Positions 1 to 64,000 of a stretch of DNA of 64,000 nucleotides are shown here, in pieces. The position numbers and the translations under genes are program-made. Origin of the DNA: Bacteroidaceae bacterium (GTDB taxonomy: Bacteria > Bacteroidota > Bacteroidia > Bacteroidales > Bacteroidaceae). The DNA lies in assembly GCA_017552435.1 (NCBI GenBank), contig JAFZPZ010000015.1, positions 43,552-107,551 on the forward strand. The letters are read 5' to 3'. The notes under the pieces were generated by a model, which saw nothing but the letters and a program-made list of their open reading frames with translations, was not told the origin of the DNA and searched no databases. The number at the start of each line of letters is the position of its first letter. Position 1 is the stretch's first letter.

Positions 1-16
1 ATGTTTTAATTTCTGA

Positions 17-112
17 CAAAGGTACGAATAAGCGAGCAAAAAACCAAATATATTTGAACTTTTTCGAGCGAAAGTACTTTCGGCCGCAGGTCAAAGGTAC
101 GAATAAGCGAGC
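17..112 (-). promoter_or_regulatory. Duplicated leftward promoter-like segment
   Basis: A 21-base direct repeat beginning CAAAGGTACGAATAAGCG occurs at 17-37 and again at 92-112. Read on the minus strand each copy ends in TACCTTTG, a match to the Bacteroidetes -7 box TAnnTTTG. Two tandem promoters firing leftward into a gene outside the window are likely. Between the copies, at 69-82, lies the perfect 14-base palindrome CGAAAGTACTTTCG, which could be an operator. The repeat and palindrome are seen directly; the promoter role is inferred, and the target gene is not in the window. Confidence 0.45.
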
Positions 113-136
113 GAAATACAAAGGAAAAACTCAAGT

Positions 137-617
137 TTTGATAAAGAAGTGGATAAAAAGTTCCTGATGTCTTCAGATGGCAAGCCTCGCCGCTACCGCA
201 AGGCCTCTCTTTCAGAGAGCGAGATCATGACCATCCTGATAGCGTTCCAGTTCGGCTCATTCCGCAATTTCAAGCACTACTACCTGTTCTACATCAGGTA
301 GCATCTAAGGTCGTATTTCCCCGATGCCGTGTCCTACAACCGCTTCGTGGAGTTGGAGAGCCGGGTGTTCTTCCAGATGATGTTCTTCCTCAACCTCTCC
401 GCCTTCGGCAAGTGCTCGGGCATCAGTTTCGTGGACCATCAACGACATGCTCAAGAACACCGCACAGCTCGCGCACTCAAGGCACAGGTCTGTCAACAAC
501 TTCATCATGAACATGGTTGCGACATTGGCTGCATATTGCTTCTTTGACAATAAACCGCAGGCCTTGGACGAGTACTATATTGAGGACACTAAGACAGGAA
601 TCCGCACAATCCGATAA
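137..617 (+). pseudogene. IS982-family transposase remnant
   Basis: Reading from 137 the frame encodes FDKEVDKKFLMSSDGK and then an IS982-like N-terminal region. It meets an in-frame TAG at 299-301, continues in the same frame to about 437, and jumps by one base into the C-terminal part (INDMLKNTAQL, then HRSVNNFIMN and AYCFFDNKPQALDEYY), ending with TAA at 615-617. The central catalytic region between FVD and INDMLK is missing, which points to an internal deletion. The order N-terminus, missing core, C-terminus with a stop codon shows a dead element. IS982 is assigned from remembered family sequence and is fairly safe; the exact IS name is not known. Confidence 0.75.
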
Positions 618-671
618 CATGCCTTTATTACTCAATAACATGCCTTTGTCAGCAAATAAGGGCATGTTATT
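615..671. repeat. ATAACATGCC direct and inverted repeats
   Basis: ATAACATGCCTTT occurs twice in direct orientation (from 615 and from 635). The inverted partner GGCATGTTATT lies at 661-671, forming an 11-bp perfect stem with 634-644 around a 16-nt loop. It lies immediately after the transposase remnant and may be what is left of an IS end, or a terminator for one of the flanking genes. No T-tract follows on the plus strand. Confidence 0.4.
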
Positions 672-694
672 GGTGCGAAAATTATTCTTGCACG

Positions 695-714
695 TTGCAA
701 AAGCCGTTTTGCAA
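695..714 (-). terminator. Hairpin downstream of the OmpA-like gene
   Basis: TTGCAAAA-gccg-TTTTGCAA forms a perfect 8-bp stem with a 4-nt loop, 12 nt past the end of the minus-strand OmpA-like gene. The stem is AT-rich and the downstream T-run is weak and distant, so a terminator role is only plausible. Confidence 0.35.
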
Positions 715-725
715 AAGCATGCAAT

Positions 726-2003
726 TTATTTCTTTATGAACTCCACGCGGCGGTTCTTGGCGCGGCCTTCCTCGCTCTTGTTGTCGGCGACGGGTTCGTG
801 CGAGCCTTTGCCTACGGCTTTCAGGTTGAAGCCGTCAACGCCAAGCCCTTCGAGCGCCTTGACGATGGCCTCGGCTCGCTGCTGCGAGAGGGGGTCGTTC
901 ACGGCATCGGAGCCTTGGTTGTCGGTGTGGCCCTGCACCTCGAAGCGGGCGCTGGGGTTCTTCTTCATGTATTCGGCCACCTTCATAATCTCGATCATGG
1001 ACTCCTGCTTCAGCGTTGCCTTGCCGGTGTCGAAGAGGATGTTGTTGGTTACGAACTTGCCGGTCTCGGCGATGGCCTTCTCGACGGCGGTCATCGACTG
1101 CGCGTTACGGTCGTACAGCTCTACGCCGCCCTTGGCGAGGCGCACGTTGGTGATGTAGTCGATGTGGTCCTCCCAGAATTCTGTCCTGACGGAGAACCAG
1201 TCCATTGCCTTGGCGTTGGGGATGTTGATGTAGCGCTTGTTGTTGACGTATGCCTTCAGTGCGCGTTTGTTGAACGAGAGGGCGAAGTGGTTCCAGTCGT
1301 TCTCCTCGATGCTGCCCTCCAGGCTGGCATTTCCCTCTATGACTTCGCTGCCGGTGGGCTTGACGATATTCCAGCTGATGTTGTCCTTGCCGAAGACAAT
1401 ATCGCTCCAAGATTCGCCGTCCTCTGTTTTCAGCAGCAGGTGGTAGCCGGATGTCTTGTCCTCCTCGCCGGTGACGAAGAAGTCGAACTCGAGGGTGAAG
1501 ACTTCGGGCAGGTACTTCCGGCCTTCGTCCTCCAGCAGCGGGGTGATTTCCGTGTCGCTGCCGTGTTCGAACTTGATGGCTGCCTTGCCGTTCATCTTTG
1601 CCACCTCGGCATTGTTCTCGATGAGGTCCCACTTGGATGGGAACTCGCCCATCTGCTCGCCCTTCAGGTCGTCCTCGAAGATGACGGCGGTTCCGGGCAC
1701 GAAGTCGCTCTTCACGGCCTCGCCCTGAGCGGTCTTCTTGGCAGCAGCTTTTTCGGCAGTGGCTTCTTCGGACTCGTCCTCGGTCTCAGCCTCCTTGGCA
1801 TCTGTCTTTTTCTTTGTGGTTTTCTTCGGGTCGAGGACACGGTCGGCAGCCTCGCCTACGGTACGGTCCACCTTGTTTTCGATTTTTCCTTTGGCCTGAT
1901 CAATCGCACGTTGGCCCAAATCTTTCAAAAAACCTTGTGCATCAGCTTTGACCGAGCACAGAATGGCAATCACGAGAATTGCCAGTAGTTTTGTCGTTCG
2001 CAT
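726..2003 (-). CDS. OmpA family outer-membrane/peptidoglycan-binding protein
   Basis: 425 residues. The N-terminus is a signal peptide (MRTTKLLAILVIAILCSVKADA). It is followed by a charged low-complexity stretch rich in Lys, Glu and Ala (about 55-100), a beta-rich middle region (about 105-290) resembling a LamG/concanavalin-type fold, and a C-terminal OmpA domain (about 310-425) with the hallmark GHTDNQGSDAVNDPLSQQRA and a closing KNRRVEF. The C-terminal domain binds diaminopimelate in peptidoglycan, so the protein probably sits in the outer membrane or periplasm anchored to the wall. It lies 22 bp downstream of the sialate lyase gene on the same strand, so they may be co-transcribed. The function of the middle domain is unknown. 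Confidence 0.85.
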   Translation of the reverse strand: MRTTKLLAILVIAILCSVKADAQGFLKDLGQRAIDQAKGKIENKVDRTVGEAADRVLDPKKTTKKKTDAKEAETEDESEEATAEKAAAKKTAQGEAVKSDFVPGTAVIFEDDLKGEQMGEFPSKWDLIENNAEVAKMNGKAAIKFEHGSDTEITPLLEDEGRKYLPEVFTLEFDFFVTGEEDKTSGYHLLLKTEDGESWSDIVFGKDNISWNIVKPTGSEVIEGNASLEGSIEENDWNHFALSFNKRALKAYVNNKRYINIPNAKAMDWFSVRTEFWEDHIDYITNVRLAKGGVELYDRNAQSMTAVEKAIAETGKFVTNNILFDTGKATLKQESMIEIMKVAEYMKKNPSARFEVQGHTDNQGSDAVNDPLSQQRAEAIVKALEGLGVDGFNLKAVGKGSHEPVADNKSEEGRAKNRRVEFIKK

Positions 2004-2025
2004 AATAATGTCTATTGTAAATTAC

Positions 2026-2943
2026 CTAAAATTCGTTGCAATGCTGGAAGAAGCCTATCTCGTCGAGTTCCTTGCGGAGCTGGGTTTCCTCCTCGAGGGT
2101 GATGTTCTGGAAGGGTGTGCGGTTGGGACCGAGGTCGAGGCCGATGAGCTTCATGATGCGCTTGCCGCCGACGATGTTGCCGCGGAAGTGGCAGATGATG
2201 TTGATGACCTCCTGGCTGTAGTTCTGCAGGGCGCGGGCTGCCTCCAGGTCGCCACGGTTCCAGGCGTCGATGATGCCCACCAGATTCTTGCCGTTATAAT
2301 TGGTGGTTCCGCCGATGCCGCCACGCGCTCCGCCCATTGCCAGACAGGGCAGGATGGTCTCGTCCTGACCGTGCAGCATGTCGTACTTGCCGTCCTTGTA
2401 GAGCCGGCACTGGTTGTACTCGTACATGCTCTCGAAGGTGTACTTGATGCCTGCGAAGTTGGGTACACGCCCATCGACAGCCTCCAGGAGCTTCACCATA
2501 GGCAGGAAGGCACCGTTGAAGGCCGGGATGTGGTAGTAGTAGAAGGGCAGGTCAGGTGCGCCAGAGGCAATCTCCTCGATGTACTTCACCAGTTCCTCGA
2601 TGCGTCCGATTTTCGGGAACGGCGGCGCCATCGCACCGATGCCCCAGGCACCGATTTTCTGTGCATGTTCGGCCAGACGGTGACTCTCGCGCACACAGCA
2701 GCTGCCAACGTGCACGATGACCTTGAAGCCTGCGGGAGCTGCCGCCATCCATGCCTCGGCCAGCTGGATGCGCTCCTCGGGGGTCAGCATGTAGCCTTCG
2801 CCGCTGGAGCCGTTGATGAACACGCCCTTCAGCCCGTTCTTCTGCAGCATCTTGGCATAGGCAGGAATTGGTTCCAGATTTACATCGCCATTCTCGTAGA
2901 AAGGAGTGAACGGCGCATCAATAAGTCCGATGATTTTTTCCAT
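2026..2943 (-). CDS. nanA: N-acetylneuraminate lyase (DapA/NanA superfamily)
   Basis: 305 residues from the ATG at 2943 (MEKIIGLIDAPFTPF), the usual family length; two earlier in-frame starts would add only an 11-residue non-homologous tail. The enzyme cleaves N-acetylneuraminate to N-acetylmannosamine and pyruvate through a Schiff base. FINGSSGEG matches the carboxylate-binding GxxGE loop, FYYYHIPAF carries the active-site tyrosine, and FAGIKYTFES carries the Schiff-base lysine. GIGGTTNYNGK is typical of the NanA branch rather than DapA. No nanE, nanT or sialidase is adjacent, so the role in host sialic acid use is inferred from the family. A -7 box lies at 3025-3032. Confidence 0.82.
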   Translation of the reverse strand: MEKIIGLIDAPFTPFYENGDVNLEPIPAYAKMLQKNGLKGVFINGSSGEGYMLTPEERIQLAEAWMAAAPAGFKVIVHVGSCCVRESHRLAEHAQKIGAWGIGAMAPPFPKIGRIEELVKYIEEIASGAPDLPFYYYHIPAFNGAFLPMVKLLEAVDGRVPNFAGIKYTFESMYEYNQCRLYKDGKYDMLHGQDETILPCLAMGGARGGIGGTTNYNGKNLVGIIDAWNRGDLEAARALQNYSQEVINIICHFRGNIVGGKRIMKLIGLDLGPNRTPFQNITLEEETQLRKELDEIGFFQHCNEF

Positions 2944-3024
2944 AATCATATTTTTCAATTTTCGTGGATGCACCACGGCGCAATTTTAGTCGCGGAGCAT
3001 TTACCATTTAGACGTTTTCGAGAG

Positions 3025-3032
3025 CAAATGTA
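3025..3032 (-). promoter_or_regulatory. -7 box upstream of the nanA-ompA pair
   Basis: Read on the minus strand this is TACATTTG, matching TAnnTTTG, about 80 nt before the nanA start. A clear TTTG -33 partner is not seen; a run of A residues occupies that zone. Confidence 0.45.
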
Positions 3033-3125
3033 GCAATTTTTTTTGAATTAAGTGCATCCGAAGGGGATATAAAAGTTAAAATATCATAAAAAACGGCCCT
3101 TGTTTTATTTATTATAATGTGTAGA

Positions 3126-3157
3126 TTTGCCCAGTTTTAAGAATTGTTGTACTTTTG
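3126..3157 (+). promoter_or_regulatory. rpsA promoter
   Basis: TTTG at 3126-3129 and TACTTTTG at 3150-3157, separated by 20 nt, fit the Bacteroidetes -33/-7 consensus closely. Transcription would start near 3163, giving a leader of about 60 nt before rpsA. Confidence 0.7.
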
Positions 3158-3222
3158 CGTCCGCGTTTATCGTTAAGCGCCAGTGTTTATTAATTTTTTT
3201 ATTAACTCTTTAATTAATCTGT

Positions 3223-5019
3223 ATGGCAGATTTCAAAAATGTTGTTCCTCTGGAAGACTTCGATTGGGAAGCATACGAACAGGGTGATAGCAACACAACT
3301 GTGAGCCGTGAGGCTCAGACAGAGGCCTATGAAGGTTCTCTGAACAAGGTAAGTGACCACGATGTAGTTGACGGTACCGTCATCTCGATGAACAAGCGCG
3401 AGGTGGTGGTTAACATCGGCTTCAAGAGCGATGGTATCATACCTATGAGCGAATTCCGCTACAACCCCGACCTGAAGGTTGGTGATACTGTAGAGGTTTA
3501 CGTGGAAAATCAAGAAGACAAGAAGGGTCAGCTCATTCTTTCCCACAAGAAGGCACGTGCTTCCCGCTCTTGGGACCGTGTGAATGAGGCCCTCAACAAC
3601 GAGGAAATCATCAAGGGTTACGTGAAGTGCCGCACTAAGGGCGGTATGATCGTTGACGTCTTTGGCATCGAGGCATTCCTGCCCGGCAGCCAGATCGACG
3701 TTAAGCCCATCCGTGACTACGATATCTTCGTAGGTAAGACAATGGAGTTCAAGGTTGTCAAGATCAACCAGGACTACCGCAATGTCGTTGTCAGCCACAA
3801 GGCTCTCATCGAAGCAGAGCTCGAGGCTCAGAAGAAGGAAATCATCAGCAAGCTCGAAAAGGGTCAGGTTCTGGAAGGCGTTGTCAAGAACATCACCAAC
3901 TATGGCGTATTCATCGACCTTGGTGGCGTAGACGGTCTCATCCACATCACCGACCTGAGCTGGGGCCGCGTCAGCGATCCGAAGGAAATTGTTGAGCTCG
4001 ACCAGAAGATCAACGTCGTTATTCTCGACTTCGACGACGAGAAGAAGCGCATTGCCCTTGGTCTGAAGCAGCTCACTCCTCATCCTTGGGATGCTCTCGA
4101 TCCCAACCTGAAGGTGGGCGACCACGTGAAGGGTAAGGTTGTCGTGATGGCCGACTACGGTGCATTCATCGAGATTGCTCCCGGTGTGGAAGGCCTGATC
4201 CACGTCAGCGAAATGTCATGGAGCCAGCACCTGCGCAGTGCTCAGGACTTCATGAAGGTTGGCGACGAGGTAGAGGCAGTCATCCTCACCCTGGACCGCG
4301 AGGAGCGCAAGATGTCTCTCGGCATCAAGCAGCTCAAGGACGATCCCTGGGAGAACATCGAAGAGCGTTATCCTATTGGCAGCAAGCACACTGCTAAGGT
4401 TCGCAACTTCACCAACTTCGGCATCTTCGTCGAAATTGAGGAAGGCGTTGACGGACTCATCCACATCAGCGACCTCAGCTGGACAAAGAAGATCAAGCAC
4501 CCCAGCGAGTTCACTCAGATTGGTGCTGAAATCGAGGTTTGCGTGCTCGAGATTGACAAGACCAACCGTCGCCTCTCTCTCGGTCACAAGCAGCTCGAGG
4601 AGAATCCTTGGGATGTATTCGAGACCGTCTTCACATTGGACAGCATTCACGAAGGTACCATCGTTGATATGCTCGACAAGGGCGCAGTCATCCAGCTCGA
4701 GTACGGCGTGGAAGGCTTTGCTACTCCCAAGCACCTCGTTAAGGAAGACGGCAGCCAGGCTCAGAAGGGCGAGAAGCTGCAGTTCAAGGTGATTGAGTTC
4801 AACAAGGAGAGCAAGCGCATCATCCTCTCTCACAGCCGCATCTACGAAGATGTACAGCGTGCAGAAGCTCGTGAGGCTCGCGAAGCCAAGAAGGCTACTC
4901 GCAAGGCCGCTCCGAAGGAAGAAGCTCCCGCTATCCAGAACCAGGCTGCCAGCACAACACTGGGCGACTTCGATGCCCTGGCAGAACTGAAGGCTAAGAT
5001 GAAGTCAGGCGAGGAGTAA
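3223..5019 (+). CDS. rpsA: 30S ribosomal protein S1
   Basis: 598 residues with six S1 RNA-binding domains in a row (roughly 40-112, 127-195, 214-285, 300-375, 387-460 and 475-543). Domains 3 to 5 carry the canonical motifs YGVFIDLGGVDGLIHITDLSW, YGAFIEIAPGVEGLIHVSEMSW and FGIFVEIEEGVDGLIHISDLSW. An Ala/Lys-rich tail follows. S1 binds mRNA on the small ribosomal subunit and helps initiation, which matters in Bacteroidetes where Shine-Dalgarno use is low. The gene has its own promoter (3126-3157) and a likely terminator (5023-5082), so it is probably monocistronic. Codon use looks that of a highly expressed gene. Confidence 0.97.
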   Translation: MADFKNVVPLEDFDWEAYEQGDSNTTVSREAQTEAYEGSLNKVSDHDVVDGTVISMNKREVVVNIGFKSDGIIPMSEFRYNPDLKVGDTVEVYVENQEDKKGQLILSHKKARASRSWDRVNEALNNEEIIKGYVKCRTKGGMIVDVFGIEAFLPGSQIDVKPIRDYDIFVGKTMEFKVVKINQDYRNVVVSHKALIEAELEAQKKEIISKLEKGQVLEGVVKNITNYGVFIDLGGVDGLIHITDLSWGRVSDPKEIVELDQKINVVILDFDDEKKRIALGLKQLTPHPWDALDPNLKVGDHVKGKVVVMADYGAFIEIAPGVEGLIHVSEMSWSQHLRSAQDFMKVGDEVEAVILTLDREERKMSLGIKQLKDDPWENIEERYPIGSKHTAKVRNFTNFGIFVEIEEGVDGLIHISDLSWTKKIKHPSEFTQIGAEIEVCVLEIDKTNRRLSLGHKQLEENPWDVFETVFTLDSIHEGTIVDMLDKGAVIQLEYGVEGFATPKHLVKEDGSQAQKGEKLQFKVIEFNKESKRIILSHSRIYEDVQRAEAREAREAKKATRKAAPKEEAPAIQNQAASTTLGDFDALAELKAKMKSGEE

Positions 5020-5022
5020 AAA

Positions 5023-5082
5023 CCCTCTCTGGTAATTCATAATTGACAATCCACAATTCATAATTCCGGAGAAGGATTTTTT
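5023..5082 (+). terminator. rpsA terminator with repeat-filled loop
   Basis: CCCTCTCTGG (5023-5032) pairs with CCGGAGAAGG (5066-5075), with two weak positions, and is followed by ATTTTTT. The loop between the arms consists of AT-rich heptamer repeats (ATTCATA-like). The arrangement suits a Rho-independent terminator whose loop has been colonised by the heptamer repeat. Confidence 0.5.
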
Positions 5083-5089
5083 CGGGGTT

Positions 5090-6040
5090 ATGGGTTGTGG
5101 ATTAATTTTAATTTCGAAATTTTTAATTTTGAATTTTGATTTAAACATCCTCGGTTGCGGCTCGGCAAAGCCCTCAAAGCGTCACCAGCCTTCTTCGCAG
5201 ATACTGAATGTGCGGGGCAAGTATTTCTTGATTGACTGTGGTGAAGGAGCTCAGACACAGATGCAGTTGATGGGGCTCTCGATGGCCAACATCGGGCACA
5301 TCTTCATCAGCCACAATCATGGTGACCATGTTTTCGGTTTGCCCGGGTTGATAGGCACGATGGACTTGCTGGGGCGAACAGCAGAGCTGCACATACACGG
5401 ACCGCAGCAAGTGGGCGAACTGCTCGACTTCCTGATACGAACCTACTATGCGGACATCAGGTACGAGGTAATCTTCCATCTTGTGGATGAGAAACTTCAT
5501 ACCCTTATATATGAGGATCGCAGCATTACGGTTCATAGCATCCCCCTGCAGCATCGGGTTCCCTCTGTAGGTTATCTGTTCCGCGAGAAGCCGCGCTTGC
5601 CCCATATCCGGCGGGAGATGATTGATGCCTACCAGATTCCCGTCAGTCAGATAAACAACATCAAGGCCGGTGCATCCTGGACGACAGAAGACGGTACTGT
5701 CATCCCTCATGAACGCCTTACTACGCCGGCAGCACCACCTCGCTCGTATGCCTATTGCTCAGACACAGTCTACCTGCCGGAACTGGCGGATATTCTCAGG
5801 GGCGTTTCGTTGCTTTATCACGAGGCCACCTATATGCACGAGCGTGCACTTCGGGCAGAGCAGACCAGGCACACCACATCCGTTCAGGCTGCCACGCTTG
5901 CCCGCGATGCCGGGGTGGAGCGCCTCTGTATCGGTCATTTCAGCGCTGCCATCAAAGATGAAGCAGCCCTCCTGTGCGAAGCACAAAGCATCTTCCCCAA
6001 TACCATCCTTGCGAAAGAAGGCCTCATTATTAATATTTAG
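5090..6040 (+). CDS. rnz: Ribonuclease Z
   Basis: Metallo-beta-lactamase fold endonuclease that matures the 3' end of tRNA precursors. Seen: NILGCGSAKPS near the N-terminus, the zinc motif SHNHGDHVFGLPGL (HxHxDH), a histidine in SIPLQHRVPSVGYLF, CSDT, LYHEATY and a C-terminal IGHFSA. The frame is open from the ATG at 5090, but the first 16 residues do not look like the family. A TTG just before NFDLNILGCG (near 5129) would give about 303 residues and a more normal N-terminus. The start is therefore uncertain; the identity is not. Confidence 0.92.
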   Translation: MGCGLILISKFLILNFDLNILGCGSAKPSKRHQPSSQILNVRGKYFLIDCGEGAQTQMQLMGLSMANIGHIFISHNHGDHVFGLPGLIGTMDLLGRTAELHIHGPQQVGELLDFLIRTYYADIRYEVIFHLVDEKLHTLIYEDRSITVHSIPLQHRVPSVGYLFREKPRLPHIRREMIDAYQIPVSQINNIKAGASWTTEDGTVIPHERLTTPAAPPRSYAYCSDTVYLPELADILRGVSLLYHEATYMHERALRAEQTRHTTSVQAATLARDAGVERLCIGHFSAAIKDEAALLCEAQSIFPNTILAKEGLIINI

Positions 6041-6239
6041 GCAGTCGGTAGGGGGATTTTTATTCTTCTGTTTTTCTGTTTGGCATTCAATTTGTATTAT
6101 GTTTTTGTGGGCGAGCATGCTGAGAAAAAACTATGCAAAGGAATGTAAAAAACGATTCTGCTCAGTTTAAGAACCGTTAATTAAAAGGCGAAATAGTGAA
6201 AAGGTTAAAAAGAAAGAACGACTATTGATAGCTTCTTCA

Positions 6240-6247
6240 TATTTTTG
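6240..6247 (+). promoter_or_regulatory. -7 box upstream of the HtrA gene
   Basis: TATTTTTG matches TAnnTTTG about 70 nt before the start codon. No good TTTG is placed 19-21 nt upstream. The rest of the 275-nt space from 6041 holds nothing else that I recognise. Confidence 0.4.
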
Positions 6248-6315
6248 CATCAGATTCGATGAATGAAAAGAAGTTAATCACTTAGATACTTAAACTCTAT
6301 AACTCTAAATAAGCT

Positions 6316-7815
6316 ATGAAACAGACGACAAAGAATTGGTTAGGTGCAGTTGCCCTTGTTTTGGGCAGCAGCGCAGTTACCGGTGCAGTTGTGAGAGGCA
6401 CTGCACCCAGCAATAACCCCGTGATGGAACAACCCGCCGCAGTGATGCCGGCTTCTGTGGCAGCGCCCGCAGGACTCGTGGATTTGACTTCCGCAGCCGA
6501 GAGTGCAGTAGGTTCTGTCGTATATATTAAGGTAACGCAGACAGGCAAGACGCAAAGGGTGCAGATCCAGCAGAGCCCGTTTGATGATTTCTTCAACGAC
6601 TTCTTCGGCTTTGGCGGCAGAGGCCAGCAGCCTCAGCAGCGCGAATACAAGCAGCCAGACCGTCATGCAGCCGGCAGTGGTGTGATTATCTCGAACGACG
6701 GCTACATCGTGACAAACAATCATGTGGTGGGCGATGCCGACGAGATTGAAGTGAAGCTGAACGACAATCGCGAGTTCAAGGGTCGCATCATCGGTTGTGA
6801 TCCCACTACCGACTTGGCCCTCATCAAGATAGATGCCAAGGACCTGCCTGCCATCAAGATTGGCAACAGCGACGACCTGAAGCTTGGACAATGGGTGCTG
6901 GCAGTAGGCAATCCTTTCAACCTGACAAGCACCGTGACAGCAGGTATCGTGAGCGCTAAGGCTCGCTCGCTCGGAGCAAACGGCATCGAGAGCTTCATCC
7001 AGACCGATGCTGCCATCAATAGCGGCAACTCCGGTGGCGCCCTTGTCAATGAAAAAGGCGAGCTGGTGGGCATCAATGCAATGCTCTACAGTCAGACGGG
7101 CAGCTATAGCGGCTACGGCTTCGCCATTCCTACAAGTATTATGAATAAGGTGGTGGCCGACCTGAAGGTCTATGGCACCGTACAGAGGGCTATCCTAGGC
7201 GTTCAGGGCATCGATGTGTCGAACTGGATTGACAGCGAGAAGGCTAAGGGCAACGATCCCGACCTCGATGTCGTGGAAGGCGTTTATATTGACAAGGTAA
7301 CCGATGCCAGCGCTGCAGAAGAGGCAGGTCTGGAGAAGGGTGACGTTGTGACCGAATTTGACGGAAAACGTGTCAGCAAGATGTCAGAGTTGCAGGAAGC
7401 CATTGCCCAGCATCGTCCGGGCGACAAAGTGAGCCTCACCTACAAGCGCGGCAAAAAAGAGCACAAGATAAATGTTACCTTGCGCAATACCCAGGGAACA
7501 ACGAAGGTGATGGAAGAAGTTGATCTCGACCAGATGGGCGTATCCCTGAAGCCACTCAGCGAAGAAGACATGAAATCGCTTGGCATTAACTACGGTCTTG
7601 TCATCAATGCAATCCGCAACGGCAAGATGAAGCAGGCCGGAGCAAGCAAGGGTACCATCATCCTGCAAGTCAACGACCAGAAGATGCAGACAGTTGAAGA
7701 TTGGGAGGAGGCTGTGAAGAGCGCTAACCAAAGCACCGACCGCACTCTCTGGATAAAGGCTATCACGCCGAGCGGACGTAAGGTCAGCTTTGTGATAGAG
7801 TTGGATGAAAACTAG
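6316..7815 (+). CDS. degP: HtrA/DegP-family periplasmic serine protease
   Basis: 499 residues. An N-terminal hydrophobic export segment (residues 9-25) is followed by a trypsin-like domain with the triad His136 (TNNHVVG), Asp166 (TTDLALIKI) and Ser239 (GNSGGALV), then two PDZ domains (about 285-385 and 400-495). HtrA proteases degrade and refold damaged envelope proteins. A Gly/Gln-rich insert with a Phe/Asp-rich stretch (about 88-110) corresponds to the flexible LA loop that controls oligomer activation. A GC-rich palindromic repeat begins at its stop codon, and a hairpin that may terminate it lies at 7887-7915. Confidence 0.93.
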   Translation: MKQTTKNWLGAVALVLGSSAVTGAVVRGTAPSNNPVMEQPAAVMPASVAAPAGLVDLTSAAESAVGSVVYIKVTQTGKTQRVQIQQSPFDDFFNDFFGFGGRGQQPQQREYKQPDRHAAGSGVIISNDGYIVTNNHVVGDADEIEVKLNDNREFKGRIIGCDPTTDLALIKIDAKDLPAIKIGNSDDLKLGQWVLAVGNPFNLTSTVTAGIVSAKARSLGANGIESFIQTDAAINSGNSGGALVNEKGELVGINAMLYSQTGSYSGYGFAIPTSIMNKVVADLKVYGTVQRAILGVQGIDVSNWIDSEKAKGNDPDLDVVEGVYIDKVTDASAAEEAGLEKGDVVTEFDGKRVSKMSELQEAIAQHRPGDKVSLTYKRGKKEHKINVTLRNTQGTTKVMEEVDLDQMGVSLKPLSEEDMKSLGINYGLVINAIRNGKMKQAGASKGTIILQVNDQKMQTVEDWEEAVKSANQSTDRTLWIKAITPSGRKVSFVIELDEN

Positions 7816-7841
7816 GATCCCTCGGCTCCCTTTAGGGGGAG
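7815..7841 (+). repeat. GC-rich palindromic repeat, copy 1
   Basis: GATCCCTCGGCTCCC, then TTTA, then GGGGGAG: a copy of the CTCCCCC/GGGGGAG family with the third arm at the left. It starts at the HtrA stop codon and is followed by an AT-rich heptamer-like run to about 7885. Confidence 0.7.
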
Positions 7842-7886
7842 AAATGAAAAATCAAAAAATAAAAGTGAATAATTAAAAAATGAAAG

Positions 7887-7929
7887 TTCCCTGAATCCTT
7901 TGTGGGTTCGGGGAATTTTCGTATTTTTG
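7887..7929 (+). promoter_or_regulatory. Promoter with the -33 box in a hairpin loop
   Basis: TTTG at 7899-7902 and TATTTTTG at 7922-7929 with a 19-nt spacer form a very good Bacteroidetes promoter, placed 22 nt before the gene at 7952. TTCCCTGAATCC (7887-7898) and GGTTCGGGGAA (7905-7915) form a stem with one G-U pair and one bulge, and TTTG falls in its loop. TTTT follows the stem, so it may also act as the terminator of the HtrA gene. Confidence 0.6.
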
Positions 7930-7951
7930 TCCCGCGAAAAGTATATAGATA

Positions 7952-8392
7952 ATGAAAATAGCGAAGGTTATAATATGCCTTGGCCTGCTCTGTGTGGCTG
8001 CCATAGGTCCTGCCCAAGCCAAGAAGCGTCACGTCCAACAGAAGTCAGTCTATATGGTTGGCGTGGGTACATCTCTAATCGACTCAATGGTCTTCATCAC
8101 AGATATGCACCGTGTTGAAGGTATCTCGATTGAAACCAAAAAGAATCTCTTGATGGACAGACAGCTCTATTCTTTCCAGTTGCAGAAATATTTGGATGAG
8201 GCATACAAAGGCGGCCCATATATTACCGCCGTCTTTTTTGGCACCAAACGGAAAAAGATGGAGCGTTGCTACCTTTCCTTGCACAAACGTTATGTCAACA
8301 GCAAGGAGCTGCATATGATTCTGGTTGACCAAAGCCAGTTCCGTTTCAAGGCAGAGACATTTATAGAAGACGCATTGATTACAGAGGATTGA
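7952..8392 (+). CDS. Small secreted protein of unknown function, first gene of the kinase-peptidase-PqqD operon
   Basis: 146 residues. A clear signal peptide (MKIAKVIICLGLLCVAAIGPAQA) is followed by a basic start to the mature protein and a mixed alpha/beta-looking sequence (YMVGVGTSLIDSMVFITD; ITAVFFGTKRKKMERCY). I do not recognise a domain. It has its own promoter and ends 3 nt before the start of the kinase gene at 8396, so the two are translationally close and probably functionally linked. It could be the exported substrate or sensor of the system encoded downstream, but nothing in its sequence proves that. One cysteine remains in the mature part. Confidence 0.8.
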   Translation: MKIAKVIICLGLLCVAAIGPAQAKKRHVQQKSVYMVGVGTSLIDSMVFITDMHRVEGISIETKKNLLMDRQLYSFQLQKYLDEAYKGGPYITAVFFGTKRKKMERCYLSLHKRYVNSKELHMILVDQSQFRFKAETFIEDALITED

Positions 8393-8395
8393 ACG

Positions 8396-9277
8396 ATGAA
8401 TTACTATAAGATAGGAGGACATACTGTGTCCATCTGTTTTGCCGATGAAGCAAACGACGACCGGCTCATCCCCTCCTTTGCCCCGTTCCGCCTAGAAGAA
8501 ACACCCGACGAGGTGCTCTTCACGATGACAGTCGATGACCGTCTGGATTGGCAGGAAGACGGAGATGAGATAGGCCAGTTCGACTGTGGCGGGTGCAATC
8601 ACGGCGTCTATCGAATGGCCGACGGTGGCTATCAGTATGCTGTTCACGACATTCACGATGTGCTCTGCAGCCGTATGCGCAGCAATGCCGATTTCTCTGT
8701 ATGCCAGATGTCGCTCTTTGGAGAGACATGGTCGCAGCGCAACTACGGGCTGAATAACGCCCTGATGATGGCATACGCCTTTGCTGCAGCCTGCACAGGG
8801 ACAATGCTCATGCACGCCTCTGTGATTCGATGCGAGGGTAAGGGCTACCTGATGACCGCCCCAAGCGGAACAGGCAAAAGCACACATACGCGCCTCTGGT
8901 ACGACAATATCCCAGGATGCGACCTCATGAACGATGACAATCCTGTGGTGCGAATCATCGATGGTCAGGCTATCGTCTTCGGTAGTCCCTGGAGCGGCAA
9001 GACACGTTGCTACCGCAATATTCAGGCTCCCGTCGGAGGTATCGTCCGCATCCAACAGCGGAAGAAGAACACTATCCGGAAACTCAGTACGGTCGAGGCA
9101 TTCTGTAACCTGCTCCCTGCAATGAGCAATATGAAGTGGGATGAGCGCGTCTATAAAGGTATCTGTGACGGCATCGGCGAACTCATCCGCCTTGTGGGTA
9201 TGTACGAACTGGGCTGCCTGCCCAATGCAGAGGCCGCTATCCTATGTCACGATACTTTATTTGGAATTAGGGATTAA
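8396..9277 (+). CDS. HPr kinase / PEP carboxykinase-like ATP-dependent kinase
   Basis: 293 residues. The C-terminal half carries a P-loop, APSGTGKSTHTRLW (residues 155-168), a paired acidic motif MNDDNPVV (about 178-185) and GSPWSGKT (196-203), the arrangement of the HprK/PEPCK superfamily. No HPr or PTS genes are nearby. Relatives of this type occur beside PqqD-like proteins in peptide-modification clusters, including kinases acting on lasso-peptide precursors; that is family knowledge, not seen here. The neighbours, an S26-like peptidase and a PqqD-like protein, support a protein- or peptide-phosphorylating role. The N-terminal 130 residues are not recognised and hold a CGGC pair. Confidence 0.75.
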   Translation: MNYYKIGGHTVSICFADEANDDRLIPSFAPFRLEETPDEVLFTMTVDDRLDWQEDGDEIGQFDCGGCNHGVYRMADGGYQYAVHDIHDVLCSRMRSNADFSVCQMSLFGETWSQRNYGLNNALMMAYAFAAACTGTMLMHASVIRCEGKGYLMTAPSGTGKSTHTRLWYDNIPGCDLMNDDNPVVRIIDGQAIVFGSPWSGKTRCYRNIQAPVGGIVRIQQRKKNTIRKLSTVEAFCNLLPAMSNMKWDERVYKGICDGIGELIRLVGMYELGCLPNAEAAILCHDTLFGIRD

Positions 9278-9304
9278 AGATTAGAGATTAGAAATTAGAA
9301 AATA
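9266..9304 (+). repeat. Heptamer array (GATTAGA-type)
   Basis: Units close to GATTAGA are repeated with a 7-bp period across the end of the kinase gene and the short gap before the peptidase gene. The array supplies the kinase's last residues (GIRD) and its stop codon. Confidence 0.7.
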
Positions 9305-9307
9305 GGG

Positions 9308-9847
9308 GTGAATAGCTCTTTGAAAACTATAATTAAACGACTGACTCGGGCTTTGCTGACGCCTTGGCGCAGACGCTATCGCAGGCGTAATGGAACAGTA
9401 TCCAATCAGCCTCGCCACGAACTGCCCAACGATGCCTGGCTTGGCGAGGTGTCCCAGATGTTGCGCGAGGACAAGCCGTATGCTATCTATGTCAAGGGCT
9501 ACAGCATGCGCCCTTTCATTGAGCATACCCGTGACCGCGTCTTTCTGGAGAAGCGCGACAGTTATGATGTCGGCGATGCAGTCCTGGCTCAGATTGCTCC
9601 CGGGCACTATGTTCTGCACCGCATCATCGAGAAACAGGGCGACAAGCTCACCCTGCAGGGCGACGGCAACATCCGCGGGGTAGAATACTGCAAGGAGCAG
9701 GATGTGAGCGGAGTTGTCACACAATACGTTCGTCCGAATCGCATCATCCCGGCCGACGACCCAAAACTTGTGCGACGCATCAGCTTGTGGCGAAAATTGA
9801 GACCAATTCGGAGATATCTGCTGTTTGTCTATAAAGCGGTCATATAG
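9308..9847 (+). CDS. S24/S26-type peptidase, signal-peptidase-like
   Basis: 179 residues from a GTG start; no nearer ATG precedes the conserved core. The core reads YVKGYSMRPF (Ser66 as nucleophile), DVGDAVLAQ, YVLHRIIEK (His104) and LQGDGN (Asp119). A Ser-His pair in SMxP...HRI...GDG is the pattern of the Sec11/archaeal type of signal peptidase rather than the Ser-Lys bacterial LepB. The N-terminus is strongly basic with no obvious membrane anchor, so it may work in the cytoplasm or associate with the membrane through charge. Its position between the kinase and PqqD-like genes suggests it cleaves the product of the same pathway. Confidence 0.75.
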   Translation: MNSSLKTIIKRLTRALLTPWRRRYRRRNGTVSNQPRHELPNDAWLGEVSQMLREDKPYAIYVKGYSMRPFIEHTRDRVFLEKRDSYDVGDAVLAQIAPGHYVLHRIIEKQGDKLTLQGDGNIRGVEYCKEQDVSGVVTQYVRPNRIIPADDPKLVRRISLWRKLRPIRRYLLFVYKAVI

Positions 9848-9905
9848 ACCCCTTGGCCCCCTTAGGGGGAACAATTCAAAATTAATAAATTCAAAATTCA
9901 AAAAT
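9848..9905 (+). repeat. Composite repeat: palindrome copy 2 plus heptamer array
   Basis: ACCCCTTGGCCCCCTTAGGG opens the GC-rich palindromic element directly after the peptidase stop codon. It is followed at once by AATTCAAA/ATTCAAA heptamers up to the start of the PqqD-like gene. The same order, palindrome then heptamers, recurs near 7815, 10856 and 12147. Confidence 0.75.
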
Positions 9906-9908
9906 AAA

Positions 9909-10178
9909 ATGAGAATAAAGAAAGGATTTGAACTTCGCGAAGTGTGCGGCGAGTACATTATTGTGGCTTACGGCAAAGAGAATATCGATTTTAATAAAGT
10001 CATCAGTCTCAACGAATCTGCCTCTTTTCTTTGGAAGGCTATTGCAGATAAGAATTTCACAGCAGACACCTTATCCTCGTTGTTGTGTGCAGAGTATGAG
10101 GTGGATGCAGAAACTGCCCAGAGAGACGCTCAGGCTCTGCTCGAGGAGTGGACGAAGGTGGGACTGGTTTCGGATTAG
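9909..10178 (+). CDS. PqqD family protein
   Basis: 89 residues from the ATG at 9909. The sequence has the winged-helix PqqD pattern: an N-terminal beta region (FELREVCGEYIIVAYG), NKVISLNESASFLWKAI, a middle helix, and a C-terminal helix LLEEWTKVGLVSD. PqqD-like domains are peptide-recognition modules in ribosomally made, modified peptide pathways and related systems. Here no radical-SAM or cyclase partner is visible, so it more likely presents a substrate to the kinase or peptidase encoded just upstream. It lies in the same operon and is followed by GATTAGA-type heptamers (10171-10194). Confidence 0.82.
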   Translation: MRIKKGFELREVCGEYIIVAYGKENIDFNKVISLNESASFLWKAIADKNFTADTLSSLLCAEYEVDAETAQRDAQALLEEWTKVGLVSD

Positions 10179-10195
10179 AGATTAGAGATTAGGGG

Positions 10196-12145
10196 ATGTT
10201 TGATTGGTTCATCCATATTCTGCAGGATATGGGCAACACGCTTCGGTTGCCTGTAACGTTCATCATCATCGAGTTCATTGGCACCTTTGCCTTTGCTATC
10301 TCGGGTGTACGTCTGTCCAGTACCAAGCAATTCGACATCTTCGGAGCTTGGATCGTGGGTATGGCCACAGCTATCGGAGGCGGAACGATTCGCGACCTCA
10401 TGCTGGGTCTCAATCCCTTCTGGATGACAAACGGAAGCTATTTCATCTGCTGTGCTCTGGCGGTGCTGGCTGTCAGTATGTTCGGCAAATACATCATTCA
10501 TCACAACTACACCTGGTTCATCTTCGATACCATTGGACTTGCTCTCTTCAATGTTATCGGTATCGAGAAGACATTGGCTTTGGGTCATCCTTTCTGGGTG
10601 GCCATTACGATGGGTGCTGTTACAGGTGCTGGCGGCGGTATCATCCGCGATGTCCTGATGAATGATGTTCCGCTCATCTTCCGGAGCGAGATCTATGCCC
10701 TTGCCTGTGTGGCGGGAGGCGTGGCATACGTCGTTTGTCTCGGGCTTGGTCTCAGTGTGGAAATCAGCGCCCTGCTCAGCGCCTTTAGCGTCATCCTCAT
10801 ACGCATCCTGGCAGTCAAGTTCCATTGGCAACTGCCTGTGCTGAAAGGTGAAGAAGCCTCCTCCGACTCCTCCAAGGGAGGAGGGAATATCCTCCGCGTT
10901 ATTATCTTCTTCCTGCTCTTTCAATGTTCAATGTTCAATGTTCAATGTTCAATGGCTCACGCCCAGACTCAGCAAATCTTCGCGGGAAATGTGCGAACAC
11001 TCACTCTGACCGTTGACGACGACCCGACTTTGCCGCCCTATATGCCCCTCGGAGGCAGGCAGCACATCGACATCGAATGGGACGAGATGAGCCACGACTA
11101 CAAACGCTACATCTATCACATAGACCATTGCGACTGGGATTGGCAACCTACGGACGGTATCTTCGAGAGCGACTTTCTGGAAGGACTCAACGACCAGCTC
11201 ATCGAGGACTTCGAGAAGAGTTTCAATACGATGCAGATTTATACGCACTATCGTCTGCGTATCCCCAACAAAGAACTCCGTCTCCGCCTGAGCGGCAATT
11301 ATCGTCTCCGCATCTACGAGGAAGATGCCGACAGGGACGAAGACCCTCCTGTGCTCGAAGCCCGCTTCTGCATCTATGAGAAGGCGGCAGGCATCATTAC
11401 GCAGCTGAACAGCAATACCGACATCGATTTCAACAGCCGTCACCAGCAGATGACGCTCTCCGTCGGTTTTGGCTCGCTTTCTGTCTTCGACCCGCAGCGC
11501 GAACTCAAGGTCATCGTGATGCAGAACCGCCGCTGGGACACTCGTATAGAGAATCTCGTGCCCAATGTCCGGAAAGCTACTGGGATAGAGTTCACTCACA
11601 ACCGTCAGCTCATCTTCCCGGGAGGCAACGAGTACCATCGCTTCGAAATCCTCGATGTGCATCGCACGGCAACCGGAGTGGACCGCATCGAATGGTTCGA
11701 GCCATACTATCATGCTACGCTCTTTGCAGCTCAACCCGACAGAGCCTATAGCTATTCCGAGGACCAGAACGGTGTCTTTGTCGTGCGTAGTGCTGATGAC
11801 ATAGACGATGCAACGACTGCCGAATATATCGTCGTTCACTTCTTCCTGAAAAGTCCCCGGCTTCCGGGCGGCGATGTCTATGTGAGCGGGCAGTGGTCGG
11901 GGCAGACCTTCAATCCCGATTGCCGCATGGAGTACGATGACATCAATCAGGAATATCATGCAGCCATCCTGTTGAAGCAGGGCTACTACAGCTACGAATA
12001 CATCCAGCAGGACGGACTTACGACGCGCACGATGGGTAGCTTCTTCGAGACCGAGAACGAATACCAGGTGTTGGTCTATTATCGCGGACAGGGAGCGCGC
12101 TATGACCGTCTGGCAGCTTACACCATCGTCCACAATGCGAGGTGA
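10196..12145 (+). CDS. In-frame fusion: TRIC/UPF0126 membrane channel plus DUF5103 (type IX secretion plug-like) protein
   Basis: 649 residues in one unbroken frame. Residues 1 to about 215 form the usual TRIC (UPF0126, YicG-like) channel with two repeated halves (TKQFDIFGAWIVGMATAIGG and GHPFWVAITMGAVTGAGGG), ending at AVKFHWQLPVLKG where relatives stop. A linker made of repeat DNA follows (EEASSDSSKGGGN), then a hydrophobic segment with heptamer-encoded residues leading to AHAQTQQ, which looks like the old signal peptide of the second protein. The rest matches DUF5103, an exported protein associated with type IX secretion. The fusion probably arose when repeats replaced the stop and start between two genes. 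The two halves normally act in different membranes, so whether the fusion is made and stays joined is doubtful. Confidence 0.75.
   Translation: MFDWFIHILQDMGNTLRLPVTFIIIEFIGTFAFAISGVRLSSTKQFDIFGAWIVGMATAIGGGTIRDLMLGLNPFWMTNGSYFICCALAVLAVSMFGKYIIHHNYTWFIFDTIGLALFNVIGIEKTLALGHPFWVAITMGAVTGAGGGIIRDVLMNDVPLIFRSEIYALACVAGGVAYVVCLGLGLSVEISALLSAFSVILIRILAVKFHWQLPVLKGEEASSDSSKGGGNILRVIIFFLLFQCSMFNVQCSMAHAQTQQIFAGNVRTLTLTVDDDPTLPPYMPLGGRQHIDIEWDEMSHDYKRYIYHIDHCDWDWQPTDGIFESDFLEGLNDQLIEDFEKSFNTMQIYTHYRLRIPNKELRLRLSGNYRLRIYEEDADRDEDPPVLEARFCIYEKAAGIITQLNSNTDIDFNSRHQQMTLSVGFGSLSVFDPQRELKVIVMQNRRWDTRIENLVPNVRKATGIEFTHNRQLIFPGGNEYHRFEILDVHRTATGVDRIEWFEPYYHATLFAAQPDRAYSYSEDQNGVFVVRSADDIDDATTAEYIVVHFFLKSPRLPGGDVYVSGQWSGQTFNPDCRMEYDDINQEYHAAILLKQGYYSYEYIQQDGLTTRTMGSFFETENEYQVLVYYRGQGARYDRLAAYTIVHNAR
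10856..10885 (+). repeat. GC-rich palindromic repeat, copy 3, inside the fusion linker
   Basis: GCCTCCTCCGACTCCTCC followed by AAGGGAGGAGGG: a diverged copy of the family, translated in frame as part of the linker between the TRIC and DUF5103 parts. Confidence 0.65.
10921..10955 (+). repeat. Heptamer array (TCAATGT x4 plus TCAATGG) inside a gene
   Basis: Four perfect TCAATGT units and a fifth with one change. It encodes part of the hydrophobic segment just before AHAQ. Loss or gain of one 7-bp unit would shift the frame and uncouple the two halves of the fused gene. Confidence 0.85.
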
Positions 12146-12146
12146 A

Positions 12147-12197
12147 GACCCCCTGACCCTTTATGGGGGAATTAAATAGTAAATAGTTAAATCGTAA
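12147..12197 (+). repeat. Composite repeat: palindrome copy 4 plus heptamer array
   Basis: AGACCCCCTGACCCTTTATG with GGGGGA, then AAATAGT/TAAATAG-type heptamers running to the start codon of the transporter gene. No promoter is visible in this 50-nt space. Confidence 0.7.
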
Positions 12198-13448
12198 ATG
12201 AGAAAGCCTCTTCTTTGGATTCCGAGCCTCTATCTCGGTGAATCGTTGCCCTACGCGGCTGTGATGCTGATGTCCCTTGTCCTCTATCAGGAGATGGGTC
12301 TGAGCGATACGCAGATTACGCTCTATACAGGATGGCTCGGGCTTCCATGGGTCATCAAACCGTTGTGGAGTCCTATCGTCGATGGCATCAGGACGAAGCG
12401 ATGGTGGATTCTCGCCATGCAGCTGACAATCGGAGCATCGTTGGCTCTGCTTGCTTTCACATTACCTACAAACTTCTGGTTGCAGTGCTCGCTGGCTCTC
12501 TTCATGCTTGTTGCTTTCGGAAGTGCCACACACGACATCTGTGCCGATGGTTTCTACATTCTTGGCCTTGAGAACAAGGAGCAGGAACTCTATGTCGGTC
12601 TCCGCAACACCTTCTACCGTATTGGAATGGTGCTGGGGCAGGGAGGCCTGGTCATGCTGGCTGGCTTGTTGCAGGAGAGTGGAGCCTCCATACCCATTTC
12701 CTGGAGTGTTACCTTCCTGGCTGTTGCAGGCCTGATGTTAATGCTTTTTGCCTATCATTGGCGGATGCTGCCAACGCCCTCCTCTGATTCTCCCAAAGGG
12801 GAGAAACTTTCTGTCTTCGAGGACTTTTTTCTTACCCTTAAGGTCTTCCTGACGAAGCCGCACCTCATAACCGCCTTGCTTTTTATCCTGCTTTTCCGCT
12901 TGCCGGAGGGATTGCTCACCAAGATTATACCGCTTTTCCTGAAGCGGACAGTAGAAGAGGGTGGCTTGGCTCTGACGGATGTGCAGTATGGTTTTGTTTA
13001 TGGCACATTGGGTGTAATCGGACTGCTTGGTGGCGGCATCGTGGGCGGTTGGCTTGTCTCGAGATACAGCCTCAGACGTATGCTTTGGCCGCTTGTGCTC
13101 TGCATCACCTTGCCGGACATCGTCTATGTCTATCTCAGCATTTATGGAAGCGAGAGCCTGTCGCTCATCGCCGCCTGTGTCTTTATCGAGCAGGTCGGCT
13201 ACGGCTTGGGCTTCACGGCATACACCCTCTACCTTGTCAGCTTCTCGCACGGCGAACGCAGTACCTCCGTATTCTCAATTTGTACTGCTTTCCAGTATCT
13301 TGGCGGTGTGATGCTGCCAGGAATGGTGAGCGGCTGGATATCGGACAGCTTGGGCTACAGCCAGTTCTTTATTGCCGTGATGGGCTTCTGCCTCGTTACC
13401 TTCGCTGTTACAGCAATGTTGAAACTGCCGGAAGAAAAGACCCCCTAA
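12198..13448 (+). CDS. AmpG-like MFS transporter
   Basis: 416 residues with about 12 hydrophobic segments. The start MRKPLLWIPSLYLGESLPYA, then GLPWVIKPLWSPIVD and SATHDICADGFYI, are typical of the AmpG/PAT branch of the major facilitator superfamily, which imports muropeptides or acetyl-CoA. The next gene is a DUF1460 amidase-like protein, a known partner in Bacteroidetes cell-wall recycling, so import of anhydro-muropeptides is the best guess. A copy of the GC-rich palindrome (12777-12809) is translated in frame as TPSSDSPKGEKLS in the central cytoplasmic loop between helices 6 and 7, where an insert is tolerable. Confidence 0.82.
   Translation: MRKPLLWIPSLYLGESLPYAAVMLMSLVLYQEMGLSDTQITLYTGWLGLPWVIKPLWSPIVDGIRTKRWWILAMQLTIGASLALLAFTLPTNFWLQCSLALFMLVAFGSATHDICADGFYILGLENKEQELYVGLRNTFYRIGMVLGQGGLVMLAGLLQESGASIPISWSVTFLAVAGLMLMLFAYHWRMLPTPSSDSPKGEKLSVFEDFFLTLKVFLTKPHLITALLFILLFRLPEGLLTKIIPLFLKRTVEEGGLALTDVQYGFVYGTLGVIGLLGGGIVGGWLVSRYSLRRMLWPLVLCITLPDIVYVYLSIYGSESLSLIAACVFIEQVGYGLGFTAYTLYLVSFSHGERSTSVFSICTAFQYLGGVMLPGMVSGWISDSLGYSQFFIAVMGFCLVTFAVTAMLKLPEEKTP
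12777..12809 (+). repeat. GC-rich palindromic repeat, copy 5, inside the MFS gene
   Basis: CCCTCCTCTGATTCTCCC, then AAA, then GGGGAGA: third arm, spacer, then the palindrome. It falls in the loop-coding part of the transporter gene and keeps the frame open. Confidence 0.65.
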
Positions 13449-13463
13449 CCCCCTTTAGGGGCG
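13438..13463 (+). repeat. GC-rich palindromic repeat, copy 6
   Basis: AGACCCCCTAACCCCCTTTA followed by GGGG. It overlaps the end of the transporter gene, supplying its last proline codon and stop. The space to 13554 otherwise holds a short GC-rich stretch with no recognised signal. Confidence 0.75.
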
Positions 13464-13554
13464 ACTGGGGACTTTAGAGGAGCCACTGATGTGGCTACGG
13501 CCCCACAAAGTGGAGCAAGTTCCCACTTGCGACGGAGGAAAAAAATATTTCAAG

Positions 13555-14439
13555 ATGAACAGATTTAAGATTATACTATTCTTGCTCCTTGCATCATGCT
13601 TCTTTCTCCCCCTAAAGGGGGGTGGGGGGTCTCCTGTCTCCTATTCCCGCGATGACAGCCTCCGCGTCGTTGAACTTTTAGAAAAAGGCTCAAAAGAACT
13701 CCCCCTAAAGGGGGATGGGGGGTCTCTTACTCTCTTTTATGCCCGTCAGCTCATGGATCTCCCTTATGTGGGGCAGACTTTGGAGATTAACGGCAAGGAG
13801 GAGCATCTGGCCATCAACCTGCATAGCCTTGACTGCACGACGCTTGTCGAGAATGTCTGTGCTTTGGCACTCACCACGAGTCACGGCAGCAAGAGCTGGA
13901 AGGACTTCCTCCGTTGGCTGCGGATGCTGCGCTACGATGATGGGAAGATCAACGGCTACAGCAGTCGCAACCATTACTTCAGTCAGTGGATTCAGTCGGG
14001 AACGCGACAAGGAATGGTTCGCGAGATAGAGGCCGACCGCAGCATCACCGTCCCCATGAAACTCAGCCTGACCTATATGAGCAGTCATCCCAACTCCTAT
14101 CCTCTGCTCAAGGTGGATATGGAGGAGCGCAAACTCATTGCCGAGATGGAGAAACGAGTATCGGGAGCCACCATCCGATACATACCGAAGGAACGGGTAG
14201 GGGATAGCCGCGAGGTGCTGAGTTGCATCCATGATGGCGACATCTTGGCCATTACTACTAACAAGGAGGGTCTCGACATCAGTCATGTCGGTCTTGCTGT
14301 TTGGGGAAACGACGGAAAGCTGCACCTGCTCAATGCCAGCAGCATCCACAAGAAAGTCGTGCTGGAGTCCATGACCTTGTATGAGTACATGCAGAAGCAT
14401 CCCTCTCAGACCGGCATCCGCGTCATCCGATTACTTTAA
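13555..14439 (+). CDS. DUF1460 protein, N-acetylmuramoyl-L-alanine amidase-like, with two repeat insertions
   Basis: 294 residues from the ATG at 13555 (MNRFKIILFLLLASCFF), which opens a signal peptide, possibly of a lipoprotein (LLASC). DUF1460 proteins have an NlpC/P60-like fold and act in peptidoglycan turnover. The probable catalytic Cys is in HSLDCTTLVENV and the His in DISHVGLAVWGNDG. Two copies of the GC-rich palindrome are read in frame, giving PLKGGGGS at the end of the signal peptide and PLKGDGGS some 30 residues later; both lie before the catalytic domain. It follows the AmpG-like gene and precedes uvrA by 2 nt. The true mature N-terminus is hard to place because of the insertions. 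Confidence 0.8.
   Translation: MNRFKIILFLLLASCFFLPLKGGGGSPVSYSRDDSLRVVELLEKGSKELPLKGDGGSLTLFYARQLMDLPYVGQTLEINGKEEHLAINLHSLDCTTLVENVCALALTTSHGSKSWKDFLRWLRMLRYDDGKINGYSSRNHYFSQWIQSGTRQGMVREIEADRSITVPMKLSLTYMSSHPNSYPLLKVDMEERKLIAEMEKRVSGATIRYIPKERVGDSREVLSCIHDGDILAITTNKEGLDISHVGLAVWGNDGKLHLLNASSIHKKVVLESMTLYEYMQKHPSQTGIRVIRLL
13605..13632 (+). repeat. GC-rich palindromic repeat, copy 7, in the DUF1460 gene
   Basis: TCTCCCCCTAAAGGGGGG, then T, then GGGGGGTCT. Translated as SPLKGGGGS-like residues directly after the signal peptide core. Confidence 0.8.
13698..13726 (+). repeat. GC-rich palindromic repeat, copy 8, in the DUF1460 gene
   Basis: ACTCCCCCTAAAGGGGGA, then TGGGGGGTCT. It is nearly identical to the copy 93 bp upstream, in the same orientation and reading frame, encoding LPLKGDGGSL. 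Confidence 0.8.
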
Positions 14440-14441
14440 TT

Positions 14442-17318
14442 ATGGAGAACAGCATTCAAATAAAGGGGGCACGGGTTAATAACCTGAAGAATATCAGCCT
14501 GGAGATACCGCGTGGAAAGCTGGTGGTTATCACAGGCCTGAGCGGCAGCGGGAAAAGCAGTTTAGCTTTCGATACGCTTTATGCCGAAGGACAGCGCCGA
14601 TACGTGGAGAGCCTTAGTGCTTACGCCCGTCAGTTCCTGGGGCGCATGAATAAACCGGAATGCGACTACATCAAGGGCCTCCCGCCTGCCATCGCCATTG
14701 AACAGAAGGTCTCGAGCCGTAATCCGCGTAGTACCGTCGGAACAAGCACGGAGATTTACGAGTATCTGCGTCTCCTTTTCGCCCGAGTCGGTCACACTTA
14801 TAGTCCAGTGAGTGGCAAGGAAGTGAAGCGCCATACAACGGAGGATGCTGTACAGTGTATGCTCTCCAAACCCCGTGGTACAAAGCTGATGGTGATGTGT
14901 CCCATCTGTTGTCCCGAGAACCGCACTCTCTACGAGCAACTGGAAATTTTCAGAAAGAGTGGATTCGCAAGACTTTTTGTTGATGGCGAAGTAATGCGCA
15001 TTGAAGATTTCTCCCCCTCTGGGGATTTGAAGGGGGACTGCTTCTTGGTCATCGACCGTTTGATTGCTGGGAATGATCGTGATACGATAGCCCGTTTGGT
15101 CGATTCGTGCGAGACGGCTTTCTACGAGGGGCACGGAACAGCTATCTTGCAGTTCGTGTCAGACGGCGAGCGTCATATCTTCAGTACGCGCTTCGAGGCT
15201 GACGGCATCACCTTTGAGGAACCAACGGACAAACTTTTTGCCTTTAACTCGCCCATCGGGGCTTGTCCCGAGTGCGAAGGTTTCGGAAAGGTCATTGGTA
15301 TCGACGAACAGATGGTTATTCCAAACACCGCGCTGAGCGTATATGATGGCGCTGTGGTCTGCTGGCGCGGAGAGAAGATGATTGAGTGGAAAGAATGGTT
15401 CATCCGCATGAATTCCGAGCGCGGCTTCCCCATCTTCAAACCCTACTTCGAACTGACTCAGCAGGAGAAAGACTGGCTCTGGCACGGTGTCCCATCGGAT
15501 TGCGTCCGGATGAGGAACGAAAGGTTGGGAGGAGCGGATGTCCTTGTGCCAGAGAAATGGCAGATTATGCCCGAGGAACGTGAGTGGGGCTTACTCTCCA
15601 TTGATGCCTTTTTCGAGTACTTACGTCAGGGACAATACAAGATACAGAACCGCGTGATGTTGGCGCGCTATCGCGGCAAGACGGTCTGTCCCAAATGCCA
15701 CGGCAACCGGCTCCGCCCAGAAGCGGAATACGTGAAGGTGGGTGGTCGTAGTATCACCGAGCTGGTGAACATTTCGGTCAGCGAACTGCTGTCCTGGGTG
15801 GAGAACCTCCGTCTCAGCGAGCATGAGGAGAAAATAGCCAAGCGCGTCCTTACCGAAATCAAGAATAGGCTGCAATACCTGATAGATGTCGGTCTTGGCT
15901 ACCTGACGCTGAACCGCCCTTCCAATAGCCTCTCCGGCGGCGAGAGCCAGCGTATCAACCTTGCCACATCCTTGGGCAGCAGCCTTGTGGGCAGTCTCTA
16001 TATCCTAGACGAACCGAGCATAGGTCTCCACAGTCGCGATACAGAGCGTCTCATCAAGGTACTGAAGCAATTGCGCGACCTGGGCAACACCGTCATTGTC
16101 GTGGAGCACGATGAGGAGATAATCCGCTCTGCTGACTGGCTCATCGACATCGGTCCTGAGGCTGGTCGCTTGGGTGGTGAGGTCGTGTATAATGGACCTG
16201 CAGAGGGCATCAGCTCGGCAGGAGAAACCTCCCATACGCTCTGCTTCCTTACCGGCAGCGAAGTAATTCCTTTGCCCATAAGCCGTCGTCGTTCCAGTAG
16301 CTATATCGAGGTGAAAGGCGCCAGGGCTAACAACCTGAAGGGCATCGATGTGCGTTTTCCATTGGGCGTGATGACCTGTGTGACTGGTGTCAGCGGCAGC
16401 GGTAAGAGTAGCCTGGTTCGTGACATATTCTATAATGCCATGAAGCGCCAACTGGATGAGATATCTGATCGTCCTGGCGAATTCTTGCGTCTCGAAGGCG
16501 ACACCAGCATGGTGCAGGCCATCGAGTTTGTTGACCAGAACCCCATCGGTAAGAGTACGCGTTCGAACCCTGTCACCTATGTCAAAGCCTGGGACGAGAT
16601 AAGGAAACTTTTTGCAGCCCAACCGCTTTCGCAGCAGATGGGCTATACTGCCGCCTACTTCAGTTTCAATACCGACGGAGGCCGCTGCGATGAATGCAAA
16701 GGCGAAGGCACTGTCACCATCGAAATGCAATTCATGGCGGATTTGGTATTGCCTTGTGAGAGTTGCCACGGGCAGCGCTTCAAGTCGGAAATTCTGGATG
16801 TGCGTTTCCATGGGAAGAATGTCTGCGATGTGCTCGACATGACCATCAACCAAGCCATCGAGTTCTTTACGGACCATGGGCAGAAGCGCATCATCGCACT
16901 ACTAAAGCCCTTGCAGGATGTGGGATTGGGCTATATCAAACTGGGTCAGTCCTCATCCACACTCTCCGGCGGTGAGAATCAACGTGTCAAGCTTGCCTAT
17001 TACCTGGGCATGGAGAAACATCAACCTACCATCTTCATCTTTGATGAGCCAACTACCGGCCTGCACTTCCATGATATCCAGAAATTGCTCGCGGCCTTCG
17101 ACGCCCTTATTGCCCGAGGCCATACCATCATCATCATCGAGCACAACCTGGAGATCATCAAATGTGCCGACCATATCATCGACCTTGGTCCTGAAGGTGG
17201 CGATGCTGGCGGTAATATCCTGGCGGCAGGTACTCCGGAAGAGGTCGCAGAATGCAGCGATAGCTATACAGCCAGATTCTTGCGCGAGAAACTTTTGGCT
17301 GCAGCAAGGGAATCATAA
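14442..17318 (+). CDS. uvrA: Excinuclease ABC subunit A
   Basis: 958 residues. The DNA-damage recognition ATPase of nucleotide excision repair. Two ABC modules are visible: Walker [14 protein letters not shown] near the N-terminus with signature [12 protein letters not shown], and Walker [14 protein letters not shown] with signature [12 protein letters not shown]. Zinc-binding pairs [17 protein letters not shown] and CDECKGEG...CESCHGQRF are present. A copy of the GC-rich palindrome at 15009-15040 adds [10 protein letters not shown] in frame within the domain inserted in the first ABC module, where family members vary. The gene ends 6 bp inside the convergent gene on the other strand. Confidence 0.96.
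15009..15040 (+). repeat. GC-rich palindromic repeat, copy 9, inside uvrA
   Basis: TTCTCCCCCTCTGGGGA, then TTTGAAGGGGGACTG. Translated in frame as SPSGDLKGD in a surface loop of UvrA. Confidence 0.7.
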
Positions 17319-18848
17319 ATTCAGGGGGACACTCTCGTTGCCGTAGCGGTCGAGGGCTGTGACGGCAAGGTGATAGTCGTGATAATAGGCACCGAGCAGA
17401 CTGTAGGTGTAACTCGTTTCGTAGGTCACTTTGACAATGTTCTTAGGGTTGCTGGTATCAACGGGGACCTTTGTGTCGGCATAAATGACATAGCGACAAC
17501 CCTCCTGCGCTCTCCATTCTATCTGTTCGTTGACACCATTCACGCGACGGCGTGCCACAAGCAGCGGCATATCGGGCGGTGTCGCATTTTGCCATGTCAT
17601 AGGTGGCAACAGGGCAGGGTAGGGATAGAAGTTCTGCTGGAGATATGTGTAGATGCCCTTTGTGTTGTCCGTCAGGAAACGGCTCCGGAAATATGCCTGC
17701 CCGTTGAGCCCCCTCTGGCGCAGATAACATAGCTCGCGTTGGATGATGCCCAACTCCCAGTCTTTCTCTTTTGGAGACAGAAAATAGATACCCAGGCCCG
17801 GAGCAATGGGACGGCCGTAGCAGTTTTCTTGCCAATCGACAGCGAAGGGGTAGAAGTGATCGCCCTGGAAATACATCATTGGCAACAGCATGTCCATGAT
17901 GCCATCACGCAACCAGCCTTGCGCATCCTGATAAACCGCTCCGTAGGCTGACCATCCGCGTGCTGAATAGCGACTTAAGTCCTTGAACTTCCCCACTGGC
18001 GAACAGCTGACACGCACCCAAGGCTTTATCGCCTTCACGGCTTCATAGGCCTGCCGCACCATCCTTGTTATGTTGTCTCTGCGCCATGCACGTTTGTCTT
18101 TTCTCTTGCCATATTTCTTATAGGAAGCAGGATCGGAGAAAGATTCTGCGTTCTCGGGATAGCGTATGTAGTCGAAATGTATGCCGTCCACATCGTATTT
18201 GCTGACAACCTCCTTGCATAGGGCAGTCAGATAGTCGGCAGAGCCAGGCAGCCCGGGGTCAAGGTAGTATTGTTCTCCGTGCTTTCGCAACAATTCGGGG
18301 TGCGTCTTTAGCAAACTGCGCTTACCCATCTTCTTTGCTACAGCTATCTTGAAAGCAGGGACGGTAACTAACCAGGCGTGCAGTTCCATACCTCTTCGGT
18401 GCGTTTCCTCGATGGCAAAGGCAAGTGGATCATAGCCGGGATCTTGGTCGTATTGTCCTGTTAGCACGATGTCCCAAGGTTCGATACGGCTCGGATAGAT
18501 GACAGAACCCCGGATGCGTGTCTGCAGTACCACAGTATTGATGCGGCAAGCCTGTAGCTGGTCGAGTATTTGGCAGAATTCCTCCTTCTGGCGCTGTCTG
18601 CCGGCCTCGTTCGTTGCTTTCGTTGTTGGCCAGTCCAATCCAGAAATCGTTGTCAACCACACTGCACGTACCTCATGTTTGGGGGCAGACGGAGCAGACA
18701 GAAAAAGAAGTCCCTCTCCATCTGCCTTTTTGTGGAGAGTGAGATTTTGGGGTAGGTAATCGCTTCGTTTATGTAGGTTTTGTGCCCCTATTTCAGAGCA
18801 TAAAAAAGCCACAACAAGGCTCGCTAATATAGATAATGTATATTTCAT
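17313..18848 (-). CDS. GHL10-family (PF02638-type) glycoside-hydrolase-like exported protein
   Basis: 511 residues from the ATG at 18848, which opens a signal peptide (MKYTLSILASLVVAFLCSEIGAQ). The sequence has the glycosyl-hydrolase-like GHL10 pattern: EVRAVWLTTISGLDWP, NTVVLQTRIRGSVIYPS, DPLAFAIEETHRRGMELHAW, VDGIHFDYIRYPE, MLLPMMYFQG. The (beta/alpha)8 barrel is followed by a C-terminal Ig/fibronectin-like region (RRVNGVNEQIEWRAQEG onward). Family members are thought to act on peptidoglycan or other envelope glycans. It overlaps uvrA tail to tail by 6 bp. A -7 box sits only 4 nt before the start codon, suggesting a nearly leaderless message. Confidence 0.82.
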   Translation of the reverse strand: MKYTLSILASLVVAFLCSEIGAQNLHKRSDYLPQNLTLHKKADGEGLLFLSAPSAPKHEVRAVWLTTISGLDWPTTKATNEAGRQRQKEEFCQILDQLQACRINTVVLQTRIRGSVIYPSRIEPWDIVLTGQYDQDPGYDPLAFAIEETHRRGMELHAWLVTVPAFKIAVAKKMGKRSLLKTHPELLRKHGEQYYLDPGLPGSADYLTALCKEVVSKYDVDGIHFDYIRYPENAESFSDPASYKKYGKRKDKRAWRRDNITRMVRQAYEAVKAIKPWVRVSCSPVGKFKDLSRYSARGWSAYGAVYQDAQGWLRDGIMDMLLPMMYFQGDHFYPFAVDWQENCYGRPIAPGLGIYFLSPKEKDWELGIIQRELCYLRQRGLNGQAYFRSRFLTDNTKGIYTYLQQNFYPYPALLPPMTWQNATPPDMPLLVARRRVNGVNEQIEWRAQEGCRYVIYADTKVPVDTSNPKNIVKVTYETSYTYSLLGAYYHDYHLAVTALDRYGNESVPLNL

Positions 18849-18964
18849 GGCACAAAGATACAAAAAAATGAAGAATGAAGAATGAAGAATGAAGAATTAT
18901 TTGTACCTTTGTAGCAAGAAACAGAAATAGTAAACAGTTAATCATTAAATAGTAAATTACAGAG
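18849..18964. promoter_or_regulatory. Divergent promoter region built on a heptamer array
   Basis: The minus strand carries TATCTTTG (18852-18859 region) reading into the GHL10 gene, and the plus strand carries TACCTTTG at 18904-18911 reading into cstA. Between them are four perfect AATGAAG units (18867-18894), which occupy the -33 zone of both promoters. A second AT-rich array (TAAATAG-like, 18930-18959) fills the cstA leader. Confidence 0.6.
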
Positions 18965-20455
18965 GTGTTCACATTTTGCATTGCATTGGTCTGTCTGGTA
19001 CTCGGTTATTTCGCTTATGGCAGTTTTGTTGAGAGAGTGTTCGGTGTAGACCCGAACCGAAAAACGCCATGTTATACGAAGCAGGACGGATCCGACTACA
19101 TCCCCATGCCAACGTGGAAGGTCTATACCGTTCAGTTCCTCAATATCGCAGGCACTGGCCCTATATTCGGTGCGATGATGGGTGTACTCTACGGACCTGC
19201 AGCTTTTCTGTGGATTGTGTTTGGTTGCATCTTGGGTGGAGCCATGCACGACTATATGGCCGGTATGATAAGCATCCGACGCGATGGAATGGGACTTCCC
19301 GAAATCATTGGTGACGAGCTTGGTAGCGTTTGTCGTTTGGTGATGCGTGTTGTTACGCTTGTACTGATGATTTGCGTTGGTGCATCATTCGTGCTGATTC
19401 CTGCCGGATTGATGGATCAATTGACCCAACGGATGTTCGATATTGCCGATACCAACCTGATATGGACGGTTGTAATACTCGTCTTTTACCTGGCCGTTAC
19501 GGTCTTCTCTATCAATAAGGTTATCGGGACCATCTATCCTGTCTTTGGTGCGGCATTGCTCATCATGGCGGTGCTCATCGGTTTCGGAATCTTTACGCAC
19601 GAAGGCAACATCCCCAGCTTTGCTGAAGCTTTCAGCGATCATTATCCTGTCAGCTACACGCCTCTGTTCCCAGGACTCTTCATCACGATAGCCTGTGGAG
19701 CCGTAAGCGGTTTCCATGCGACGCAGAGTCCCATGATGGCGCGTTGCATTAAGAACGAGAAGTACGGTCTTCGCTGTTTTTATGGTGCGATGGTAACCGA
19801 GGGCGTGGTAGCCCTCATTTGGGCTGCTGCCGCAATGAAGTTCGTCAATATGTTGGACATCGCAGGTGCTACTCCATACGAAAAACTCTACAATGCCATG
19901 ACGGCCTGCGGAACAGTGAAGATGAATCCAGGCCTGTTGGTTGAGCGGATGTGCAACGATTGGTTGGGTAATGCCGGACTTGTTCTGGCAGTGCTGGGCA
20001 TCGTTGCAGCTCCGATGAGTACTGGCGGCAGTGCTTTCCGTGCAGCCCGTATGATAGTGGCCGACTTCAGCCATTACGACCAGAAGTCTATCGTGAAGCG
20101 TCTTGTGCTCACAACTCCGCTGTTTGCTGTTGCCATTGCGATGTTGAACGTCAGCAGTTTCAAGGTGCTATGGCTCTATGTCTCTTGGTTCAATCAGGTC
20201 CTGGCTACCTTCACCTTCTTCACTATCGCCCATTTCTTGAAGCATCGCACCGACGGCAAGGGCATCTTGCCGGGCTGGTCGTGGCTGATTGCCTATTTCC
20301 CCGCCGTATTCATGTGTGCCGTAAGTGCCTGCTTCATCCTGATAGACAAAGAGAATGGCTTTGGCCTGGATACTACAATAGGTTATGCCATTGGCGGTAC
20401 CTTTACCGCAATCGTGGCGGTTTGGTTCTTGATAAAGAACATAAGAGGAATTTAA
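18965..20455 (+). CDS. cstA: CstA-family carbon starvation protein / pyruvate-type transporter, copy 1
   Basis: 496 residues with many transmembrane helices. The GTG start at 18965 is supported by its neighbour, which begins MITFTLSLVCLLLGY against MFTFCIALVCLVLGY here. CstA proteins take up pyruvate or peptides during starvation. Conserved segments: PCYTKQDGSDYIPMPTWKV, QFLNIAGTGPIFGA, GGAMHDYMAGMISIR, GAVSGFHATQSPMMARC and APMSTGGSAFRAARM. It probably shares an operon with the second copy 37 bp downstream, reached from the promoter at 18904. Confidence 0.9.
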   Translation: MFTFCIALVCLVLGYFAYGSFVERVFGVDPNRKTPCYTKQDGSDYIPMPTWKVYTVQFLNIAGTGPIFGAMMGVLYGPAAFLWIVFGCILGGAMHDYMAGMISIRRDGMGLPEIIGDELGSVCRLVMRVVTLVLMICVGASFVLIPAGLMDQLTQRMFDIADTNLIWTVVILVFYLAVTVFSINKVIGTIYPVFGAALLIMAVLIGFGIFTHEGNIPSFAEAFSDHYPVSYTPLFPGLFITIACGAVSGFHATQSPMMARCIKNEKYGLRCFYGAMVTEGVVALIWAAAAMKFVNMLDIAGATPYEKLYNAMTACGTVKMNPGLLVERMCNDWLGNAGLVLAVLGIVAAPMSTGGSAFRAARMIVADFSHYDQKSIVKRLVLTTPLFAVAIAMLNVSSFKVLWLYVSWFNQVLATFTFFTIAHFLKHRTDGKGILPGWSWLIAYFPAVFMCAVSACFILIDKENGFGLDTTIGYAIGGTFTAIVAVWFLIKNIRGI

Positions 20456-20490
20456 ATGGTAAATAGTAAATGATTAAATAGTAAATGTCT
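20453..20490 (+). repeat. Heptamer array (TAAATAG-type) between the cstA copies
   Basis: AAATGGT/AAATAGT/AAATGAT units fill almost the entire gap between the two cstA genes, starting at the stop codon of the first. Confidence 0.7.
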
Positions 20491-20492
20491 CG

Positions 20493-21950
20493 ATGATAAC
20501 ATTCACACTCTCCCTCGTTTGCCTGTTGCTGGGCTATCTGCTTTATGGTGCTGTCGTAGAGCATGTCATCAAGCCCAGTAGTACAACCAAAATGCCCTGC
20601 TATGAAAAGCGGGACGGCGTTGACTTTATGCCCATGCCTGCTTGGCGTGTGTTTCTCATCCAGTTCCTCAATATTGCAGGGACAGGCCCAATTTTCGGGG
20701 CCATCATGGGCATCCTGTTTGGTCCTGCTGCTTATTTGTGGATCGTACTCGGCTGCATCTTTGCTGGAGCCGTTCACGACTACCTTTGCGGTATGATATG
20801 TATCAGGCAAGGTGGCGTCTCCTTACCCGAAATTATTGGAAACGAATTGGGCGATGGGATGCGCCTGGTAATGCGAGTCGGCGCATTGGTACTTTTGGTG
20901 ATGGTGGGTGCTGTCTTCGTTGTGACACCAGCTTCGTTGCTCGACAATATGACACCCGACAAGGGCTGGTTCTTCTCAAACGGTTTCTGGTTGACGCTCA
21001 TCTTCCTTTACTTCATCTTCGCCACATTGTTGCCCATCGACAAACTTATTGGCAGGGTTTATCCCGTGTTCGGTCTTGCCTTGTTGCTGATGGCAATAGG
21101 AATCTGTTGGGGTATCTATACACAGGAGGGATGGATGCCGGAACTGACGGATGCTCCATTTGTGACGCATCACCCGAAGGGGCTGCCTATCTTCCCAATG
21201 CTTTGCATTACCATTGCTTGCGGTGCAATAAGCGGTTTTCATGGAACTCAGAGTCCGCTTATGGCTCGGTGTCTGACAAACGAACGCCTGGGCCGTCCTA
21301 TCTTCTATGGTGCAATGATAACCGAAGGCGTTGTGGCTCTCATTTGGGCTGCTGCTGCTGTGAAGTTCGCCAGCACCTTGCCAGGTGAAGAGGGCGCTAC
21401 GGCTTACGAGAAGCTTGCTGCCCTGGGAAATCCTGCTATTGTGGTCAAGGAAATCAGTACTGGTTGGATGGGTGCTGTCGGTGCTGTGCTTGCCATCCTT
21501 GGAGTCGTTGCGGCACCTATCACCAGCGGTGACACAGCTTTCCGTAGTGCCCGACTCATTGTTGCCGATTTCCTACATATTAGCCAGAAGAGCATCATCA
21601 AGCGTCTTATGTTATGTCTGCCGCTTTTTGCCATTACAACAGGCTTGTTCTTCATTGATTTCACTGTCCTCTGGCGCTATTTTGCCTGGACAAACCAGAC
21701 GCTAGCCTGCATCATGCTTTGGGCGGCTACCGTATGGCTTGCCCGTAAGAGGCTCTTCTACTGGGTGGCCCTTATTCCAGCGCTCTTTATGACGGTGGTG
21801 TGCACCAGCTATATATTCATTGCACCCGAAGGCTTCGGTCTTTCGATCGAGATAGGTCTCTCTGCCGGTCTGGCCCTGATGATTGTGCTGGCATTTCTAT
21901 TTAGAGTAAAGAATAAAGCATTAAGAAAGAAAAATTATAGATTAAAATAA
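20493..21950 (+). CDS. cstA: CstA-family transporter, copy 2
   Basis: 485 residues, clearly paralogous to the upstream copy along its whole length (PCYEKRDGVDFMPMPAWRV, QFLNIAGTGPIFGA, GAISGFHGTQSPLMARC, APITSGDTAFRSARL). Divergence is large enough that the pair is old rather than a recent duplication. The two may have different substrates or may form one assembly. The C-terminus ends with a basic tail (RVKNKALRKKNYRLK) of AT-rich composition. Confidence 0.9.
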   Translation: MITFTLSLVCLLLGYLLYGAVVEHVIKPSSTTKMPCYEKRDGVDFMPMPAWRVFLIQFLNIAGTGPIFGAIMGILFGPAAYLWIVLGCIFAGAVHDYLCGMICIRQGGVSLPEIIGNELGDGMRLVMRVGALVLLVMVGAVFVVTPASLLDNMTPDKGWFFSNGFWLTLIFLYFIFATLLPIDKLIGRVYPVFGLALLLMAIGICWGIYTQEGWMPELTDAPFVTHHPKGLPIFPMLCITIACGAISGFHGTQSPLMARCLTNERLGRPIFYGAMITEGVVALIWAAAAVKFASTLPGEEGATAYEKLAALGNPAIVVKEISTGWMGAVGAVLAILGVVAAPITSGDTAFRSARLIVADFLHISQKSIIKRLMLCLPLFAITTGLFFIDFTVLWRYFAWTNQTLACIMLWAATVWLARKRLFYWVALIPALFMTVVCTSYIFIAPEGFGLSIEIGLSAGLALMIVLAFLFRVKNKALRKKNYRLK

Positions 21951-21973
21951 ACATTTCAAAAATTTAAACCATT

Positions 21974-22474
21974 ATGAAGAAAATTTTTATTGCGTTGCTT
22001 CTTGCAACATTTACTTTGGGTGCTTCTGCCCAGTTCGAGAAAGGTACAAAGTATGTAAATGCTTCGCTCACAGGCTTTGGCATGGACTATTGCAAGTCAG
22101 GAGGTTTCCACATTGGCTTTGGAGCAGGTGCTGGATATTTCGTCGCAGACAATTGGATGTTGAGAGGTTTGATTGGATGGGATCATCAAGACGGAAGGAA
22201 TCTCTTCAACATGGGTATAGCTGGAAGGTATTATATGAAAAACAACGGCTTATTCTTCGGTACAGGTATTAAATACGGTCTTTCCGGAATGAAGGTTGAT
22301 GGACAAGATGCACAGGTTGTTCACAATGTCTATTTGCCACTGGAAGCTGGCTATTGTTTCTATCTAAACGACCATGTCAGCATTGAGCCTTCTTTCTTTG
22401 TTGACATGTGTTTTAATCACTTCAAAGAATCTACAAAATTAGGTTTGAGACTGAGCTTTGGCTATTACTTCTAA
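21974..22474 (+). CDS. Small outer-membrane beta-barrel protein
   Basis: 166 residues. Signal peptide MKKIFIALLLATFTLGASAQ, then alternating polar/aromatic strands (GFHIGFGAGAGYFVADNWML, GLFFGTGIKYGLSGM) ending with LRLSFGYYF, a C-terminal aromatic typical of outer-membrane barrels. The size suggests an eight-stranded barrel. No function can be assigned. It follows the cstA pair by 23 bp and is closed by the terminator at 22526-22556. Confidence 0.75.
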   Translation: MKKIFIALLLATFTLGASAQFEKGTKYVNASLTGFGMDYCKSGGFHIGFGAGAGYFVADNWMLRGLIGWDHQDGRNLFNMGIAGRYYMKNNGLFFGTGIKYGLSGMKVDGQDAQVVHNVYLPLEAGYCFYLNDHVSIEPSFFVDMCFNHFKESTKLGLRLSFGYYF

Positions 22475-22525
22475 TAGAGTATAGGGCCTGGGTAGGCCTA
22501 ATAAGCCCCATAGGCTTTCAAAAAT

Positions 22526-22556
22526 AAGAGGGATGCGTCATAGACACATCCCTCTT
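22526..22556. terminator. Bidirectional terminator between converging transcripts
   Basis: AAGAGGGATG (22526-22535) pairs perfectly with CATCCCTCTT (22547-22556). The plus strand continues GTTTGTTTTT and the minus strand ATTTTTG, so the hairpin can end both the barrel gene and ilvC. Confidence 0.85.
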
Positions 22557-22585
22557 GTTTGTTTTTGGCAGTTGCCTGCCCGGGA

Positions 22586-23629
22586 TTAGTTGTTCTCGGG
22601 ACGGAGTTTGCGGACAGTCTCAGCAGTGCGCCACATCTCGCTGTCGTGCATAGCTGCCAGTTCCTTCTCCAGACCGGCACGGTAGTCGGGCTTCGAGTTG
22701 GAATCGATGCTGATCTGTGCCTCGTTACCACACTTCACACTTGCATAGAGCTGCTGCATTACAGGCTTGATGGCATCGTGGAAACGGGGGAACCAGTCGA
22801 GTGCACCGCGCTGTGCGGTGGTAGAGCAGTTGGCATACATCCAATCCATACCCTTCTGTGCGAACAGGGGCATGAGGCTCTGGGTGAGCTCCTCTACGGT
22901 TTCGTTGAAGGCCTCGGAAGGCGTGTGGCCGTTCTCGCGGAGCACTTCATACTGAGCCAGAAGCAGACCCTGGATGGCCCCCATCAGTGAGCCGCGCTCG
23001 CCGGTGAGGTCGGAGGTTGCTTCGCGCTGGAAGGTGGTCTCGAAGAGATAGCCGGAACCGATACCGATGCCGAGAGCCAGTGTGCGGTCGAGAGCACGAC
23101 CCGTTGCATCCTGATAAACAGCATAGGAGCTGTTCAGGCCGCGACCTTCCAGGAACATGGTACGCAGACTGGTGCCGCTGCCCTTGGGAGCTACCATGAT
23201 GACGTCGATATCCTTTGCAGGAACACAACCGGTGCGGTCGCTCCATGTGATAGCGAAGCCGTGTGAGAAATAGAGAGCCTTACCGGGAGTCAGGCACTTC
23301 TGCAGGGTGGGCCATACGCTCATGACTGCTGCATCAGAGAGCAGACACATCACGATGGTACCCTTCGTGGCAGCCTCTTCGATAGAGAAGAGTGTCTCGC
23401 CGGGAACCCATCCGTCACCGATTGCCTTTTCGAAGGTCTTGCCCTGACGCTGGCCAACGATGACATTGAAGCCGTTATCACGCAGGTTGCAAGCCTGACC
23501 GGGACCCTGTACACCGTAACCAATGACGGCGATGGTCTCGTCCTTCAGAATTTCACGTGCTTTCTCAAGAGGGAACTCCTCGCGGGTCATCACTTCCTCG
23601 ATGACACCGCCAAAATTCATTTTTGCCAT
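22586..23629 (-). CDS. ilvC: Ketol-acid reductoisomerase
   Basis: 347 residues from the ATG at 23629 (MAKMNFGGVIEEVMTREEFPLEKAREIL), the length usual in Bacteroidetes; upstream in-frame Met codons lie in repeat-like DNA. The enzyme converts acetolactate to dihydroxyisovalerate with NADPH and Mg2+. The dinucleotide-binding loop GYGVQGPGQACNLRDNG and the metal-binding ETTFQREATSDLTGERG region are visible. It is the last gene of the ilvD-ilvB-ilvN-ilvC operon and ends before the bidirectional terminator. Confidence 0.95.
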   Translation of the reverse strand: MAKMNFGGVIEEVMTREEFPLEKAREILKDETIAVIGYGVQGPGQACNLRDNGFNVIVGQRQGKTFEKAIGDGWVPGETLFSIEEAATKGTIVMCLLSDAAVMSVWPTLQKCLTPGKALYFSHGFAITWSDRTGCVPAKDIDVIMVAPKGSGTSLRTMFLEGRGLNSSYAVYQDATGRALDRTLALGIGIGSGYLFETTFQREATSDLTGERGSLMGAIQGLLLAQYEVLRENGHTPSEAFNETVEELTQSLMPLFAQKGMDWMYANCSTTAQRGALDWFPRFHDAIKPVMQQLYASVKCGNEAQISIDSNSKPDYRAGLEKELAAMHDSEMWRTAETVRKLRPENN

Positions 23630-23666
23630 TTGTAGTAATTTTGAATTTATAAATTTTGAGTGATAA

Positions 23667-24563
23667 TTAATTATTGTCTCTTTCTTCTTCGCGCTTAGCG
23701 ATGTAGGCGTCAAGGCGTTCGATGCATGACTTCGTCACAGCAATGCGGCCTGTGCGAACGAACTGCAGCACGCATCCCAGAGCGTCGAGCTGTGTGAAGA
23801 GTTCAATCACATCTTTTGTGATGCCTGTATTCTCCACGATGGTGTAAGTGGGATTCACCTCCACGATGCGGGCATCATAGCGGCGCACGATGCAGGAAAT
23901 GTCCTGATTTGCAAGCACCATCGGTGTGGACAGCTTCAGCAGCGATGTCTCTAGGATGAATATCTCGTCGTCCACAAAGCAGTTGGCTTGCAGCACATCG
24001 ATCTTTTTCTCAATCTGTTTGGTCAGCATCTCTGCCATTTCCTGCTTGCAATAGCAGGTGATGGTATATTTGTGAACGCCGGGGGTCGATGAGGCACACA
24101 CGTTGAGACTCTCGATGTTCACCTGGCGACGGGTAAAGACGGCTGTTATCTGATTCAGGATACCGGCGAAGTTCTCCGAGTAGATGATGAGGGTGTAGAG
24201 TGTGAGGCCGTCATGACTGAGGAGTGCACCTTCGCGAGCTGGCATTGCAGGACGGGCCACAGCAGTTCTGCTGAAGGTCTCTTTCTGACTTCCTTGAGCA
24301 GTATCTTGTGCTAAGGTAGCCCGACGCTGGCGGGCGAGGTTCTTCTCGAAGCTGTCGCGTTCTATGGCAGCTGCAGCAAGGACCGCATCGTTAAAGCCCT
24401 GCATCTCTTTGGCCTGTTCCAGTTCGTCACACTTTCCACAGGTATTGCAATCACCGCATTCAGCGGCACCGTACCGGCCCCCCACCGGCTCCCCCGAGGG
24501 GGAGGGGCTGATTCCCTCTAAATCTCCCAGAGGGGAGACTTTTTTATCGTTTTTCTTGTTCAT
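23667..24563 (-). CDS. ilvN: Acetolactate synthase small subunit with an unusual N-terminal extension
   Basis: 298 residues. The C-terminal part (from about 120, TLYTLIIYSENFAGILNQIT and FTRRQVNIESLNVC) is the ACT-domain regulatory subunit that binds valine, followed by the usual second domain (AIVEVNPTYTIVEN-like to RTGRIAVTKSC). About 115 extra residues precede it. The first 30 or so derive from GC-rich palindrome DNA (KVSPLGDLEGISPSPSGEP). Then comes a cysteine cluster, ECGDCNTCGKC (CxxCxxCxxC), and an Ala/Arg-rich helix-like stretch. Internal ATGs exist (MQGFNDAV, MPAREG), so a shorter product is possible. The ATG at 24563 overlaps the end of the DUF559 gene by 20 bp. Confidence 0.85.
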   Translation of the reverse strand: MNKKNDKKVSPLGDLEGISPSPSGEPVGGRYGAAECGDCNTCGKCDELEQAKEMQGFNDAVLAAAAIERDSFEKNLARQRRATLAQDTAQGSQKETFSRTAVARPAMPAREGALLSHDGLTLYTLIIYSENFAGILNQITAVFTRRQVNIESLNVCASSTPGVHKYTITCYCKQEMAEMLTKQIEKKIDVLQANCFVDDEIFILETSLLKLSTPMVLANQDISCIVRRYDARIVEVNPTYTIVENTGITKDVIELFTQLDALGCVLQFVRTGRIAVTKSCIERLDAYIAKREEERDNN

Positions 24564-24968
24564 CTTTTATTCTTTCTAATACATTCTCTAAATTAGAAAA
24601 GATTTCCTCATTAGTAAATCGAATTACCCTCCAACCGTTTCTCTCTAACCATTCTGTTCGTTCTTCGTCGCTTATCTTTTGCTCTGGCAAAGAGTGGTAA
24701 AGGCCATCAATCTCTATTATCAGCTTATTAGTTACACATGCAAAGTCTGCAATATATTCTCCTATTATGTGTTGATGTCTATATCTTACTCCCATTTGGC
24801 TTGCTCTCAAGAAGTTCCAAAATAATGATTCTGCTTCTGTTGGAATAGCTCGTTGCTTTGCAGCAAACTCCTTGAGCAGCCGATACGTCATCGGGTCTGC
24901 CGTCTGGTAAGAGTATCCCATTTTTTTATTTTGTTTTTCTCTCACCCTCGGGGGAGTTGGAGGGGGGC
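24477..24968 (-). mobile_element. Putative miniature mobile unit: DUF559 gene between inverted copies of the GC-rich palindrome
   Basis: The left end 24477-24500 and the right end 24945-24968 are inverted repeats matching at 21 of 24 bases (shared core CTCCCCCGAGGG and a C6/G6 run at the outer edge). Between them lies one gene, a DUF559 protein. The left arm is longer, with a second palindrome at about 24517-24540. The unit splits ilvB from ilvN; the right arm encodes the last residues of IlvB (PPSNSPEGE) and the left arm the first residues of IlvN. The inverted repeats and gene are seen directly; mobility is inferred. A target duplication was not identified. Confidence 0.6.
24544..24921 (-). 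CDS. DUF559 endonuclease-like protein (PD-(D/E)XK, Vsr-related fold)
   Basis: 125 residues from the ATG at 24921 (MGYSYQTADPMTYRLL). DUF559 proteins share the PD-(D/E)XK nuclease fold with very-short-patch repair nucleases. The pattern is complete: TEAESLFWNFLRASQMGVRYRHQHIIG, then IADFACVTNKLIIEIDG, supplying Asp and Glu-x-Asp in the expected places, and the closing GWRVIRFTNEEIFSNLENVL. Its base composition is poorer in G+C than the ilv genes on either side. It sits 4 nt after ilvB and overlaps ilvN, so it is co-transcribed with the operon. No role in isoleucine-valine synthesis is expected. Confidence 0.85.
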   Translation of the reverse strand: MGYSYQTADPMTYRLLKEFAAKQRAIPTEAESLFWNFLRASQMGVRYRHQHIIGEYIADFACVTNKLIIEIDGLYHSLPEQKISDEERTEWLERNGWRVIRFTNEEIFSNLENVLERIKDEQEKR

Positions 24969-26662
24969 AGTTCCAAAAGCATTTCATCCACATTCGCACC
25001 TGGAGGTGTCATGGGGAGTATGTTATCCTCTTCCTTCACAGCGCATTGCAGGAGGTAGGGTCCTTCGGTCGTGAGCATCTCGCGGATGGCGGCATCCAAG
25101 TCCTTGCGGTCCACTACCGTGCGGCAGGGAATGTCGTATCCCTCTGCAATCTTCTCGTAGTCGGGATTGAGCATCGGGGTGAACGAGTAGCGCTTGTTGA
25201 AGAACATGTACTGCCACTGACGCACATTGCCGAGGTAGTTGTTGTTCAGCAGAATCATCTTCACGGGAATGCGGTTCTCCATGATGGTGCCCAGTTCCTG
25301 GATGGTCATCTGGAAGCCTCCGTCGCCGCAGAACATGCAGACGGTCCTGTCGGGAGCACCATAGCAGGCTCCCATCGCTGCTGGAATGCCAAAGCCCATC
25401 GTGCCGCAACCACCGCTGGTGACGACAGAGCGAGGCTTCGTGAACTTGAAATAGCGGCATCCGAACATCTGGTTCTGTCCGACATCGGTCACGAGAATAG
25501 CCTCGTTGCCCGATGCCTCGCTCACTTTGCGAATCACCTCAGCCATCAGCAGCGGACCTTCTTTGGGATGCAGGGCTGCATCGATGACTTTTGTGTATTC
25601 CTTCTCTTCGTAGGGTTTGAAGCCTTCTATCCATGCTTTGTGAGTGGTCTTGTCAACGAGTTTCGTTACTTCGGGAAGCGTCTGTTTGCAGTTGCCAAGC
25701 ACAGAGAGCGTAGGCTTTACGTTCTTTCCAATTTCCGAAGGATCTATCTCGAAGTGAATGACCTTTGCCTGCTTGGCGTAGGTCTTCAGGTTACCCGTCA
25801 CACGGTCGTCGAAACGCATTCCGACGGCAATGAGCAGGTCACACTGGTTGGTCATAACATTCGGTGCCAGGTTACCGTGCATACCGAGCATTCCCATATT
25901 GAGGGGATGATCGGATGGTGCGGCAGAGAGACCAAGTATAGTCGATGCGAAGGGAATCTGTGCCTTCTCGCAAAGAGTAAGCAACTCCTTGTTGGCCTGA
26001 GCCAGTTCTACGCCCTGGCCTACCAGCATGAAGGGCTTCACGCTTTCGTTAATCATGCGGGCAGCCTTCTCGATGGAACCTTCCTCCGGTTGCGGATTGG
26101 GGTTGTAGCTGCGGATGAAATCGACCTTCTGCGGAGCATATTCTATCATTGCCGTCTGTGCATTCTTGGCGAAGTCGAGCACCACAGGCCCCGGACGTCC
26201 GCTCTTGGCGATAAAGAAGGCACGAGCCACAGCCCAGGGGATGTCCTCTGCACGACGAATCTGATAGTTCCACTTCGTGATGGGTTGCGTCACACCGACC
26301 ACATCCACCTCCTGAAAAGCGTCTGTACCCAGCATGGCAGCACCTACCTGACCGCAGATGACCACCATCGGAGTGGAGTCGATCATGGCGTCGGCAACGC
26401 CTGTGATGGTGTTCATTGCACCTGGGCCGCTCGTCACGATGGCGCAGCCCACTCGTCCGCTCACTCGGGCATAGCCCTGAGCAGCATGAACGGCTGCCTG
26501 TTCGTGGCGAACCAAAATGTGATGCAGCGTCTTCTTGTGGTCGTAGAGGGCATCGTAGGTGGGCATGATGGCACCGCCAGGGTAACCAAAGAGCACATCC
26601 ACGCCCTCATGTTCGAGGCTCCGCATCAAAGCCTCTGCACCGGATATCTTATTTGAATTCAT
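24926..26662 (-). CDS. ilvB: Acetolactate synthase large subunit
   Basis: 578 residues. Thiamine-diphosphate and FAD-dependent enzyme making acetolactate or acetohydroxybutyrate. Seen: the activating Glu region HILVRHEQAAVHAAQGYAR, the middle FAD-binding domain, and the ThDP motif GDGGFQMTIQELGTIMENRIPVKMILLNNN. The very C-terminus, LELPPSNSPEGERKTK, is encoded by the right arm of the DUF559 unit, so the native tail has probably been replaced. Second gene of the operon; heptamer repeats (ATTCATA type) fill the 45-bp gap to ilvD. Confidence 0.95.
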   Translation of the reverse strand: MNSNKISGAEALMRSLEHEGVDVLFGYPGGAIMPTYDALYDHKKTLHHILVRHEQAAVHAAQGYARVSGRVGCAIVTSGPGAMNTITGVADAMIDSTPMVVICGQVGAAMLGTDAFQEVDVVGVTQPITKWNYQIRRAEDIPWAVARAFFIAKSGRPGPVVLDFAKNAQTAMIEYAPQKVDFIRSYNPNPQPEEGSIEKAARMINESVKPFMLVGQGVELAQANKELLTLCEKAQIPFASTILGLSAAPSDHPLNMGMLGMHGNLAPNVMTNQCDLLIAVGMRFDDRVTGNLKTYAKQAKVIHFEIDPSEIGKNVKPTLSVLGNCKQTLPEVTKLVDKTTHKAWIEGFKPYEEKEYTKVIDAALHPKEGPLLMAEVIRKVSEASGNEAILVTDVGQNQMFGCRYFKFTKPRSVVTSGGCGTMGFGIPAAMGACYGAPDRTVCMFCGDGGFQMTIQELGTIMENRIPVKMILLNNNYLGNVRQWQYMFFNKRYSFTPMLNPDYEKIAEGYDIPCRTVVDRKDLDAAIREMLTTEGPYLLQCAVKEEDNILPMTPPGANVDEMLLELPPSNSPEGERKTK

Positions 26663-26695
26663 AATTCATTGTTCATAATTCATAATTAAGGAACT
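26663..26695 (-). repeat. Heptamer array (ATTCATA-type) between ilvD and ilvB
   Basis: TTCATAA/TTCATTG/TTCATAA units with a 7-bp period occupy most of the short gap between the two genes. Confidence 0.7.
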
Positions 26696-26707
26696 AATCT
26701 CTAATCC

Positions 26708-28537
26708 TTATTCTTCGGGCAAGAGCCTGACACCGCCCTTGTCTGCACTTGCCACCGACTGGGCGTAAGCCCTCAGGGCTTTGCTTACCACACGCTTGCG
26801 GCGGAGCGGCTGCTGCGGACGTGATGCCAGCTCTTCCTCGCTGAGTTTGACGTTGATGCTGCGGCTGGGGATGTCGATGACGATGATATCGCCGTCCTTA
26901 ATCTTGCCGATGTTGCCGCCGCTGGCTGCCTCGGGGCTGATGTGCCCGATAGAGAGGCCGCTTGTGCCGCCGCTAAAGCGTCCGTCGGTAATGAGGGCGC
27001 ATTCCTTACCCATGTGCATCGATTTGATGTAGCTGGTGGGATAGAGCATCTCCTGCATACCAGGACCGCCTTTGGGACCTTCGTGTGTGATGACCACACA
27101 GTCGCCCTTCTTCACTTTGCCTCCGAGGATGCCTTCGCAGGCGTCTTCCTGACTGTCGAAGACCACAGCAGGCCCCTCAAAATGCCAAAGGCTCGGGTCA
27201 ACACCTGCCGTCTTCACTACGCAGCCGTCCTGAGCGATGTTACCGAAGAGGACAGCCATACCACCGTCCTTCATATAGGCGTGCTCGATGTCACGGATGC
27301 AGCCGTTCTCGCGGTCGGTGTCGAGGCTCTCGTAATAAGTTTCCTGCGACCCCATTACGTTGCTGAACTTGCCGCCAGGGGCACAACTGTAGATGTCCCA
27401 AGGCGAAAGTCCATTCCCATTTTTAATTTTTAATTTTTCATTGTTAATTATAGCGTAGCGTTTGATGTCTTCTCCAAGAGTGGCGCCATTCACACGTTTG
27501 CAGGTGAGGTCCAACAGGCCTCCCTTTGCCAGTTCGCCCAGGATGCCGAGGATGCCGCCGGCGCGGTTCTCTTCCTGAATGCTGTACTTTTGCCAGTTCG
27601 GGGAGAGTTTGCAGAGGAAGGGCACCTTGCGACTCAGCGCATCGATGTCTTGCATCTTGAAATCAACGCCACCTTCCTGTGCGACAGCCAACAGGTGGAG
27701 CACCGTGTTCGTGCTGGCACCCATCGCAATGTCGAGGGTCATGGCGTTGAGGAAAGCCTGACGGGTGGCGATGCTACGGGGCAGGACCGACTCGTCACCA
27801 TCTTCGTAGTAGGCGAGGGCGTTCTTGACAATGATGCGGGCTGCATCCTTGAAGAGCTGTATGCGGTTCTTGTGTGTGGCCAGAATGCTGCCATTGCCGG
27901 GCAGAGAGAGACCGATAGCTTCGGTCAGGGAGTTCATCGAATTGGCGGTGAACATGCCCGAACAGGCACCACAGCCTGGGCAGGCCATCTGTTCCACCTT
28001 TGCCAGTTCCTCGTCGCTGACGGTGGGGTCGCCACCCTTAATCATAGCCGTGATAAGGTCTGCATTCTCGCCGTTCAGCTTGTGTGATTCCATAGGGCCA
28101 CCGCTCACGAATATAGCAGGGATGTTCAGGCGCATAGCGGCCATCAGCATACCGGGCGTCACCTTGTCGCAATTGGAGATGCATACCATTGCATCTGCCT
28201 TGTGGGCGTTGACCATGTACTCCACCGAGTCTGCGATGATGTCGCGCGAGGGTAGGGAGTAGAGCATACCGTCGTGACCCATTGCGATACCGTCGTCGAT
28301 GGCGATGGTGTTGAACTCAGCCGCATAGCAGCCCAGCTTCTCTATCTCTGCTTTTACGATTTGTCCTATCTCATGCAGATGAGTATGACCTGGAACGAAC
28401 TGTGTAAAACTGTTTACGACAGCGATGATGGGTTTACCGAACTGCTCACGCTTCATGCCGTTAGCCACCCAAAGAGCACGTGCTCCGGCCATACGACGGC
28501 CTTCTGTACAGACAGCACTTCTTAATTTATATTTCAT
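26708..28537 (-). CDS. ilvD: Dihydroxy-acid dehydratase
   Basis: 609 residues. Fe-S dependent dehydratase giving the 2-keto acids of valine and isoleucine. Cluster-binding cysteines lie in [12 protein letters not shown] and [17 protein letters not shown]; the C-terminal region [20 protein letters not shown] is typical. A heptamer array (27417-27452) is translated in frame as [14 protein letters not shown] in the middle of the protein (between RYAIINNE and LSPWDIY), apparently in a surface loop. First gene of the ilv operon, with a good promoter at 28599-28630. Confidence 0.95.
27417..27452 (-). repeat. Heptamer array inside ilvD
   Basis: TTTTTAA/TTTTTAA/TTTTTCA/TTGTTAA-like 7-bp units within the coding sequence; on the coding strand it encodes an Asn/Lys-rich stretch ([11 protein letters not shown]) not expected in this conserved enzyme. 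Confidence 0.7.
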
Positions 28538-28598
28538 AATCCCAAATAATCTTTATTCCCTTATCTCAAAAAATCCTCGCGTGAACGCGAATTGGCCG

Positions 28599-28630
28599 CA
28601 AAGATAATACATTCCTTCCTTTCGACCAAC
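28599..28630 (-). promoter_or_regulatory. ilvD promoter
   Basis: On the minus strand TTGG, 19 nt, then TATCTTTG (28599-28606). The leader to the ilvD start is about 55 nt and contains a small CGCG-TTCA-CGCG-type hairpin followed by ATTTTTT, which might be an attenuator; no leader peptide is evident. Confidence 0.65.
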
Positions 28631-28799
28631 AAAACGCCACATTATTAATCTTTATATGCGCAAAAAAAGTGCTTTGGAGCATAATTTCGCTATTTGATTT
28701 GATAATAAAATGCAAATCTTTGTTGGTAAAGGAAGAGAATGCATTCTATATATTCTGAGGGCATTTTGTGTGAATTGTGTAACTTTTTCACCCCTCTTG

Positions 28800-28831
28800 C
28801 TTGACAAATTGAAATAAAAGCCCTACCTTTG
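28800..28831 (+). promoter_or_regulatory. asnA promoter
   Basis: CTTG at 28800-28803 and TACCTTTG at 28824-28831 with a 20-nt spacer. The intergenic stretch 28640-28800 between the two divergent promoters holds AT-rich DNA with no other recognised feature. Confidence 0.7.
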
Positions 28832-28871
28832 CACGAAAATTTGAAAGAAGTACCTAAAAACAAGGTTAGTC

Positions 28872-29909
28872 ATGAGCAAACTCTTGAAGCCTGCGGGATA
28901 TACGGCTCTGCTTGATTTGAATCAGACGGAGCAGGCAATTAAGAATATCAAAGATTTCTTTTTGAGCAGCCTCAGTACGGAACTGAGGTTGCGCCGTGTC
29001 ACAGCACCGCTCTTTGTGCTTCGCGGTTTGGGTATCAACGATGATCTCAACGGTGTGGAGCGTCCGGTCAGCTTTCCCATCAAGGATATGGACGATGCCG
29101 TGGCCGAGGTGGTGCACTCCCTGGCCAAATGGAAACGGGTTACGCTCGCTGAATACAAGACGCAGCCGGGCTTTGGCATTGTGACCGATATGAATGCCAT
29201 CCGGGCAGATGAGGAGCTGGATAACATTCACAGCCTCTATGTCGATCAGTGGGACTGGGAACGTGTGCTCTTGGCCGAGAATCGCAACGAGGCTTATTTA
29301 CGTCGTATCGTCAGCAAGATTTACAGTGCCATCCTGCGCACCGAGTTCTATATCTGCGAAACCTATTCCCAGCTCAAGCCTTTCCTGCCCGAGGATATCC
29401 ACTTCATCCATAGCGAGGAACTGTTGCAGATGTACCCTGGCAAGACGGCAAAGGAACGCGAGGACCTTATTTGCCAGAAGTACGGTGCTGTATTTATAAT
29501 AGGTATAGGTTGCAAACTCAGCAATGGCGAAGTGCACGATAATCGCGCACCCGACTATGATGACTGGAGCACGCCCAACGAAAGAGGTTTCTTGGGACTC
29601 AACGGAGACCTGCTTGTCTGGTATCCTCTGCTTGGTCGCAGTATCGAGCTCAGTTCGATGGGTATCCGTGTGGATAAGGAGGCTCTTCTCCGGCAACTTG
29701 CTTTGCAGGGTAAGGAAGAGCGTAAGGAACTCTATTTCCATCAGCGCCTTCTCGGAGACACATTGCCCCTTACCATTGGTGGTGGTATTGGTCAGAGTCG
29801 TCTCTGTATGGTGCTCCTGCACAAAGCGCATATTGGTGAAACACAGGCCAGCATCTGGCCAAACGAAATGCGAAAAGAATGCCGGGAAGCCGGCATGCAG
29901 CTGATTTGA
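28872..29909 (+). CDS. asnA: Aspartate-ammonia ligase (asparagine synthetase A)
   Basis: 345 residues, the normal size. Makes asparagine from aspartate, ammonia and ATP; class II aminoacyl-tRNA synthetase-like fold. Typical blocks: RRVTAPLFVLRGLGINDDLNG, VHSLAKWKRVTLAEY, YVDQWDWERVL, GIGCKLSNGEVHDNRAPDYDDW, GIRVDKEALLRQL and LPLTIGGGIGQSRLCMVLL. Single gene behind its own promoter, followed 8 bp later by the TonB receptor gene, with an AATTCAA heptamer run in between. Confidence 0.96.
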   Translation: MSKLLKPAGYTALLDLNQTEQAIKNIKDFFLSSLSTELRLRRVTAPLFVLRGLGINDDLNGVERPVSFPIKDMDDAVAEVVHSLAKWKRVTLAEYKTQPGFGIVTDMNAIRADEELDNIHSLYVDQWDWERVLLAENRNEAYLRRIVSKIYSAILRTEFYICETYSQLKPFLPEDIHFIHSEELLQMYPGKTAKEREDLICQKYGAVFIIGIGCKLSNGEVHDNRAPDYDDWSTPNERGFLGLNGDLLVWYPLLGRSIELSSMGIRVDKEALLRQLALQGKEERKELYFHQRLLGDTLPLTIGGGIGQSRLCMVLLHKAHIGETQASIWPNEMRKECREAGMQLI

Positions 29910-29916
29910 ATTCAAA

Positions 29917-32082
29917 ATGAATAAATTCAAAATTCAAAATAATAAGGCTGTTGTATGGCGACAGTTTGCCCACAAGGGCTATAGTGCTTTTGCCAGCCTT
30001 CATCGCCAGATACGTATCGGTGTCCTTAGCATTGCTACGCTAACTGTTGCCGCTGCAGCTCAGGCACAGGGAGCTACCATAACTGGTTGTCTCCCCTTTG
30101 GGGGAGATATAGAGGGGGCTTCTTCCTCGGGTGAGTTGGATGAGGACCATGACTTAGCGGAGCTGACTGTGAGTGGCACGATGGCTCCGCTTTCACAGTT
30201 GCAGGCGGCACGAATAGTCTGTGTGCTCACTCGCCAGGAAATTGAACAGGCGGCAGCGCAAAGCGTCAATGATCTCTTGAAATTGGTCACCGGTGTGGAT
30301 GTCTGGCAACGTGGTGGCTTTGGTATTCAGACGGACATCAGCATCGATGGCGGTACATTCGACCAGGTTACGCTGCTGCTCAATGGTATCGATATTGGTA
30401 ATCCCCAAACAGGACATTTGTCAGCAGACTTCCCTGTCAGCATTTGCGATATAGAACGTATCGAGGTGCTCGAGGGAGCAGCGAGTCGTGTGTATGGCGG
30501 ACAAAGTTTCGGTGGTGCGATAAATATTGTCACGAGACATGACCGGGAACAAAGCATAGAACTTGCTGGCAGAGGAGGTTCCTTTGGGACTGCTGAGGGC
30601 GAAGCACGATTGTCTTTTGCGCTAAAACGCTTCTCTAACCGCATCAGTGGAGGTGGCGGCAGGAGTGATGGCGGAACGCTCAACAGTGGGTGGCAGAAGG
30701 GACAGCTCTACTATCAGGGGGATTACGAGGATGATGCGTTGCGCCTTGATTGGCAGTTCGGTTTTTCGAAGAAGAGCTATGGAGCCAATACCTTTTATAG
30801 TGCCAATTACCCCAATCAGTACGAGCGTAACCAGCGTCTCATGACCAGCATCAGCGCAGAGACAAAGGGCCGTTTTCATTTCACACCCCAAGTTTTCTGG
30901 AACCGGTCTTGGGACAACTTCGAGCTGATACATGACTCTTCATTTGGCGAGAATTTCCACCGTACTGATGTCTATGGCCTCAAAGCCGGTGGACATTTTA
31001 ATTGGCGCTTGGGCAAAACTGCTGTCTCTGCTCTCATGAGACACGAAGGCATCCTCAGTACCAACCTCGGACGCGACTTGGAACCAGAGCAATATGTTGC
31101 CATTAATGGTCAATGGTCAATGGATAATGGTCAATGCTATTACACCCGCAGTGACGACCGCATAACCCTTTCATTCACTCTCGAACACAATATTCTATTG
31201 CAGCATTGGACCGTTTCTGCGGGCCTGATGGCAAGCATGACGTCCAGCATAGACCATCGTTTTCGCTTCTATCCTGGCATCGATATCGCTTACCGCCCTT
31301 CTTCAAATTGGAAGGTGCTGTTCTCCTACAACAAAGGCTTCCGCTTGCCCACGTTTACGGAACTCTACTACAAGAGTCCGACGCATGAAGGGAACAGGGA
31401 CCTGAAGCCCGAACACAATCATTCCTTCTCTATCGGTGCAGAATACAGATGGGGTGGGGTAGAGTCCAGTGTTCGTGGATTTTACCATCGTGGTACACAG
31501 ATGATAGACTGGGTGATGTATGCGCCGGATGATATCTATCATACTGCTGCTTTCAATCTCGATAATGTGGGAGTTCAGGTTCAGGGGAAGATTTTTCTGT
31601 CCGAGTTTTTCGGGCGTGATACCTGGGTGCGTTCGTTCAGTGCTGGCTATACTTTTATTCATCAGAACAAGCATGATGCAGATGGTGTAGTAAAGAGCAA
31701 TGTGGCAATGGAGTATCTGCGGCATAAGTTTGTAGCGAGCCTCTCGCATCGTATTGTCGGTCACCTTTCAATGTCATGGGATTTCCGTTGGCAGGATCGT
31801 GTAGGCAGTTATCTGAGTGGTGGCGAACTGATCCCTTATCATCCTTATGCAATGCTCGATGCTAAAATCCTGTGGTCAAACCCCTTCTCTCACCCATCAC
31901 CCCTCAACTCTAGATCCTCGACTCATACCTCATACCTCATACCTTTCACCTCTTACATCTCCGAGATTTATCTCCAGGCAACGAATATTACCAACCATCA
32001 CTACTATGACCTCGGTTCGGTCCCTCAACCCGGCATCTGGCTCATGGCTGGAGCAAAGTTCAATTTAAACTTTAAACTTTAA
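29917..32082 (+). CDS. TonB-dependent outer-membrane receptor, BtuB-like
   Basis: 721 residues. The long N-terminus (VVWRQFAHKGYSAFASLHRQIRIGVLSIATL, then AAAAQAQ) is the Bacteroidetes leader often found on cobalamin-type receptors. A plug domain (about 85-195; VNDLLKLVTGVDVWQRGGFG, LLLNGIDIGNPQ, RIEVLEGAASRVYGGQSFGGAINIVT) precedes a beta-barrel ending in WLMAGAKFNLNFKL. Repeats are embedded in frame: the GC-rich palindrome as CLPFGGDIEGASSSG before the plug (30086-30122), heptamers as NGQWSMDNGQC (31108-31139), TCATACC units near 31915-31950, and TTTAAAC units at the C-terminus. Substrate assignment to B12-like compounds is a guess from the leader and size. The start at 29917 lies in repeat DNA and could be 29947-30000 instead. 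Confidence 0.85.
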   Translation: MNKFKIQNNKAVVWRQFAHKGYSAFASLHRQIRIGVLSIATLTVAAAAQAQGATITGCLPFGGDIEGASSSGELDEDHDLAELTVSGTMAPLSQLQAARIVCVLTRQEIEQAAAQSVNDLLKLVTGVDVWQRGGFGIQTDISIDGGTFDQVTLLLNGIDIGNPQTGHLSADFPVSICDIERIEVLEGAASRVYGGQSFGGAINIVTRHDREQSIELAGRGGSFGTAEGEARLSFALKRFSNRISGGGGRSDGGTLNSGWQKGQLYYQGDYEDDALRLDWQFGFSKKSYGANTFYSANYPNQYERNQRLMTSISAETKGRFHFTPQVFWNRSWDNFELIHDSSFGENFHRTDVYGLKAGGHFNWRLGKTAVSALMRHEGILSTNLGRDLEPEQYVAINGQWSMDNGQCYYTRSDDRITLSFTLEHNILLQHWTVSAGLMASMTSSIDHRFRFYPGIDIAYRPSSNWKVLFSYNKGFRLPTFTELYYKSPTHEGNRDLKPEHNHSFSIGAEYRWGGVESSVRGFYHRGTQMIDWVMYAPDDIYHTAAFNLDNVGVQVQGKIFLSEFFGRDTWVRSFSAGYTFIHQNKHDADGVVKSNVAMEYLRHKFVASLSHRIVGHLSMSWDFRWQDRVGSYLSGGELIPYHPYAMLDAKILWSNPFSHPSPLNSRSSTHTSYLIPFTSYISEIYLQATNITNHHYYDLGSVPQPGIWLMAGAKFNLNFKL
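30086..30122 (+). repeat. GC-rich palindromic repeat, copy in the TonB receptor gene
   Basis: TCTCCCCTTTGGGGGAGATA, then TAGAGGGGGCTTC: the clearest example of the consensus. It is translated in frame upstream of the plug domain. Confidence 0.85.
31108..31139 (+). repeat. Heptamer array (ATGGTCA-type) in the TonB receptor gene
   Basis: AATGGTC/AATGGTC/AATGGAT/AATGGTC-like units, encoding NGQWSMDNGQC in an extracellular-loop position of the barrel. Confidence 0.75.
31915..31960 (+). repeat. Heptamer array (TCATACC-type) in the TonB receptor gene
   Basis: TCATACC repeated three times with a degenerate continuation (TTTCACCTCTTAC), encoding THTSYLIPFTSYIS near the end of the barrel. Confidence 0.7.
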
Positions 32083-32154
32083 ACTTTTCATTTTTACCTC
32101 TTACCTCTTTTCTCTTCCATATTTTCTCTCTTTCTTTTTTTTTATTAAAAAAAC

Positions 32155-32185
32155 TTTGTCCTTAGAGAAAAAAGTCTTAACTTTG
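32155..32185 (+). promoter_or_regulatory. Promoter of the polysaccharide locus
   Basis: TTTG at 32155-32158 and TAACTTTG at 32178-32185 with a 19-nt spacer. It is placed at the start of the exopolysaccharide operon; transcription would begin near 32191. Confidence 0.75.
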
Positions 32186-32190
32186 CGGGC

Positions 32191-32367
32191 GATTAGTGTA
32201 AATATATCACAAAGACAGGCTGACCGGCTGCCGTACTGAAGGTCTATCCGATAGACTTACAAGGGATTACGCAATAGTTTGGGACGCCAACGGTGACGGT
32301 GTAACGATTACGCCGGAATAGAAAAAAGTCCAGCAGACACACCTGCGGTGGGCAAAGGAGATCGTAT
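32191..32367 (+). promoter_or_regulatory. Structured 5' leader of the polysaccharide operon
   Basis: About 177 nt without a convincing gene. Hairpins: AAGGTCTAT-CCG-ATAGACTT (32239-32258, one bulged G); CGGTGTAA-CGA-TTACGCCG (32297-32315, 8 bp with one G-U); and a small CACC-TGC-GGTG stem before the AAGGAG site at the regulator gene. UpxY-type antiterminators act in the leaders of capsule operons in Bacteroides, so this may be the binding and pausing region. That function is inferred; the folds are from eye only. Confidence 0.5.
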
Positions 32368-33480
32368 ATGCAAACGAATAATAACCATTCAGAATATTCT
32401 GCATGCGAATGTGGCCTCTGGCACATCCTCGTACATCCCAATCCCGTACTAGTCGGGAAGTTGTTCAAAACCAAACAAAGTGAATCGTTTGATCCGCTGA
32501 AGGACGAGGGTTTTTTGCCACCTTGCGAATACTACATCCCATACAACGAGATTAGTTGGAGGCCAAGCGTAACCCCACAACCCGCGTATGAGGATACGGA
32601 CCGTATCTATGATCCTATGATGGACGGTAATGCTTTGCGCAGCGACTTTCATGGTTTCATCTTCGTGTATGGAACTGATAAATTGGTTAATCAGTTGGTC
32701 AATTCGAAACTGAACCAGAGCCTGCGGATACAGATTCGGCATTATCATGATACGGATGGGAAACCTGTTAGAATCTCCAGGGAAGAGATGGACCGCTTCA
32801 AGAGCGCTGTGATGCGACAGGACTTCCAGATTTGTCAGGGTTATCCCCTGCAGGAGCTTGCCCAGGGCGATAAGGTCATTGTGGTGGACGGCTCGATGAA
32901 AGGCAGTTCGGGCGAGGTGATGGAAATCCGATATGACCATCAGGGCATGAAACTCAAGATTGCCTTCCTTATGTTCAACGACAAGTTGCAGATAGCCATT
33001 CCGGGCTTCAGAGCCAGCGAGATTCGGTTGCAAGACCCTGATACCAAACATCTGTTGGAAGATCCGATGATTGCCAAATTCGAAGACGAAATCATTGAGC
33101 TTCTGCATCATCGCTACGGAACCAAGGGCTCGGCAAAGTTGAGCCCAGAGGATGAGAAACGTCTCAAGTTTCTTTATCGTTATTCCGATATCGTTTTCGA
33201 GGAAGATGAGACCTCCAAGGCCAAGTTCACTGCCCTGATGCTCATTTGTGCCTATCTGATGAAAGATAAAAAGGCAACAGAGGGCTACATACAACAGGTG
33301 ACGGCCCTTCTCCAGGGCGCTACCGAAGCCAGAACAGCACTCCAGGCGTATCTGTTTACAGCATTGTTCATTGCCTTGCATGTCCCCTCCCTCCGTAAAA
33401 CGGCCAAGACTTATCGCCAAACGCACCCGAACTGTCCCAAACCCATTTGCAGATTCCTCTCAATAGCAAAAAAAATATAA
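32368..33480 (+). CDS. UpxY/NusG-like transcription antiterminator of the polysaccharide locus
   Basis: 370 residues. N-terminal NusG-like domain (ECGLWHILVHPNPVLVGKLF, DFHGFIFVYGTDKLVNQL) and a KOW motif (QGDKVIVVDGSMKGSSGEVMEI, about 170-190). The C-terminal 150 residues extend past the usual UpxY length and look helical; their role is unknown. UpxY proteins stop early termination in their own capsule operon by loading on RNA polymerase in the leader. An AAGGAG site is placed 7 nt before the ATG, unusually good for this phylum. It is the first gene after the structured leader. Confidence 0.8.
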   Translation: MQTNNNHSEYSACECGLWHILVHPNPVLVGKLFKTKQSESFDPLKDEGFLPPCEYYIPYNEISWRPSVTPQPAYEDTDRIYDPMMDGNALRSDFHGFIFVYGTDKLVNQLVNSKLNQSLRIQIRHYHDTDGKPVRISREEMDRFKSAVMRQDFQICQGYPLQELAQGDKVIVVDGSMKGSSGEVMEIRYDHQGMKLKIAFLMFNDKLQIAIPGFRASEIRLQDPDTKHLLEDPMIAKFEDEIIELLHHRYGTKGSAKLSPEDEKRLKFLYRYSDIVFEEDETSKAKFTALMLICAYLMKDKKATEGYIQQVTALLQGATEARTALQAYLFTALFIALHVPSLRKTAKTYRQTHPNCPKPICRFLSIAKKI

Positions 33481-33619
33481 CCTTTAAACTTTTTCCCGCG
33501 ACATCCGCAACTAACATTGCGCCTTTCCGCTAAAGCGTGTAAGGACATCGCGCCTTTCTTGCGCTCCAGTTCGATGTTACATCCGGTCAGAAAGAGTTTG
33601 ACCTCTATTTTTTTTGCAC

Positions 33620-33748
33620 AAAGCAGAGGATACCATTAACCTGAAAGTTACAGCCTTCGACAGTGGCGGTAATGTTTTGTATGAACGTGAGTTTGATGTG
33701 CCTTTGAAATTCAACCAGATCACCTGGTTCTCAGGGCTCCAACGTTAA
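33620..33748 (+). pseudogene. Fragment of a fimbrillin-type (FimB/Mfa2-like) protein gene
   Basis: A 42-codon open stretch ending in TAA encodes EDTINLKVTAFDSGGNVLYE followed by an FDVPLKFNQIT strand. This matches the C-terminal strand pattern of Bacteroidales fimbrial or anchor proteins (INLKVxAYDxxGNVLYER...VPLxxNxIT). No start and no upstream part of the gene remains. The rest of the space 33481-33820 holds a GC-rich stretch with small GCGCC repeats and a short TTCAATG heptamer run. Confidence 0.5.
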
Positions 33749-33820
33749 TTCTCAATGTTCAATGAGAAAAGTTATTGTTAACCGTTACAATAAAAAATAA
33801 AATCAATAATAGATAAATCA

Positions 33821-36280
33821 ATGAATAGATTTTTTTTAGCGATTCTGAGCTTGACGATGTTCTCCAGTATCGCTTTGGCTCAGCAAATGTCTGACCAGCA
33901 GGTCCTGCAGTTTATTGCTAGCGAGGCTAGGGCAGGTACCAGTCAGACACAGATTGTTACTAAGCTCATGCAGAAGGGTGTGAATATCGAACAGATTCGC
34001 CGCCTTCGTGACCAGTACAACAAGCAAATCTCCAGTCGTGGAATGTCCGCTGCTGCAGATGGTGCTGTTAATATGGCTACTGCCCGCATGTCGGGTAATA
34101 GGAATGGTACCACTTCTCGGGATCTTGCCACTGGTCGAGTGGATACTACAGGTATCACTAAGGGCAACACTCCGGACGATTTGGAGCGAGACGTGAAAGC
34201 CACACAAGGCACTGCGCCCGATGCCAACGGTAAGCAGGTCTTCGGTCGTGACATCTTCCGTCAGGCCACCCCAAGTTTCCAGCCCAATATAAATATGCCT
34301 GTTCCAGATACTTACGTGCTTGGGGTAGGCGATCAAGTAGTAGTGGATATCTATGGCGCTTCTCAGCAGACCCTGATCCATACCATTTCTCCTGAAGGAA
34401 CAATTACCATTGAAGGGTATGGCCCCATCCACCTTAGTGGTCTTTCCGTGGCGGGAGCACAGTCAAAATTGCGCAACACCTTGGGGGCACGCTATCAGAC
34501 CAGTGATCTTAGGTTGACTGTTGGTAACACGCGTACTATCCAAGTGAACATCATGGGCGAGGTGAAAGCGCCCGGAACCTACCATCTGTCTTCTTTTGCC
34601 AATATATTCTATGCCCTTTACAGGGCTGGCGGCCCCAGCGATCTGGGTACATTGCGTAATATCCAGGTCTATCGCAATGGCCGTCTGGTCACTGTGGTCG
34701 ATCTTTATGATTATATTCTCAATGGTCGTTTGGCCGGCAACATCATCCTACAGGACAACGATGTCATTGTGGTACCCACCTACGAGTGTCTGGTGGGTAT
34801 AACGGGCAAGATTAAACGCCCCATGTTCTACGAGATGCGTAAGGCTGAGAATGTTGCCACTCTAATTAAGTATTCTGGTGGTTTTACAGGCGATGCGCAT
34901 AAGAAGAGCGTTCGTTTGGTTCGTCAGACGGGCGAGCGTTATCAGGTATTCAACATCGAAGAGTTCGATATGGCTAATTTCTCGCTCGATGATGGCGACG
35001 CTGTTACTGTTGACAGCATGCTAAATCGCTTCGAAAACATGGTAGAGATTAAAGGAGCGGTATTCCGTCCTGGTCAGTTCCATTTGGGCGCCAACATCTT
35101 TAGTGTCAGAAGCTTGATTGAAGCTGCCGACGGCTTGACGGAAGATGCATACACAGAACATGCTGTGCTGCATCGCCTGAAGGAAGACCGCTCGCTGGAG
35201 GTTGTGCCGGTAGATGTGAAAGGTATTATGGATGGTTCCGTGGCCGACATTCCCTTGAAGAATGAGGATGTGCTGTTCATCATGACACAAGAGGATCTCC
35301 GTCAGGAACGTACCTTTACCATCATGGGCGAGGTCATGAGTCCGGGAATTTATCAGTATGCAGACAACACCACCATCGAAGATCTTATCGTTATGGCTGG
35401 TGGTCTCACAGACCAAGCATCGTATATGAGGATAGAGGTCAGCCGCGTGCTCTATGATCCTTTGGCAACAAAGAAGAGCGACCAATATAGTAAGAAATAT
35501 TACTTCGACTTGAAGAACGGATTGGTAATTGACAACGAACGCAAATTCGTGCTGGAACCCTACGATCGTGTAACCGTCTATGCCAGTCCGGTATTTAGCC
35601 AGTCTCGTCTAATTACAGTCAGTGGCGAAGTGGAATGGGAAGGTACAGTAGCAATGGAACAGAAAGATACTCGTCTGAGTGATGTTATGCAGATGGTTGG
35701 CGGTACCACTCCACATGCCTACCTGAAGGGAGCAACACTTTTGCGTAGGATGACCGACGATGAACGTCGTCGTATGGAATTCACCATGGAGGCTGTGCGT
35801 AACCTCCTCACAGAGAGGGGCGACTCTATTTCTTATTCTAAGTTAGATCTGGATAACAATTATCCCGTCTATATAGATTTGGAGAAAGCTTTGGCTAATC
35901 CAGGTGGCGAGGCAGACATTCTGGTACGTGATAGCGACCAGATCTTCGTGCCCGAGTATGATCCCATTGTACGTGTATCCGGTGATGTGATGTTCCCCAA
36001 TACATTCTATTACGAGGCAGGGAAGAAATACAAGTACTATGTATACGAGGCAGGTGGCTTTGGTCATCGCGCAAAAAAGTCTAAGACGTTTATCGTCTAT
36101 CAGAACGGCAAGGCTGGCTTAATTAAGAAGGGTGCACAACCCGAACCCGGATGCGAGATAGTGGTCGTAAGCAAGAAGAAGAAGGAACCATTCAATATGG
36201 GGCAGCTTACTACTGCGTTCACAGGAATTGCCAGCTTAGCTTCCATGGTTACGGCAATTGGTGTTATGGTAAGGAAGTAG
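33821..36280 (+). CDS. Polysaccharide export protein with multiple SLBB domains (Wza-like, long type)
   Basis: 819 residues. Signal peptide MNRFFLAILSLTMFSSIALAQ without a lipobox cysteine. A helical N-terminal region (QVLQFIASEARAGTSQTQIV...) is followed by the polysaccharide-export motif (YVLGVGDQVVVDIYGASQQTL) and a series of SLBB domains (VNIMGEVKAPGTYHLSSF, VGITGKIKRPMFYEM, VEIKGAVFRPGQFHL, FTIMGEVMSPGIYQY, ITVSGEVEWEGTVAM, VRVSGDVMFPNTFYYEAGK). It ends with a C-terminal transmembrane segment (FTGIASLASMVTAIGVMV). It probably forms the periplasm-spanning export channel, together with the next gene. A second, short Wza-type lipoprotein is encoded at 40679. Confidence 0.88.
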   Translation: MNRFFLAILSLTMFSSIALAQQMSDQQVLQFIASEARAGTSQTQIVTKLMQKGVNIEQIRRLRDQYNKQISSRGMSAAADGAVNMATARMSGNRNGTTSRDLATGRVDTTGITKGNTPDDLERDVKATQGTAPDANGKQVFGRDIFRQATPSFQPNINMPVPDTYVLGVGDQVVVDIYGASQQTLIHTISPEGTITIEGYGPIHLSGLSVAGAQSKLRNTLGARYQTSDLRLTVGNTRTIQVNIMGEVKAPGTYHLSSFANIFYALYRAGGPSDLGTLRNIQVYRNGRLVTVVDLYDYILNGRLAGNIILQDNDVIVVPTYECLVGITGKIKRPMFYEMRKAENVATLIKYSGGFTGDAHKKSVRLVRQTGERYQVFNIEEFDMANFSLDDGDAVTVDSMLNRFENMVEIKGAVFRPGQFHLGANIFSVRSLIEAADGLTEDAYTEHAVLHRLKEDRSLEVVPVDVKGIMDGSVADIPLKNEDVLFIMTQEDLRQERTFTIMGEVMSPGIYQYADNTTIEDLIVMAGGLTDQASYMRIEVSRVLYDPLATKKSDQYSKKYYFDLKNGLVIDNERKFVLEPYDRVTVYASPVFSQSRLITVSGEVEWEGTVAMEQKDTRLSDVMQMVGGTTPHAYLKGATLLRRMTDDERRRMEFTMEAVRNLLTERGDSISYSKLDLDNNYPVYIDLEKALANPGGEADILVRDSDQIFVPEYDPIVRVSGDVMFPNTFYYEAGKKYKYYVYEAGGFGHRAKKSKTFIVYQNGKAGLIKKGAQPEPGCEIVVVSKKKKEPFNMGQLTTAFTGIASLASMVTAIGVMVRK

Positions 36281-36304
36281 TATAACAACTTGAAAAATAG
36301 TAAT

Positions 36305-37450
36305 ATGTCTGCAGAGAATCATTATAACGAGCAACAGACCGAGAAGAAATCCATAGAACAGCCCCGGAAGTTGTCATCTATTGATGTCACGAAGATATAC
36401 AAGGATCTCCTGAAACACAAAGGACTTTACTTTAAGGTACTCCCTGTAGCCTTTGTATTGGCTGTCATTTACACGTTGGCTATACCCAATTATTACAGTT
36501 GCGTCGTAAAGCTTTCTCCGGAGCTTTCCAGTTCCAGAACTAATTCCGGATTATTGTCGCTGGCCAGCAACTTTGGCTTTAATGTAGGGAAGGGTACAGG
36601 CGGTATGGGTACCGAGGCTCTGTTTCCTACTTTGTATCCCGACTTGGTCAACTCCACAGACTTCAAGATTAGTCTGTTCCCCGTACCGGTGACCATCGAG
36701 GGCAGCAAAAAGACAGGCATCAAAGACCGTACAATGACTTATTACGACTATCTGGCGAACGAACAGAAGAGGCCATGGTTCTCTGCTATTCTCGGGGCTC
36801 CCGGAAAACTTATTGGTTGGCTCTTGTCTTCAAAAAAGCCCACTATAGAAGTTAAGGAAGTCGACCCCTTCCGTTTAACCAGAAAACAAACCATGATAGT
36901 CAAGGCTATAAACAGGAAGGTCGTCTGCAACGTGGATAAGAAAACGATGGTAATCACCATCAGAGTCATTGACCAGAACCCTGTAATTGCTGCTACCATG
37001 GCAGATACGGTGCAGAAGCGTTTACAGAACTTCATAACAGAGTACCGGACCAGCAAGGTGCGCGTGGATTTGGAATATTTTAAGAAGATTTATGCAGAGA
37101 GGAAGGCAAGTTACGAGGATGCCCGGCAGAAATATTCCGAATTTGTAGATGCCAACCAGGATATTATCCTTCAGACCGTCAGACAGAAGCAGACAGCCTT
37201 GGAAAATGAAATGCAGTTGCAGTATAATGCTTTCACACAGATCTCCCAGTCGTTGTTGGCAGCAGAGGCAAAAGTGCAGGAGGAAACGCCAGCTTTTACC
37301 CCATTGCAGAGTGCCACAGTGCCCGTGGCTAAGGCCGGTCCCGCAAGAGGTAAAATGTGCATGATGTTCCTCTTCCTGGCATTCCTTGGCACCACAGTCT
37401 GGATTCTTTATAAAGAAGATGACCTCAAACCTCTCCTCGGTCTCTCTTAA
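36305..37450 (+). CDS. Chain-length determinant protein (Wzz family)
   Basis: 381 residues from the ATG at 36305. The N-terminal cytoplasmic stretch leads to a transmembrane helix (YFKVLPVAFVLAVIYTLA), a large periplasmic part with a coiled-coil region (ERKASYEDARQKYSEFVDANQ), and a second helix (MCMMFLFLAFLGTTVWILY) near the C-terminus. Wzz proteins set polymer length by interacting with the polymerase and export complex. It has no kinase domain, unlike the Wzc-type protein at 37598. It follows the long Wza-type gene by 24 bp. Confidence 0.85.
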   Translation: MSAENHYNEQQTEKKSIEQPRKLSSIDVTKIYKDLLKHKGLYFKVLPVAFVLAVIYTLAIPNYYSCVVKLSPELSSSRTNSGLLSLASNFGFNVGKGTGGMGTEALFPTLYPDLVNSTDFKISLFPVPVTIEGSKKTGIKDRTMTYYDYLANEQKRPWFSAILGAPGKLIGWLLSSKKPTIEVKEVDPFRLTRKQTMIVKAINRKVVCNVDKKTMVITIRVIDQNPVIAATMADTVQKRLQNFITEYRTSKVRVDLEYFKKIYAERKASYEDARQKYSEFVDANQDIILQTVRQKQTALENEMQLQYNAFTQISQSLLAAEAKVQEETPAFTPLQSATVPVAKAGPARGKMCMMFLFLAFLGTTVWILYKEDDLKPLLGLS

Positions 37451-37597
37451 ACTCACACAAATCTCACAGATTCCACAGATTTATAATCCTATCAGTTTCA
37501 TCTGTGTGACAATATTAATCTCCGCAATGTGCGGACCTCGTGTTATAATAGAAAAAGGAAAAAAATTGAAACATAACAAAACTTGAATATTTAAAAT
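37451..37597 (+). other. Intergenic stretch with short-period repeat
   Basis: CACACAAATCTCACAG, then ATTCCACAGATTT and CATCTGTGTGAC: an imperfect inverted and direct repeat seen by eye. No promoter is clear; the final 30 nt before the Wzc gene are A-rich. Confidence 0.35.
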
Positions 37598-40135
37598 ATG
37601 TCTGACGAAAAGAAAATCTCTCTCGACGAGCTCGAGGATCTGTTGGAAGAAAACGAAAGCCAGGGTTCCCGGCTTAACTTTCAAACCATCTTTGCCATGT
37701 TGGTGCTCAATTGGCAGTGGTTCCTCTTGTCGCTCATCATCTTTGTCTGCGGTGCGCTCATCTATCTCCGTTACACCGAACCGGTGTATCAGGTCTCTGC
37801 TCGCATGCTCATCAAGAACCAGGACCGTAAACGTCCTAATGCCACTCAGATGTTGTCTAATGTCGAGGACCTCGGTTTCTTAACAAACTCTACAGGTATC
37901 GACAACGAGATTGAAGTGCTTCAGTCGCGCGTGCTTCTGCGCGATGTGGTAAAGGACCTGAAGCTCTATGTCGAGTATCGTTCTGAGGGACGTGTCAAGA
38001 ATCCGATTGTTTATCAGGCTCAGCCGGTAAATGTCGACCTTGACCCTATCCATCTTGACTCCCTTGATTATGCTCTTCTGGAGAAGACGCAGTCTTTGAA
38101 GCTGAAGATTTGGCGCGAGAATAACGCGTATATGGTGTCTTTTACCACGCTGGTACAGGGTAAGGAGACCTCCACTTTCATGCGCCATACAAAGTCACTG
38201 CCCGCTACCTTTACCACCGACCTCGGTACGGTGACGCTGACTGCAAATGCTGGCCGAGAGTGGCAGGAGGGCAATGTTTATTTGGTCACCGTCCAGCCCC
38301 CCCTGCTGGTGGCCACCAATTATCTGTCTCGCCTCTCCATCTCGCCCACTTCGAAGTTCACCGATATTGCACAGCTGACACTGAAGGACAAGAATTATCG
38401 TCGTGGCATCGATGTGTTGCGCCAGCTGATGGTCTGCTATAACCGTCAGGCCAATGCCGACAAGAACGAGATTGCCCTGCGCACTGAGGAGTTTATCAAT
38501 GACCGTATGACCAAGATTAACGAAGAACTCGGTAGCACCGAGAGCGAGATTCAGAAGTTCAAACAGCAGAACTCTGTAACCTCGCTGGCTGATGCCTCCC
38601 AGTCGGTACAGATGTCCAACGAGTTCTCTGCCCGTCTGTCAGAGGCTGACTCTAAGGTGCAGATGCTCGACTACTTGCGCGAATATGTCAACAATCCCAA
38701 GAACAAGTTCGAGCTTATCCCCTCGAACGTAGGTATGACCGATGGTGCCTCCATCGCCCTTATCAACAGCTACAACCAGGCCGTTCAAGACCGTAACCGT
38801 CTGTTGAAAGCCGCCAGTGAGCAGGCTCCCCAGGTGCAGACAATGACGGCCACCATCGAGGAGTTGCAGGCATCCATTAAGACGGCTCTGCTCCAGGCCC
38901 GCCGTACGGCCGACATTGACCGTCAGGGCATCCAGTCACAATTCTCGAAGTACCAGAGCCGTGTGTCAGCTGCTCCTGTCCAGGAGCGTGTGCTCACACA
39001 GGTGGGACGTCAGCAGGACGTCAAGTCAACGCTCTACATGCTTCTTCTGCAGAAACGTGAGGAGAACAGCATTGCTCTGGCTGCTACGGCCGATAATGGT
39101 AAGCTGTTAGACGACCCTCTCTTCGAGGGTAAAGTCAGTCCCAAGAAAGCCATCATTCTCTTGGCTGCTTTGGTGCTGGGATTCTTGCTGCCGGGCGCGT
39201 GCATCTGGCTGATATCGCTCTTCCGCTATAAGATTGAAGGCCATGAGGATCTGGTACGTCTCACTGATCTGCCTGTCATCGCTGATGTGGCCATCGCCTC
39301 TGAGAAGGTGAAGGGTAAGGCTGGTATAGTGGTCCAGGCCAACAAGAACAACCAGATTGATGAGATATTCCGCTCTATGCGTACCAACATCCAGTTCATG
39401 CTGAAAGATGATGAGAAGGTCATTCTGTTCACATCCAGCACCTCTGGTGAGGGTAAGACGTTCAACGCTGCCAATCTGGCGGTGTCGTTTGCCTTGCTTG
39501 GCAAAAAGGTCATCCTCTGCGGTCTCGATATCCGTAAACCTGCTTTGGGCCGTCTGTTTGATATCAGTGACCGCACTGCAGGTATCACAGCCCTGCTTAC
39601 TCTTGGTAAGGTGACGCCAGAGGCCATTCGCTCGCAGATTCAGCCCTCAGGTGTCAACGACAACCTTGACCTGCTGCTCGCTGGTCCTACGCCACCGAAC
39701 CCCACGGAGTTGCTGGCACGCGATAACTTTGCACAAGTCGCCAAAACGCTCCGTGAGCAGTACGACTATGTTATCTTCGATACTGCACCTGTCGGTCTTG
39801 TTACCGATACGCTGCAGATTGGCCAGCAGGCTGACCTTACAGTCTTTGTCTGTCGAGCCGACTACACACCGAAATCCGCCTTTGGCCTTCTCAATAGCTT
39901 GGCCAAGGAACAGAAGTTGCCAAATCCCTGCGTTGTACTTAACGGTATCGACATGTCTAAGCGTAAGTATGGATACTACTATGGTTATGGCGCTTATGGC
40001 AAATACGGTCGTTACGGCTATGGCCGTTATGGTTACGGTCGTTATGGATATGGCAACTATGGTAATTATGGTAGCTACGGCCAGTATGCCGAGTCCCACT
40101 ATGGTAACAAGGACGACGAATCCATTAAAAAGTAG
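37598..40135 (+). CDS. Wzc-type tyrosine autokinase of polysaccharide export
   Basis: 845 residues. N-terminal Wzz domain with transmembrane helices (FLLSLIIFVCGALIYLRY; KKAIILLAALVLGFLLPGACIWLI), a long coiled coil, then a cytoplasmic BY-kinase: Walker A FTSSTSGEGKTFNAANLA, Walker A' ILCGLDIRKPALG and VIFDTAPVGLVTD. The tail is a Tyr-Gly array (KYGYYYGYGAYGKYGRYGYG and on, about 40 residues), the autophosphorylation cluster, longer and more regular than in most relatives. Phosphorylation cycles drive polymer export through the Wza-type channels. Confidence 0.93.
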   Translation: MSDEKKISLDELEDLLEENESQGSRLNFQTIFAMLVLNWQWFLLSLIIFVCGALIYLRYTEPVYQVSARMLIKNQDRKRPNATQMLSNVEDLGFLTNSTGIDNEIEVLQSRVLLRDVVKDLKLYVEYRSEGRVKNPIVYQAQPVNVDLDPIHLDSLDYALLEKTQSLKLKIWRENNAYMVSFTTLVQGKETSTFMRHTKSLPATFTTDLGTVTLTANAGREWQEGNVYLVTVQPPLLVATNYLSRLSISPTSKFTDIAQLTLKDKNYRRGIDVLRQLMVCYNRQANADKNEIALRTEEFINDRMTKINEELGSTESEIQKFKQQNSVTSLADASQSVQMSNEFSARLSEADSKVQMLDYLREYVNNPKNKFELIPSNVGMTDGASIALINSYNQAVQDRNRLLKAASEQAPQVQTMTATIEELQASIKTALLQARRTADIDRQGIQSQFSKYQSRVSAAPVQERVLTQVGRQQDVKSTLYMLLLQKREENSIALAATADNGKLLDDPLFEGKVSPKKAIILLAALVLGFLLPGACIWLISLFRYKIEGHEDLVRLTDLPVIADVAIASEKVKGKAGIVVQANKNNQIDEIFRSMRTNIQFMLKDDEKVILFTSSTSGEGKTFNAANLAVSFALLGKKVILCGLDIRKPALGRLFDISDRTAGITALLTLGKVTPEAIRSQIQPSGVNDNLDLLLAGPTPPNPTELLARDNFAQVAKTLREQYDYVIFDTAPVGLVTDTLQIGQQADLTVFVCRADYTPKSAFGLLNSLAKEQKLPNPCVVLNGIDMSKRKYGYYYGYGAYGKYGRYGYGRYGYGRYGYGNYGNYGSYGQYAESHYGNKDDESIKK

Positions 40136-40140
40136 TTCCT

Positions 40141-40180
40141 CCAACATTATACATTATACATTATTTACATCATACATTTA
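40141..40180 (+). repeat. Heptamer array (CATTATA-type)
   Basis: ACATTAT/ACATTAT/ACATTAT units, then a degenerate continuation, fill the gap between the kinase and HAD genes. Confidence 0.7.
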
Positions 40181-40181
40181 A

Positions 40182-40622
40182 ATGATTATCGCAGTTGATT
40201 TTGACGGCACGATTGTCGAGAACCGCTATCCCGAAATTGGTGCAGAGCGTCCCTTCGCCATTGAGACGCTGAAGATGCTTAATGCCGAGCGCCATCGCCT
40301 GGTCCTTTGGACCTGTCGCGAAGGCAAGTTGCTGGACGATGCCCTCGAGTGGTGTCGCGAGCGTGGTGTGGAGTTCTATGCCGCCAACCGTGACTATCCT
40401 GAGGAGACGACCGATAACAATCCCCACTTCTCGCGTAAGCTGAAGGCTGATCTCTTTATCGACGATCGTAATGTGGGTGGTCTGCCCGACTGGGGCACCA
40501 TCTATCGTATGGTGTCGCGTGGCAAGAAGTGGCACCATCTCATTGACGAGGCCTATGAAGGTCAGAAAGACTACGGTGACCCCTCCTCCCGTCACCGCCG
40601 CCCCTGGTACCGTTTCTGGTAA
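40182..40622 (+). CDS. HAD-superfamily hydrolase-like protein
   Basis: 146 residues. N-terminal HAD motif I (IIAVDFDGTIVEN), motif II-like region (HRLVLWTCREGKLLDDAL), and a C-terminal DLFIDDRNVGG supplying the final acidic motif. It resembles small Bacteroides HAD proteins often seen in polysaccharide loci. It might trim a sugar phosphate or regulate synthesis, but no substrate can be named. It stands between export genes and is likely in the same operon. Confidence 0.8.
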   Translation: MIIAVDFDGTIVENRYPEIGAERPFAIETLKMLNAERHRLVLWTCREGKLLDDALEWCRERGVEFYAANRDYPEETTDNNPHFSRKLKADLFIDDRNVGGLPDWGTIYRMVSRGKKWHHLIDEAYEGQKDYGDPSSRHRRPWYRFW

Positions 40623-40678
40623 TTAATGGTGAATTAACTGTTTTATAAGTGATAATTCGTATTTAAAATAATATCTTT

Positions 40679-41479
40679 ATGAAAAAGATTTCATTTTTTG
40701 CATTTCTTGCCGCTCTCCTGCTCCAGATGACCGGTTGCGGCTCAGTCAAGAATGTAGCTTATCTGCAGAACAGCGATTCAGTTTCGTTCGATAAGTCAGA
40801 GTATCTCTACGATGCCCGTATCATGCCTAAGGATGTTCTCACCATTACGGTGAGCACAGTGAACCCAGAGGCATCAGCGCCCTATAACCTTATTGTACGT
40901 AGTACGCTGACCTCTACATCAAGTACCGTCTCTACCTCAGGCGGTTCACTCCAGCCATATCTGGTAGCCAATGATGGAACCATCGAATTCCCAGTGTTGG
41001 GAACCCTGCAAGTGGGCGGTTTGTCGAAGGCTGAGTGCGAGAAGATGATTCACGATAAGCTGGTGCCCTTTATGAATGCTGCTGAGAATCCGGTGGTAAC
41101 TGTTCGTATGGCTAACTATAAGATATCAGTACTTGGCGAAGTCAACAAGCCTGGAATGTTTACTGTAGGTAATGAGAAGATCAATATTCTCGAGGCGTTG
41201 GCTCAGGCAGGCGACCTGACTATCTATGGTGTGCGCGACAAGGTGAAGCTGATTCGTGAGAATGAGAAAGGCCGTAAGGATGTTTATACACTGAATCTGA
41301 ATGATGCAGAAATAATTAATTCGCCTTATTATTATCTGCAGCAGAACGACATCGTCTATGTGGAGCCCAACAAGGTGAAGGCCCGTAACTCTAGTATAGG
41401 CCAGTCCACCACGTTATGGCTGACATCTACGAGCATTCTAATCTCATTGTCCTCACTCCTCTATAACATCCTGAAATAA
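40679..41479 (+). CDS. Polysaccharide export outer-membrane lipoprotein (Wza type, short)
   Basis: 266 residues. Lipoprotein signal MKKISFFAFLAALLLQMTGCGS with a lipobox cysteine (TGC). Export domain (RIMPKDVLTITVSTVNPEAS), SLBB-like ISVLGEVNKPGMFTVGNEKI, and a C-terminal helix (LWLTSTSILISLSSLLYNIL). This is the normal Bacteroidetes capsule Wza. With the long SLBB protein at 33821 the locus has two exporters. Confidence 0.9.
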   Translation: MKKISFFAFLAALLLQMTGCGSVKNVAYLQNSDSVSFDKSEYLYDARIMPKDVLTITVSTVNPEASAPYNLIVRSTLTSTSSTVSTSGGSLQPYLVANDGTIEFPVLGTLQVGGLSKAECEKMIHDKLVPFMNAAENPVVTVRMANYKISVLGEVNKPGMFTVGNEKINILEALAQAGDLTIYGVRDKVKLIRENEKGRKDVYTLNLNDAEIINSPYYYLQQNDIVYVEPNKVKARNSSIGQSTTLWLTSTSILISLSSLLYNILK

Positions 41480-41480
41480 T

Positions 41481-41657
41481 ATGGCAGAACATCATCATCA
41501 CCATCATCATCACAAAGATGATGCAACCCGCTTCAAGGAGCGCAGTCTCAACGCCATTGCCCTTCGTCGTAAACTGGAGAAGTGGGGCAAGATAGCCCTT
41601 CTCATTGTGGCCATCATCATGATGGTTGCCGTTATTGTTGTCTATCGCTTCGGTTAA
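41481..41657 (+). CDS. Membrane mini-protein with a natural octahistidine N-terminus
   Basis: 58 residues: MAEHHHHHHHHKDDATRFKE, a basic/helical stretch (LNAIALRRKLEKWGK) and one transmembrane helix (IALLIVAIIMMVAVIVVYRFG). The ATG is one base after the stop of the Wza gene, so translation is coupled. Eight consecutive His codons (CAT/CAC mix) are not an artefact of one repeated codon. It probably sits in the inner membrane with the His tract in the cytoplasm and could bind metal or tune the export complex. I do not know a characterised relative. Confidence 0.8.
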   Translation: MAEHHHHHHHHKDDATRFKERSLNAIALRRKLEKWGKIALLIVAIIMMVAVIVVYRFG

Positions 41658-41661
41658 CTGA

Positions 41662-41913
41662 CAAAGTAGTCTGGAAGCCGTTTCACAGTCAGATTTCTCC
41701 GAGGCGAGAACCCGAGCAGCTCAGGATGTAGCTGACTACAACGGTATCAATGCCCTAACGCTGGCGTTCTACAAAGGTAGCACTGAGATGTACAAGAGTA
41801 CGCAGACCAAAGGCGATGACGATTTTGGCGAGTTTAGCTTGAGCAAGAATTCTCCCTGCCGTACTTCGAGCTCGCGTACGATGAGCATCCATTTTGATAT
41901 CTTCAGGTGGTGA
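41662..41913 (+). pseudogene. Unidentified gene remnant
   Basis: An 83-codon open stretch without a start codon at its head (SLEAVSQSDFSEARTRAAQD, YNGINALTLAFYKGSTEMYK, DDDFGEFSLSKNS). Its G+C content matches the genes upstream, not the AT-rich polymerase gene that follows. It looks like the decayed piece of a gene at the boundary where the serotype-specific part of the locus begins; I do not recognise the family. The space 41914-42018 is AT-rich and featureless. Confidence 0.35.
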
Positions 41914-42018
41914 ATTGTCCCAAGAATACATATAGGAATTAGTAAAAATACAATTATCTCAGCATTCGGAGATTCGTTCATAAACGGTCTCTTGAAGCAA
42001 TGGAATGTTTACCATCAC

Positions 42019-43269
42019 ATGAATAGAATCCAACTAAAGAAATATCGCTTATTTGGTGGTTTCAATAGTCTGACAAATTATTTTATAATGTTTTTGTCAC
42101 TATTTTGTTCGGAGTTTTTTTTCTCGACGTGTGCTATTTTGGGGATTAACCTTTATGATGAGGGAAATGATAGCCAATTATTTATGTTTTTTTCCATTAT
42201 ATTGGCGATATGTGTATGTGTTATGTATGGTATTACTTTGTTGAAAAGTATATCATCTGATGATGTTCGAGGGTGCTGCCTTATTTTTTTGATTTTGGCG
42301 TTATTCTTTCTAGAATCGCCAGGAAGTGAAGCTGGACAGACATTAATTAAAACTTTCATCGGTAAATCAATTCCGGCAATTCTCATAGTTTTGATTGTTT
42401 GTAAGAGGGGAGGGATTGATCTACTTTTTAGTTTTTTTAATTTGTTAATGATTGTTTTATCAATTGGTCTGGCATTTAATTTTCGTAATTATACTGACGG
42501 CGACATTGGACTTGCTGGTGGTAGTTATCAAGCCTTGTCATATTACGCAGCTTTTGCTTATGCTATAAATATTTTATTGATGTTTGTAAAAGAAAAGAAA
42601 TCAGATTCCGTTTACTCCAAAATCAATATAGTCTTATCTTATGCATTTATACCTATTCAAATATGTTCTTGTATTATTGGTGGTGGAAGGGGTGCAATGA
42701 TTTTTTTGATATTGAGTACATTATACGTAATGTGGTTAAAAAGGAATAGTATAATGAGGCATAAATTAACGTTAATAGTACTGACTTTAGCAATTTTTTT
42801 TCTTACCCTGAAATTTATCCCTTATGATTATTTTGTCATTTTAGAAAGTGGAAGCGAACGAGCATTTTCATATTTGTCTGATTCTGGAATAGATATGTCA
42901 GACACTTCAAATCGTGATATAGTATATGGTGAAATGATAGATGCCTTTTTCGAAAGACCGCTGATAGGATATGGGATTTTCAAATATATTGATATATATG
43001 GTACTTGGGCGCATAATTTTTTTCTCGAGATATTAGTACAGGGAGGACTGGTTTTTTTTACTATTTGTTTTGTCATGGCAATAAGGGCCTTTTTCAGGTG
43101 GAAGAGTTTACCAATCTCTTCTGAGAATAAAAGCTTGTTTAATATTATTCTGATGTTTTCTTTTGTCAAATTGTTTTTTTCCGGATCTTATTTAATGGAC
43201 CCGTTATTTTGGTTTGTTATTATGTTTATATTCTTATATCAAACCACTAGCGTCTCTTATAATTGTTAA
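42019..43269 (+). CDS. wzy: O-antigen/capsule polymerase (Wzy-like)
   Basis: 416 residues from the ATG at 42019 (a TTG at 41992 would add nine residues). About 10-12 transmembrane helices, with a large periplasmic loop containing SGIDMSDTSNRDIVYGEMID and the Wzy/WaaL pattern PLIGYGIFKYIDIYGTWAHNFF. It joins repeat units on the periplasmic side of the inner membrane. The DNA is very AT-rich, as is usual for wzy. The last seven residues (TSVSYNC) and stop are encoded by the left end of an IS remnant; without it the frame would read about QTNK and stop, so function is probably unharmed. Confidence 0.82.
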   Translation: MNRIQLKKYRLFGGFNSLTNYFIMFLSLFCSEFFFSTCAILGINLYDEGNDSQLFMFFSIILAICVCVMYGITLLKSISSDDVRGCCLIFLILALFFLESPGSEAGQTLIKTFIGKSIPAILIVLIVCKRGGIDLLFSFFNLLMIVLSIGLAFNFRNYTDGDIGLAGGSYQALSYYAAFAYAINILLMFVKEKKSDSVYSKINIVLSYAFIPIQICSCIIGGGRGAMIFLILSTLYVMWLKRNSIMRHKLTLIVLTLAIFFLTLKFIPYDYFVILESGSERAFSYLSDSGIDMSDTSNRDIVYGEMIDAFFERPLIGYGIFKYIDIYGTWAHNFFLEILVQGGLVFFTICFVMAIRAFFRWKSLPISSENKSLFNIILMFSFVKLFFSGSYLMDPLFWFVIMFIFLYQTTSVSYNC

Positions 43270-43555
43270 AATTCAAAATTAAACTTCTCATGCACAACGT
43301 CTTAGTCCAGCGATACTCTGTCCGGGTTTTGAAATGCTTACGGCTATCATCACCTAATGCCTCACAGCCATCATCGAACACGACCTCAAGATTGGCAGGC
43401 CTGTGTTCGAGGTCATGCGCATCCTGGGCAAGTCGGTGCTCACTATGGACAGTATCCAGGACTTGCATAAGCCTCTCAAGGAGGCTGTCAAACCCGACGA
43501 TGGACAGCTCTATTTTGACTTAAATTTGATAAACATATATTAAGAGACACTAGTG
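43245..43555 (+). mobile_element. IS4-like insertion sequence remnant with target duplication
   Basis: The ends are inverted repeats CACTAGCGTCTCTTA (43245-43259) and TAAGAGACACTAGTG (43541-43555), matching at 14 of 15 bases. They are flanked by ATATCAAAC and ATATTAAAC, an 8-of-9 direct repeat consistent with a 9-bp target duplication. Only 311 bp remain, holding the C-terminal end of a transposase. The left end overlaps the 3' end of wzy. Confidence 0.75.
43358..43543 (+). pseudogene. C-terminal fragment of an IS4-family-like transposase
   Basis: 61 codons: LTAIIEHDLKIGRPVFEVMR, ILGKSVLTMDSIQDL, then PDDGQLYFDLNL, ending in TAA within the right IS end. This is the kind of sequence that closes IS4-type transposases. 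The catalytic part is gone, so the element cannot move by itself. Confidence 0.65.
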
Positions 43556-43601
43556 ATATTAAACAAATAAATAAGCAATATATTTGTTGAATAGTTGAGT
43601 T

Positions 43602-44969
43602 ATGCAAAATATTAAAAGATTGCTGCCAAGTCTAAAACAATTAAGAAACAATTCTTTAGTTAGAGATTCTCTGAAGTTGGCTGCCAGTCATTTTGTGATG
43701 TTTTTCCTTCCATTAATAGTTACTCCAATTTTATCACGCATTTATATGCCAGAACATTTTGGAGAGTGGGGCGTATTCTCAAGTACATTTTATATAATAA
43801 GTGTTATCCTTTTCCTGTGCTATGAATATGCTATTATTAAAGTAGAACCAGAAGATTATCCTAACACGGTTGTACTTTGTTTTTTAGTTGCATTTGTAAT
43901 TATAGCATCAACCATAGCACTATTTGGGATTGGGATGTGGCTAAACATAGGATTTTTTGTGAATTTTGATTATAAATTACCTCTTGTTGTGTATTTGTTC
44001 ATAACCTCATTTACTAAAATATTTAACTACATAACAAACCGTTTTGAGATGTATTGGGTTATGTCAACAGAGTATTTTATAAGTGGATTGTCTCAGGCTG
44101 TTTTTAGAATGTTGTTTGGTTTTTTATTGTTATTCGAAAATGGCTTGATTGCTGGTACAATCTTCTCACAAATATTGTGTTGTTTCTTTTATCTTATATT
44201 CCTGTTAAAGTTCTTTAATGCAGATTTTTTTAAACATATAACTTTTGACGGTATTAAAAGAATAGCAACAGAAAACAAAAAATTTCCTTTATATGACACC
44301 CCTTCAACATTATTATCATATGCAGCGTTAAATTTGCCTATTATCATTTTATCCGTCTTTTTTGGGAAATCAGAAATAGGATGTTTTTCTATAATTGTTC
44401 AATTGTTGTTATTGCCAATGTCATTAATTGGTTCGGCGATAGGTCGAGTTTATTTTCAGCAAATATCTGCAAATAATCAGGATAGCAATATTCAGAGGAT
44501 ATCTTTAAATGTTTTGAAATTAACCATATGGTTGGCAATATTACCCACGTTATTTTTATCTTGTGGTGGTGATAAAATAGTGGAGATTTTTTTAGGAGAA
44601 AGATGGACAACTGCTGGTTCTATATCATTGTGTTTGGCATTATGGTCTATTCCTACAATATTGACTCAACCATTATTGCCAATATTTAGAAACAAGAATT
44701 GTCAGGAATCTATGTTTAGATATGATGGTGTTTATTTTTTCTTAGGCATTGGATTCCTTTCTTTGGCTTGTGCCATAAAAATGAATTTGTTTTCTTGTAT
44801 TCTTTGTTATGCTATCGGATGTTTCGTTGCCAAATTAATACTATTATGCAAAATAATAAAAATTACAGATGTTAAAGTATCTTCTTTTCTAAACAAACCA
44901 GTGTACTTTACTTATTTGTTTTGTTTTGTGGTATTAACAATACGTTTATATAAGCTCTCCTATCAGTGA
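43602..44969 (+). CDS. wzx: Oligosaccharide flippase (Wzx-like)
   Basis: 455 residues with about 12 transmembrane helices. N-terminal pattern RDSLKLAASHFVMFFLPLIVTPILSRIYMPEHFGEW is typical of the MATE-like polysaccharide-synthesis family that flips undecaprenyl-linked repeat units. DNA is AT-rich, like wzy, and unlike the sugar-synthesis genes that follow. It lies between the IS remnant and wbpA. Confidence 0.88.
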   Translation: MQNIKRLLPSLKQLRNNSLVRDSLKLAASHFVMFFLPLIVTPILSRIYMPEHFGEWGVFSSTFYIISVILFLCYEYAIIKVEPEDYPNTVVLCFLVAFVIIASTIALFGIGMWLNIGFFVNFDYKLPLVVYLFITSFTKIFNYITNRFEMYWVMSTEYFISGLSQAVFRMLFGFLLLFENGLIAGTIFSQILCCFFYLIFLLKFFNADFFKHITFDGIKRIATENKKFPLYDTPSTLLSYAALNLPIIILSVFFGKSEIGCFSIIVQLLLLPMSLIGSAIGRVYFQQISANNQDSNIQRISLNVLKLTIWLAILPTLFLSCGGDKIVEIFLGERWTTAGSISLCLALWSIPTILTQPLLPIFRNKNCQESMFRYDGVYFFLGIGFLSLACAIKMNLFSCILCYAIGCFVAKLILLCKIIKITDVKVSSFLNKPVYFTYLFCFVVLTIRLYKLSYQ

Positions 44970-45045
44970 GAAACATATGAATCACATTGTTTCCAATTCC
45001 TTAGTATGATAAATGGTTATCAATTAAGAGTCTAATAAATACAGT

Positions 45046-46320
45046 ATGAAAGAAATTAAAGTTTGTGTGATTGGCCTTGGATATGTCGGCCTACCTTTGG
45101 CAAGGTTGTTTTCTACAAAGTATAAAACCGTTGGATTTGATATGAACCAGAGGCGTGTGGAAGCTCTGATGAGTGGACATGATGCAACTATGGAAGTAGC
45201 AGATGAGTTGCTTCAAGATGCTATCAAAAACCACGGGCTTGTGTGTACAACAGATTTGGAGAAGACCCGTGACTGCAACTTTTATGTGGTTGCTGTTCCT
45301 ACTCCTGTAGATGAGAATAAAGCACCAGATCTGAGGCCACTTTGGGGCGCCAGTGAAACTGTTGGTAAGGTTATCTCAAAAGGAGATATAGTTGTTTACG
45401 AGTCTACAGTTTATCCTGGAGTAACAGAGGATGAGTGTATCCCTGTTGTAGAGAGAGTCTCTGGGCTGAAATATAATGTGGATTTCTTTGCTGGTTACAG
45501 CCCAGAGCGCATTAACCCGGGAGACAAAGTGCACACTGTAGAAAAGATTTTGAAAATTACATCTGGTTCAACTCCCGAGGTGGCAGACATCATTGATAAC
45601 GTATATAACAGTGTTCTTTTGAATGGTACGCACAAAGCTCCTTCTATCAAGGTAGCAGAGGCTGCCAAGGTTATCGAGAACTCTGAGCGTGACATCATGA
45701 TTGCTTTCTTCAATGAGCTCTCCAAGATTTTTACGCTGATGGGTATTGATACCACTGATGTGGTCGAGGCTGCTGGCACTAAGTGGAATTTTATAAAGAT
45801 GAATCCCGGTCTTGTTGGTGGGCATTGCATCAGTGTTGACCCTTATTATCTTGCCCAGTGTGCTATGCGAATGGGATACAACCCCGAAATCATCCTTGCT
45901 GGTCGTCGTATGAATGATGGTATGGGGGCTTACGTTGTTGATCAAACCATCAAGCACATGTTGAAGAAAGGAATTCAGGTCTTGAAGTCCAATATCATTA
46001 TTATGGGCTTTACTTTTAAGGAAAACTGTCCAGATGTTCGTAATACCCGTGTTATAGACATTTATCATGCTTTGCAGGAATACAATGTCAATGTAGTTGT
46101 ATATGATCCTTGGGCTAATCCAGATGTAGTTAAACACGAATATGGTATAGATATCGTAAGCGAAATGCCAAAGAGTAAGTTTGATGCAGCTATTGTAGCA
46201 GTAGCCCACAAACAGTTCCGTGAAAATGATGTAAACTGGGATGAATTACTGGAGAAGAACCACGTTATCTTCGACGTGAAGTGCATCCTTCCGAGAAAGA
46301 TTGTTGACGGTAGATTATAA
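45046..46320 (+). CDS. wbpA: UDP-N-acetylglucosamine/galactosamine 6-dehydrogenase (WbpA/TviB type)
   Basis: 424 residues. NAD-binding IGLGYVGLPLARLFS, central YESTVYPGVTEDECIPV and AGYSPERINPGD, and the catalytic cysteine in PGLVGGHCISVDPYYLA (about residue 260), then FTFKENCPDVRNTRV. It oxidises UDP-HexNAc to the uronic acid in two NAD-dependent steps. Next to wbpB and wbpE homologues, it should make UDP-GlcNAcA as the first step toward a 2,3-diacetamido uronic acid. Confidence 0.9.
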   Translation: MKEIKVCVIGLGYVGLPLARLFSTKYKTVGFDMNQRRVEALMSGHDATMEVADELLQDAIKNHGLVCTTDLEKTRDCNFYVVAVPTPVDENKAPDLRPLWGASETVGKVISKGDIVVYESTVYPGVTEDECIPVVERVSGLKYNVDFFAGYSPERINPGDKVHTVEKILKITSGSTPEVADIIDNVYNSVLLNGTHKAPSIKVAEAAKVIENSERDIMIAFFNELSKIFTLMGIDTTDVVEAAGTKWNFIKMNPGLVGGHCISVDPYYLAQCAMRMGYNPEIILAGRRMNDGMGAYVVDQTIKHMLKKGIQVLKSNIIIMGFTFKENCPDVRNTRVIDIYHALQEYNVNVVVYDPWANPDVVKHEYGIDIVSEMPKSKFDAAIVAVAHKQFRENDVNWDELLEKNHVIFDVKCILPRKIVDGRL

Positions 46321-46340
46321 TTGAGAGTATTAAATAGAAA

Positions 46341-47321
46341 ATGGCAAACTTTGCATTAATTGGTGCCGCTGGCTATATTGCTCCGCGTCACATTAAGGCC
46401 ATAGCAGATACAGGTAACAACCTCGTGGCCGCTTATGATCGTTTTGATAGTGTGGGAAGGCTTGATGCTTCATTCCCTGAGTGTTCATTCTTTACAGAGC
46501 AGGAGCAGTTTGATAGGTTCTGTGCTAAGGTAAAGGGTACAAAGGATAACATTGATTGGTTGTCTGTCTGTACTCCTAACTACACCCACGATGCCTTTAT
46601 TCGTTACGGCCTTCGTATGGGCGCAGATGTTATTTGTGAGAAGCCCGTGGTGCTGAATCCTTGGAACCTGGAAGCGTTAATCAGAGAAGAAGAAGAGACT
46701 GGTCATAAGGCATACAACATTCTGCAACTTCGTCTGCACGACAGTATTGCTGCTCTTAAGAAGAAAGTAGAGGAAGGTCCTAAGGATAAAGTGTATGACA
46801 TAGACCTTACATATATCACATCTCGTGGTAAGTGGTATTACACCTCTTGGAAAGGCAACAACCACAAGTCTGGCGGAGTGGCCACTAATATTGGTGTTCA
46901 TTTCTATGACATGCTCCAGTGGATTTTTGGACCTGTTCAGGAGAATATTGTACACGTGATGAGCTTTGACCGTGTGGCAGGTTATCTTGGCCTGAAGCAG
47001 GCTCGTGTCCGCTACTTCCTTAGTATTAATTCAGAGTGTCTGCCTCCTAATGCCGTTCAGGGTGAGAAAAAAACTTACCGCACACTGAATATTGATGGTG
47101 ATGAGTTTGAATTCAGTGCAGGATTCACAGAGCTCCACACCAAGAGCTATCAGCACATTCTTGCTGGTGATGGTTTCCGTATCAGCGAGGCTCTTCCTTG
47201 CATTAAGATTGTTCACGACATTCGTAATGCTACACCTGTGGGTCTTGTGGGTGATTACCACCCGCTGGCTAAGATGCCTCTTGCAAAGCATCCGTTTGGT
47301 TGGGATGATGTAAAGTACTAA
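46341..47321 (+). CDS. wbpB: Gfo/Idh/MocA oxidoreductase, UDP-GlcNAcA 3-dehydrogenase type (WbpB/WlbA)
   Basis: 326 residues. Rossmann start ANFALIGAAGYIAPRHIKAI, the family motif ICEKPVVLNPWNLEAL, and NNHKSGGVATNIGVHFYDML with the catalytic-region His. WbpB/WlbA oxidises C3 of UDP-GlcNAcA, giving the keto sugar that the aminotransferase uses. Its place between wbpA and the aminotransferase supports this specific role over other family functions. Confidence 0.9.
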   Translation: MANFALIGAAGYIAPRHIKAIADTGNNLVAAYDRFDSVGRLDASFPECSFFTEQEQFDRFCAKVKGTKDNIDWLSVCTPNYTHDAFIRYGLRMGADVICEKPVVLNPWNLEALIREEEETGHKAYNILQLRLHDSIAALKKKVEEGPKDKVYDIDLTYITSRGKWYYTSWKGNNHKSGGVATNIGVHFYDMLQWIFGPVQENIVHVMSFDRVAGYLGLKQARVRYFLSINSECLPPNAVQGEKKTYRTLNIDGDEFEFSAGFTELHTKSYQHILAGDGFRISEALPCIKIVHDIRNATPVGLVGDYHPLAKMPLAKHPFGWDDVKY

Positions 47322-47332
47322 ACATTTGAACT

Positions 47333-48478
47333 ATGGCAAATAAGATTCAAATGGTTGACCTCAAAGGTCAATATCTTAAGATAAAGGACGAGGTGGATGC
47401 CGGTATTCAGAATGTCATTGACAATACCGCATTCATTAACGGTCCTATTGTAAAGGAGTTTGCAGAGCATCTGAGCCAGTATATGGGTGGATGCTTTGTG
47501 ACCCCCTGTGCTAACGGAACCGATGCGCTTCAGATTGCCTTGATGGCTCTGGAACTGAAGCCGGGAGACGAGGTTATTGTGCCTGCTTTTACTTACGTGG
47601 CTTCTGCTGAGGTGATTGGACTTCTTGGTCTGACACCTGTGATGGTTGATGTGGACTATGAGACATTCAATGTATCTGTTGATAACATAAAGAAAGCTCT
47701 CTCTCCCAAGACCAAAGCAATAATCCCTGTCCATCTGTTTGGTCAGAGCTGTGATATGGAACCCATCTTGGCCTTTGCTAAAGTGCACAACCTTTTTGTG
47801 ATTGAAGATAATGCTCAGGCCATTGGTGCTGAATATACCTTCAGTGATGGCCATAAGGCAAAGACTGGTACAATGGGTACAATTGGTTGTACCTCTTTCT
47901 TCCCGTCGAAGAACCTGGGTTGCTATGGAGATGGTGGTGCTATCTTTACTAAGGACGAGAAACTCGCCGAGCGCATTCATATGATTGCCAACCATGGCCA
48001 GCGTGTGAAGTATCATCACTCTGTTATTGGTTGCAACTCTCGTTTGGACTCAATTCAGGCTGCCATTCTGGATGTGAAGTTGAAGCATCTGGATGAGTAT
48101 GGAAAAGCTCGTTATGAAGCTGCCTCTTACTACACCACAAAACTGAAAAAGTTTGATCCGGAAGAGAAGTTCTTCATTACACCTAAGGAGTTAGAAAAGA
48201 GCACTCATGTTTATCATCAGTACACGTTGAAGATTAAGAATAACAAGCGTGATGACTTGAAGGCTTTTCTTGCAGAGCAGGGAATACCTTCTATGATTTA
48301 CTACCCGCTGCCGTTGCAGGAGCAGGAGGCGTTTAAGCCAATTACAAGGGCTGCAGAGGCCTTGGAGAAATCTAAAGAGTGTGCGTATTCTGTATTGTCT
48401 CTGCCAATTCATACGGAGATGACGAAGGACGTTCAGGATATTATCATCAAAACAGTGATAGATTTTTATAATGTTTAG
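47333..48478 (+). CDS. wbpE: DegT/DnrJ/EryC1 aminotransferase, WbpE/WlbC type
   Basis: 381 residues. PLP-dependent: substrate loop NGPIVKEFAEHLSQYMGG, CANGTDALQIAL, EDNAQAIGAEY, and the Schiff-base lysine in TSFFPSKNLGCYGDGGA. It transfers an amino group to C3 of the 3-keto uronic acid made by WbpB. Start 11 bp after wbpB, stop 3 bp before the next glycosyltransferase gene. Confidence 0.9.
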   Translation: MANKIQMVDLKGQYLKIKDEVDAGIQNVIDNTAFINGPIVKEFAEHLSQYMGGCFVTPCANGTDALQIALMALELKPGDEVIVPAFTYVASAEVIGLLGLTPVMVDVDYETFNVSVDNIKKALSPKTKAIIPVHLFGQSCDMEPILAFAKVHNLFVIEDNAQAIGAEYTFSDGHKAKTGTMGTIGCTSFFPSKNLGCYGDGGAIFTKDEKLAERIHMIANHGQRVKYHHSVIGCNSRLDSIQAAILDVKLKHLDEYGKARYEAASYYTTKLKKFDPEEKFFITPKELEKSTHVYHQYTLKIKNNKRDDLKAFLAEQGIPSMIYYPLPLQEQEAFKPITRAAEALEKSKECAYSVLSLPIHTEMTKDVQDIIIKTVIDFYNV

Positions 48479-48481
48479 ATT

Positions 48482-49600
48482 ATGGCGATAAAGGTTTGTC
48501 ATGTTACAAGTATGCATCCGGTGTTTGACACAAGGATTTTTATTAAAGAATGTGGATCTCTTCAAAAAAAATATGAGGTATATTTAGTAGCCTCAAATGT
48601 GGAGAATCAAATCAAAGATGGTATACACATTATAGGAGTTAGTATGCCACCACATGGTATAAGAAAAATGCTAACAACTAAGCCTATCATTGATGCCGCT
48701 ATGAAAGTTGATGCAGATGTGTATCATTTTCACGATCCAGAATTGATGAAAGCAGGCCTTTCTTTAAAGAAGCACGGTAAAAAGGTTGTGTTTGACTATC
48801 ATGAGAATTATGCTGAGTATTTGTTAACGAAAGAATGGGTACCAAGAGTATTACGAAAACCATTCTCAAAATTCTTCTTATTCTTTGAAAAACGTTATTT
48901 GGCAAAATATGACTATGTAATTACGGTCACTCCTCATATATTAGAAAGATTGTTGACATATAATAAAAACACTGTTCAAATAACCAATTATCCTATATAT
49001 CAAGATATTGAAGATAATAGGAAATGGGGTAAAAGTGTTTGTTTTGTTGGCGGGATTATTCCAGAGTGGATGCATTATAATATAATAGAAGCTTTATCAA
49101 ATACAACTGCTAGATATCATCTGGCAGGACCGGTTATTTCGGATTCATACTTAAATAAACTAAAAGAATCTAAAGGTTGGAGCAAAGTCGAGTATACAGG
49201 GGGTCGTATATCATATGATAAAGTATTTAACTATATTCAGGAATGTTCCGCTGGTTTAGCTATTAGCACCTATAATGATCCAAATGCAGGGTATAAGCAA
49301 GGTACTTTAGGGGTTAATAAGTTATTCGAATATATGATGGCAGGGATCCCAATAATAGCCTCAGAGTTGGTTCTATGGAAAGAGATTATTGATAAGTATG
49401 ATTGTGGAATTTGTGTTGACCCAGATGATATTAACTCTATTGCAACGGCAATTGATTATTTGGTGTCAAATCCTGAGGTGGCAAAAATCAAGGGAGATAA
49501 CGGCAGAAAGGCGGCAGCTCAATATTTCAATTGGTCTACTCAAGAATCTATTTTGTATGACGTATATAATAAATTGATTGAAAGTTTAATTAAGAAATAA
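48482..49600 (+). CDS. Glycosyltransferase family 4-like
   Basis: 372 residues, GT-B fold. N-terminal KVCHVTSMHPVFDTRIFIKE, AYHFHDPELMKAG-like YHFHDPELM, and a C-terminal donor-binding region with NKLFEYMMAGIPIIASEL followed by a later acidic stretch (CVDPDDINSIATAIDYL). Substrate cannot be predicted. Coding DNA is markedly more AT-rich than the wbp genes before it. Its TAA overlaps the ATG of the next gene. Confidence 0.85.
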   Translation: MAIKVCHVTSMHPVFDTRIFIKECGSLQKKYEVYLVASNVENQIKDGIHIIGVSMPPHGIRKMLTTKPIIDAAMKVDADVYHFHDPELMKAGLSLKKHGKKVVFDYHENYAEYLLTKEWVPRVLRKPFSKFFLFFEKRYLAKYDYVITVTPHILERLLTYNKNTVQITNYPIYQDIEDNRKWGKSVCFVGGIIPEWMHYNIIEALSNTTARYHLAGPVISDSYLNKLKESKGWSKVEYTGGRISYDKVFNYIQECSAGLAISTYNDPNAGYKQGTLGVNKLFEYMMAGIPIIASELVLWKEIIDKYDCGICVDPDDINSIATAIDYLVSNPEVAKIKGDNGRKAAAQYFNWSTQESILYDVYNKLIESLIKK

Positions 49601-50295
49601 TGAAAGTTGCAATACATCAACCTCACTATTTTCCATGGGAGGGTTATCTTAATAAGATTAGAAGGGTAGAAAAGTTCATTTTAATGGATGAAGTGCAGTT
49701 AACAGACAGTTCCCCTATGTACCGACATTCATTGTTGACGGTTAAGGGTGAACCCAAGTACATAACAATATCTTTTCAAAAGAAAGACTACAAGCATAAG
49801 TATTATAAAGATATTCTTATAAATAAAGAAATTGACTGGCAAAAAAACCATCTTAATTTCTTTAAGGAAAACTATGGAAAGAGTCCTTTCTATGGGGATG
49901 TGATGGATGCAATATCACCCATTTTCTCAAAAGACTATGATTTCCTGTGTGATGTTACGATTGATACAATTCAGCTTTTGACATCTCTGTTTGAAATCAA
50001 AACAGAACTCATTAAAATGAGTGATCTTGATTATCCCAAAGAGAGTAAAAAGAATCAGTTAGTATTAGATTTGTGCTTGGCTGCTGGTGCAGATTATTAT
50101 CTCTCAGGCAGAGGGGCACGTAAGTATATGGAATTGGAGCCTTTCAATGAGGCTGGTGTTCAGGTGGAGTTTCAGGAATTTGTACAAGAACCCTATCCGC
50201 AGCATTCCTCGTCTGAATTCGTGGGCGGGTTAACAATATTAGATATGCTATTCTCAGTGGGTATTGAAGAAACAAAAAAAAGGTTTATATGTTAG
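49600..50295 (+). CDS. WbqC-family protein
   Basis: 231 residues. MKVAIHQPHYFPWEGYLNKI is the family signature, followed by FILMDEVQLTDSSPMYRH and GADYYLSGRGARKYM. WbqC proteins are found in O-antigen and capsule loci; their reaction is not settled, with amide or acyl transfer on amino sugars suggested. It overlaps the glycosyltransferase stop (TAATG) and the PIG-L start by 7 bp, so the three form one translational unit. Confidence 0.85.
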   Translation: MKVAIHQPHYFPWEGYLNKIRRVEKFILMDEVQLTDSSPMYRHSLLTVKGEPKYITISFQKKDYKHKYYKDILINKEIDWQKNHLNFFKENYGKSPFYGDVMDAISPIFSKDYDFLCDVTIDTIQLLTSLFEIKTELIKMSDLDYPKESKKNQLVLDLCLAAGADYYLSGRGARKYMELEPFNEAGVQVEFQEFVQEPYPQHSSSEFVGGLTILDMLFSVGIEETKKRFIC

Positions 50296-50924
50296 AAAGA
50301 ATACAAAATGTACTAGTTCTCGCACCCCATACCGATGATGGAGAGCTGGGGTTAGGCGGAACCATAAGTAGATTGATTTCAGAAGGGAAAAACGTAACGT
50401 ACGTGGCGTTTTCTACTGCTGAAGAATCAGTCCCAGAAGGATTTCCTAAAGACATTCTGAAGACAGAAGTTAAGCATGCAACGGCTGTACTAGGTGTCAA
50501 GCCAGAGAACTTGATTATCTATGGTTATCAAGTCAGGAAACTTAACTATGCAAGACAGGAAATCCTTGAAGATTTGATAAAAATACGTAAAGCCAACCAT
50601 TTTGATCTGGTATTTATGCCCAGTCTTCATGATATCCATCAAGATCACACAACTATAGCACAAGAAGGACTTCGGGCTTTTAAAAATACAACAGTTCTAG
50701 GATACGAGCTTATTTGGAATAATCTCACATTTAATACTCAATGCTTTATTAAGCTTGAGGAAGAGCATATTGAGACGAAAATTAAGGCATTGAAAGAATA
50801 CCATTCTCAAGGGAAACGTGATTATCTTTCGGATGACTTTATCCGTTCACTCGCACGTGCAAGGGGAGTTCAAGTGGGCTGTGAATATGCAGAGGCTTTT
50901 GAGGTTGTTAGATTGTTTCTGTAA
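50289..50924 (+). CDS. PIG-L/LmbE-family N-deacetylase
   Basis: 211 residues. Zinc motif LAPHTDDGELGLGGT (His14, Asp17), and PSLHDIHQDHTTIAQEGLRA supplying the distal His pair. Family members deacetylate N-acetyl sugars, so this one may free an amine on a repeat-unit sugar, which WbqC or another enzyme then modifies. The GT4-WbqC-PIG-L overlap argues for that kind of shared task. Confidence 0.85.
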   Translation: MLERIQNVLVLAPHTDDGELGLGGTISRLISEGKNVTYVAFSTAEESVPEGFPKDILKTEVKHATAVLGVKPENLIIYGYQVRKLNYARQEILEDLIKIRKANHFDLVFMPSLHDIHQDHTTIAQEGLRAFKNTTVLGYELIWNNLTFNTQCFIKLEEEHIETKIKALKEYHSQGKRDYLSDDFIRSLARARGVQVGCEYAEAFEVVRLFL

Positions 50925-50935
50925 TTATTTTCAAG

Positions 50936-53905
50936 GTGAATATTCATACTGATTCCTTACATAAGTTAGCCTATTCCACCGACGCCTCTGCCTACCGTGA
51001 GGTGCCTTACGGAGTAACATACCCTGAAACGATATCGGATATCCAGGCACTCATCACAGAAGCAAAGCGCCTAAATACCCACCTGATTCCCCGTGCTGCC
51101 GGAACATCCATAGCCGGTCAAGTTGTGGGAGACGGAATCGTTGTGGACATTAAGAAATGGGATCAGATATTAGAAGTCAATCAGGAAGAAAAATGGGCTA
51201 GAGTACAACCCGGCGTAGTTCGAGATGAGCTGAACATAGAACTCAAACCTTACGGTCTTCACTTTAGCCCTGAAACATCCACCAGCAACCGTTGTTGCAT
51301 AGGAGGCATGTTTGGGAACAACTCCTGCGGAACCCATTCTTTGATATATGGCAGCACGCGCCATCACGTATTAGCCTGCAAAGGTGTCCTGTCAGACGGG
51401 AGTCTGTTTGATACAGAGCAATTAGATGAATCAAATTCTCTTTTAAAGAAGATTTTCTCACAGCTAAAAGAATGGGCTAATGACACATCAATTGTGGCCC
51501 AAATAGAGGCGGCTTTCCCTGATAAGACACTGAGACGTAGAAGCTGCGGTTATGCCATAGATGAGGCCATTGAGAACGGCAAGATAGATCTTTGCAAACT
51601 ACTCGTTGGTTCTGAAGGCACCCTTGCTTTCATCACAGAGATTAAGGTCTCTCTTGATCCATTGCCGCCAGCAGAAAAGATAGTGGTTTGTGCCCATTGT
51701 GATACATTGGATAAGAGTTTCTTGGCAAACCTTGTCGCACTGAAGCACAATCCTGTTGCAGTAGAATTGATGGATGGTAAAATTCTGGAACTGAGTTTCC
51801 AGAACTTAGAGCAGAAGCGCAACTCGTTCTTTGTTGAAGGATTACCAGCAGCATTGGTTATTGCTGAATTCTGGGGAGAAACCAAAGAGGTAATAGATGC
51901 ACAAGCAACAGCTTTTGAGCAAGCTGCTAAAGAATCTGGATTAGTTTATACCTGCACTCGAGTATATGGCTCAGATGTGGCTAAGGTCTGGGACTTGAGA
52001 AAAGCTGGTCTAGGTGTGCTGAGTGGCATGAAGGGTGATGCCAAGCCCATAGGTGTGATAGAAGACACAGCTGTAGTAGCAGAACGTTTACCGGCCTATA
52101 TGAAGGACTTCCAGGAGATGCTCAAACGATTGGGTACATCCTGCGTATATTATGGTCATATCAGCACTGGTGAGCTACATCTTAGACCAATCATCAATAT
52201 CAAAACCTCTGAAGGTAAGAAGCTCTTCCGAGAAGTGGCCTTTGAAACGGCCAAGTTGGTTAAGAAACACAAAGGTAGTCTGAGTGGTGAACATGGTGAT
52301 GGAAGACTTCGTGGAGAATTCATCCCACTAATGTATGGTGATACCGTATATCAGATGATGCGGGAAGTCAAGCAAACCTGGGACCCTGATGGTGTGTTTA
52401 ATATACATAAGATTATTGACACACCACCTATGGATGAATGGTTACGCTTTGCTGTAGGTCAGAAATATGCTATTGAAGAAGAACTTTGTTCCAATAAGAC
52501 TTACTATAACTGGAGAGCCGCTTTTGATGAATGTAAGGTAGAAGGAGCAAGTGGCGTCCGCAGTCAAGCACACGCATTGATTTGTTCTGTTGAGCAATGT
52601 AATGGAGCGGGTGCTTGCTTGAAATCTAATCTCATTGGAGGCACTATGTGTCCGGCATATAAGTTGTCAGGTGATGAAATGCGTTCCACCAGAACAAGAG
52701 CAAATGTTCTCCGTGAGATACTGACCAGAGGTTATGAAAGTGAAGCATTTGCTGGAGTTAATCAAGGGAAGAGCATATTTGATATTCCTGAACTATCAGA
52801 AGTATTAGATACTTGCTTGGCTTGCAAGGGCTGTTTGTATGAGTGTCCGTCCAATGTGGACATGACTAAGCTGAGGAGCGAAATTCTCCAGCAGAAGTAT
52901 GACCGTCATGGAACGCCACTTCGTTCTTGGATGGTAGCTAGAATGGCAAAGATGGAAGAGTTGGGAGCAAAAGTAAGACCTTTGTACAATTTCTTCGCAT
53001 CATTCCAGCCTTCAGCTTGGGTGATAAAAAAAATAGTTCGTTTCTCTGTAAAACGCAAAATACCCAAACTCAGTAGGTATAGTATGAGGAAGCTTGTTGA
53101 GTTAGAGAATGAAAAGCATCCTGAGATCTACAAGTCTTTGCTAAAGAGAACAGTATATTTATTTGCAGATGAATTTACCAATATGCAGGAGGCAGAGTTG
53201 GGATTGATATTTGCAAAGCTGCTGATGAAGTTGGGGTATAGAGTGGAGATACCTCTGCACGTTGAAAGTGGGCGAGCAGCTATTTCAAAAGGCTGTTTGA
53301 AACTAGCAAAACAGTATGCAGAGGATAATGTACGGTTATTAAAGCATCATATTTATGATGAGGTTCCTTTAGTTGGAATTGAGCCTTCTTGTATCCTTAG
53401 TTTCAGGGATGAGTATCCAGATCTTGTATCGCCTGAGATGAGGGAAGATGCAAAGAAACTAGGAAAAAGCTGCTTGTTGTTTGATGAATTCATTGTTCGA
53501 GAAGCTAAAGCTGGGAGAATCAAGAAAGACGCTTTCAAAGAACTTGATGCTGAAATCTACCTTCATGGTCATTGCCATCAGAAATCATTAATTGGAGTAG
53601 GGAAGTGTGCAGAGATGCTAAAGTTAATACCTGGCGCAAAAGTTAATGTTATTCCGAGTGGTTGTTGTGGAATGGCAGGTTCATTTGGCTATGAGAAAGA
53701 ACACTATAAGACGTCATTGGCCATTGGAGAAATGGTTCTCTTCCCGAAGATTCGGGAAGTTGAAAGTTTAAAATTGAAAGTTGAAAATTCGGAGAAGCAA
53801 TATATCGTGGCAGCGCCAGGCACATCTTGTAGGCAACAGATACTGGATGGAACTGGAGTGAAGGCGTTGCACCCGATTGAAATATTGTATAATTGTTTGA
53901 AATAA
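50936..53905 (+). CDS. FAD-linked oxidase fused to Fe-S/CCG domains (D-lactate/glycolate dehydrogenase-like)
   Basis: 989 residues from a GTG start. N-terminal FAD-binding PCMH domain (RAAGTSIAGQVVGDGIVVDI, GGMFGNNSCGTHSLIYGSTR), FAD-oxidase C-terminal domain with SGEHGDGRLRGEFIP, ferredoxin-type cysteines (CSVEQCNGAGACLK; CLACKGCLYECPSNVDMTKL), and a CCG domain ending HGHCHQKSL and GCCGMAGSFGYEK. Such GlcD-GlcF fusions oxidise D-2-hydroxy acids. Its place inside a polysaccharide locus is unusual. Degenerate heptamers near 53760-53795 add SLKLKVENSE in frame just before the C-terminus. Confidence 0.88.
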   Translation: MNIHTDSLHKLAYSTDASAYREVPYGVTYPETISDIQALITEAKRLNTHLIPRAAGTSIAGQVVGDGIVVDIKKWDQILEVNQEEKWARVQPGVVRDELNIELKPYGLHFSPETSTSNRCCIGGMFGNNSCGTHSLIYGSTRHHVLACKGVLSDGSLFDTEQLDESNSLLKKIFSQLKEWANDTSIVAQIEAAFPDKTLRRRSCGYAIDEAIENGKIDLCKLLVGSEGTLAFITEIKVSLDPLPPAEKIVVCAHCDTLDKSFLANLVALKHNPVAVELMDGKILELSFQNLEQKRNSFFVEGLPAALVIAEFWGETKEVIDAQATAFEQAAKESGLVYTCTRVYGSDVAKVWDLRKAGLGVLSGMKGDAKPIGVIEDTAVVAERLPAYMKDFQEMLKRLGTSCVYYGHISTGELHLRPIINIKTSEGKKLFREVAFETAKLVKKHKGSLSGEHGDGRLRGEFIPLMYGDTVYQMMREVKQTWDPDGVFNIHKIIDTPPMDEWLRFAVGQKYAIEEELCSNKTYYNWRAAFDECKVEGASGVRSQAHALICSVEQCNGAGACLKSNLIGGTMCPAYKLSGDEMRSTRTRANVLREILTRGYESEAFAGVNQGKSIFDIPELSEVLDTCLACKGCLYECPSNVDMTKLRSEILQQKYDRHGTPLRSWMVARMAKMEELGAKVRPLYNFFASFQPSAWVIKKIVRFSVKRKIPKLSRYSMRKLVELENEKHPEIYKSLLKRTVYLFADEFTNMQEAELGLIFAKLLMKLGYRVEIPLHVESGRAAISKGCLKLAKQYAEDNVRLLKHHIYDEVPLVGIEPSCILSFRDEYPDLVSPEMREDAKKLGKSCLLFDEFIVREAKAGRIKKDAFKELDAEIYLHGHCHQKSLIGVGKCAEMLKLIPGAKVNVIPSGCCGMAGSFGYEKEHYKTSLAIGEMVLFPKIREVESLKLKVENSEKQYIVAAPGTSCRQQILDGTGVKALHPIEILYNCLK

Positions 53906-53910
53906 AAACG

Positions 53911-54474
53911 ATGGAAGAAAAGAAATACTACGTACATGAGTCCAGTTATGTGGATGAAGGCGTACAGATTGGAGAAGGAACCAAAATTTGGCATTTTTGT
54001 CATGTGCAGAAAGGGGCAGTGATTGGTAAGAACTGCTCTCTTGGGCAGAATGTGAACATCGGAAATAATGTGAAGGTAGGAAATGGAGTACGCATTCAGA
54101 ACAATGTTTCTGTTTATGAGGGGGTGGAGTTGGAGGATAATGTATTTTGCGGGCCATCTTGTGTGTTTACCAATGTAACAACTCCACGTGCGCATTTTCC
54201 TGTGCATGGGGTATATGCAAAAACCGTTATAAAAGAAGGTGCTTCCTTGGGTGCGAACTGCACGATTGTTTGTGGTCATAATGTGGGGAAAAGCGCTTTA
54301 ATAGGTTCTGGAGCTGTAGTTGCCAAGGATGTTAAGGATTATGCCTTAATGGTAGGGGTGCCAGCGAAACAAATTGGTTGGGTCTGCGAATGTGGCAAAC
54401 GTTTGGGTGATACATTGAAATGTGAATGTGGTAGAGAGTATCAATTGATTGATGATGAACTTGTCAAGAAATAA
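53911..54474 (+). CDS. wbpD: UDP-2-acetamido-3-amino-2,3-dideoxy-glucuronate N-acetyltransferase (WbpD/WlbB)
   Basis: 187 residues from the ATG at 53911. Left-handed beta-helix of hexapeptide repeats (VQIGEGTKIWHFCHVQKGAV, GKNCSLGQNVNIGNNVKVGN), catalytic-region ARAHF-like RAHFPV, then a C-terminal cysteine-rich tail (GWVCECGKRL, LKCECGREY) that may bind zinc. It acetylates the 3-amino group to give UDP-2,3-diacetamido-2,3-dideoxy-glucuronate, completing the wbpA-B-E pathway. It is separated from those genes by four unrelated ones. Confidence 0.9.
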   Translation: MEEKKYYVHESSYVDEGVQIGEGTKIWHFCHVQKGAVIGKNCSLGQNVNIGNNVKVGNGVRIQNNVSVYEGVELEDNVFCGPSCVFTNVTTPRAHFPVHGVYAKTVIKEGASLGANCTIVCGHNVGKSALIGSGAVVAKDVKDYALMVGVPAKQIGWVCECGKRLGDTLKCECGREYQLIDDELVKK

Positions 54475-55498
54475 TGCAAAGAGTAACGATATTAACTGGA
54501 TTAATGTCGTCAAGGCTCTTTGTATCATATTGGTTTTTTTTAGGCATAGCGAAAACTATTATGGGATTTCATTGGGATTCTTTGACAGACTATACCTCAC
54601 CATATACGTCAATGCTTTCTTTTTCGTATCTGGCTATTTGCTACTTTGGAAGCAACTTTCAGAGCCAAAAATTCTTGAAAGTGTTTCGGAATATATGACA
54701 TGTGGAGCTAAAACGCTGTTCCTCAATGTGTTGTATAGAGTCGCCATTCCCTCTGTCATTTTTAGTGTTATTGAGTTTGTTCCCAGTTGTCTCATTCAAG
54801 GTCGTGGGATAGATGTAAGTTATGCTTTCTATAAGACTTTTGGAGGTGGCACCTATTGGTTTACGAGTGCATTGGCGGTGTCGGAGCTAATTTTGCTGCT
54901 TCTGTTCTTCACAAGAAAGAAGAATATTTGGTTCTATGCGTTGATTAGTTTTGCATTATGTGTTGCGGGGTTGCTGATAGTACAGTTGGGCATCTTTGAT
55001 AATGGTATATGGGCATGGCGACAGGGTTTGATAGCTTTATCATTTCTTGGTGTGGGTGGTCTTTACTGGAGATATGAAAAGTCGGTAGACAGATTGATGA
55101 AATGGCGGTTTGTTATTCCTTTGTTGGCAGTTTACGTGTTGATTCTGGCTTTATGTGAGAATACTAATCCACTGATTTCGACTTTAGAAATTCAGCCACT
55201 TGGTTTTTTAACGAGTTTTATCGGATGTGTCCTAATGATATGGTTCTGTAAGTGGATGCCACAAATACGGCAATTGACATTTATCGGTCGTAACTCGATA
55301 GGTTTTTACTTTATGAGCGGTGCATTGCCCATCACTATTAGCATACTCACTCATAAACTGGTGGCAGGTATTCATATCTGGATGATGCTGGCTATTTGTG
55401 TAACGTGTATAGTCATGGCATACGTGGCTGTAATGGCAATTAATCGTTGGCTACCATGGTTATGGGATTTAAGATTGATAAAAAATAATATTCTATGA
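54452..55498 (+). CDS. Acyltransferase family 3 membrane protein
   Basis: About 348 residues, around ten transmembrane helices. The N-terminal INWINVVKALCIILVFFRHSENYYGI carries the conserved His/Arg context of the OafA/OatA-type acyltransferases, and FFFVSGYLLLW follows. It probably acetylates a sugar of the polymer across the membrane. The start (54452 or 54455) lies within the end of wbpD, and its stop overlaps the next start by 4 bp (ATGA), so translation is coupled. Confidence 0.85.
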   Translation: MMNLSRNNAKSNDINWINVVKALCIILVFFRHSENYYGISLGFFDRLYLTIYVNAFFFVSGYLLLWKQLSEPKILESVSEYMTCGAKTLFLNVLYRVAIPSVIFSVIEFVPSCLIQGRGIDVSYAFYKTFGGGTYWFTSALAVSELILLLLFFTRKKNIWFYALISFALCVAGLLIVQLGIFDNGIWAWRQGLIALSFLGVGGLYWRYEKSVDRLMKWRFVIPLLAVYVLILALCENTNPLISTLEIQPLGFLTSFIGCVLMIWFCKWMPQIRQLTFIGRNSIGFYFMSGALPITISILTHKLVAGIHIWMMLAICVTCIVMAYVAVMAINRWLPWLWDLRLIKNNIL

Positions 55499-56502
55499 TC
55501 ATAGTAATTGGTGCAACAAGTTTTATCGGTGTACATACCGTTACAGAATTGGTGAATCAAGGATGTAAAGTCCTTGTAACTGGACGAAAGAACCGCTTTA
55601 AAGAGCACTATGATGCCCTTGGGGTAGAATACCTTAACCTTGACCTTAACGTTGAACAGGACTTCGAGAAGTTGCCCAAGACTGGCGTTGAAGGCGTCAT
55701 CCTCCTTGCAGGTCTTCTGCCGGCCAATGCTCCCGTTAATTTGGACGAGGATGAAAATGCGGCAGACTACTTCCGTATCAATGTGATAGGAACTATCAAT
55801 GTACTGGAATATTGCCGCAAGAATGGTATTAAGAGAGTAATATCAACTTGTTCCTACGCAGATGTTCGTGGAGCATGGAGTGCAGAGAAGAGAATCACTG
55901 AGGAAGAACCCCGTGATTTCATCTACACTGGCGATCATGCCGTATATGTGATTTCCAAGAATGCAGCCAATGATGTGATGGAATACTATAACCAGCAGCA
56001 CGGAATGAAGAATGCTGTGTTCCGTTTCCCGACGGTCTTTGGTGTGACTCCCCACATGTCACTTTTCGTAAATGGTGAGATGAGGAAGTCCGGCTTCCAG
56101 ATCTTCATGGAGAAAGCTGAAAAGGCTGAAGACATTACGGTGTTTGGCAATCCTAAGATGATCCGTGATGTGGGTTATGTGAAGGATATAGCTCATGCAT
56201 TCTATCTGGCCATTAAGAGTGAGAATACTTACGGATTGTATAATATGACAGCCGGAAATGGCGTGACTCTACAGGAACAGGCAGAGGTGATGCGTGATGT
56301 GTTTGGACCTGCTGATGGCCGCAGAAGCCGTATTCTTTACAAGCCGGAAGTCCAGAACAATACGCCTTCATATCTCTTCTCGATGGATAAGGCCAAGAAG
56401 GATTTTGGCTTTGAACCTAAGTTCAAAACCTATCGTCAGATGATGGAAGATTTCAAGAAGGATTGGGACAATAATCTGTATAGAGACTTGTTTAAATACT
56501 AA
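55495..56502 (+). CDS. NAD-dependent epimerase/dehydratase (extended SDR)
   Basis: 335 residues. Rossmann IVIGATSFIGVHTVTEL, catalytic Ser in ISTCSYADVRG and YxxxK in YVISKNAAND. The second half (YGLYNMTAGNGVTLQEQAEV) is typical of sugar-nucleotide SDRs. The exact reaction is not clear; a 4-reductase or epimerase acting on the keto sugar from the dehydratase at 59526 would fit the context. Confidence 0.85.
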   Translation: MIIVIGATSFIGVHTVTELVNQGCKVLVTGRKNRFKEHYDALGVEYLNLDLNVEQDFEKLPKTGVEGVILLAGLLPANAPVNLDEDENAADYFRINVIGTINVLEYCRKNGIKRVISTCSYADVRGAWSAEKRITEEEPRDFIYTGDHAVYVISKNAANDVMEYYNQQHGMKNAVFRFPTVFGVTPHMSLFVNGEMRKSGFQIFMEKAEKAEDITVFGNPKMIRDVGYVKDIAHAFYLAIKSENTYGLYNMTAGNGVTLQEQAEVMRDVFGPADGRRSRILYKPEVQNNTPSYLFSMDKAKKDFGFEPKFKTYRQMMEDFKKDWDNNLYRDLFKY

Positions 56503-56519
56503 CGAAAAATATAAGCATA

Positions 56520-57107
56520 ATGTATAAGCATTTCTTTAAGAGGCTGATTGATTTTATCATTGCTTTGATAGCTTTCCCATTCGTGTTGCTGCTATGTATC
56601 TTCGTATGGATTGCAATCAAACTGGATGATAGTGGACCGCTATTCCACATGGCTTCACGCATCGGTAAGGGCGGAAAGATATTCAAGATGTTCAAGTTCC
56701 GCTCCATGATAGTGAACGCACCGGATTTGAGAATGGAGGATGGGAGTACTTACAATGCGGAAGATGATCCTCGCGTAACCAAAGTAGGAAGATTCCTGCG
56801 CAAGACCAGCCTCGATGAAATTCCCCAGCTGCTGAATGTGCTGATTGGCGATATGGCATTGATTGGGCCACGTCCCGACTCTGCGTTCTACTTGGAGCAC
56901 TATACTCCAGAGGAAAGAGTTATCTTGACTGTCCGTCCGGGAATTACGGGATGGAATCAGGCGATTAATCGCAATTCGGTAGGAACTAAAGAGAAATTAC
57001 AAGCTGACATTTATTATGTGGAGCACCTGTCGTTTGGGTTTGACTTTAAGGTAATCTGGTTAACTATTAAGACCGTCCTTTCACATAAGGACGTTTACCG
57101 TGCGTAG
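56520..57107 (+). CDS. Undecaprenyl-phosphate sugar phosphotransferase (WcfS/PglC type)
   Basis: 195 residues, the short type with one membrane-associated helix ([22 protein letters not shown]). Seen: [42 protein letters not shown]-like [19 protein letters not shown], and RPGITGWNQ. It starts the repeat unit by moving a sugar-1-phosphate onto undecaprenyl phosphate. With the dehydratase and aminotransferase downstream, the first sugar is probably a 4-amino-4,6-dideoxy HexNAc (AATGal-like), as for capsule A of B. fragilis. Confidence 0.92.
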
Positions 57108-57108
57108 C

Positions 57109-58290
57109 ATGAAGAAACTAATGATTGTCGGAGCTTCGGTGCTCCAACTTCCTGCCATACTAAAAGCGAAAGAAATGGGATTGCATGTGGCTGTCGTAGA
57201 TTATAATCCGCAAGCCATTGGTATTCCTTTCGCAGACGAGTACTACAATGCATCTACCATGGATGAGGATGCGGTACTTGCCGCAGCTGTGGATTACCAA
57301 CCTGATGGGATAATGACTTTAGCCACTGATATGCCTATGAGGGGTGTGGCAAAGGTGTCGGATAAGTTGCATCTCCATAGCATCAACTACGATACTGCAG
57401 TGAAGGCTACCGATAAGTATGACATGATCAAGGCATTCAAGGAACACAATGTCCCATCGCCTTGGTTCTTTGTCGTGGATAGTTTGGATGAGTTGAAAAC
57501 TCACGAAAAGAATGTGACCTTCCCGTGCATCATCAAACCAACTGACAATGCGGGCAGTCATGGTGTGGCCAAAGTCAATAGCTTTCAGGAGCTGGTAGCC
57601 AACTATGAGTATGCCCATTCCTGCAGCCGCCACGGAAAGGTGATTGTGGAGGAGTATCTTGATGGACCGGAGGTGTCGGTAGAAGTGATGGTGGTGAACG
57701 GAGAAGTGTACATCCTCCAGATTACCGATAAGATTACCACAGAAGCGCCACACTTTGTGGAGATGGGACACACACAACCATCGCGTCTTCCTTCAGAAAC
57801 GCAACAACAGATTCGCGAGGTGGCTGAGATGGCTTGCAAGTCGTTGGGTTTGGATAAAGGACCTGCACACGTGGAGATGAAGGTCACAGAACACGGACCT
57901 GTGATGATTGAGCTGGGAGCCCGTATGGGAGGTGACAATATCACTACTCATCTTGTGCCGCTCAGTACAGGCATTGATATGGTGGGTTCAACTATCAAAG
58001 TGGCATTAGGAGAGGAACCAGACATAAACCCCACTTTACATTGTGGCTCTGCCATCCGTTACTTTGAGGTGCCTTTTGGAACCATCAAGGCAATCGGGGG
58101 CGTTGAGGAGGCTGAAAAGATTCCAGGCGTAAAACAGATTACCTTCACAAAGACCGTTGGTGAGGATTCAACGCCCATCCAGTGCAGTAATGACCGGATA
58201 GGTTTTGTGATTGCACAAGGTGATACGGCGGAAGAAGCAGTAAAAGCCTGTGAGCAAGCGATGAATTGTATTCAAGTAATAATAGATTGA
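57109..58290 (+). CDS. ATP-grasp ligase
   Basis: 393 residues from the ATG at 57109. Pre-ATP-grasp Rossmann part (KLMIVGASVLQLPAILKAKE), ATP-grasp lobes (FPCIIKPTDNAGSHGVAKVN, KVIVEEYLDGPEVSVEVMVV) and the metal-binding VHVEMKV-like HVEMKVTEHGPVMIELGARM. Such ligases form amide bonds between a carboxylate and an amine. Between an initiating transferase and an aminotransferase it may attach an amino acid or other acid to an amino sugar; this is inference. Confidence 0.85.
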   Translation: MKKLMIVGASVLQLPAILKAKEMGLHVAVVDYNPQAIGIPFADEYYNASTMDEDAVLAAAVDYQPDGIMTLATDMPMRGVAKVSDKLHLHSINYDTAVKATDKYDMIKAFKEHNVPSPWFFVVDSLDELKTHEKNVTFPCIIKPTDNAGSHGVAKVNSFQELVANYEYAHSCSRHGKVIVEEYLDGPEVSVEVMVVNGEVYILQITDKITTEAPHFVEMGHTQPSRLPSETQQQIREVAEMACKSLGLDKGPAHVEMKVTEHGPVMIELGARMGGDNITTHLVPLSTGIDMVGSTIKVALGEEPDINPTLHCGSAIRYFEVPFGTIKAIGGVEEAEKIPGVKQITFTKTVGEDSTPIQCSNDRIGFVIAQGDTAEEAVKACEQAMNCIQVIID

Positions 58291-59516
58291 TGAGGATATT
58301 GCAATTAGCAGGGTATTTCTTTCCGGAGAAAGCAGCCAGTATCTATTTGGAAGAAAATAGATACAGCGCGTTTTCTGAGGCAGGATTGCATACAGTGGTT
58401 TATGCAGCGAGGCCCCAACGTGGTTTGTCGGAGGAGGAATACCAGGAGTATAAGTACAAGAAATTGGAGATGATGTATGACGGTGGTGTTGAAGTGCATC
58501 GTTTCGCCATGTATCGGGAGGGGAAGAATCCCATATTCAGAGCATTAAGGTATTTCTTGATAAGTGTCGTACAATTCTGGAAAGGTGTATGGTCAAAAGA
58601 CATTGATTTGATTTATGTGGCCAGCACTCCACCTACACAGGGTGCCTTGGCTGCTTTGGTGAAGAAGTTCAAGAGGGTGCCGTTTGTATATAATCTTCAA
58701 GACATTTTCCCCGATTCCCTTGCAGGTACTGATTTGGCCCAAAAGGGAGGCCTATTGTGGAAGATAGGTCGCGTGATTGAGAATTTTACGTATCGTAATG
58801 CGGATAAGATTATTGTTATCTCTGAGGATTTCAAGAAGAACATCATGGCAAAAGGGGTTCCCGAAGAGAAGATAGTCGTTGTTTATAACTGGGTGGATGA
58901 AGAGGCTGTTGTGGATGTCCCTCGTGAAAAGAATATCCTGTTTGACCGTTATGGACTGGATCGCTCGAAGTTCTATATCACCTACAATGGCAACATTGGA
59001 TTGACGCAAAACATGGATATGCTTTTGGAAGTGGCCAAGGCATTGGAAGCTAACGAGGATATTCAGTTCATACTGGTGGGTAATGGCGCATACTTGAAGC
59101 AGGTACAGCAGATTATCAGAGAAAGGAACATTGGAAATGTTACACTCTTGCCATTCCAACCTTACGAGGATATTTCCCACGTTTTCTCTTTGGGTGATGT
59201 GAGTTTGGTGATTTCAAAGCCAGGAGTCGGTGCCAACAGTGTTCCTTCTAAGACTTGGAGCATTATGTCTGCTTCAAGGCCTGTGCTTGCAAACTTTGAT
59301 GAAAATGAGTTGAAAACTATCATAGAAAAGAATAATTGCGGATTTTTTACCAAGGCTGGTGATAAGGGGGCCTTTACGGATGCCATTCTGAAACTATATA
59401 ACGATAAAGAACTGTGTCGTGAAATGGGCAAGAATGGCCGACAGTTCGTTATGGACAATTTAACCAAGGCCGTGGGTACAAAGAAATATGTGGATGTTAT
59501 TAAATCATTTGAATAA
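58290..59516 (+). CDS. Glycosyltransferase family 4 (WbuB-like)
   Basis: 408 residues from the ATG at 58290, which shares its A with the previous stop (TGATG). N-terminal ILQLAGYFFPEKAASIYLEE, middle YVASTPPTQGALAALVKKF and VYNLQDIFPDSL, then a GT-B donor site (ISKPGVGANSVPSKTWSIMS). The WbuB type usually adds the second sugar after the initiating transferase, which fits its place two genes downstream. Confidence 0.87.
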   Translation: MRILQLAGYFFPEKAASIYLEENRYSAFSEAGLHTVVYAARPQRGLSEEEYQEYKYKKLEMMYDGGVEVHRFAMYREGKNPIFRALRYFLISVVQFWKGVWSKDIDLIYVASTPPTQGALAALVKKFKRVPFVYNLQDIFPDSLAGTDLAQKGGLLWKIGRVIENFTYRNADKIIVISEDFKKNIMAKGVPEEKIVVVYNWVDEEAVVDVPREKNILFDRYGLDRSKFYITYNGNIGLTQNMDMLLEVAKALEANEDIQFILVGNGAYLKQVQQIIRERNIGNVTLLPFQPYEDISHVFSLGDVSLVISKPGVGANSVPSKTWSIMSASRPVLANFDENELKTIIEKNNCGFFTKAGDKGAFTDAILKLYNDKELCREMGKNGRQFVMDNLTKAVGTKKYVDVIKSFE

Positions 59517-59525
59517 GTGTTGTTT

Positions 59526-61439
59526 ATGAAAAATATATCGGATAAAATATTGAATTGGTATTTTTCAAAGAAGCTACTGCCCCATTGGTGTGTCTTGATG
59601 CTTGATTGCGCTATCGTTGGTTTTGCGGGGGTGTTTGTGTTCTGGATGTTTACCAAGCCAATCTTCTTCGCCTTCAATTTTGAAAGGGCTTTACACTCTG
59701 TCATTTTATTCATGCTGTTGAGTGTGGTAGGGTTCAAATTGTTCCATATCTATTCAAGTGTCGTTCGCTATTCTTCATTTGTGGATTTGATGAAGGTGGC
59801 TTACGGAAACTTGTTGAATATGGTATTAGCTATCGGGGTGAGTCAGTGGATTTATTATTGTCATATCGGTTATTTCCATTATTTCTTTATCAGACATGTT
59901 ATTACCATATTTATCATAGCTACCTTGTTGATGTGGGGCATGCGTATCGTCATCAAAAAGCTCTACGAAATGGTGTCTGAGGATTCAAAGGCTATGCAAA
60001 CACTCATCTTTGGCTCTATGGAAGGTGGGGTGGCTCTGGCTAAGAGCATTCGCAGCCAGAGACCTGCAAAATTCAATCTGAGGGGCTTTATATCGCATGA
60101 TGGCTCATTTAAGAATCATATCATAATGGGAGTTAATGTCTATGAAGCAAATGAGAAACTGGAAGTTGTTATCAAGAAAGAGGCCATAAAGGCCGTATTA
60201 GTATCACCGCTACGCATCAATAGCTTCCAAAACAATGAGTCCTTACAGGATATGTTCATTAATGCTGGCGTAAAGATTTATATGGCTAACAATTTGAAAG
60301 AGTGGAAGGCTGGTGATGATATGACGGATGTTCAGTTGAAGGAGGTCTCTGTAGAGGACTTGCTTCCTCGCGATGAAATAAAGATAGACATGGCTTCCGT
60401 AGGACAGGAACTGACCGGTAAACGGGTGCTGATAACGGGAGCTGCGGGTAGCATTGGATCGGAAATGGTGAGACAGGTGGCGGTCTATAAGCCTGCTGCC
60501 ATGATGCTGATAGATCAGGCGGAGACTCCTGAGCACGATGTGCGGTTGATGATGTCGAAGGAATTCCCGGAGATTGAGGCTAAAACGGTTGTGACAAGCA
60601 TCTGTAAGGCCGACAGGATGGAAAGACTGTTTGCTGAATTCAAACCAGACTATGTGTTCCATGCAGCAGCATATAAGCATGTGCCAATGATGGAGGACAA
60701 TCCCAGTGAGGCTGTGCAGAACAATATTTATGGTACCAAGGTAATTGCCGATTTGTCTGTGAAGTATGGAGTGAAGAAGTTCGTGATGGTTTCGACAGAC
60801 AAAGCTGTAAATCCTACCAACGTGATGGGTTGTTCCAAGCGTATTTGTGAAATATATACTCAAGCCTTGAGCAAGGTTTGTAATACACAGTTTGTGACAA
60901 CACGATTCGGAAATGTGCTTGGTTCGAACGGTTCGGTAATACCATTGTTCAAGAAGCAGATTAAAGAAGGCGGACCTGTCACTGTGACAGATCCTGATAT
61001 TATCCGTTACTTCATGCTGATTCCAGAGGCTTGTAAGTTAGTGTTGGAAGCTGGTACAAAGGGACATGGAGGAGAGATTTTCGTGTTTGATATGGGTAAA
61101 CCGGTGAAGATAGTCGATTTGGCTAAGCGCATGATACAATTGAGTAATGCTAAGAATGTGGAAATCAAGTTCACAGGTCTCCGCCCTGGTGAGAAACTTT
61201 TTGAAGAGGTGCTGAATGAACAGGAGAATTCCAAACCTTCATTCCATGAGAAGATACGTATTGCAGAAGTGAGGGAGTATGACTATGAAAAAGTCAGCAA
61301 GCAAATTGATGACCTTATTGAAATCTCCAAAAACTACGATGATATGGCTATTGTCAAGAAGATGAAGGAAATAGTGCCAGAATATATAAGTAAAAACTCA
61401 AAATACGAAGAATTGGATAAAAAAACTAATATAAAATAA
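59526..61439 (+). CDS. Membrane-bound UDP-HexNAc 4,6-dehydratase (CapD/PglF/WbpM type)
   Basis: 637 residues from the ATG at 59526. Four transmembrane helices at the N-terminus, then a CoA-like Rossmann domain, then the SDR part (ITGAAGSIGSEMVRQV, FHAAAYKHVPMMEDNPSEAV, MVSTDKAVNPTNVMGCSKR, TTRFGNVLGSNGSVIPLF). It makes the 4-keto-6-deoxy sugar nucleotide that the adjacent aminotransferase uses. The pair is the standard route to bacillosamine or AATGal. Confidence 0.92.
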   Translation: MKNISDKILNWYFSKKLLPHWCVLMLDCAIVGFAGVFVFWMFTKPIFFAFNFERALHSVILFMLLSVVGFKLFHIYSSVVRYSSFVDLMKVAYGNLLNMVLAIGVSQWIYYCHIGYFHYFFIRHVITIFIIATLLMWGMRIVIKKLYEMVSEDSKAMQTLIFGSMEGGVALAKSIRSQRPAKFNLRGFISHDGSFKNHIIMGVNVYEANEKLEVVIKKEAIKAVLVSPLRINSFQNNESLQDMFINAGVKIYMANNLKEWKAGDDMTDVQLKEVSVEDLLPRDEIKIDMASVGQELTGKRVLITGAAGSIGSEMVRQVAVYKPAAMMLIDQAETPEHDVRLMMSKEFPEIEAKTVVTSICKADRMERLFAEFKPDYVFHAAAYKHVPMMEDNPSEAVQNNIYGTKVIADLSVKYGVKKFVMVSTDKAVNPTNVMGCSKRICEIYTQALSKVCNTQFVTTRFGNVLGSNGSVIPLFKKQIKEGGPVTVTDPDIIRYFMLIPEACKLVLEAGTKGHGGEIFVFDMGKPVKIVDLAKRMIQLSNAKNVEIKFTGLRPGEKLFEEVLNEQENSKPSFHEKIRIAEVREYDYEKVSKQIDDLIEISKNYDDMAIVKKMKEIVPEYISKNSKYEELDKKTNIK

Positions 61440-61441
61440 AC

Positions 61442-62776
61442 ATGAAATTAAGGAATATTCCTTTTTCGCCGCCGGATATGACGGAAGAAGAGGCGAAATT
61501 GGCATCAGAGGCCATTTTGAGTGGTTGGATTACTACAGGCCCCAAGACCAAGGAGTTTGAAAAGAAGATTGCCACATACGTGGGAACAAACAAAGTTGTG
61601 TGCCTGAATTCTGCCACAGCCGCTATGGAGATGGCACTCCGTCTGATAGGCGTAGGTCCTGAAGATGAGGTGATAGTGCCTGCTTATACCTATACTGCAA
61701 CAGCTTCTGTGACCCAGCACGTGGGTTGCAAGTTAGTGATGGTGGACAGCCAGAAGGACAATTTGGAGATGGACTATGACAAATTGGCTGAGGCTATCAC
61801 GGAACACACCAAAGTTATTTGCCCTGTGGATCTGGGTGGCGTGATGTGTGACTATGACAAGATTTTTGCTGTGATTGAGGCAAAGAAGCATTTGTTCAGA
61901 CCTTCTAATGAGATTCAGAAGAAGATAGGGCGCATTATTGTGGATGCTGATGATGCTCATGCGTTAGGCACCAAGTGGCACGGTAAAATGGCAGGAAGTA
62001 TCGCTGATTTCACTTCTTTCAGCTTCCATGCTGTGAAGAATTTGACCACTGCTGAAGGTGGCGCACTTACATGGCACCTACCCTTTGGGTCGGAGCCGTT
62101 TCAAGGTTCTTGGACAAGCCAAGGAGCAAAGCCGAGCGCAGGGTTCAAGGTTCAAGGTTATTTCCCGATAGTACCGAGGAAAGAGGGAGAAACGTGGGAT
62201 GAATTCTTATATAGATTATCTCAATTTCTGTCTCTCCATGGACAGAACAAGGACGCACTTGCGAAGTCAAAACTTGGGGCATGGGAATACGATGTGATTG
62301 GTCCATGGTATAAGTGCAATATGACGGACATTATGGCAGGTATTGGTATGGCACAATTGAGCCGTTATCAGGGAATGTTGGAACGTCGTCGAGAAATCAT
62401 CAATCGCTATAATGCAGCAATTGATAACCTTAACGCTAACCTTGACGCTAACCATCAGGTGAAATATCTGAATCATTATGGTGAGGATTTTTCCAGTAAT
62501 GGCCACTTGTATATTACCCGTCTGCAGGGTAGAACGCGTGAAGAAGCGAATAAGGTGATTGAACGAATGGCAGAGCGTCAGATAGCGTGCAATGTTCACT
62601 ACAAACCACTGCCTATGATGACGGCTTATAAGGCTTTGGGCTTCGACATCAAGGACTTCCCCAATGCGTATAATCTCTTTGTGAATGAGGTTACGCTGCC
62701 GCTCTATACGCGACTGAGCGACGAGGATGTAGAATACATAATCACGAATTATGTTGACATCATCAAAAACCTTTGA
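61442..62776 (+). CDS. DegT/DnrJ/EryC1 aminotransferase (PglE/WcfR type) with an insertion
   Basis: 444 residues, longer than the usual 380-400. MTEEEAKLASEAILSGWITT, LNSATAAMEMALR and the PLP lysine in SFSFHAVKNLTTAEGGALTW are normal. Between GGALTW and LSLHGQ there are about 45 extra residues (HLPFGSEPFQGSWTSQGAKP, SAGFKVQGYF...), partly encoded by GGTTCAA heptamers at 62139-62162. The enzyme should put an amino group at C4 of the product from the 4,6-dehydratase 2 bp upstream. Confidence 0.88.
   Translation: MKLRNIPFSPPDMTEEEAKLASEAILSGWITTGPKTKEFEKKIATYVGTNKVVCLNSATAAMEMALRLIGVGPEDEVIVPAYTYTATASVTQHVGCKLVMVDSQKDNLEMDYDKLAEAITEHTKVICPVDLGGVMCDYDKIFAVIEAKKHLFRPSNEIQKKIGRIIVDADDAHALGTKWHGKMAGSIADFTSFSFHAVKNLTTAEGGALTWHLPFGSEPFQGSWTSQGAKPSAGFKVQGYFPIVPRKEGETWDEFLYRLSQFLSLHGQNKDALAKSKLGAWEYDVIGPWYKCNMTDIMAGIGMAQLSRYQGMLERRREIINRYNAAIDNLNANLDANHQVKYLNHYGEDFSSNGHLYITRLQGRTREEANKVIERMAERQIACNVHYKPLPMMTAYKALGFDIKDFPNAYNLFVNEVTLPLYTRLSDEDVEYIITNYVDIIKNL
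62139..62162 (+). repeat. Heptamer run (GGTTCAA-type) in the aminotransferase gene
   Basis: GGGTTCAAGGTTCAAGGTTA: two full units and flanking partial units, encoding GFKVQGY within the insertion of the aminotransferase. Confidence 0.65.
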
Positions 62777-63824
62777 TGCTTTTCTGGCATTGGTACGACT
62801 TGGGATAGGGCATGCCTATTCTGGCTTCCCGGATGACGTTGACTGGGCGGCCATTAAAGCACTTGCTGGAAAGCATGGGCTTTCAGCTGTTGTGCTGGAT
62901 GGTATTGAGAATCTTCCTAAAAAGAACAGACCTCCCAGGAGAGAATCTCTTACTTGGATGGGCGAAATCGTGAAGAAATACGAACAACGCTATGGCTTAT
63001 ACAGAAAGGCTATAGCAGAATTGGCTGGCTGGCATCGTGCACACGGATTCCGGATGATGGTGTTGAAAGGATATGCATGTAGCTTGGATTGGCCAAAGCC
63101 TGAACATAGGCCATGTGGGGATATAGATATTTGGCAGTTTGGGAAACAGAAGGAAGCAGATGCAGAGTTGGAAGCTAGGTTCAAGATTGATAGCTCGCAT
63201 CATCACCATACGGTATTTAAATGGGGTAGGTTTATGGTGGAGAATCACTATGATTTCCTAAACGTGCATCACCATAAGTCGAATGTGGAGTTGGAGACTA
63301 TTCTGAAAGAACTGGGGCAGGATGATTCGCATTATGTAGAGTTGTTAGGGGAAAAGGTGTATCTGCCATCCCCAAACCTTCATGCCTTGTTTCTGCTCAG
63401 GCACTCCATGAGCAATTTTGCATCATCGGGTTTTGAGTTGAGGCAGTTGTTGGATTGGGGATTCTTTGTGGAGAAGCAGGGGAAAGATGTGGATTGGACA
63501 TGGCTGGATGGTATCCTTGACAAATATGGGATGAAGCAACTGTTCCAGATTTACAATGCAATATGTGTTGAGGATTTAGGGTTTGACGTGCGTCTGTTTC
63601 CGGCTGTACAGTTTGATCCCAGTTTGAAAGACCGTGTACTGAATGATATTCTTTCGCCAGAGTTCTCGGAAAAAGAAAAAGGTGGTTTTGTTCGCAGAGC
63701 CATCTTCAAATATCGTCGCTGGAGAGCCAACGCCTGGAAACATGAGCTTTGTTTTAGCGAAAGCATGTGGAGCGCTTTCTGGAGTGGAACGAAGAGTCAT
63801 CTGTTAAAACCAAGTAGTATTTGA
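62751..63824 (+). CDS. Nucleotidyltransferase-family protein (NTP_transf_5-like)
   Basis: 357 residues. The core has [20 protein letters not shown], then [20 protein letters not shown], the GD-x-D arrangement of uncharacterised nucleotidyltransferases found in capsule loci. [26 protein letters not shown] follows. The substrate is unknown. It overlaps the aminotransferase end by 26 bp and is followed after 16 bp by gmd. Confidence 0.75.
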
Positions 63825-63840
63825 CGATAACGAAATATAT

Positions 63841-64000
63841 GGCAACAAAAAAAGCATTAATAACTGGCGTTACGGGCCAGGATGGCTCTTACTTGAGCGA
63901 GTTCTTACTTGAAAAAGGTTACGAGGTGCACGGCATCATCCGCCGCAGCTCCGTGGACTTCCGCGAGCGCATTGCCCACCTCGAGGGCAAGCCCCACTTC
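63841..64000 (+). CDS. gmd: GDP-mannose 4,6-dehydratase, N-terminal part
   Basis: 53 residues are visible before the window ends: [20 protein letters not shown], then [20 protein letters not shown]. The [15 protein letters not shown]-binding start and RRSS are diagnostic. It makes GDP-4-keto-6-deoxymannose, the precursor of GDP-fucose and relatives, so the polymer probably also contains a 6-deoxyhexose. The gene continues past 64000. Confidence 0.93.

Follow-up and report, generated by a model that had tools for sequence, protein, structure and literature searches.

The small nuclease gene that separates ilvB from ilvN in the window, i.e., in the whole stretch of 64,000 nucleotides of Bacteroidaceae DNA that was analyzed, probably belongs to a minimal mobile element of about 0.5 kb, in which a DUF559 nuclease gene stands between two inverted arms. 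Judging from the sequence comparisons below, we put the chance that this reading is correct at roughly 70%. The association of DUF559 genes with such arms is real and general, and as a system it is undescribed within the open full-text literature. Comparison of orthologous sites shows that the putative unit, an arm pair or a single arm occupies some of them and is missing from others. A preliminary description of the window had suggested a mobile unit, an idea that is supported by the enrichment of arms at DUF559 genes, by empty sites and by the relation of arms to gene dose; that DUF559 itself catalyzes the movement is what we infer. We also lean slightly toward a wider view, in which DUF559 would be the missing mover of the intrastrand-triplex (box C/PIT) repeats, in Bacteroidota, Pseudomonadota, Cyanobacteriota and Deinococcota at least, and in which the units would form a separate class of elements, with ends read as a triplex or hairpin structure rather than as sequence, able to survive in frame in essential proteins without splicing.

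The DUF559 Unit Between ilvB and ilvN

The window belongs to a genome of 3.5 Mb in 129 contigs that, judging by its relatives, is probably Prevotella-like. Its DUF559 open reading frame (24544-24921, minus strand) encodes a nuclease of the PD-(D/E)XK, Vsr/EDxHD-like type and overlaps the start of ilvN; the 125-codon gene described earlier between ilvB and ilvN was borne out, PF04480 matching its longer reading of 151 amino acids with an E-value of 7e-31. DUF559 and MTES_1575 were the only domain matches of the element's protein, and no transposase was among them. The left arm, 5' of the DUF559 gene (24941-24968, minus strand), is composed of an outer C-run and a C/G hairpin, and the right arm, 3' of the gene (24477-24504, minus strand), is its inverted copy. 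These terminal arms span 28 nt and are 86% complementary, and the 24-bp inverted repeats with 21 matches that had been noticed at first are real and form their core. A second right-type arm, read by eye, is nested within the right end on the ilvN side (24512-24539, minus strand).

Both arms are translated, and the suggestion that the neighboring genes absorbed them in frame was correct. The left arm alters the C-terminus of the host gene ilvB (24926-26662, minus strand), whose product ends in ...DEMLLELPPSNSPEGERKTK, with the arm-encoded tail LPPSNSPEGERKTK, while its relatives terminate in ...DEMLLEVN or EIN. On the other side, the right end alters the N-terminus of the host gene ilvN (23667-24563, minus strand), and the right arm is read as part of an N-terminal extension; the ilvN start codon (24561-24563, minus strand) lies within the element and within the DUF559 frame, and the protein begins with MNKKNDKKVSPLGDLEGISPSPSGEPVGGRYGAAECGDC, the counterpart in genome G027 being MKKNKNMGAAECGDC. 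The arm bracket of this locus exceeds chance. With 250-nt flanks it scored 16, while the best of 452 other window positions scored 12, and with 300-nt flanks none of 450 such positions exceeded 13.

Palindromes of one family had been described as scattered over 7.8-30.1 kb, and the arms from about 7816 through 30093 were recovered. Single left-type arms are present on the plus strand at 7816-7844 (degenerate), 9845-9869 and 12145-12169, and single right-type arms, also on the plus strand, at 15011-15036 and 30093-30118. Three arms (left, right and right, at about 13441, 13608 and 13701) fall within 13435-13728, with no strand assigned and no DUF559 gene, and represent an arm pair or a remnant. 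Past 30.2 kb of the window, the listing of runs holds no arm and only a plain C-run at 38297. A stricter hairpin-plus-run detector found four arms in the window. Across the whole genome, the pattern CCCCN{1,5}CCCCN{2,16}GGGG was matched 534 times and its reversed form 25 times, overlaps being counted repeatedly. An Rfam search of window positions 7000-31000 returned one match up to E 1, to whalefall-1 at 30087-30147 (E 0.0014; 28 bits, under the gathering score of 37).

Bracketing of DUF559 Genes Across Bacteroidota

PF04480 matches were found in 100 of the 139 genomes of the genus, with a maximum of 8 per genome, and in 138 of 247 sampled Bacteroidota genomes. Flanks were read at 34 genus loci, 80 named GTDB loci and 30 phylum loci, which were the best-scoring rather than random ones (the best 30 each for genus and phylum, and the best 80 of 568 for GTDB); the genus set additionally includes all four loci of a separate search. 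After one partial match in a large protein (L004, arm-free by eye) and seven duplicates were left out, 134 of the remaining 136 loci were scored, using flanks of 300 nt, and two were too close to a contig end. A locus was considered bracketed when its inverted arms reached a score of at least 14.

Such a bracket was present at 98 of the 134 non-redundant Bacteroidota loci (genus 28/32, named GTDB 52/73, phylum sample 18/29), against 8 of 1443 other positions of the same loci and none of the 450 window positions; three of these eight are one place, in L027 and its duplicate L129. The palindrome is thus enriched at the flanks of DUF559 genes, as the mobile-unit idea had implied, and the bracketing is family-wide and cross-phylum, wider than first claimed. 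With 250-nt flanks, a score of at least 14 was reached by 102 of 144 loci, by 5 of 1583 positions elsewhere in the loci and by none of the 452 window positions. The score stayed below 14 at 36 of the 134 loci, 21 of which are copies inside genes. Unit length ranged from 418 to 741 bp with a median of 519, as bounded by the 300-nt search flanks.

The hairpin-plus-run detector placed an arm within 300 nt at 112 of the 134 loci and on both sides at 88, the background being 12% (one side) and 0.4% (both sides) at random positions in 400 kb of G090, where more repeats were counted than in any other genome, and 2% and 0, respectively, in the window. In addition, 201 sequences were scanned for arm pairs 250-900 nt apart at a score limit of 18, which lies above the score of the window's own unit. 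Two more pairs holding a DUF559 gene were obtained (L328 and L334). Most of the other pairs outside the loci selected for DUF559 span ilvN between two mini-elements, and one pair in the window's own genome (L370) holds no DUF559.

Arm Density, DUF559 Dose and Y1 Transposases

Median repeat density was 5.8, 31.7, 32.9, 43.1, 72.8 and 86.4 per Mb in genomes with 0, 1, 2, 3, 4 and at least 5 DUF559 matches, respectively. Arm density was correlated with DUF559 number per genome (rho 0.70), and the relation persisted when phylogenetic contrasts were computed on a 108-tip ilvB tree (r 0.53, p 4e-9); the counts contain overlapping matches and also the arms of DUF559 genes themselves, the latter presumably a small part. 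Genomes richer in DUF559 genes are therefore richer in palindromes, as had been anticipated. Two genomes, G016 and G023, carry many arms and no DUF559 match, and both assemblies are incomplete.

Arms are far more numerous than DUF559 genes. This would agree with the main alternative reading, which we consider unlikely, namely that the arms spread by other means and that DUF559 is a free-standing homing endonuclease, copied as a parasite into cut arms by break repair; the arm pairs that lack DUF559 could then serve as acceptors. However, a mere parasite need not cause arm density to track DUF559 number.

The unit had also been compared to REP elements with a repair-type nuclease in the place of their transposase. 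REP/REPIN repeats together with RAYT transposases are known as REPtrons (PMC3733652, PMC3116915), and the likeness holds for the anatomy, REPtrons also comprising single repeats, inverted pairs and a flanked nuclease gene, with copy number tied to the gene (PMC3733652). It does not extend to the HUH partner or the tag, as the enzyme here is of the PD-(D/E)XK/Vsr type, with no link to Y1, and a constant GTAG is absent: none of the 98 left-arm outer tetramers, which vary and whose exact foot is not fixed, was GTAG, and at 19 of 98 loci the left arm, taken with 8 nt on either side, contains a GTAG or CTAC. The shared three-level anatomy would suit REP/REPIN repeats of the classical kind, mobilized by a RAYT (HUH, Y1) transposase, with DUF559 as a chance neighbor, yet we find this hardly credible in view of the missing tag and of the distribution of Y1 transposases. 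The window's own genome has no PF01797 match at E <= 0.001. Strong matches (E <= 1e-15, a level at which RAYT and IS200 are not distinguished) were found in 26 of the 139 genomes, where arms are no commoner (rho -0.02; contrasts r -0.03). RAYT was rejected as the mover on these two grounds.

Filled, Arm-Only and Empty Orthologous Sites

From 119 ilvB-positive genomes of the genus, 110 ilvB-ilvN junctions were read by script, and 28 were aligned. DUF559 is present at three of the 110, 21 were flagged for arms, 14 had no downstream anchor and 72 were classed by the script as arm-free, a class that was read by eye in part and includes L062, a filled pair by eye. About 18 junctions carry arms or arm pairs and no DUF559 by eye, L061, L269 and L286 having been judged false and L278 and L063 doubtful. 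Empty sites, which the preliminary description had proposed to seek among relatives, thus exist at this junction, and a like series was found at etfA-acd, where 30 loci of 35 matches were read and 23 had both anchors: DUF559 is present at seven loci and an arm pair at one (G050), and nine sites are compact and arm-free. Furthermore, acd of G097 contains one arm, which is in frame. It appears from the present/absent series at both places that single arms, arm pairs and DUF559 units come and go. Decay of DUF559 occurs as well: in G093, the copy at ilvB-ilvN is frameshifted close to the 5' end.

The inner spacing of arm pairs is roughly 40-100 nt. In G026 and G047, aligned with G014 and G038, an arm pair follows the stop codon of ilvB and precedes an unaltered ilvN start, and this is taken as an arm-pair insertion that left the host start intact beyond the right arm. 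The clade of G036, G104, G089 and G021 carries an arm pair with a changed ilvN start, MKSNKKDIK or MKSNNKGKK, while in the closest relatives with an empty site (G071, G123 and G033) IlvN begins with MEEKKK or MEDKKK. Since the stretch between the arms encodes a Lys-rich, host-like sequence, two independent insertions around the old ilvN start were considered, but an arm pair was probably inserted in this clade too, less certainly than in G026 and G047. Identity between G000 and G053 was 0.868 for DUF559 and 0.827 for ilvB, which is undecisive on horizontal transfer at ilvB-ilvN.

The linker of MetH was found to be filled with DUF559 in eight copies read by eye, and empty, with a length of 36-42 residues, in 30 of 30 loci read (the top-scoring 30 among 211 positive genomes of the phylum sample); among the remaining MetH matches, G173, G212 and G374 are filled by coordinates. 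Homing into arms that were already in place is at odds with the arm-free state of relatives' empty sites, seen in all 30 MetH loci read and in the nine compact etfA-acd sites. For this reason, transposition by hairpin nicking is preferred over homing, while homing into existing arms may take place alongside it.

Like insertion sequences and MITEs, the units possess terminal inverted repeats and occur in longer, gene-bearing and shorter, gene-free forms. Unlike them, they encode no known transposase. No target-site duplication is evident at ilvB-ilvN or etfA-acd, where the ends are not fixed and close pairs of empty and filled sites are few.

DUF559 Copies in Frame Inside Proteins

At many loci the DUF559 frame continues through the arms into the host protein. 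In eight of eight cases tested with Pfam, a single frame was found to contain DUF559 together with MetH, IleS, RecG, ValS, LeuS, Gmk, IspF (YgbB) or UvrA, and no intein domain was detected in these eight proteins; the Rfam search of window positions 7000-31000 returned no intron. The MetH copies lie in the linker preceding the B12 domain. Arm-derived linkers include PPSGAGGAG and SLPSGEVGGA. At several loci, by eye, the gene downstream starts between DUF559 and the right arm. As the arms can be read as Pro/Gly-rich linkers and the right end may hold a start codon, a unit could be tolerated unspliced at the end of a gene, at an operon junction or in a protein linker. Translatable-linker ends show how a selfish gene could, with no need for an intein, inhabit metH, ileS, valS, leuS, recG, gmk and uvrA, and they would explain, to the benefit of annotation, the DUF559 domains within unrelated proteins as well as Pro/Gly-rich inserts. 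Of the in-gene copies, 36 were selected by eye, and just 15 of these reached a bracket score of 14, indicating that in-gene arms are often degenerate; such copies may be old and immobile.

Arms that are translated in this way recall the Rickettsia palindromic elements (RPE), for which we know of no enzyme. RPE are likewise palindromic, placed in frame in protein genes and translated, with a size of about 150 bp (PMC10969869).

In the DUF559 tree, which was built from a short protein and has partly low support, the copies in RecG (4), etfA-acd (6) and HsdR (2) form one clade each, and those in MetH, IleS, LeuS, ValS, CysN and Gmk are each spread over more than one clade. The latter sites therefore seem to have been entered repeatedly, a point in favor of homing. 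In nuclease-domain homology, in-gene residence and repeatedly entered sites, DUF559 resembles the EDxHD homing endonucleases such as I-Bth0305I (PMC3943268); the units differ from these in having no intein domain, in carrying terminal inverted arms and in occupying several unrelated sites per genome.

Arm Design and Likeness to Triplex Repeats

The arms follow a common order, i.e., a C-block, a loop, a complementary G-block, a short spacer and a second G-block that mirrors the first. The stems vary between loci, with 47 distinct ones among 90 parsed arms. Mirror identity between the second and third blocks averaged 0.84, compared with 0.64 when the third block was shuffled (90 of 98 right arms parsed), and 48 of the 90 arms were individually mirror-symmetric at p<=0.05. 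The match between arms had a median of 20 within one unit and 9 between units, and the partner arm outscored all 40 sampled others at 71 of the 134 loci (68 of the 98 bracketed). The match of an arm to its own partner rather than to arms of other units is a further observation that homing leaves unaccounted for.

The G/C-rich intrastrand triplex motif (TM, also PIT or box C) is built in this way (PMC4666352), and by their design the arms are predicted to be triplex-capable. The motif is reported from more than 260 genomes, with 23 copies in E. coli MG1655, five of which stand as inverted pairs; the E. coli motif folds into a triplex in vitro, and Holder et al. (2015) tie it to genome instability (PMC4666352). 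Both kinds of repeat share the succession of C-block, G-block and mirror G-block and the occurrence as inverted pairs. In contrast to the published motifs, which in E. coli are termed always intergenic (PMC4666352), the arms here flank a nuclease gene and some are in frame in genes. The same authors never found mobility activities near the E. coli motifs, and the words DUF, endonuclease, YcjD and Bacteroid are absent from the main text of that paper (PMC4666352).

No described system of this kind was known to the preliminary description. That judgment stands for DUF559 with its arms, which were not found as a system in the open literature, whereas triplex-type repeats as such are already in print (PMC4666352). 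In open full-text sources, from which most subscription papers fall outside, the papers on DUF559 are not about repeats, as far as titles and the beginnings of abstracts tell. A mover of the triplex repeats has so far been lacking, and DUF559 is a candidate that is small and catalytically conserved.

The Enzyme

The DUF559 profile was matched to four solved structures, the best being PDB 3hrl (E 1.5e-30). The second-best, 3r3p (E 4.8e-8), is a mobile intron protein, which we take to be I-Bth0305I, and this relative again speaks for homing. Residues E31, D59, E70, H76 and D85, presumably the EDxHD pattern, are invariant in 133 of 133 aligned copies, in-gene ones included. The ratio dN/dS was 0.07-0.12 in the six of 26 pairs with usable dS. 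The coding sequences thus indicate that the enzyme is under selection.

The earlier assignment to a PD-(D/E)XK, Vsr fold is upheld in part. The Vsr model TIGR00632 gives a weak match (E 0.06; 13.6 bits, cut-off 97.85), but the structures recovered are 3hrl and 3r3p, and none of the four is a Vsr. Membership of DUF559/YcjD in the PD-(D/E)XK superfamily and its profile likeness to Vsr are in print, in a paper whose consulted part ties the family to neither repeats nor mobility (PMC1189080). Moreover, a Caulobacter DUF559 protein (VsrA) is required for the DNA-damage response in cells that lack a methylase, and its authors read it as a Vsr-type repair nuclease (PMC12907096). The phenotype speaks for an active nuclease in vivo, in a repair role according to these authors (PMC12907096).

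The weak model match, the published profile likeness (PMC1189080) and the role argued for VsrA (PMC12907096) would all suit a host repair gene, i.e., a Vsr-like nuclease for mismatches or branched DNA near which palindromes gather as terminators or by recombination. We hold this to be very improbable. A repair gene is not expected to be present and absent at the orthologous junctions ilvB-ilvN and etfA-acd, to reach eight matches in a genus genome or to stand in frame with unrelated proteins. In addition, DUF559 here falls far under the Vsr cut-off and has no linked cytosine methyltransferase, in which it differs from Vsr repair nucleases; the neighbors of the window gene are ilvB and ilvN, with no methyltransferase next to it.

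Proposed Mechanism

In the mobile element that we favor, DUF559 would recognize the hairpin or triplex folded by the arms on single-stranded DNA, on the lagging strand or in an R-loop, and would cut at the base of the folded arm. The freed or copied strand might then be joined at a new site by host repair or replication; joining is assigned to the host because we know of no joining chemistry for DUF559. Arm pairs and single arms would be non-autonomous derivatives, moved in trans. The literature that we consulted describes no cleavage of an arm by a DUF559 protein.

Other Phyla and ycjD of E. coli

For other phyla, a plasmid collection yielded 52 records matching DUF559, and 20 loci from these were read. 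An arm was detected within 300 nt at 16 of the 20 and on both sides at nine, the background in six 50-kb stretches being 0-5% (one side) and 0-0.6% (both sides) of positions. Loci with arms include those of Azospirillum, Sinorhizobium meliloti, Sphingomonas, Deinococcus and Pseudanabaena. The detector found no arm at four loci, from N. gonorrhoeae, Sinorhizobium K101, Novosphingobium and Geobacillus, and in the first two of these one arm was seen by eye. At the Photobacterium locus there are 15 arms elsewhere in 2.4 kb, and its two flanking arms therefore carry little weight.

A DUF559 gene of E. coli MG1655, ycjD, is flanked by fabI and sapF, and 166 nt past its stop codon there is a triplex-type motif. 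As the candidate enzyme is present in E. coli K-12, the question whether it moves the repeats becomes testable at the bench. The gene was found in 3365 of 5426 complete genomes. Lineages without ycjD are reported to carry an efflux operon at the same place (PMC12817139).

Insertions at the ilv operon and arms without DUF559

The ilv operon is a repeated target of insertion, given that loci L328 and L334 carry additional DUF559 units close to ilvN besides the arm pairs of the ilvB-ilvN junction. At this junction in genome G093 (L056), the DUF559 copy has decayed in place, since it is frameshifted near its 5' end and the sister copy carried by G053 retains an open reading frame.

Arms were also found without the nuclease gene. 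Three arms (left, right, right) lie within less than 300 nt at window positions 13435-13728, and no DUF559 lies between any of them. Elsewhere in the same genome, an inverted arm pair without DUF559, 552 nt apart (L370, 10560-11155), encloses part of a 182-aa ORF. A further arm pair lacking DUF559, with arms approximately 800 nt apart, lies near a gmk-fused DUF559 (L027 and its duplicate L129; about 3965-4816 of L129) and accounts for three of the eight control positions with a high bracket score (14 or more). The whalefall-1 motif of Rfam may in part be the arm repeat; a match to this RNA at 30087-30147 (E 0.0014, below the gathering score) overlaps a right-type arm in the window. Two adjacent membrane-protein-like genes at 18965-21950 of the window, approximately 70% alike in places, represent a tandem duplication.

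DUF559 in other phyla and a doubtful record title

DUF559 genes with arms were found in the hpa (4-hydroxyphenylacetate) gene cluster of three Deinococcus records (L240, L413, L415), where the junctions differ among records and the strand is opposite. On a Pseudanabaena galeata plasmid (L416), a DUF559 flanked by arms on either side is located within a single annotated gene of 4.9 kb. In Escherichia coli, the fabI-sapF interval holds ycjD and a triplex-type motif in MG1655 and an efflux operon in strain SF-173 (L411, L426). Finally, a DUF559 residing in metH, as in Flavobacterium, was encountered in a record titled Candidatus Nitrotoga (L120, genome G385). The phylum sample of this record is identical to the Bacteroidota sample, and the title and genome of the record seem to be at odds.
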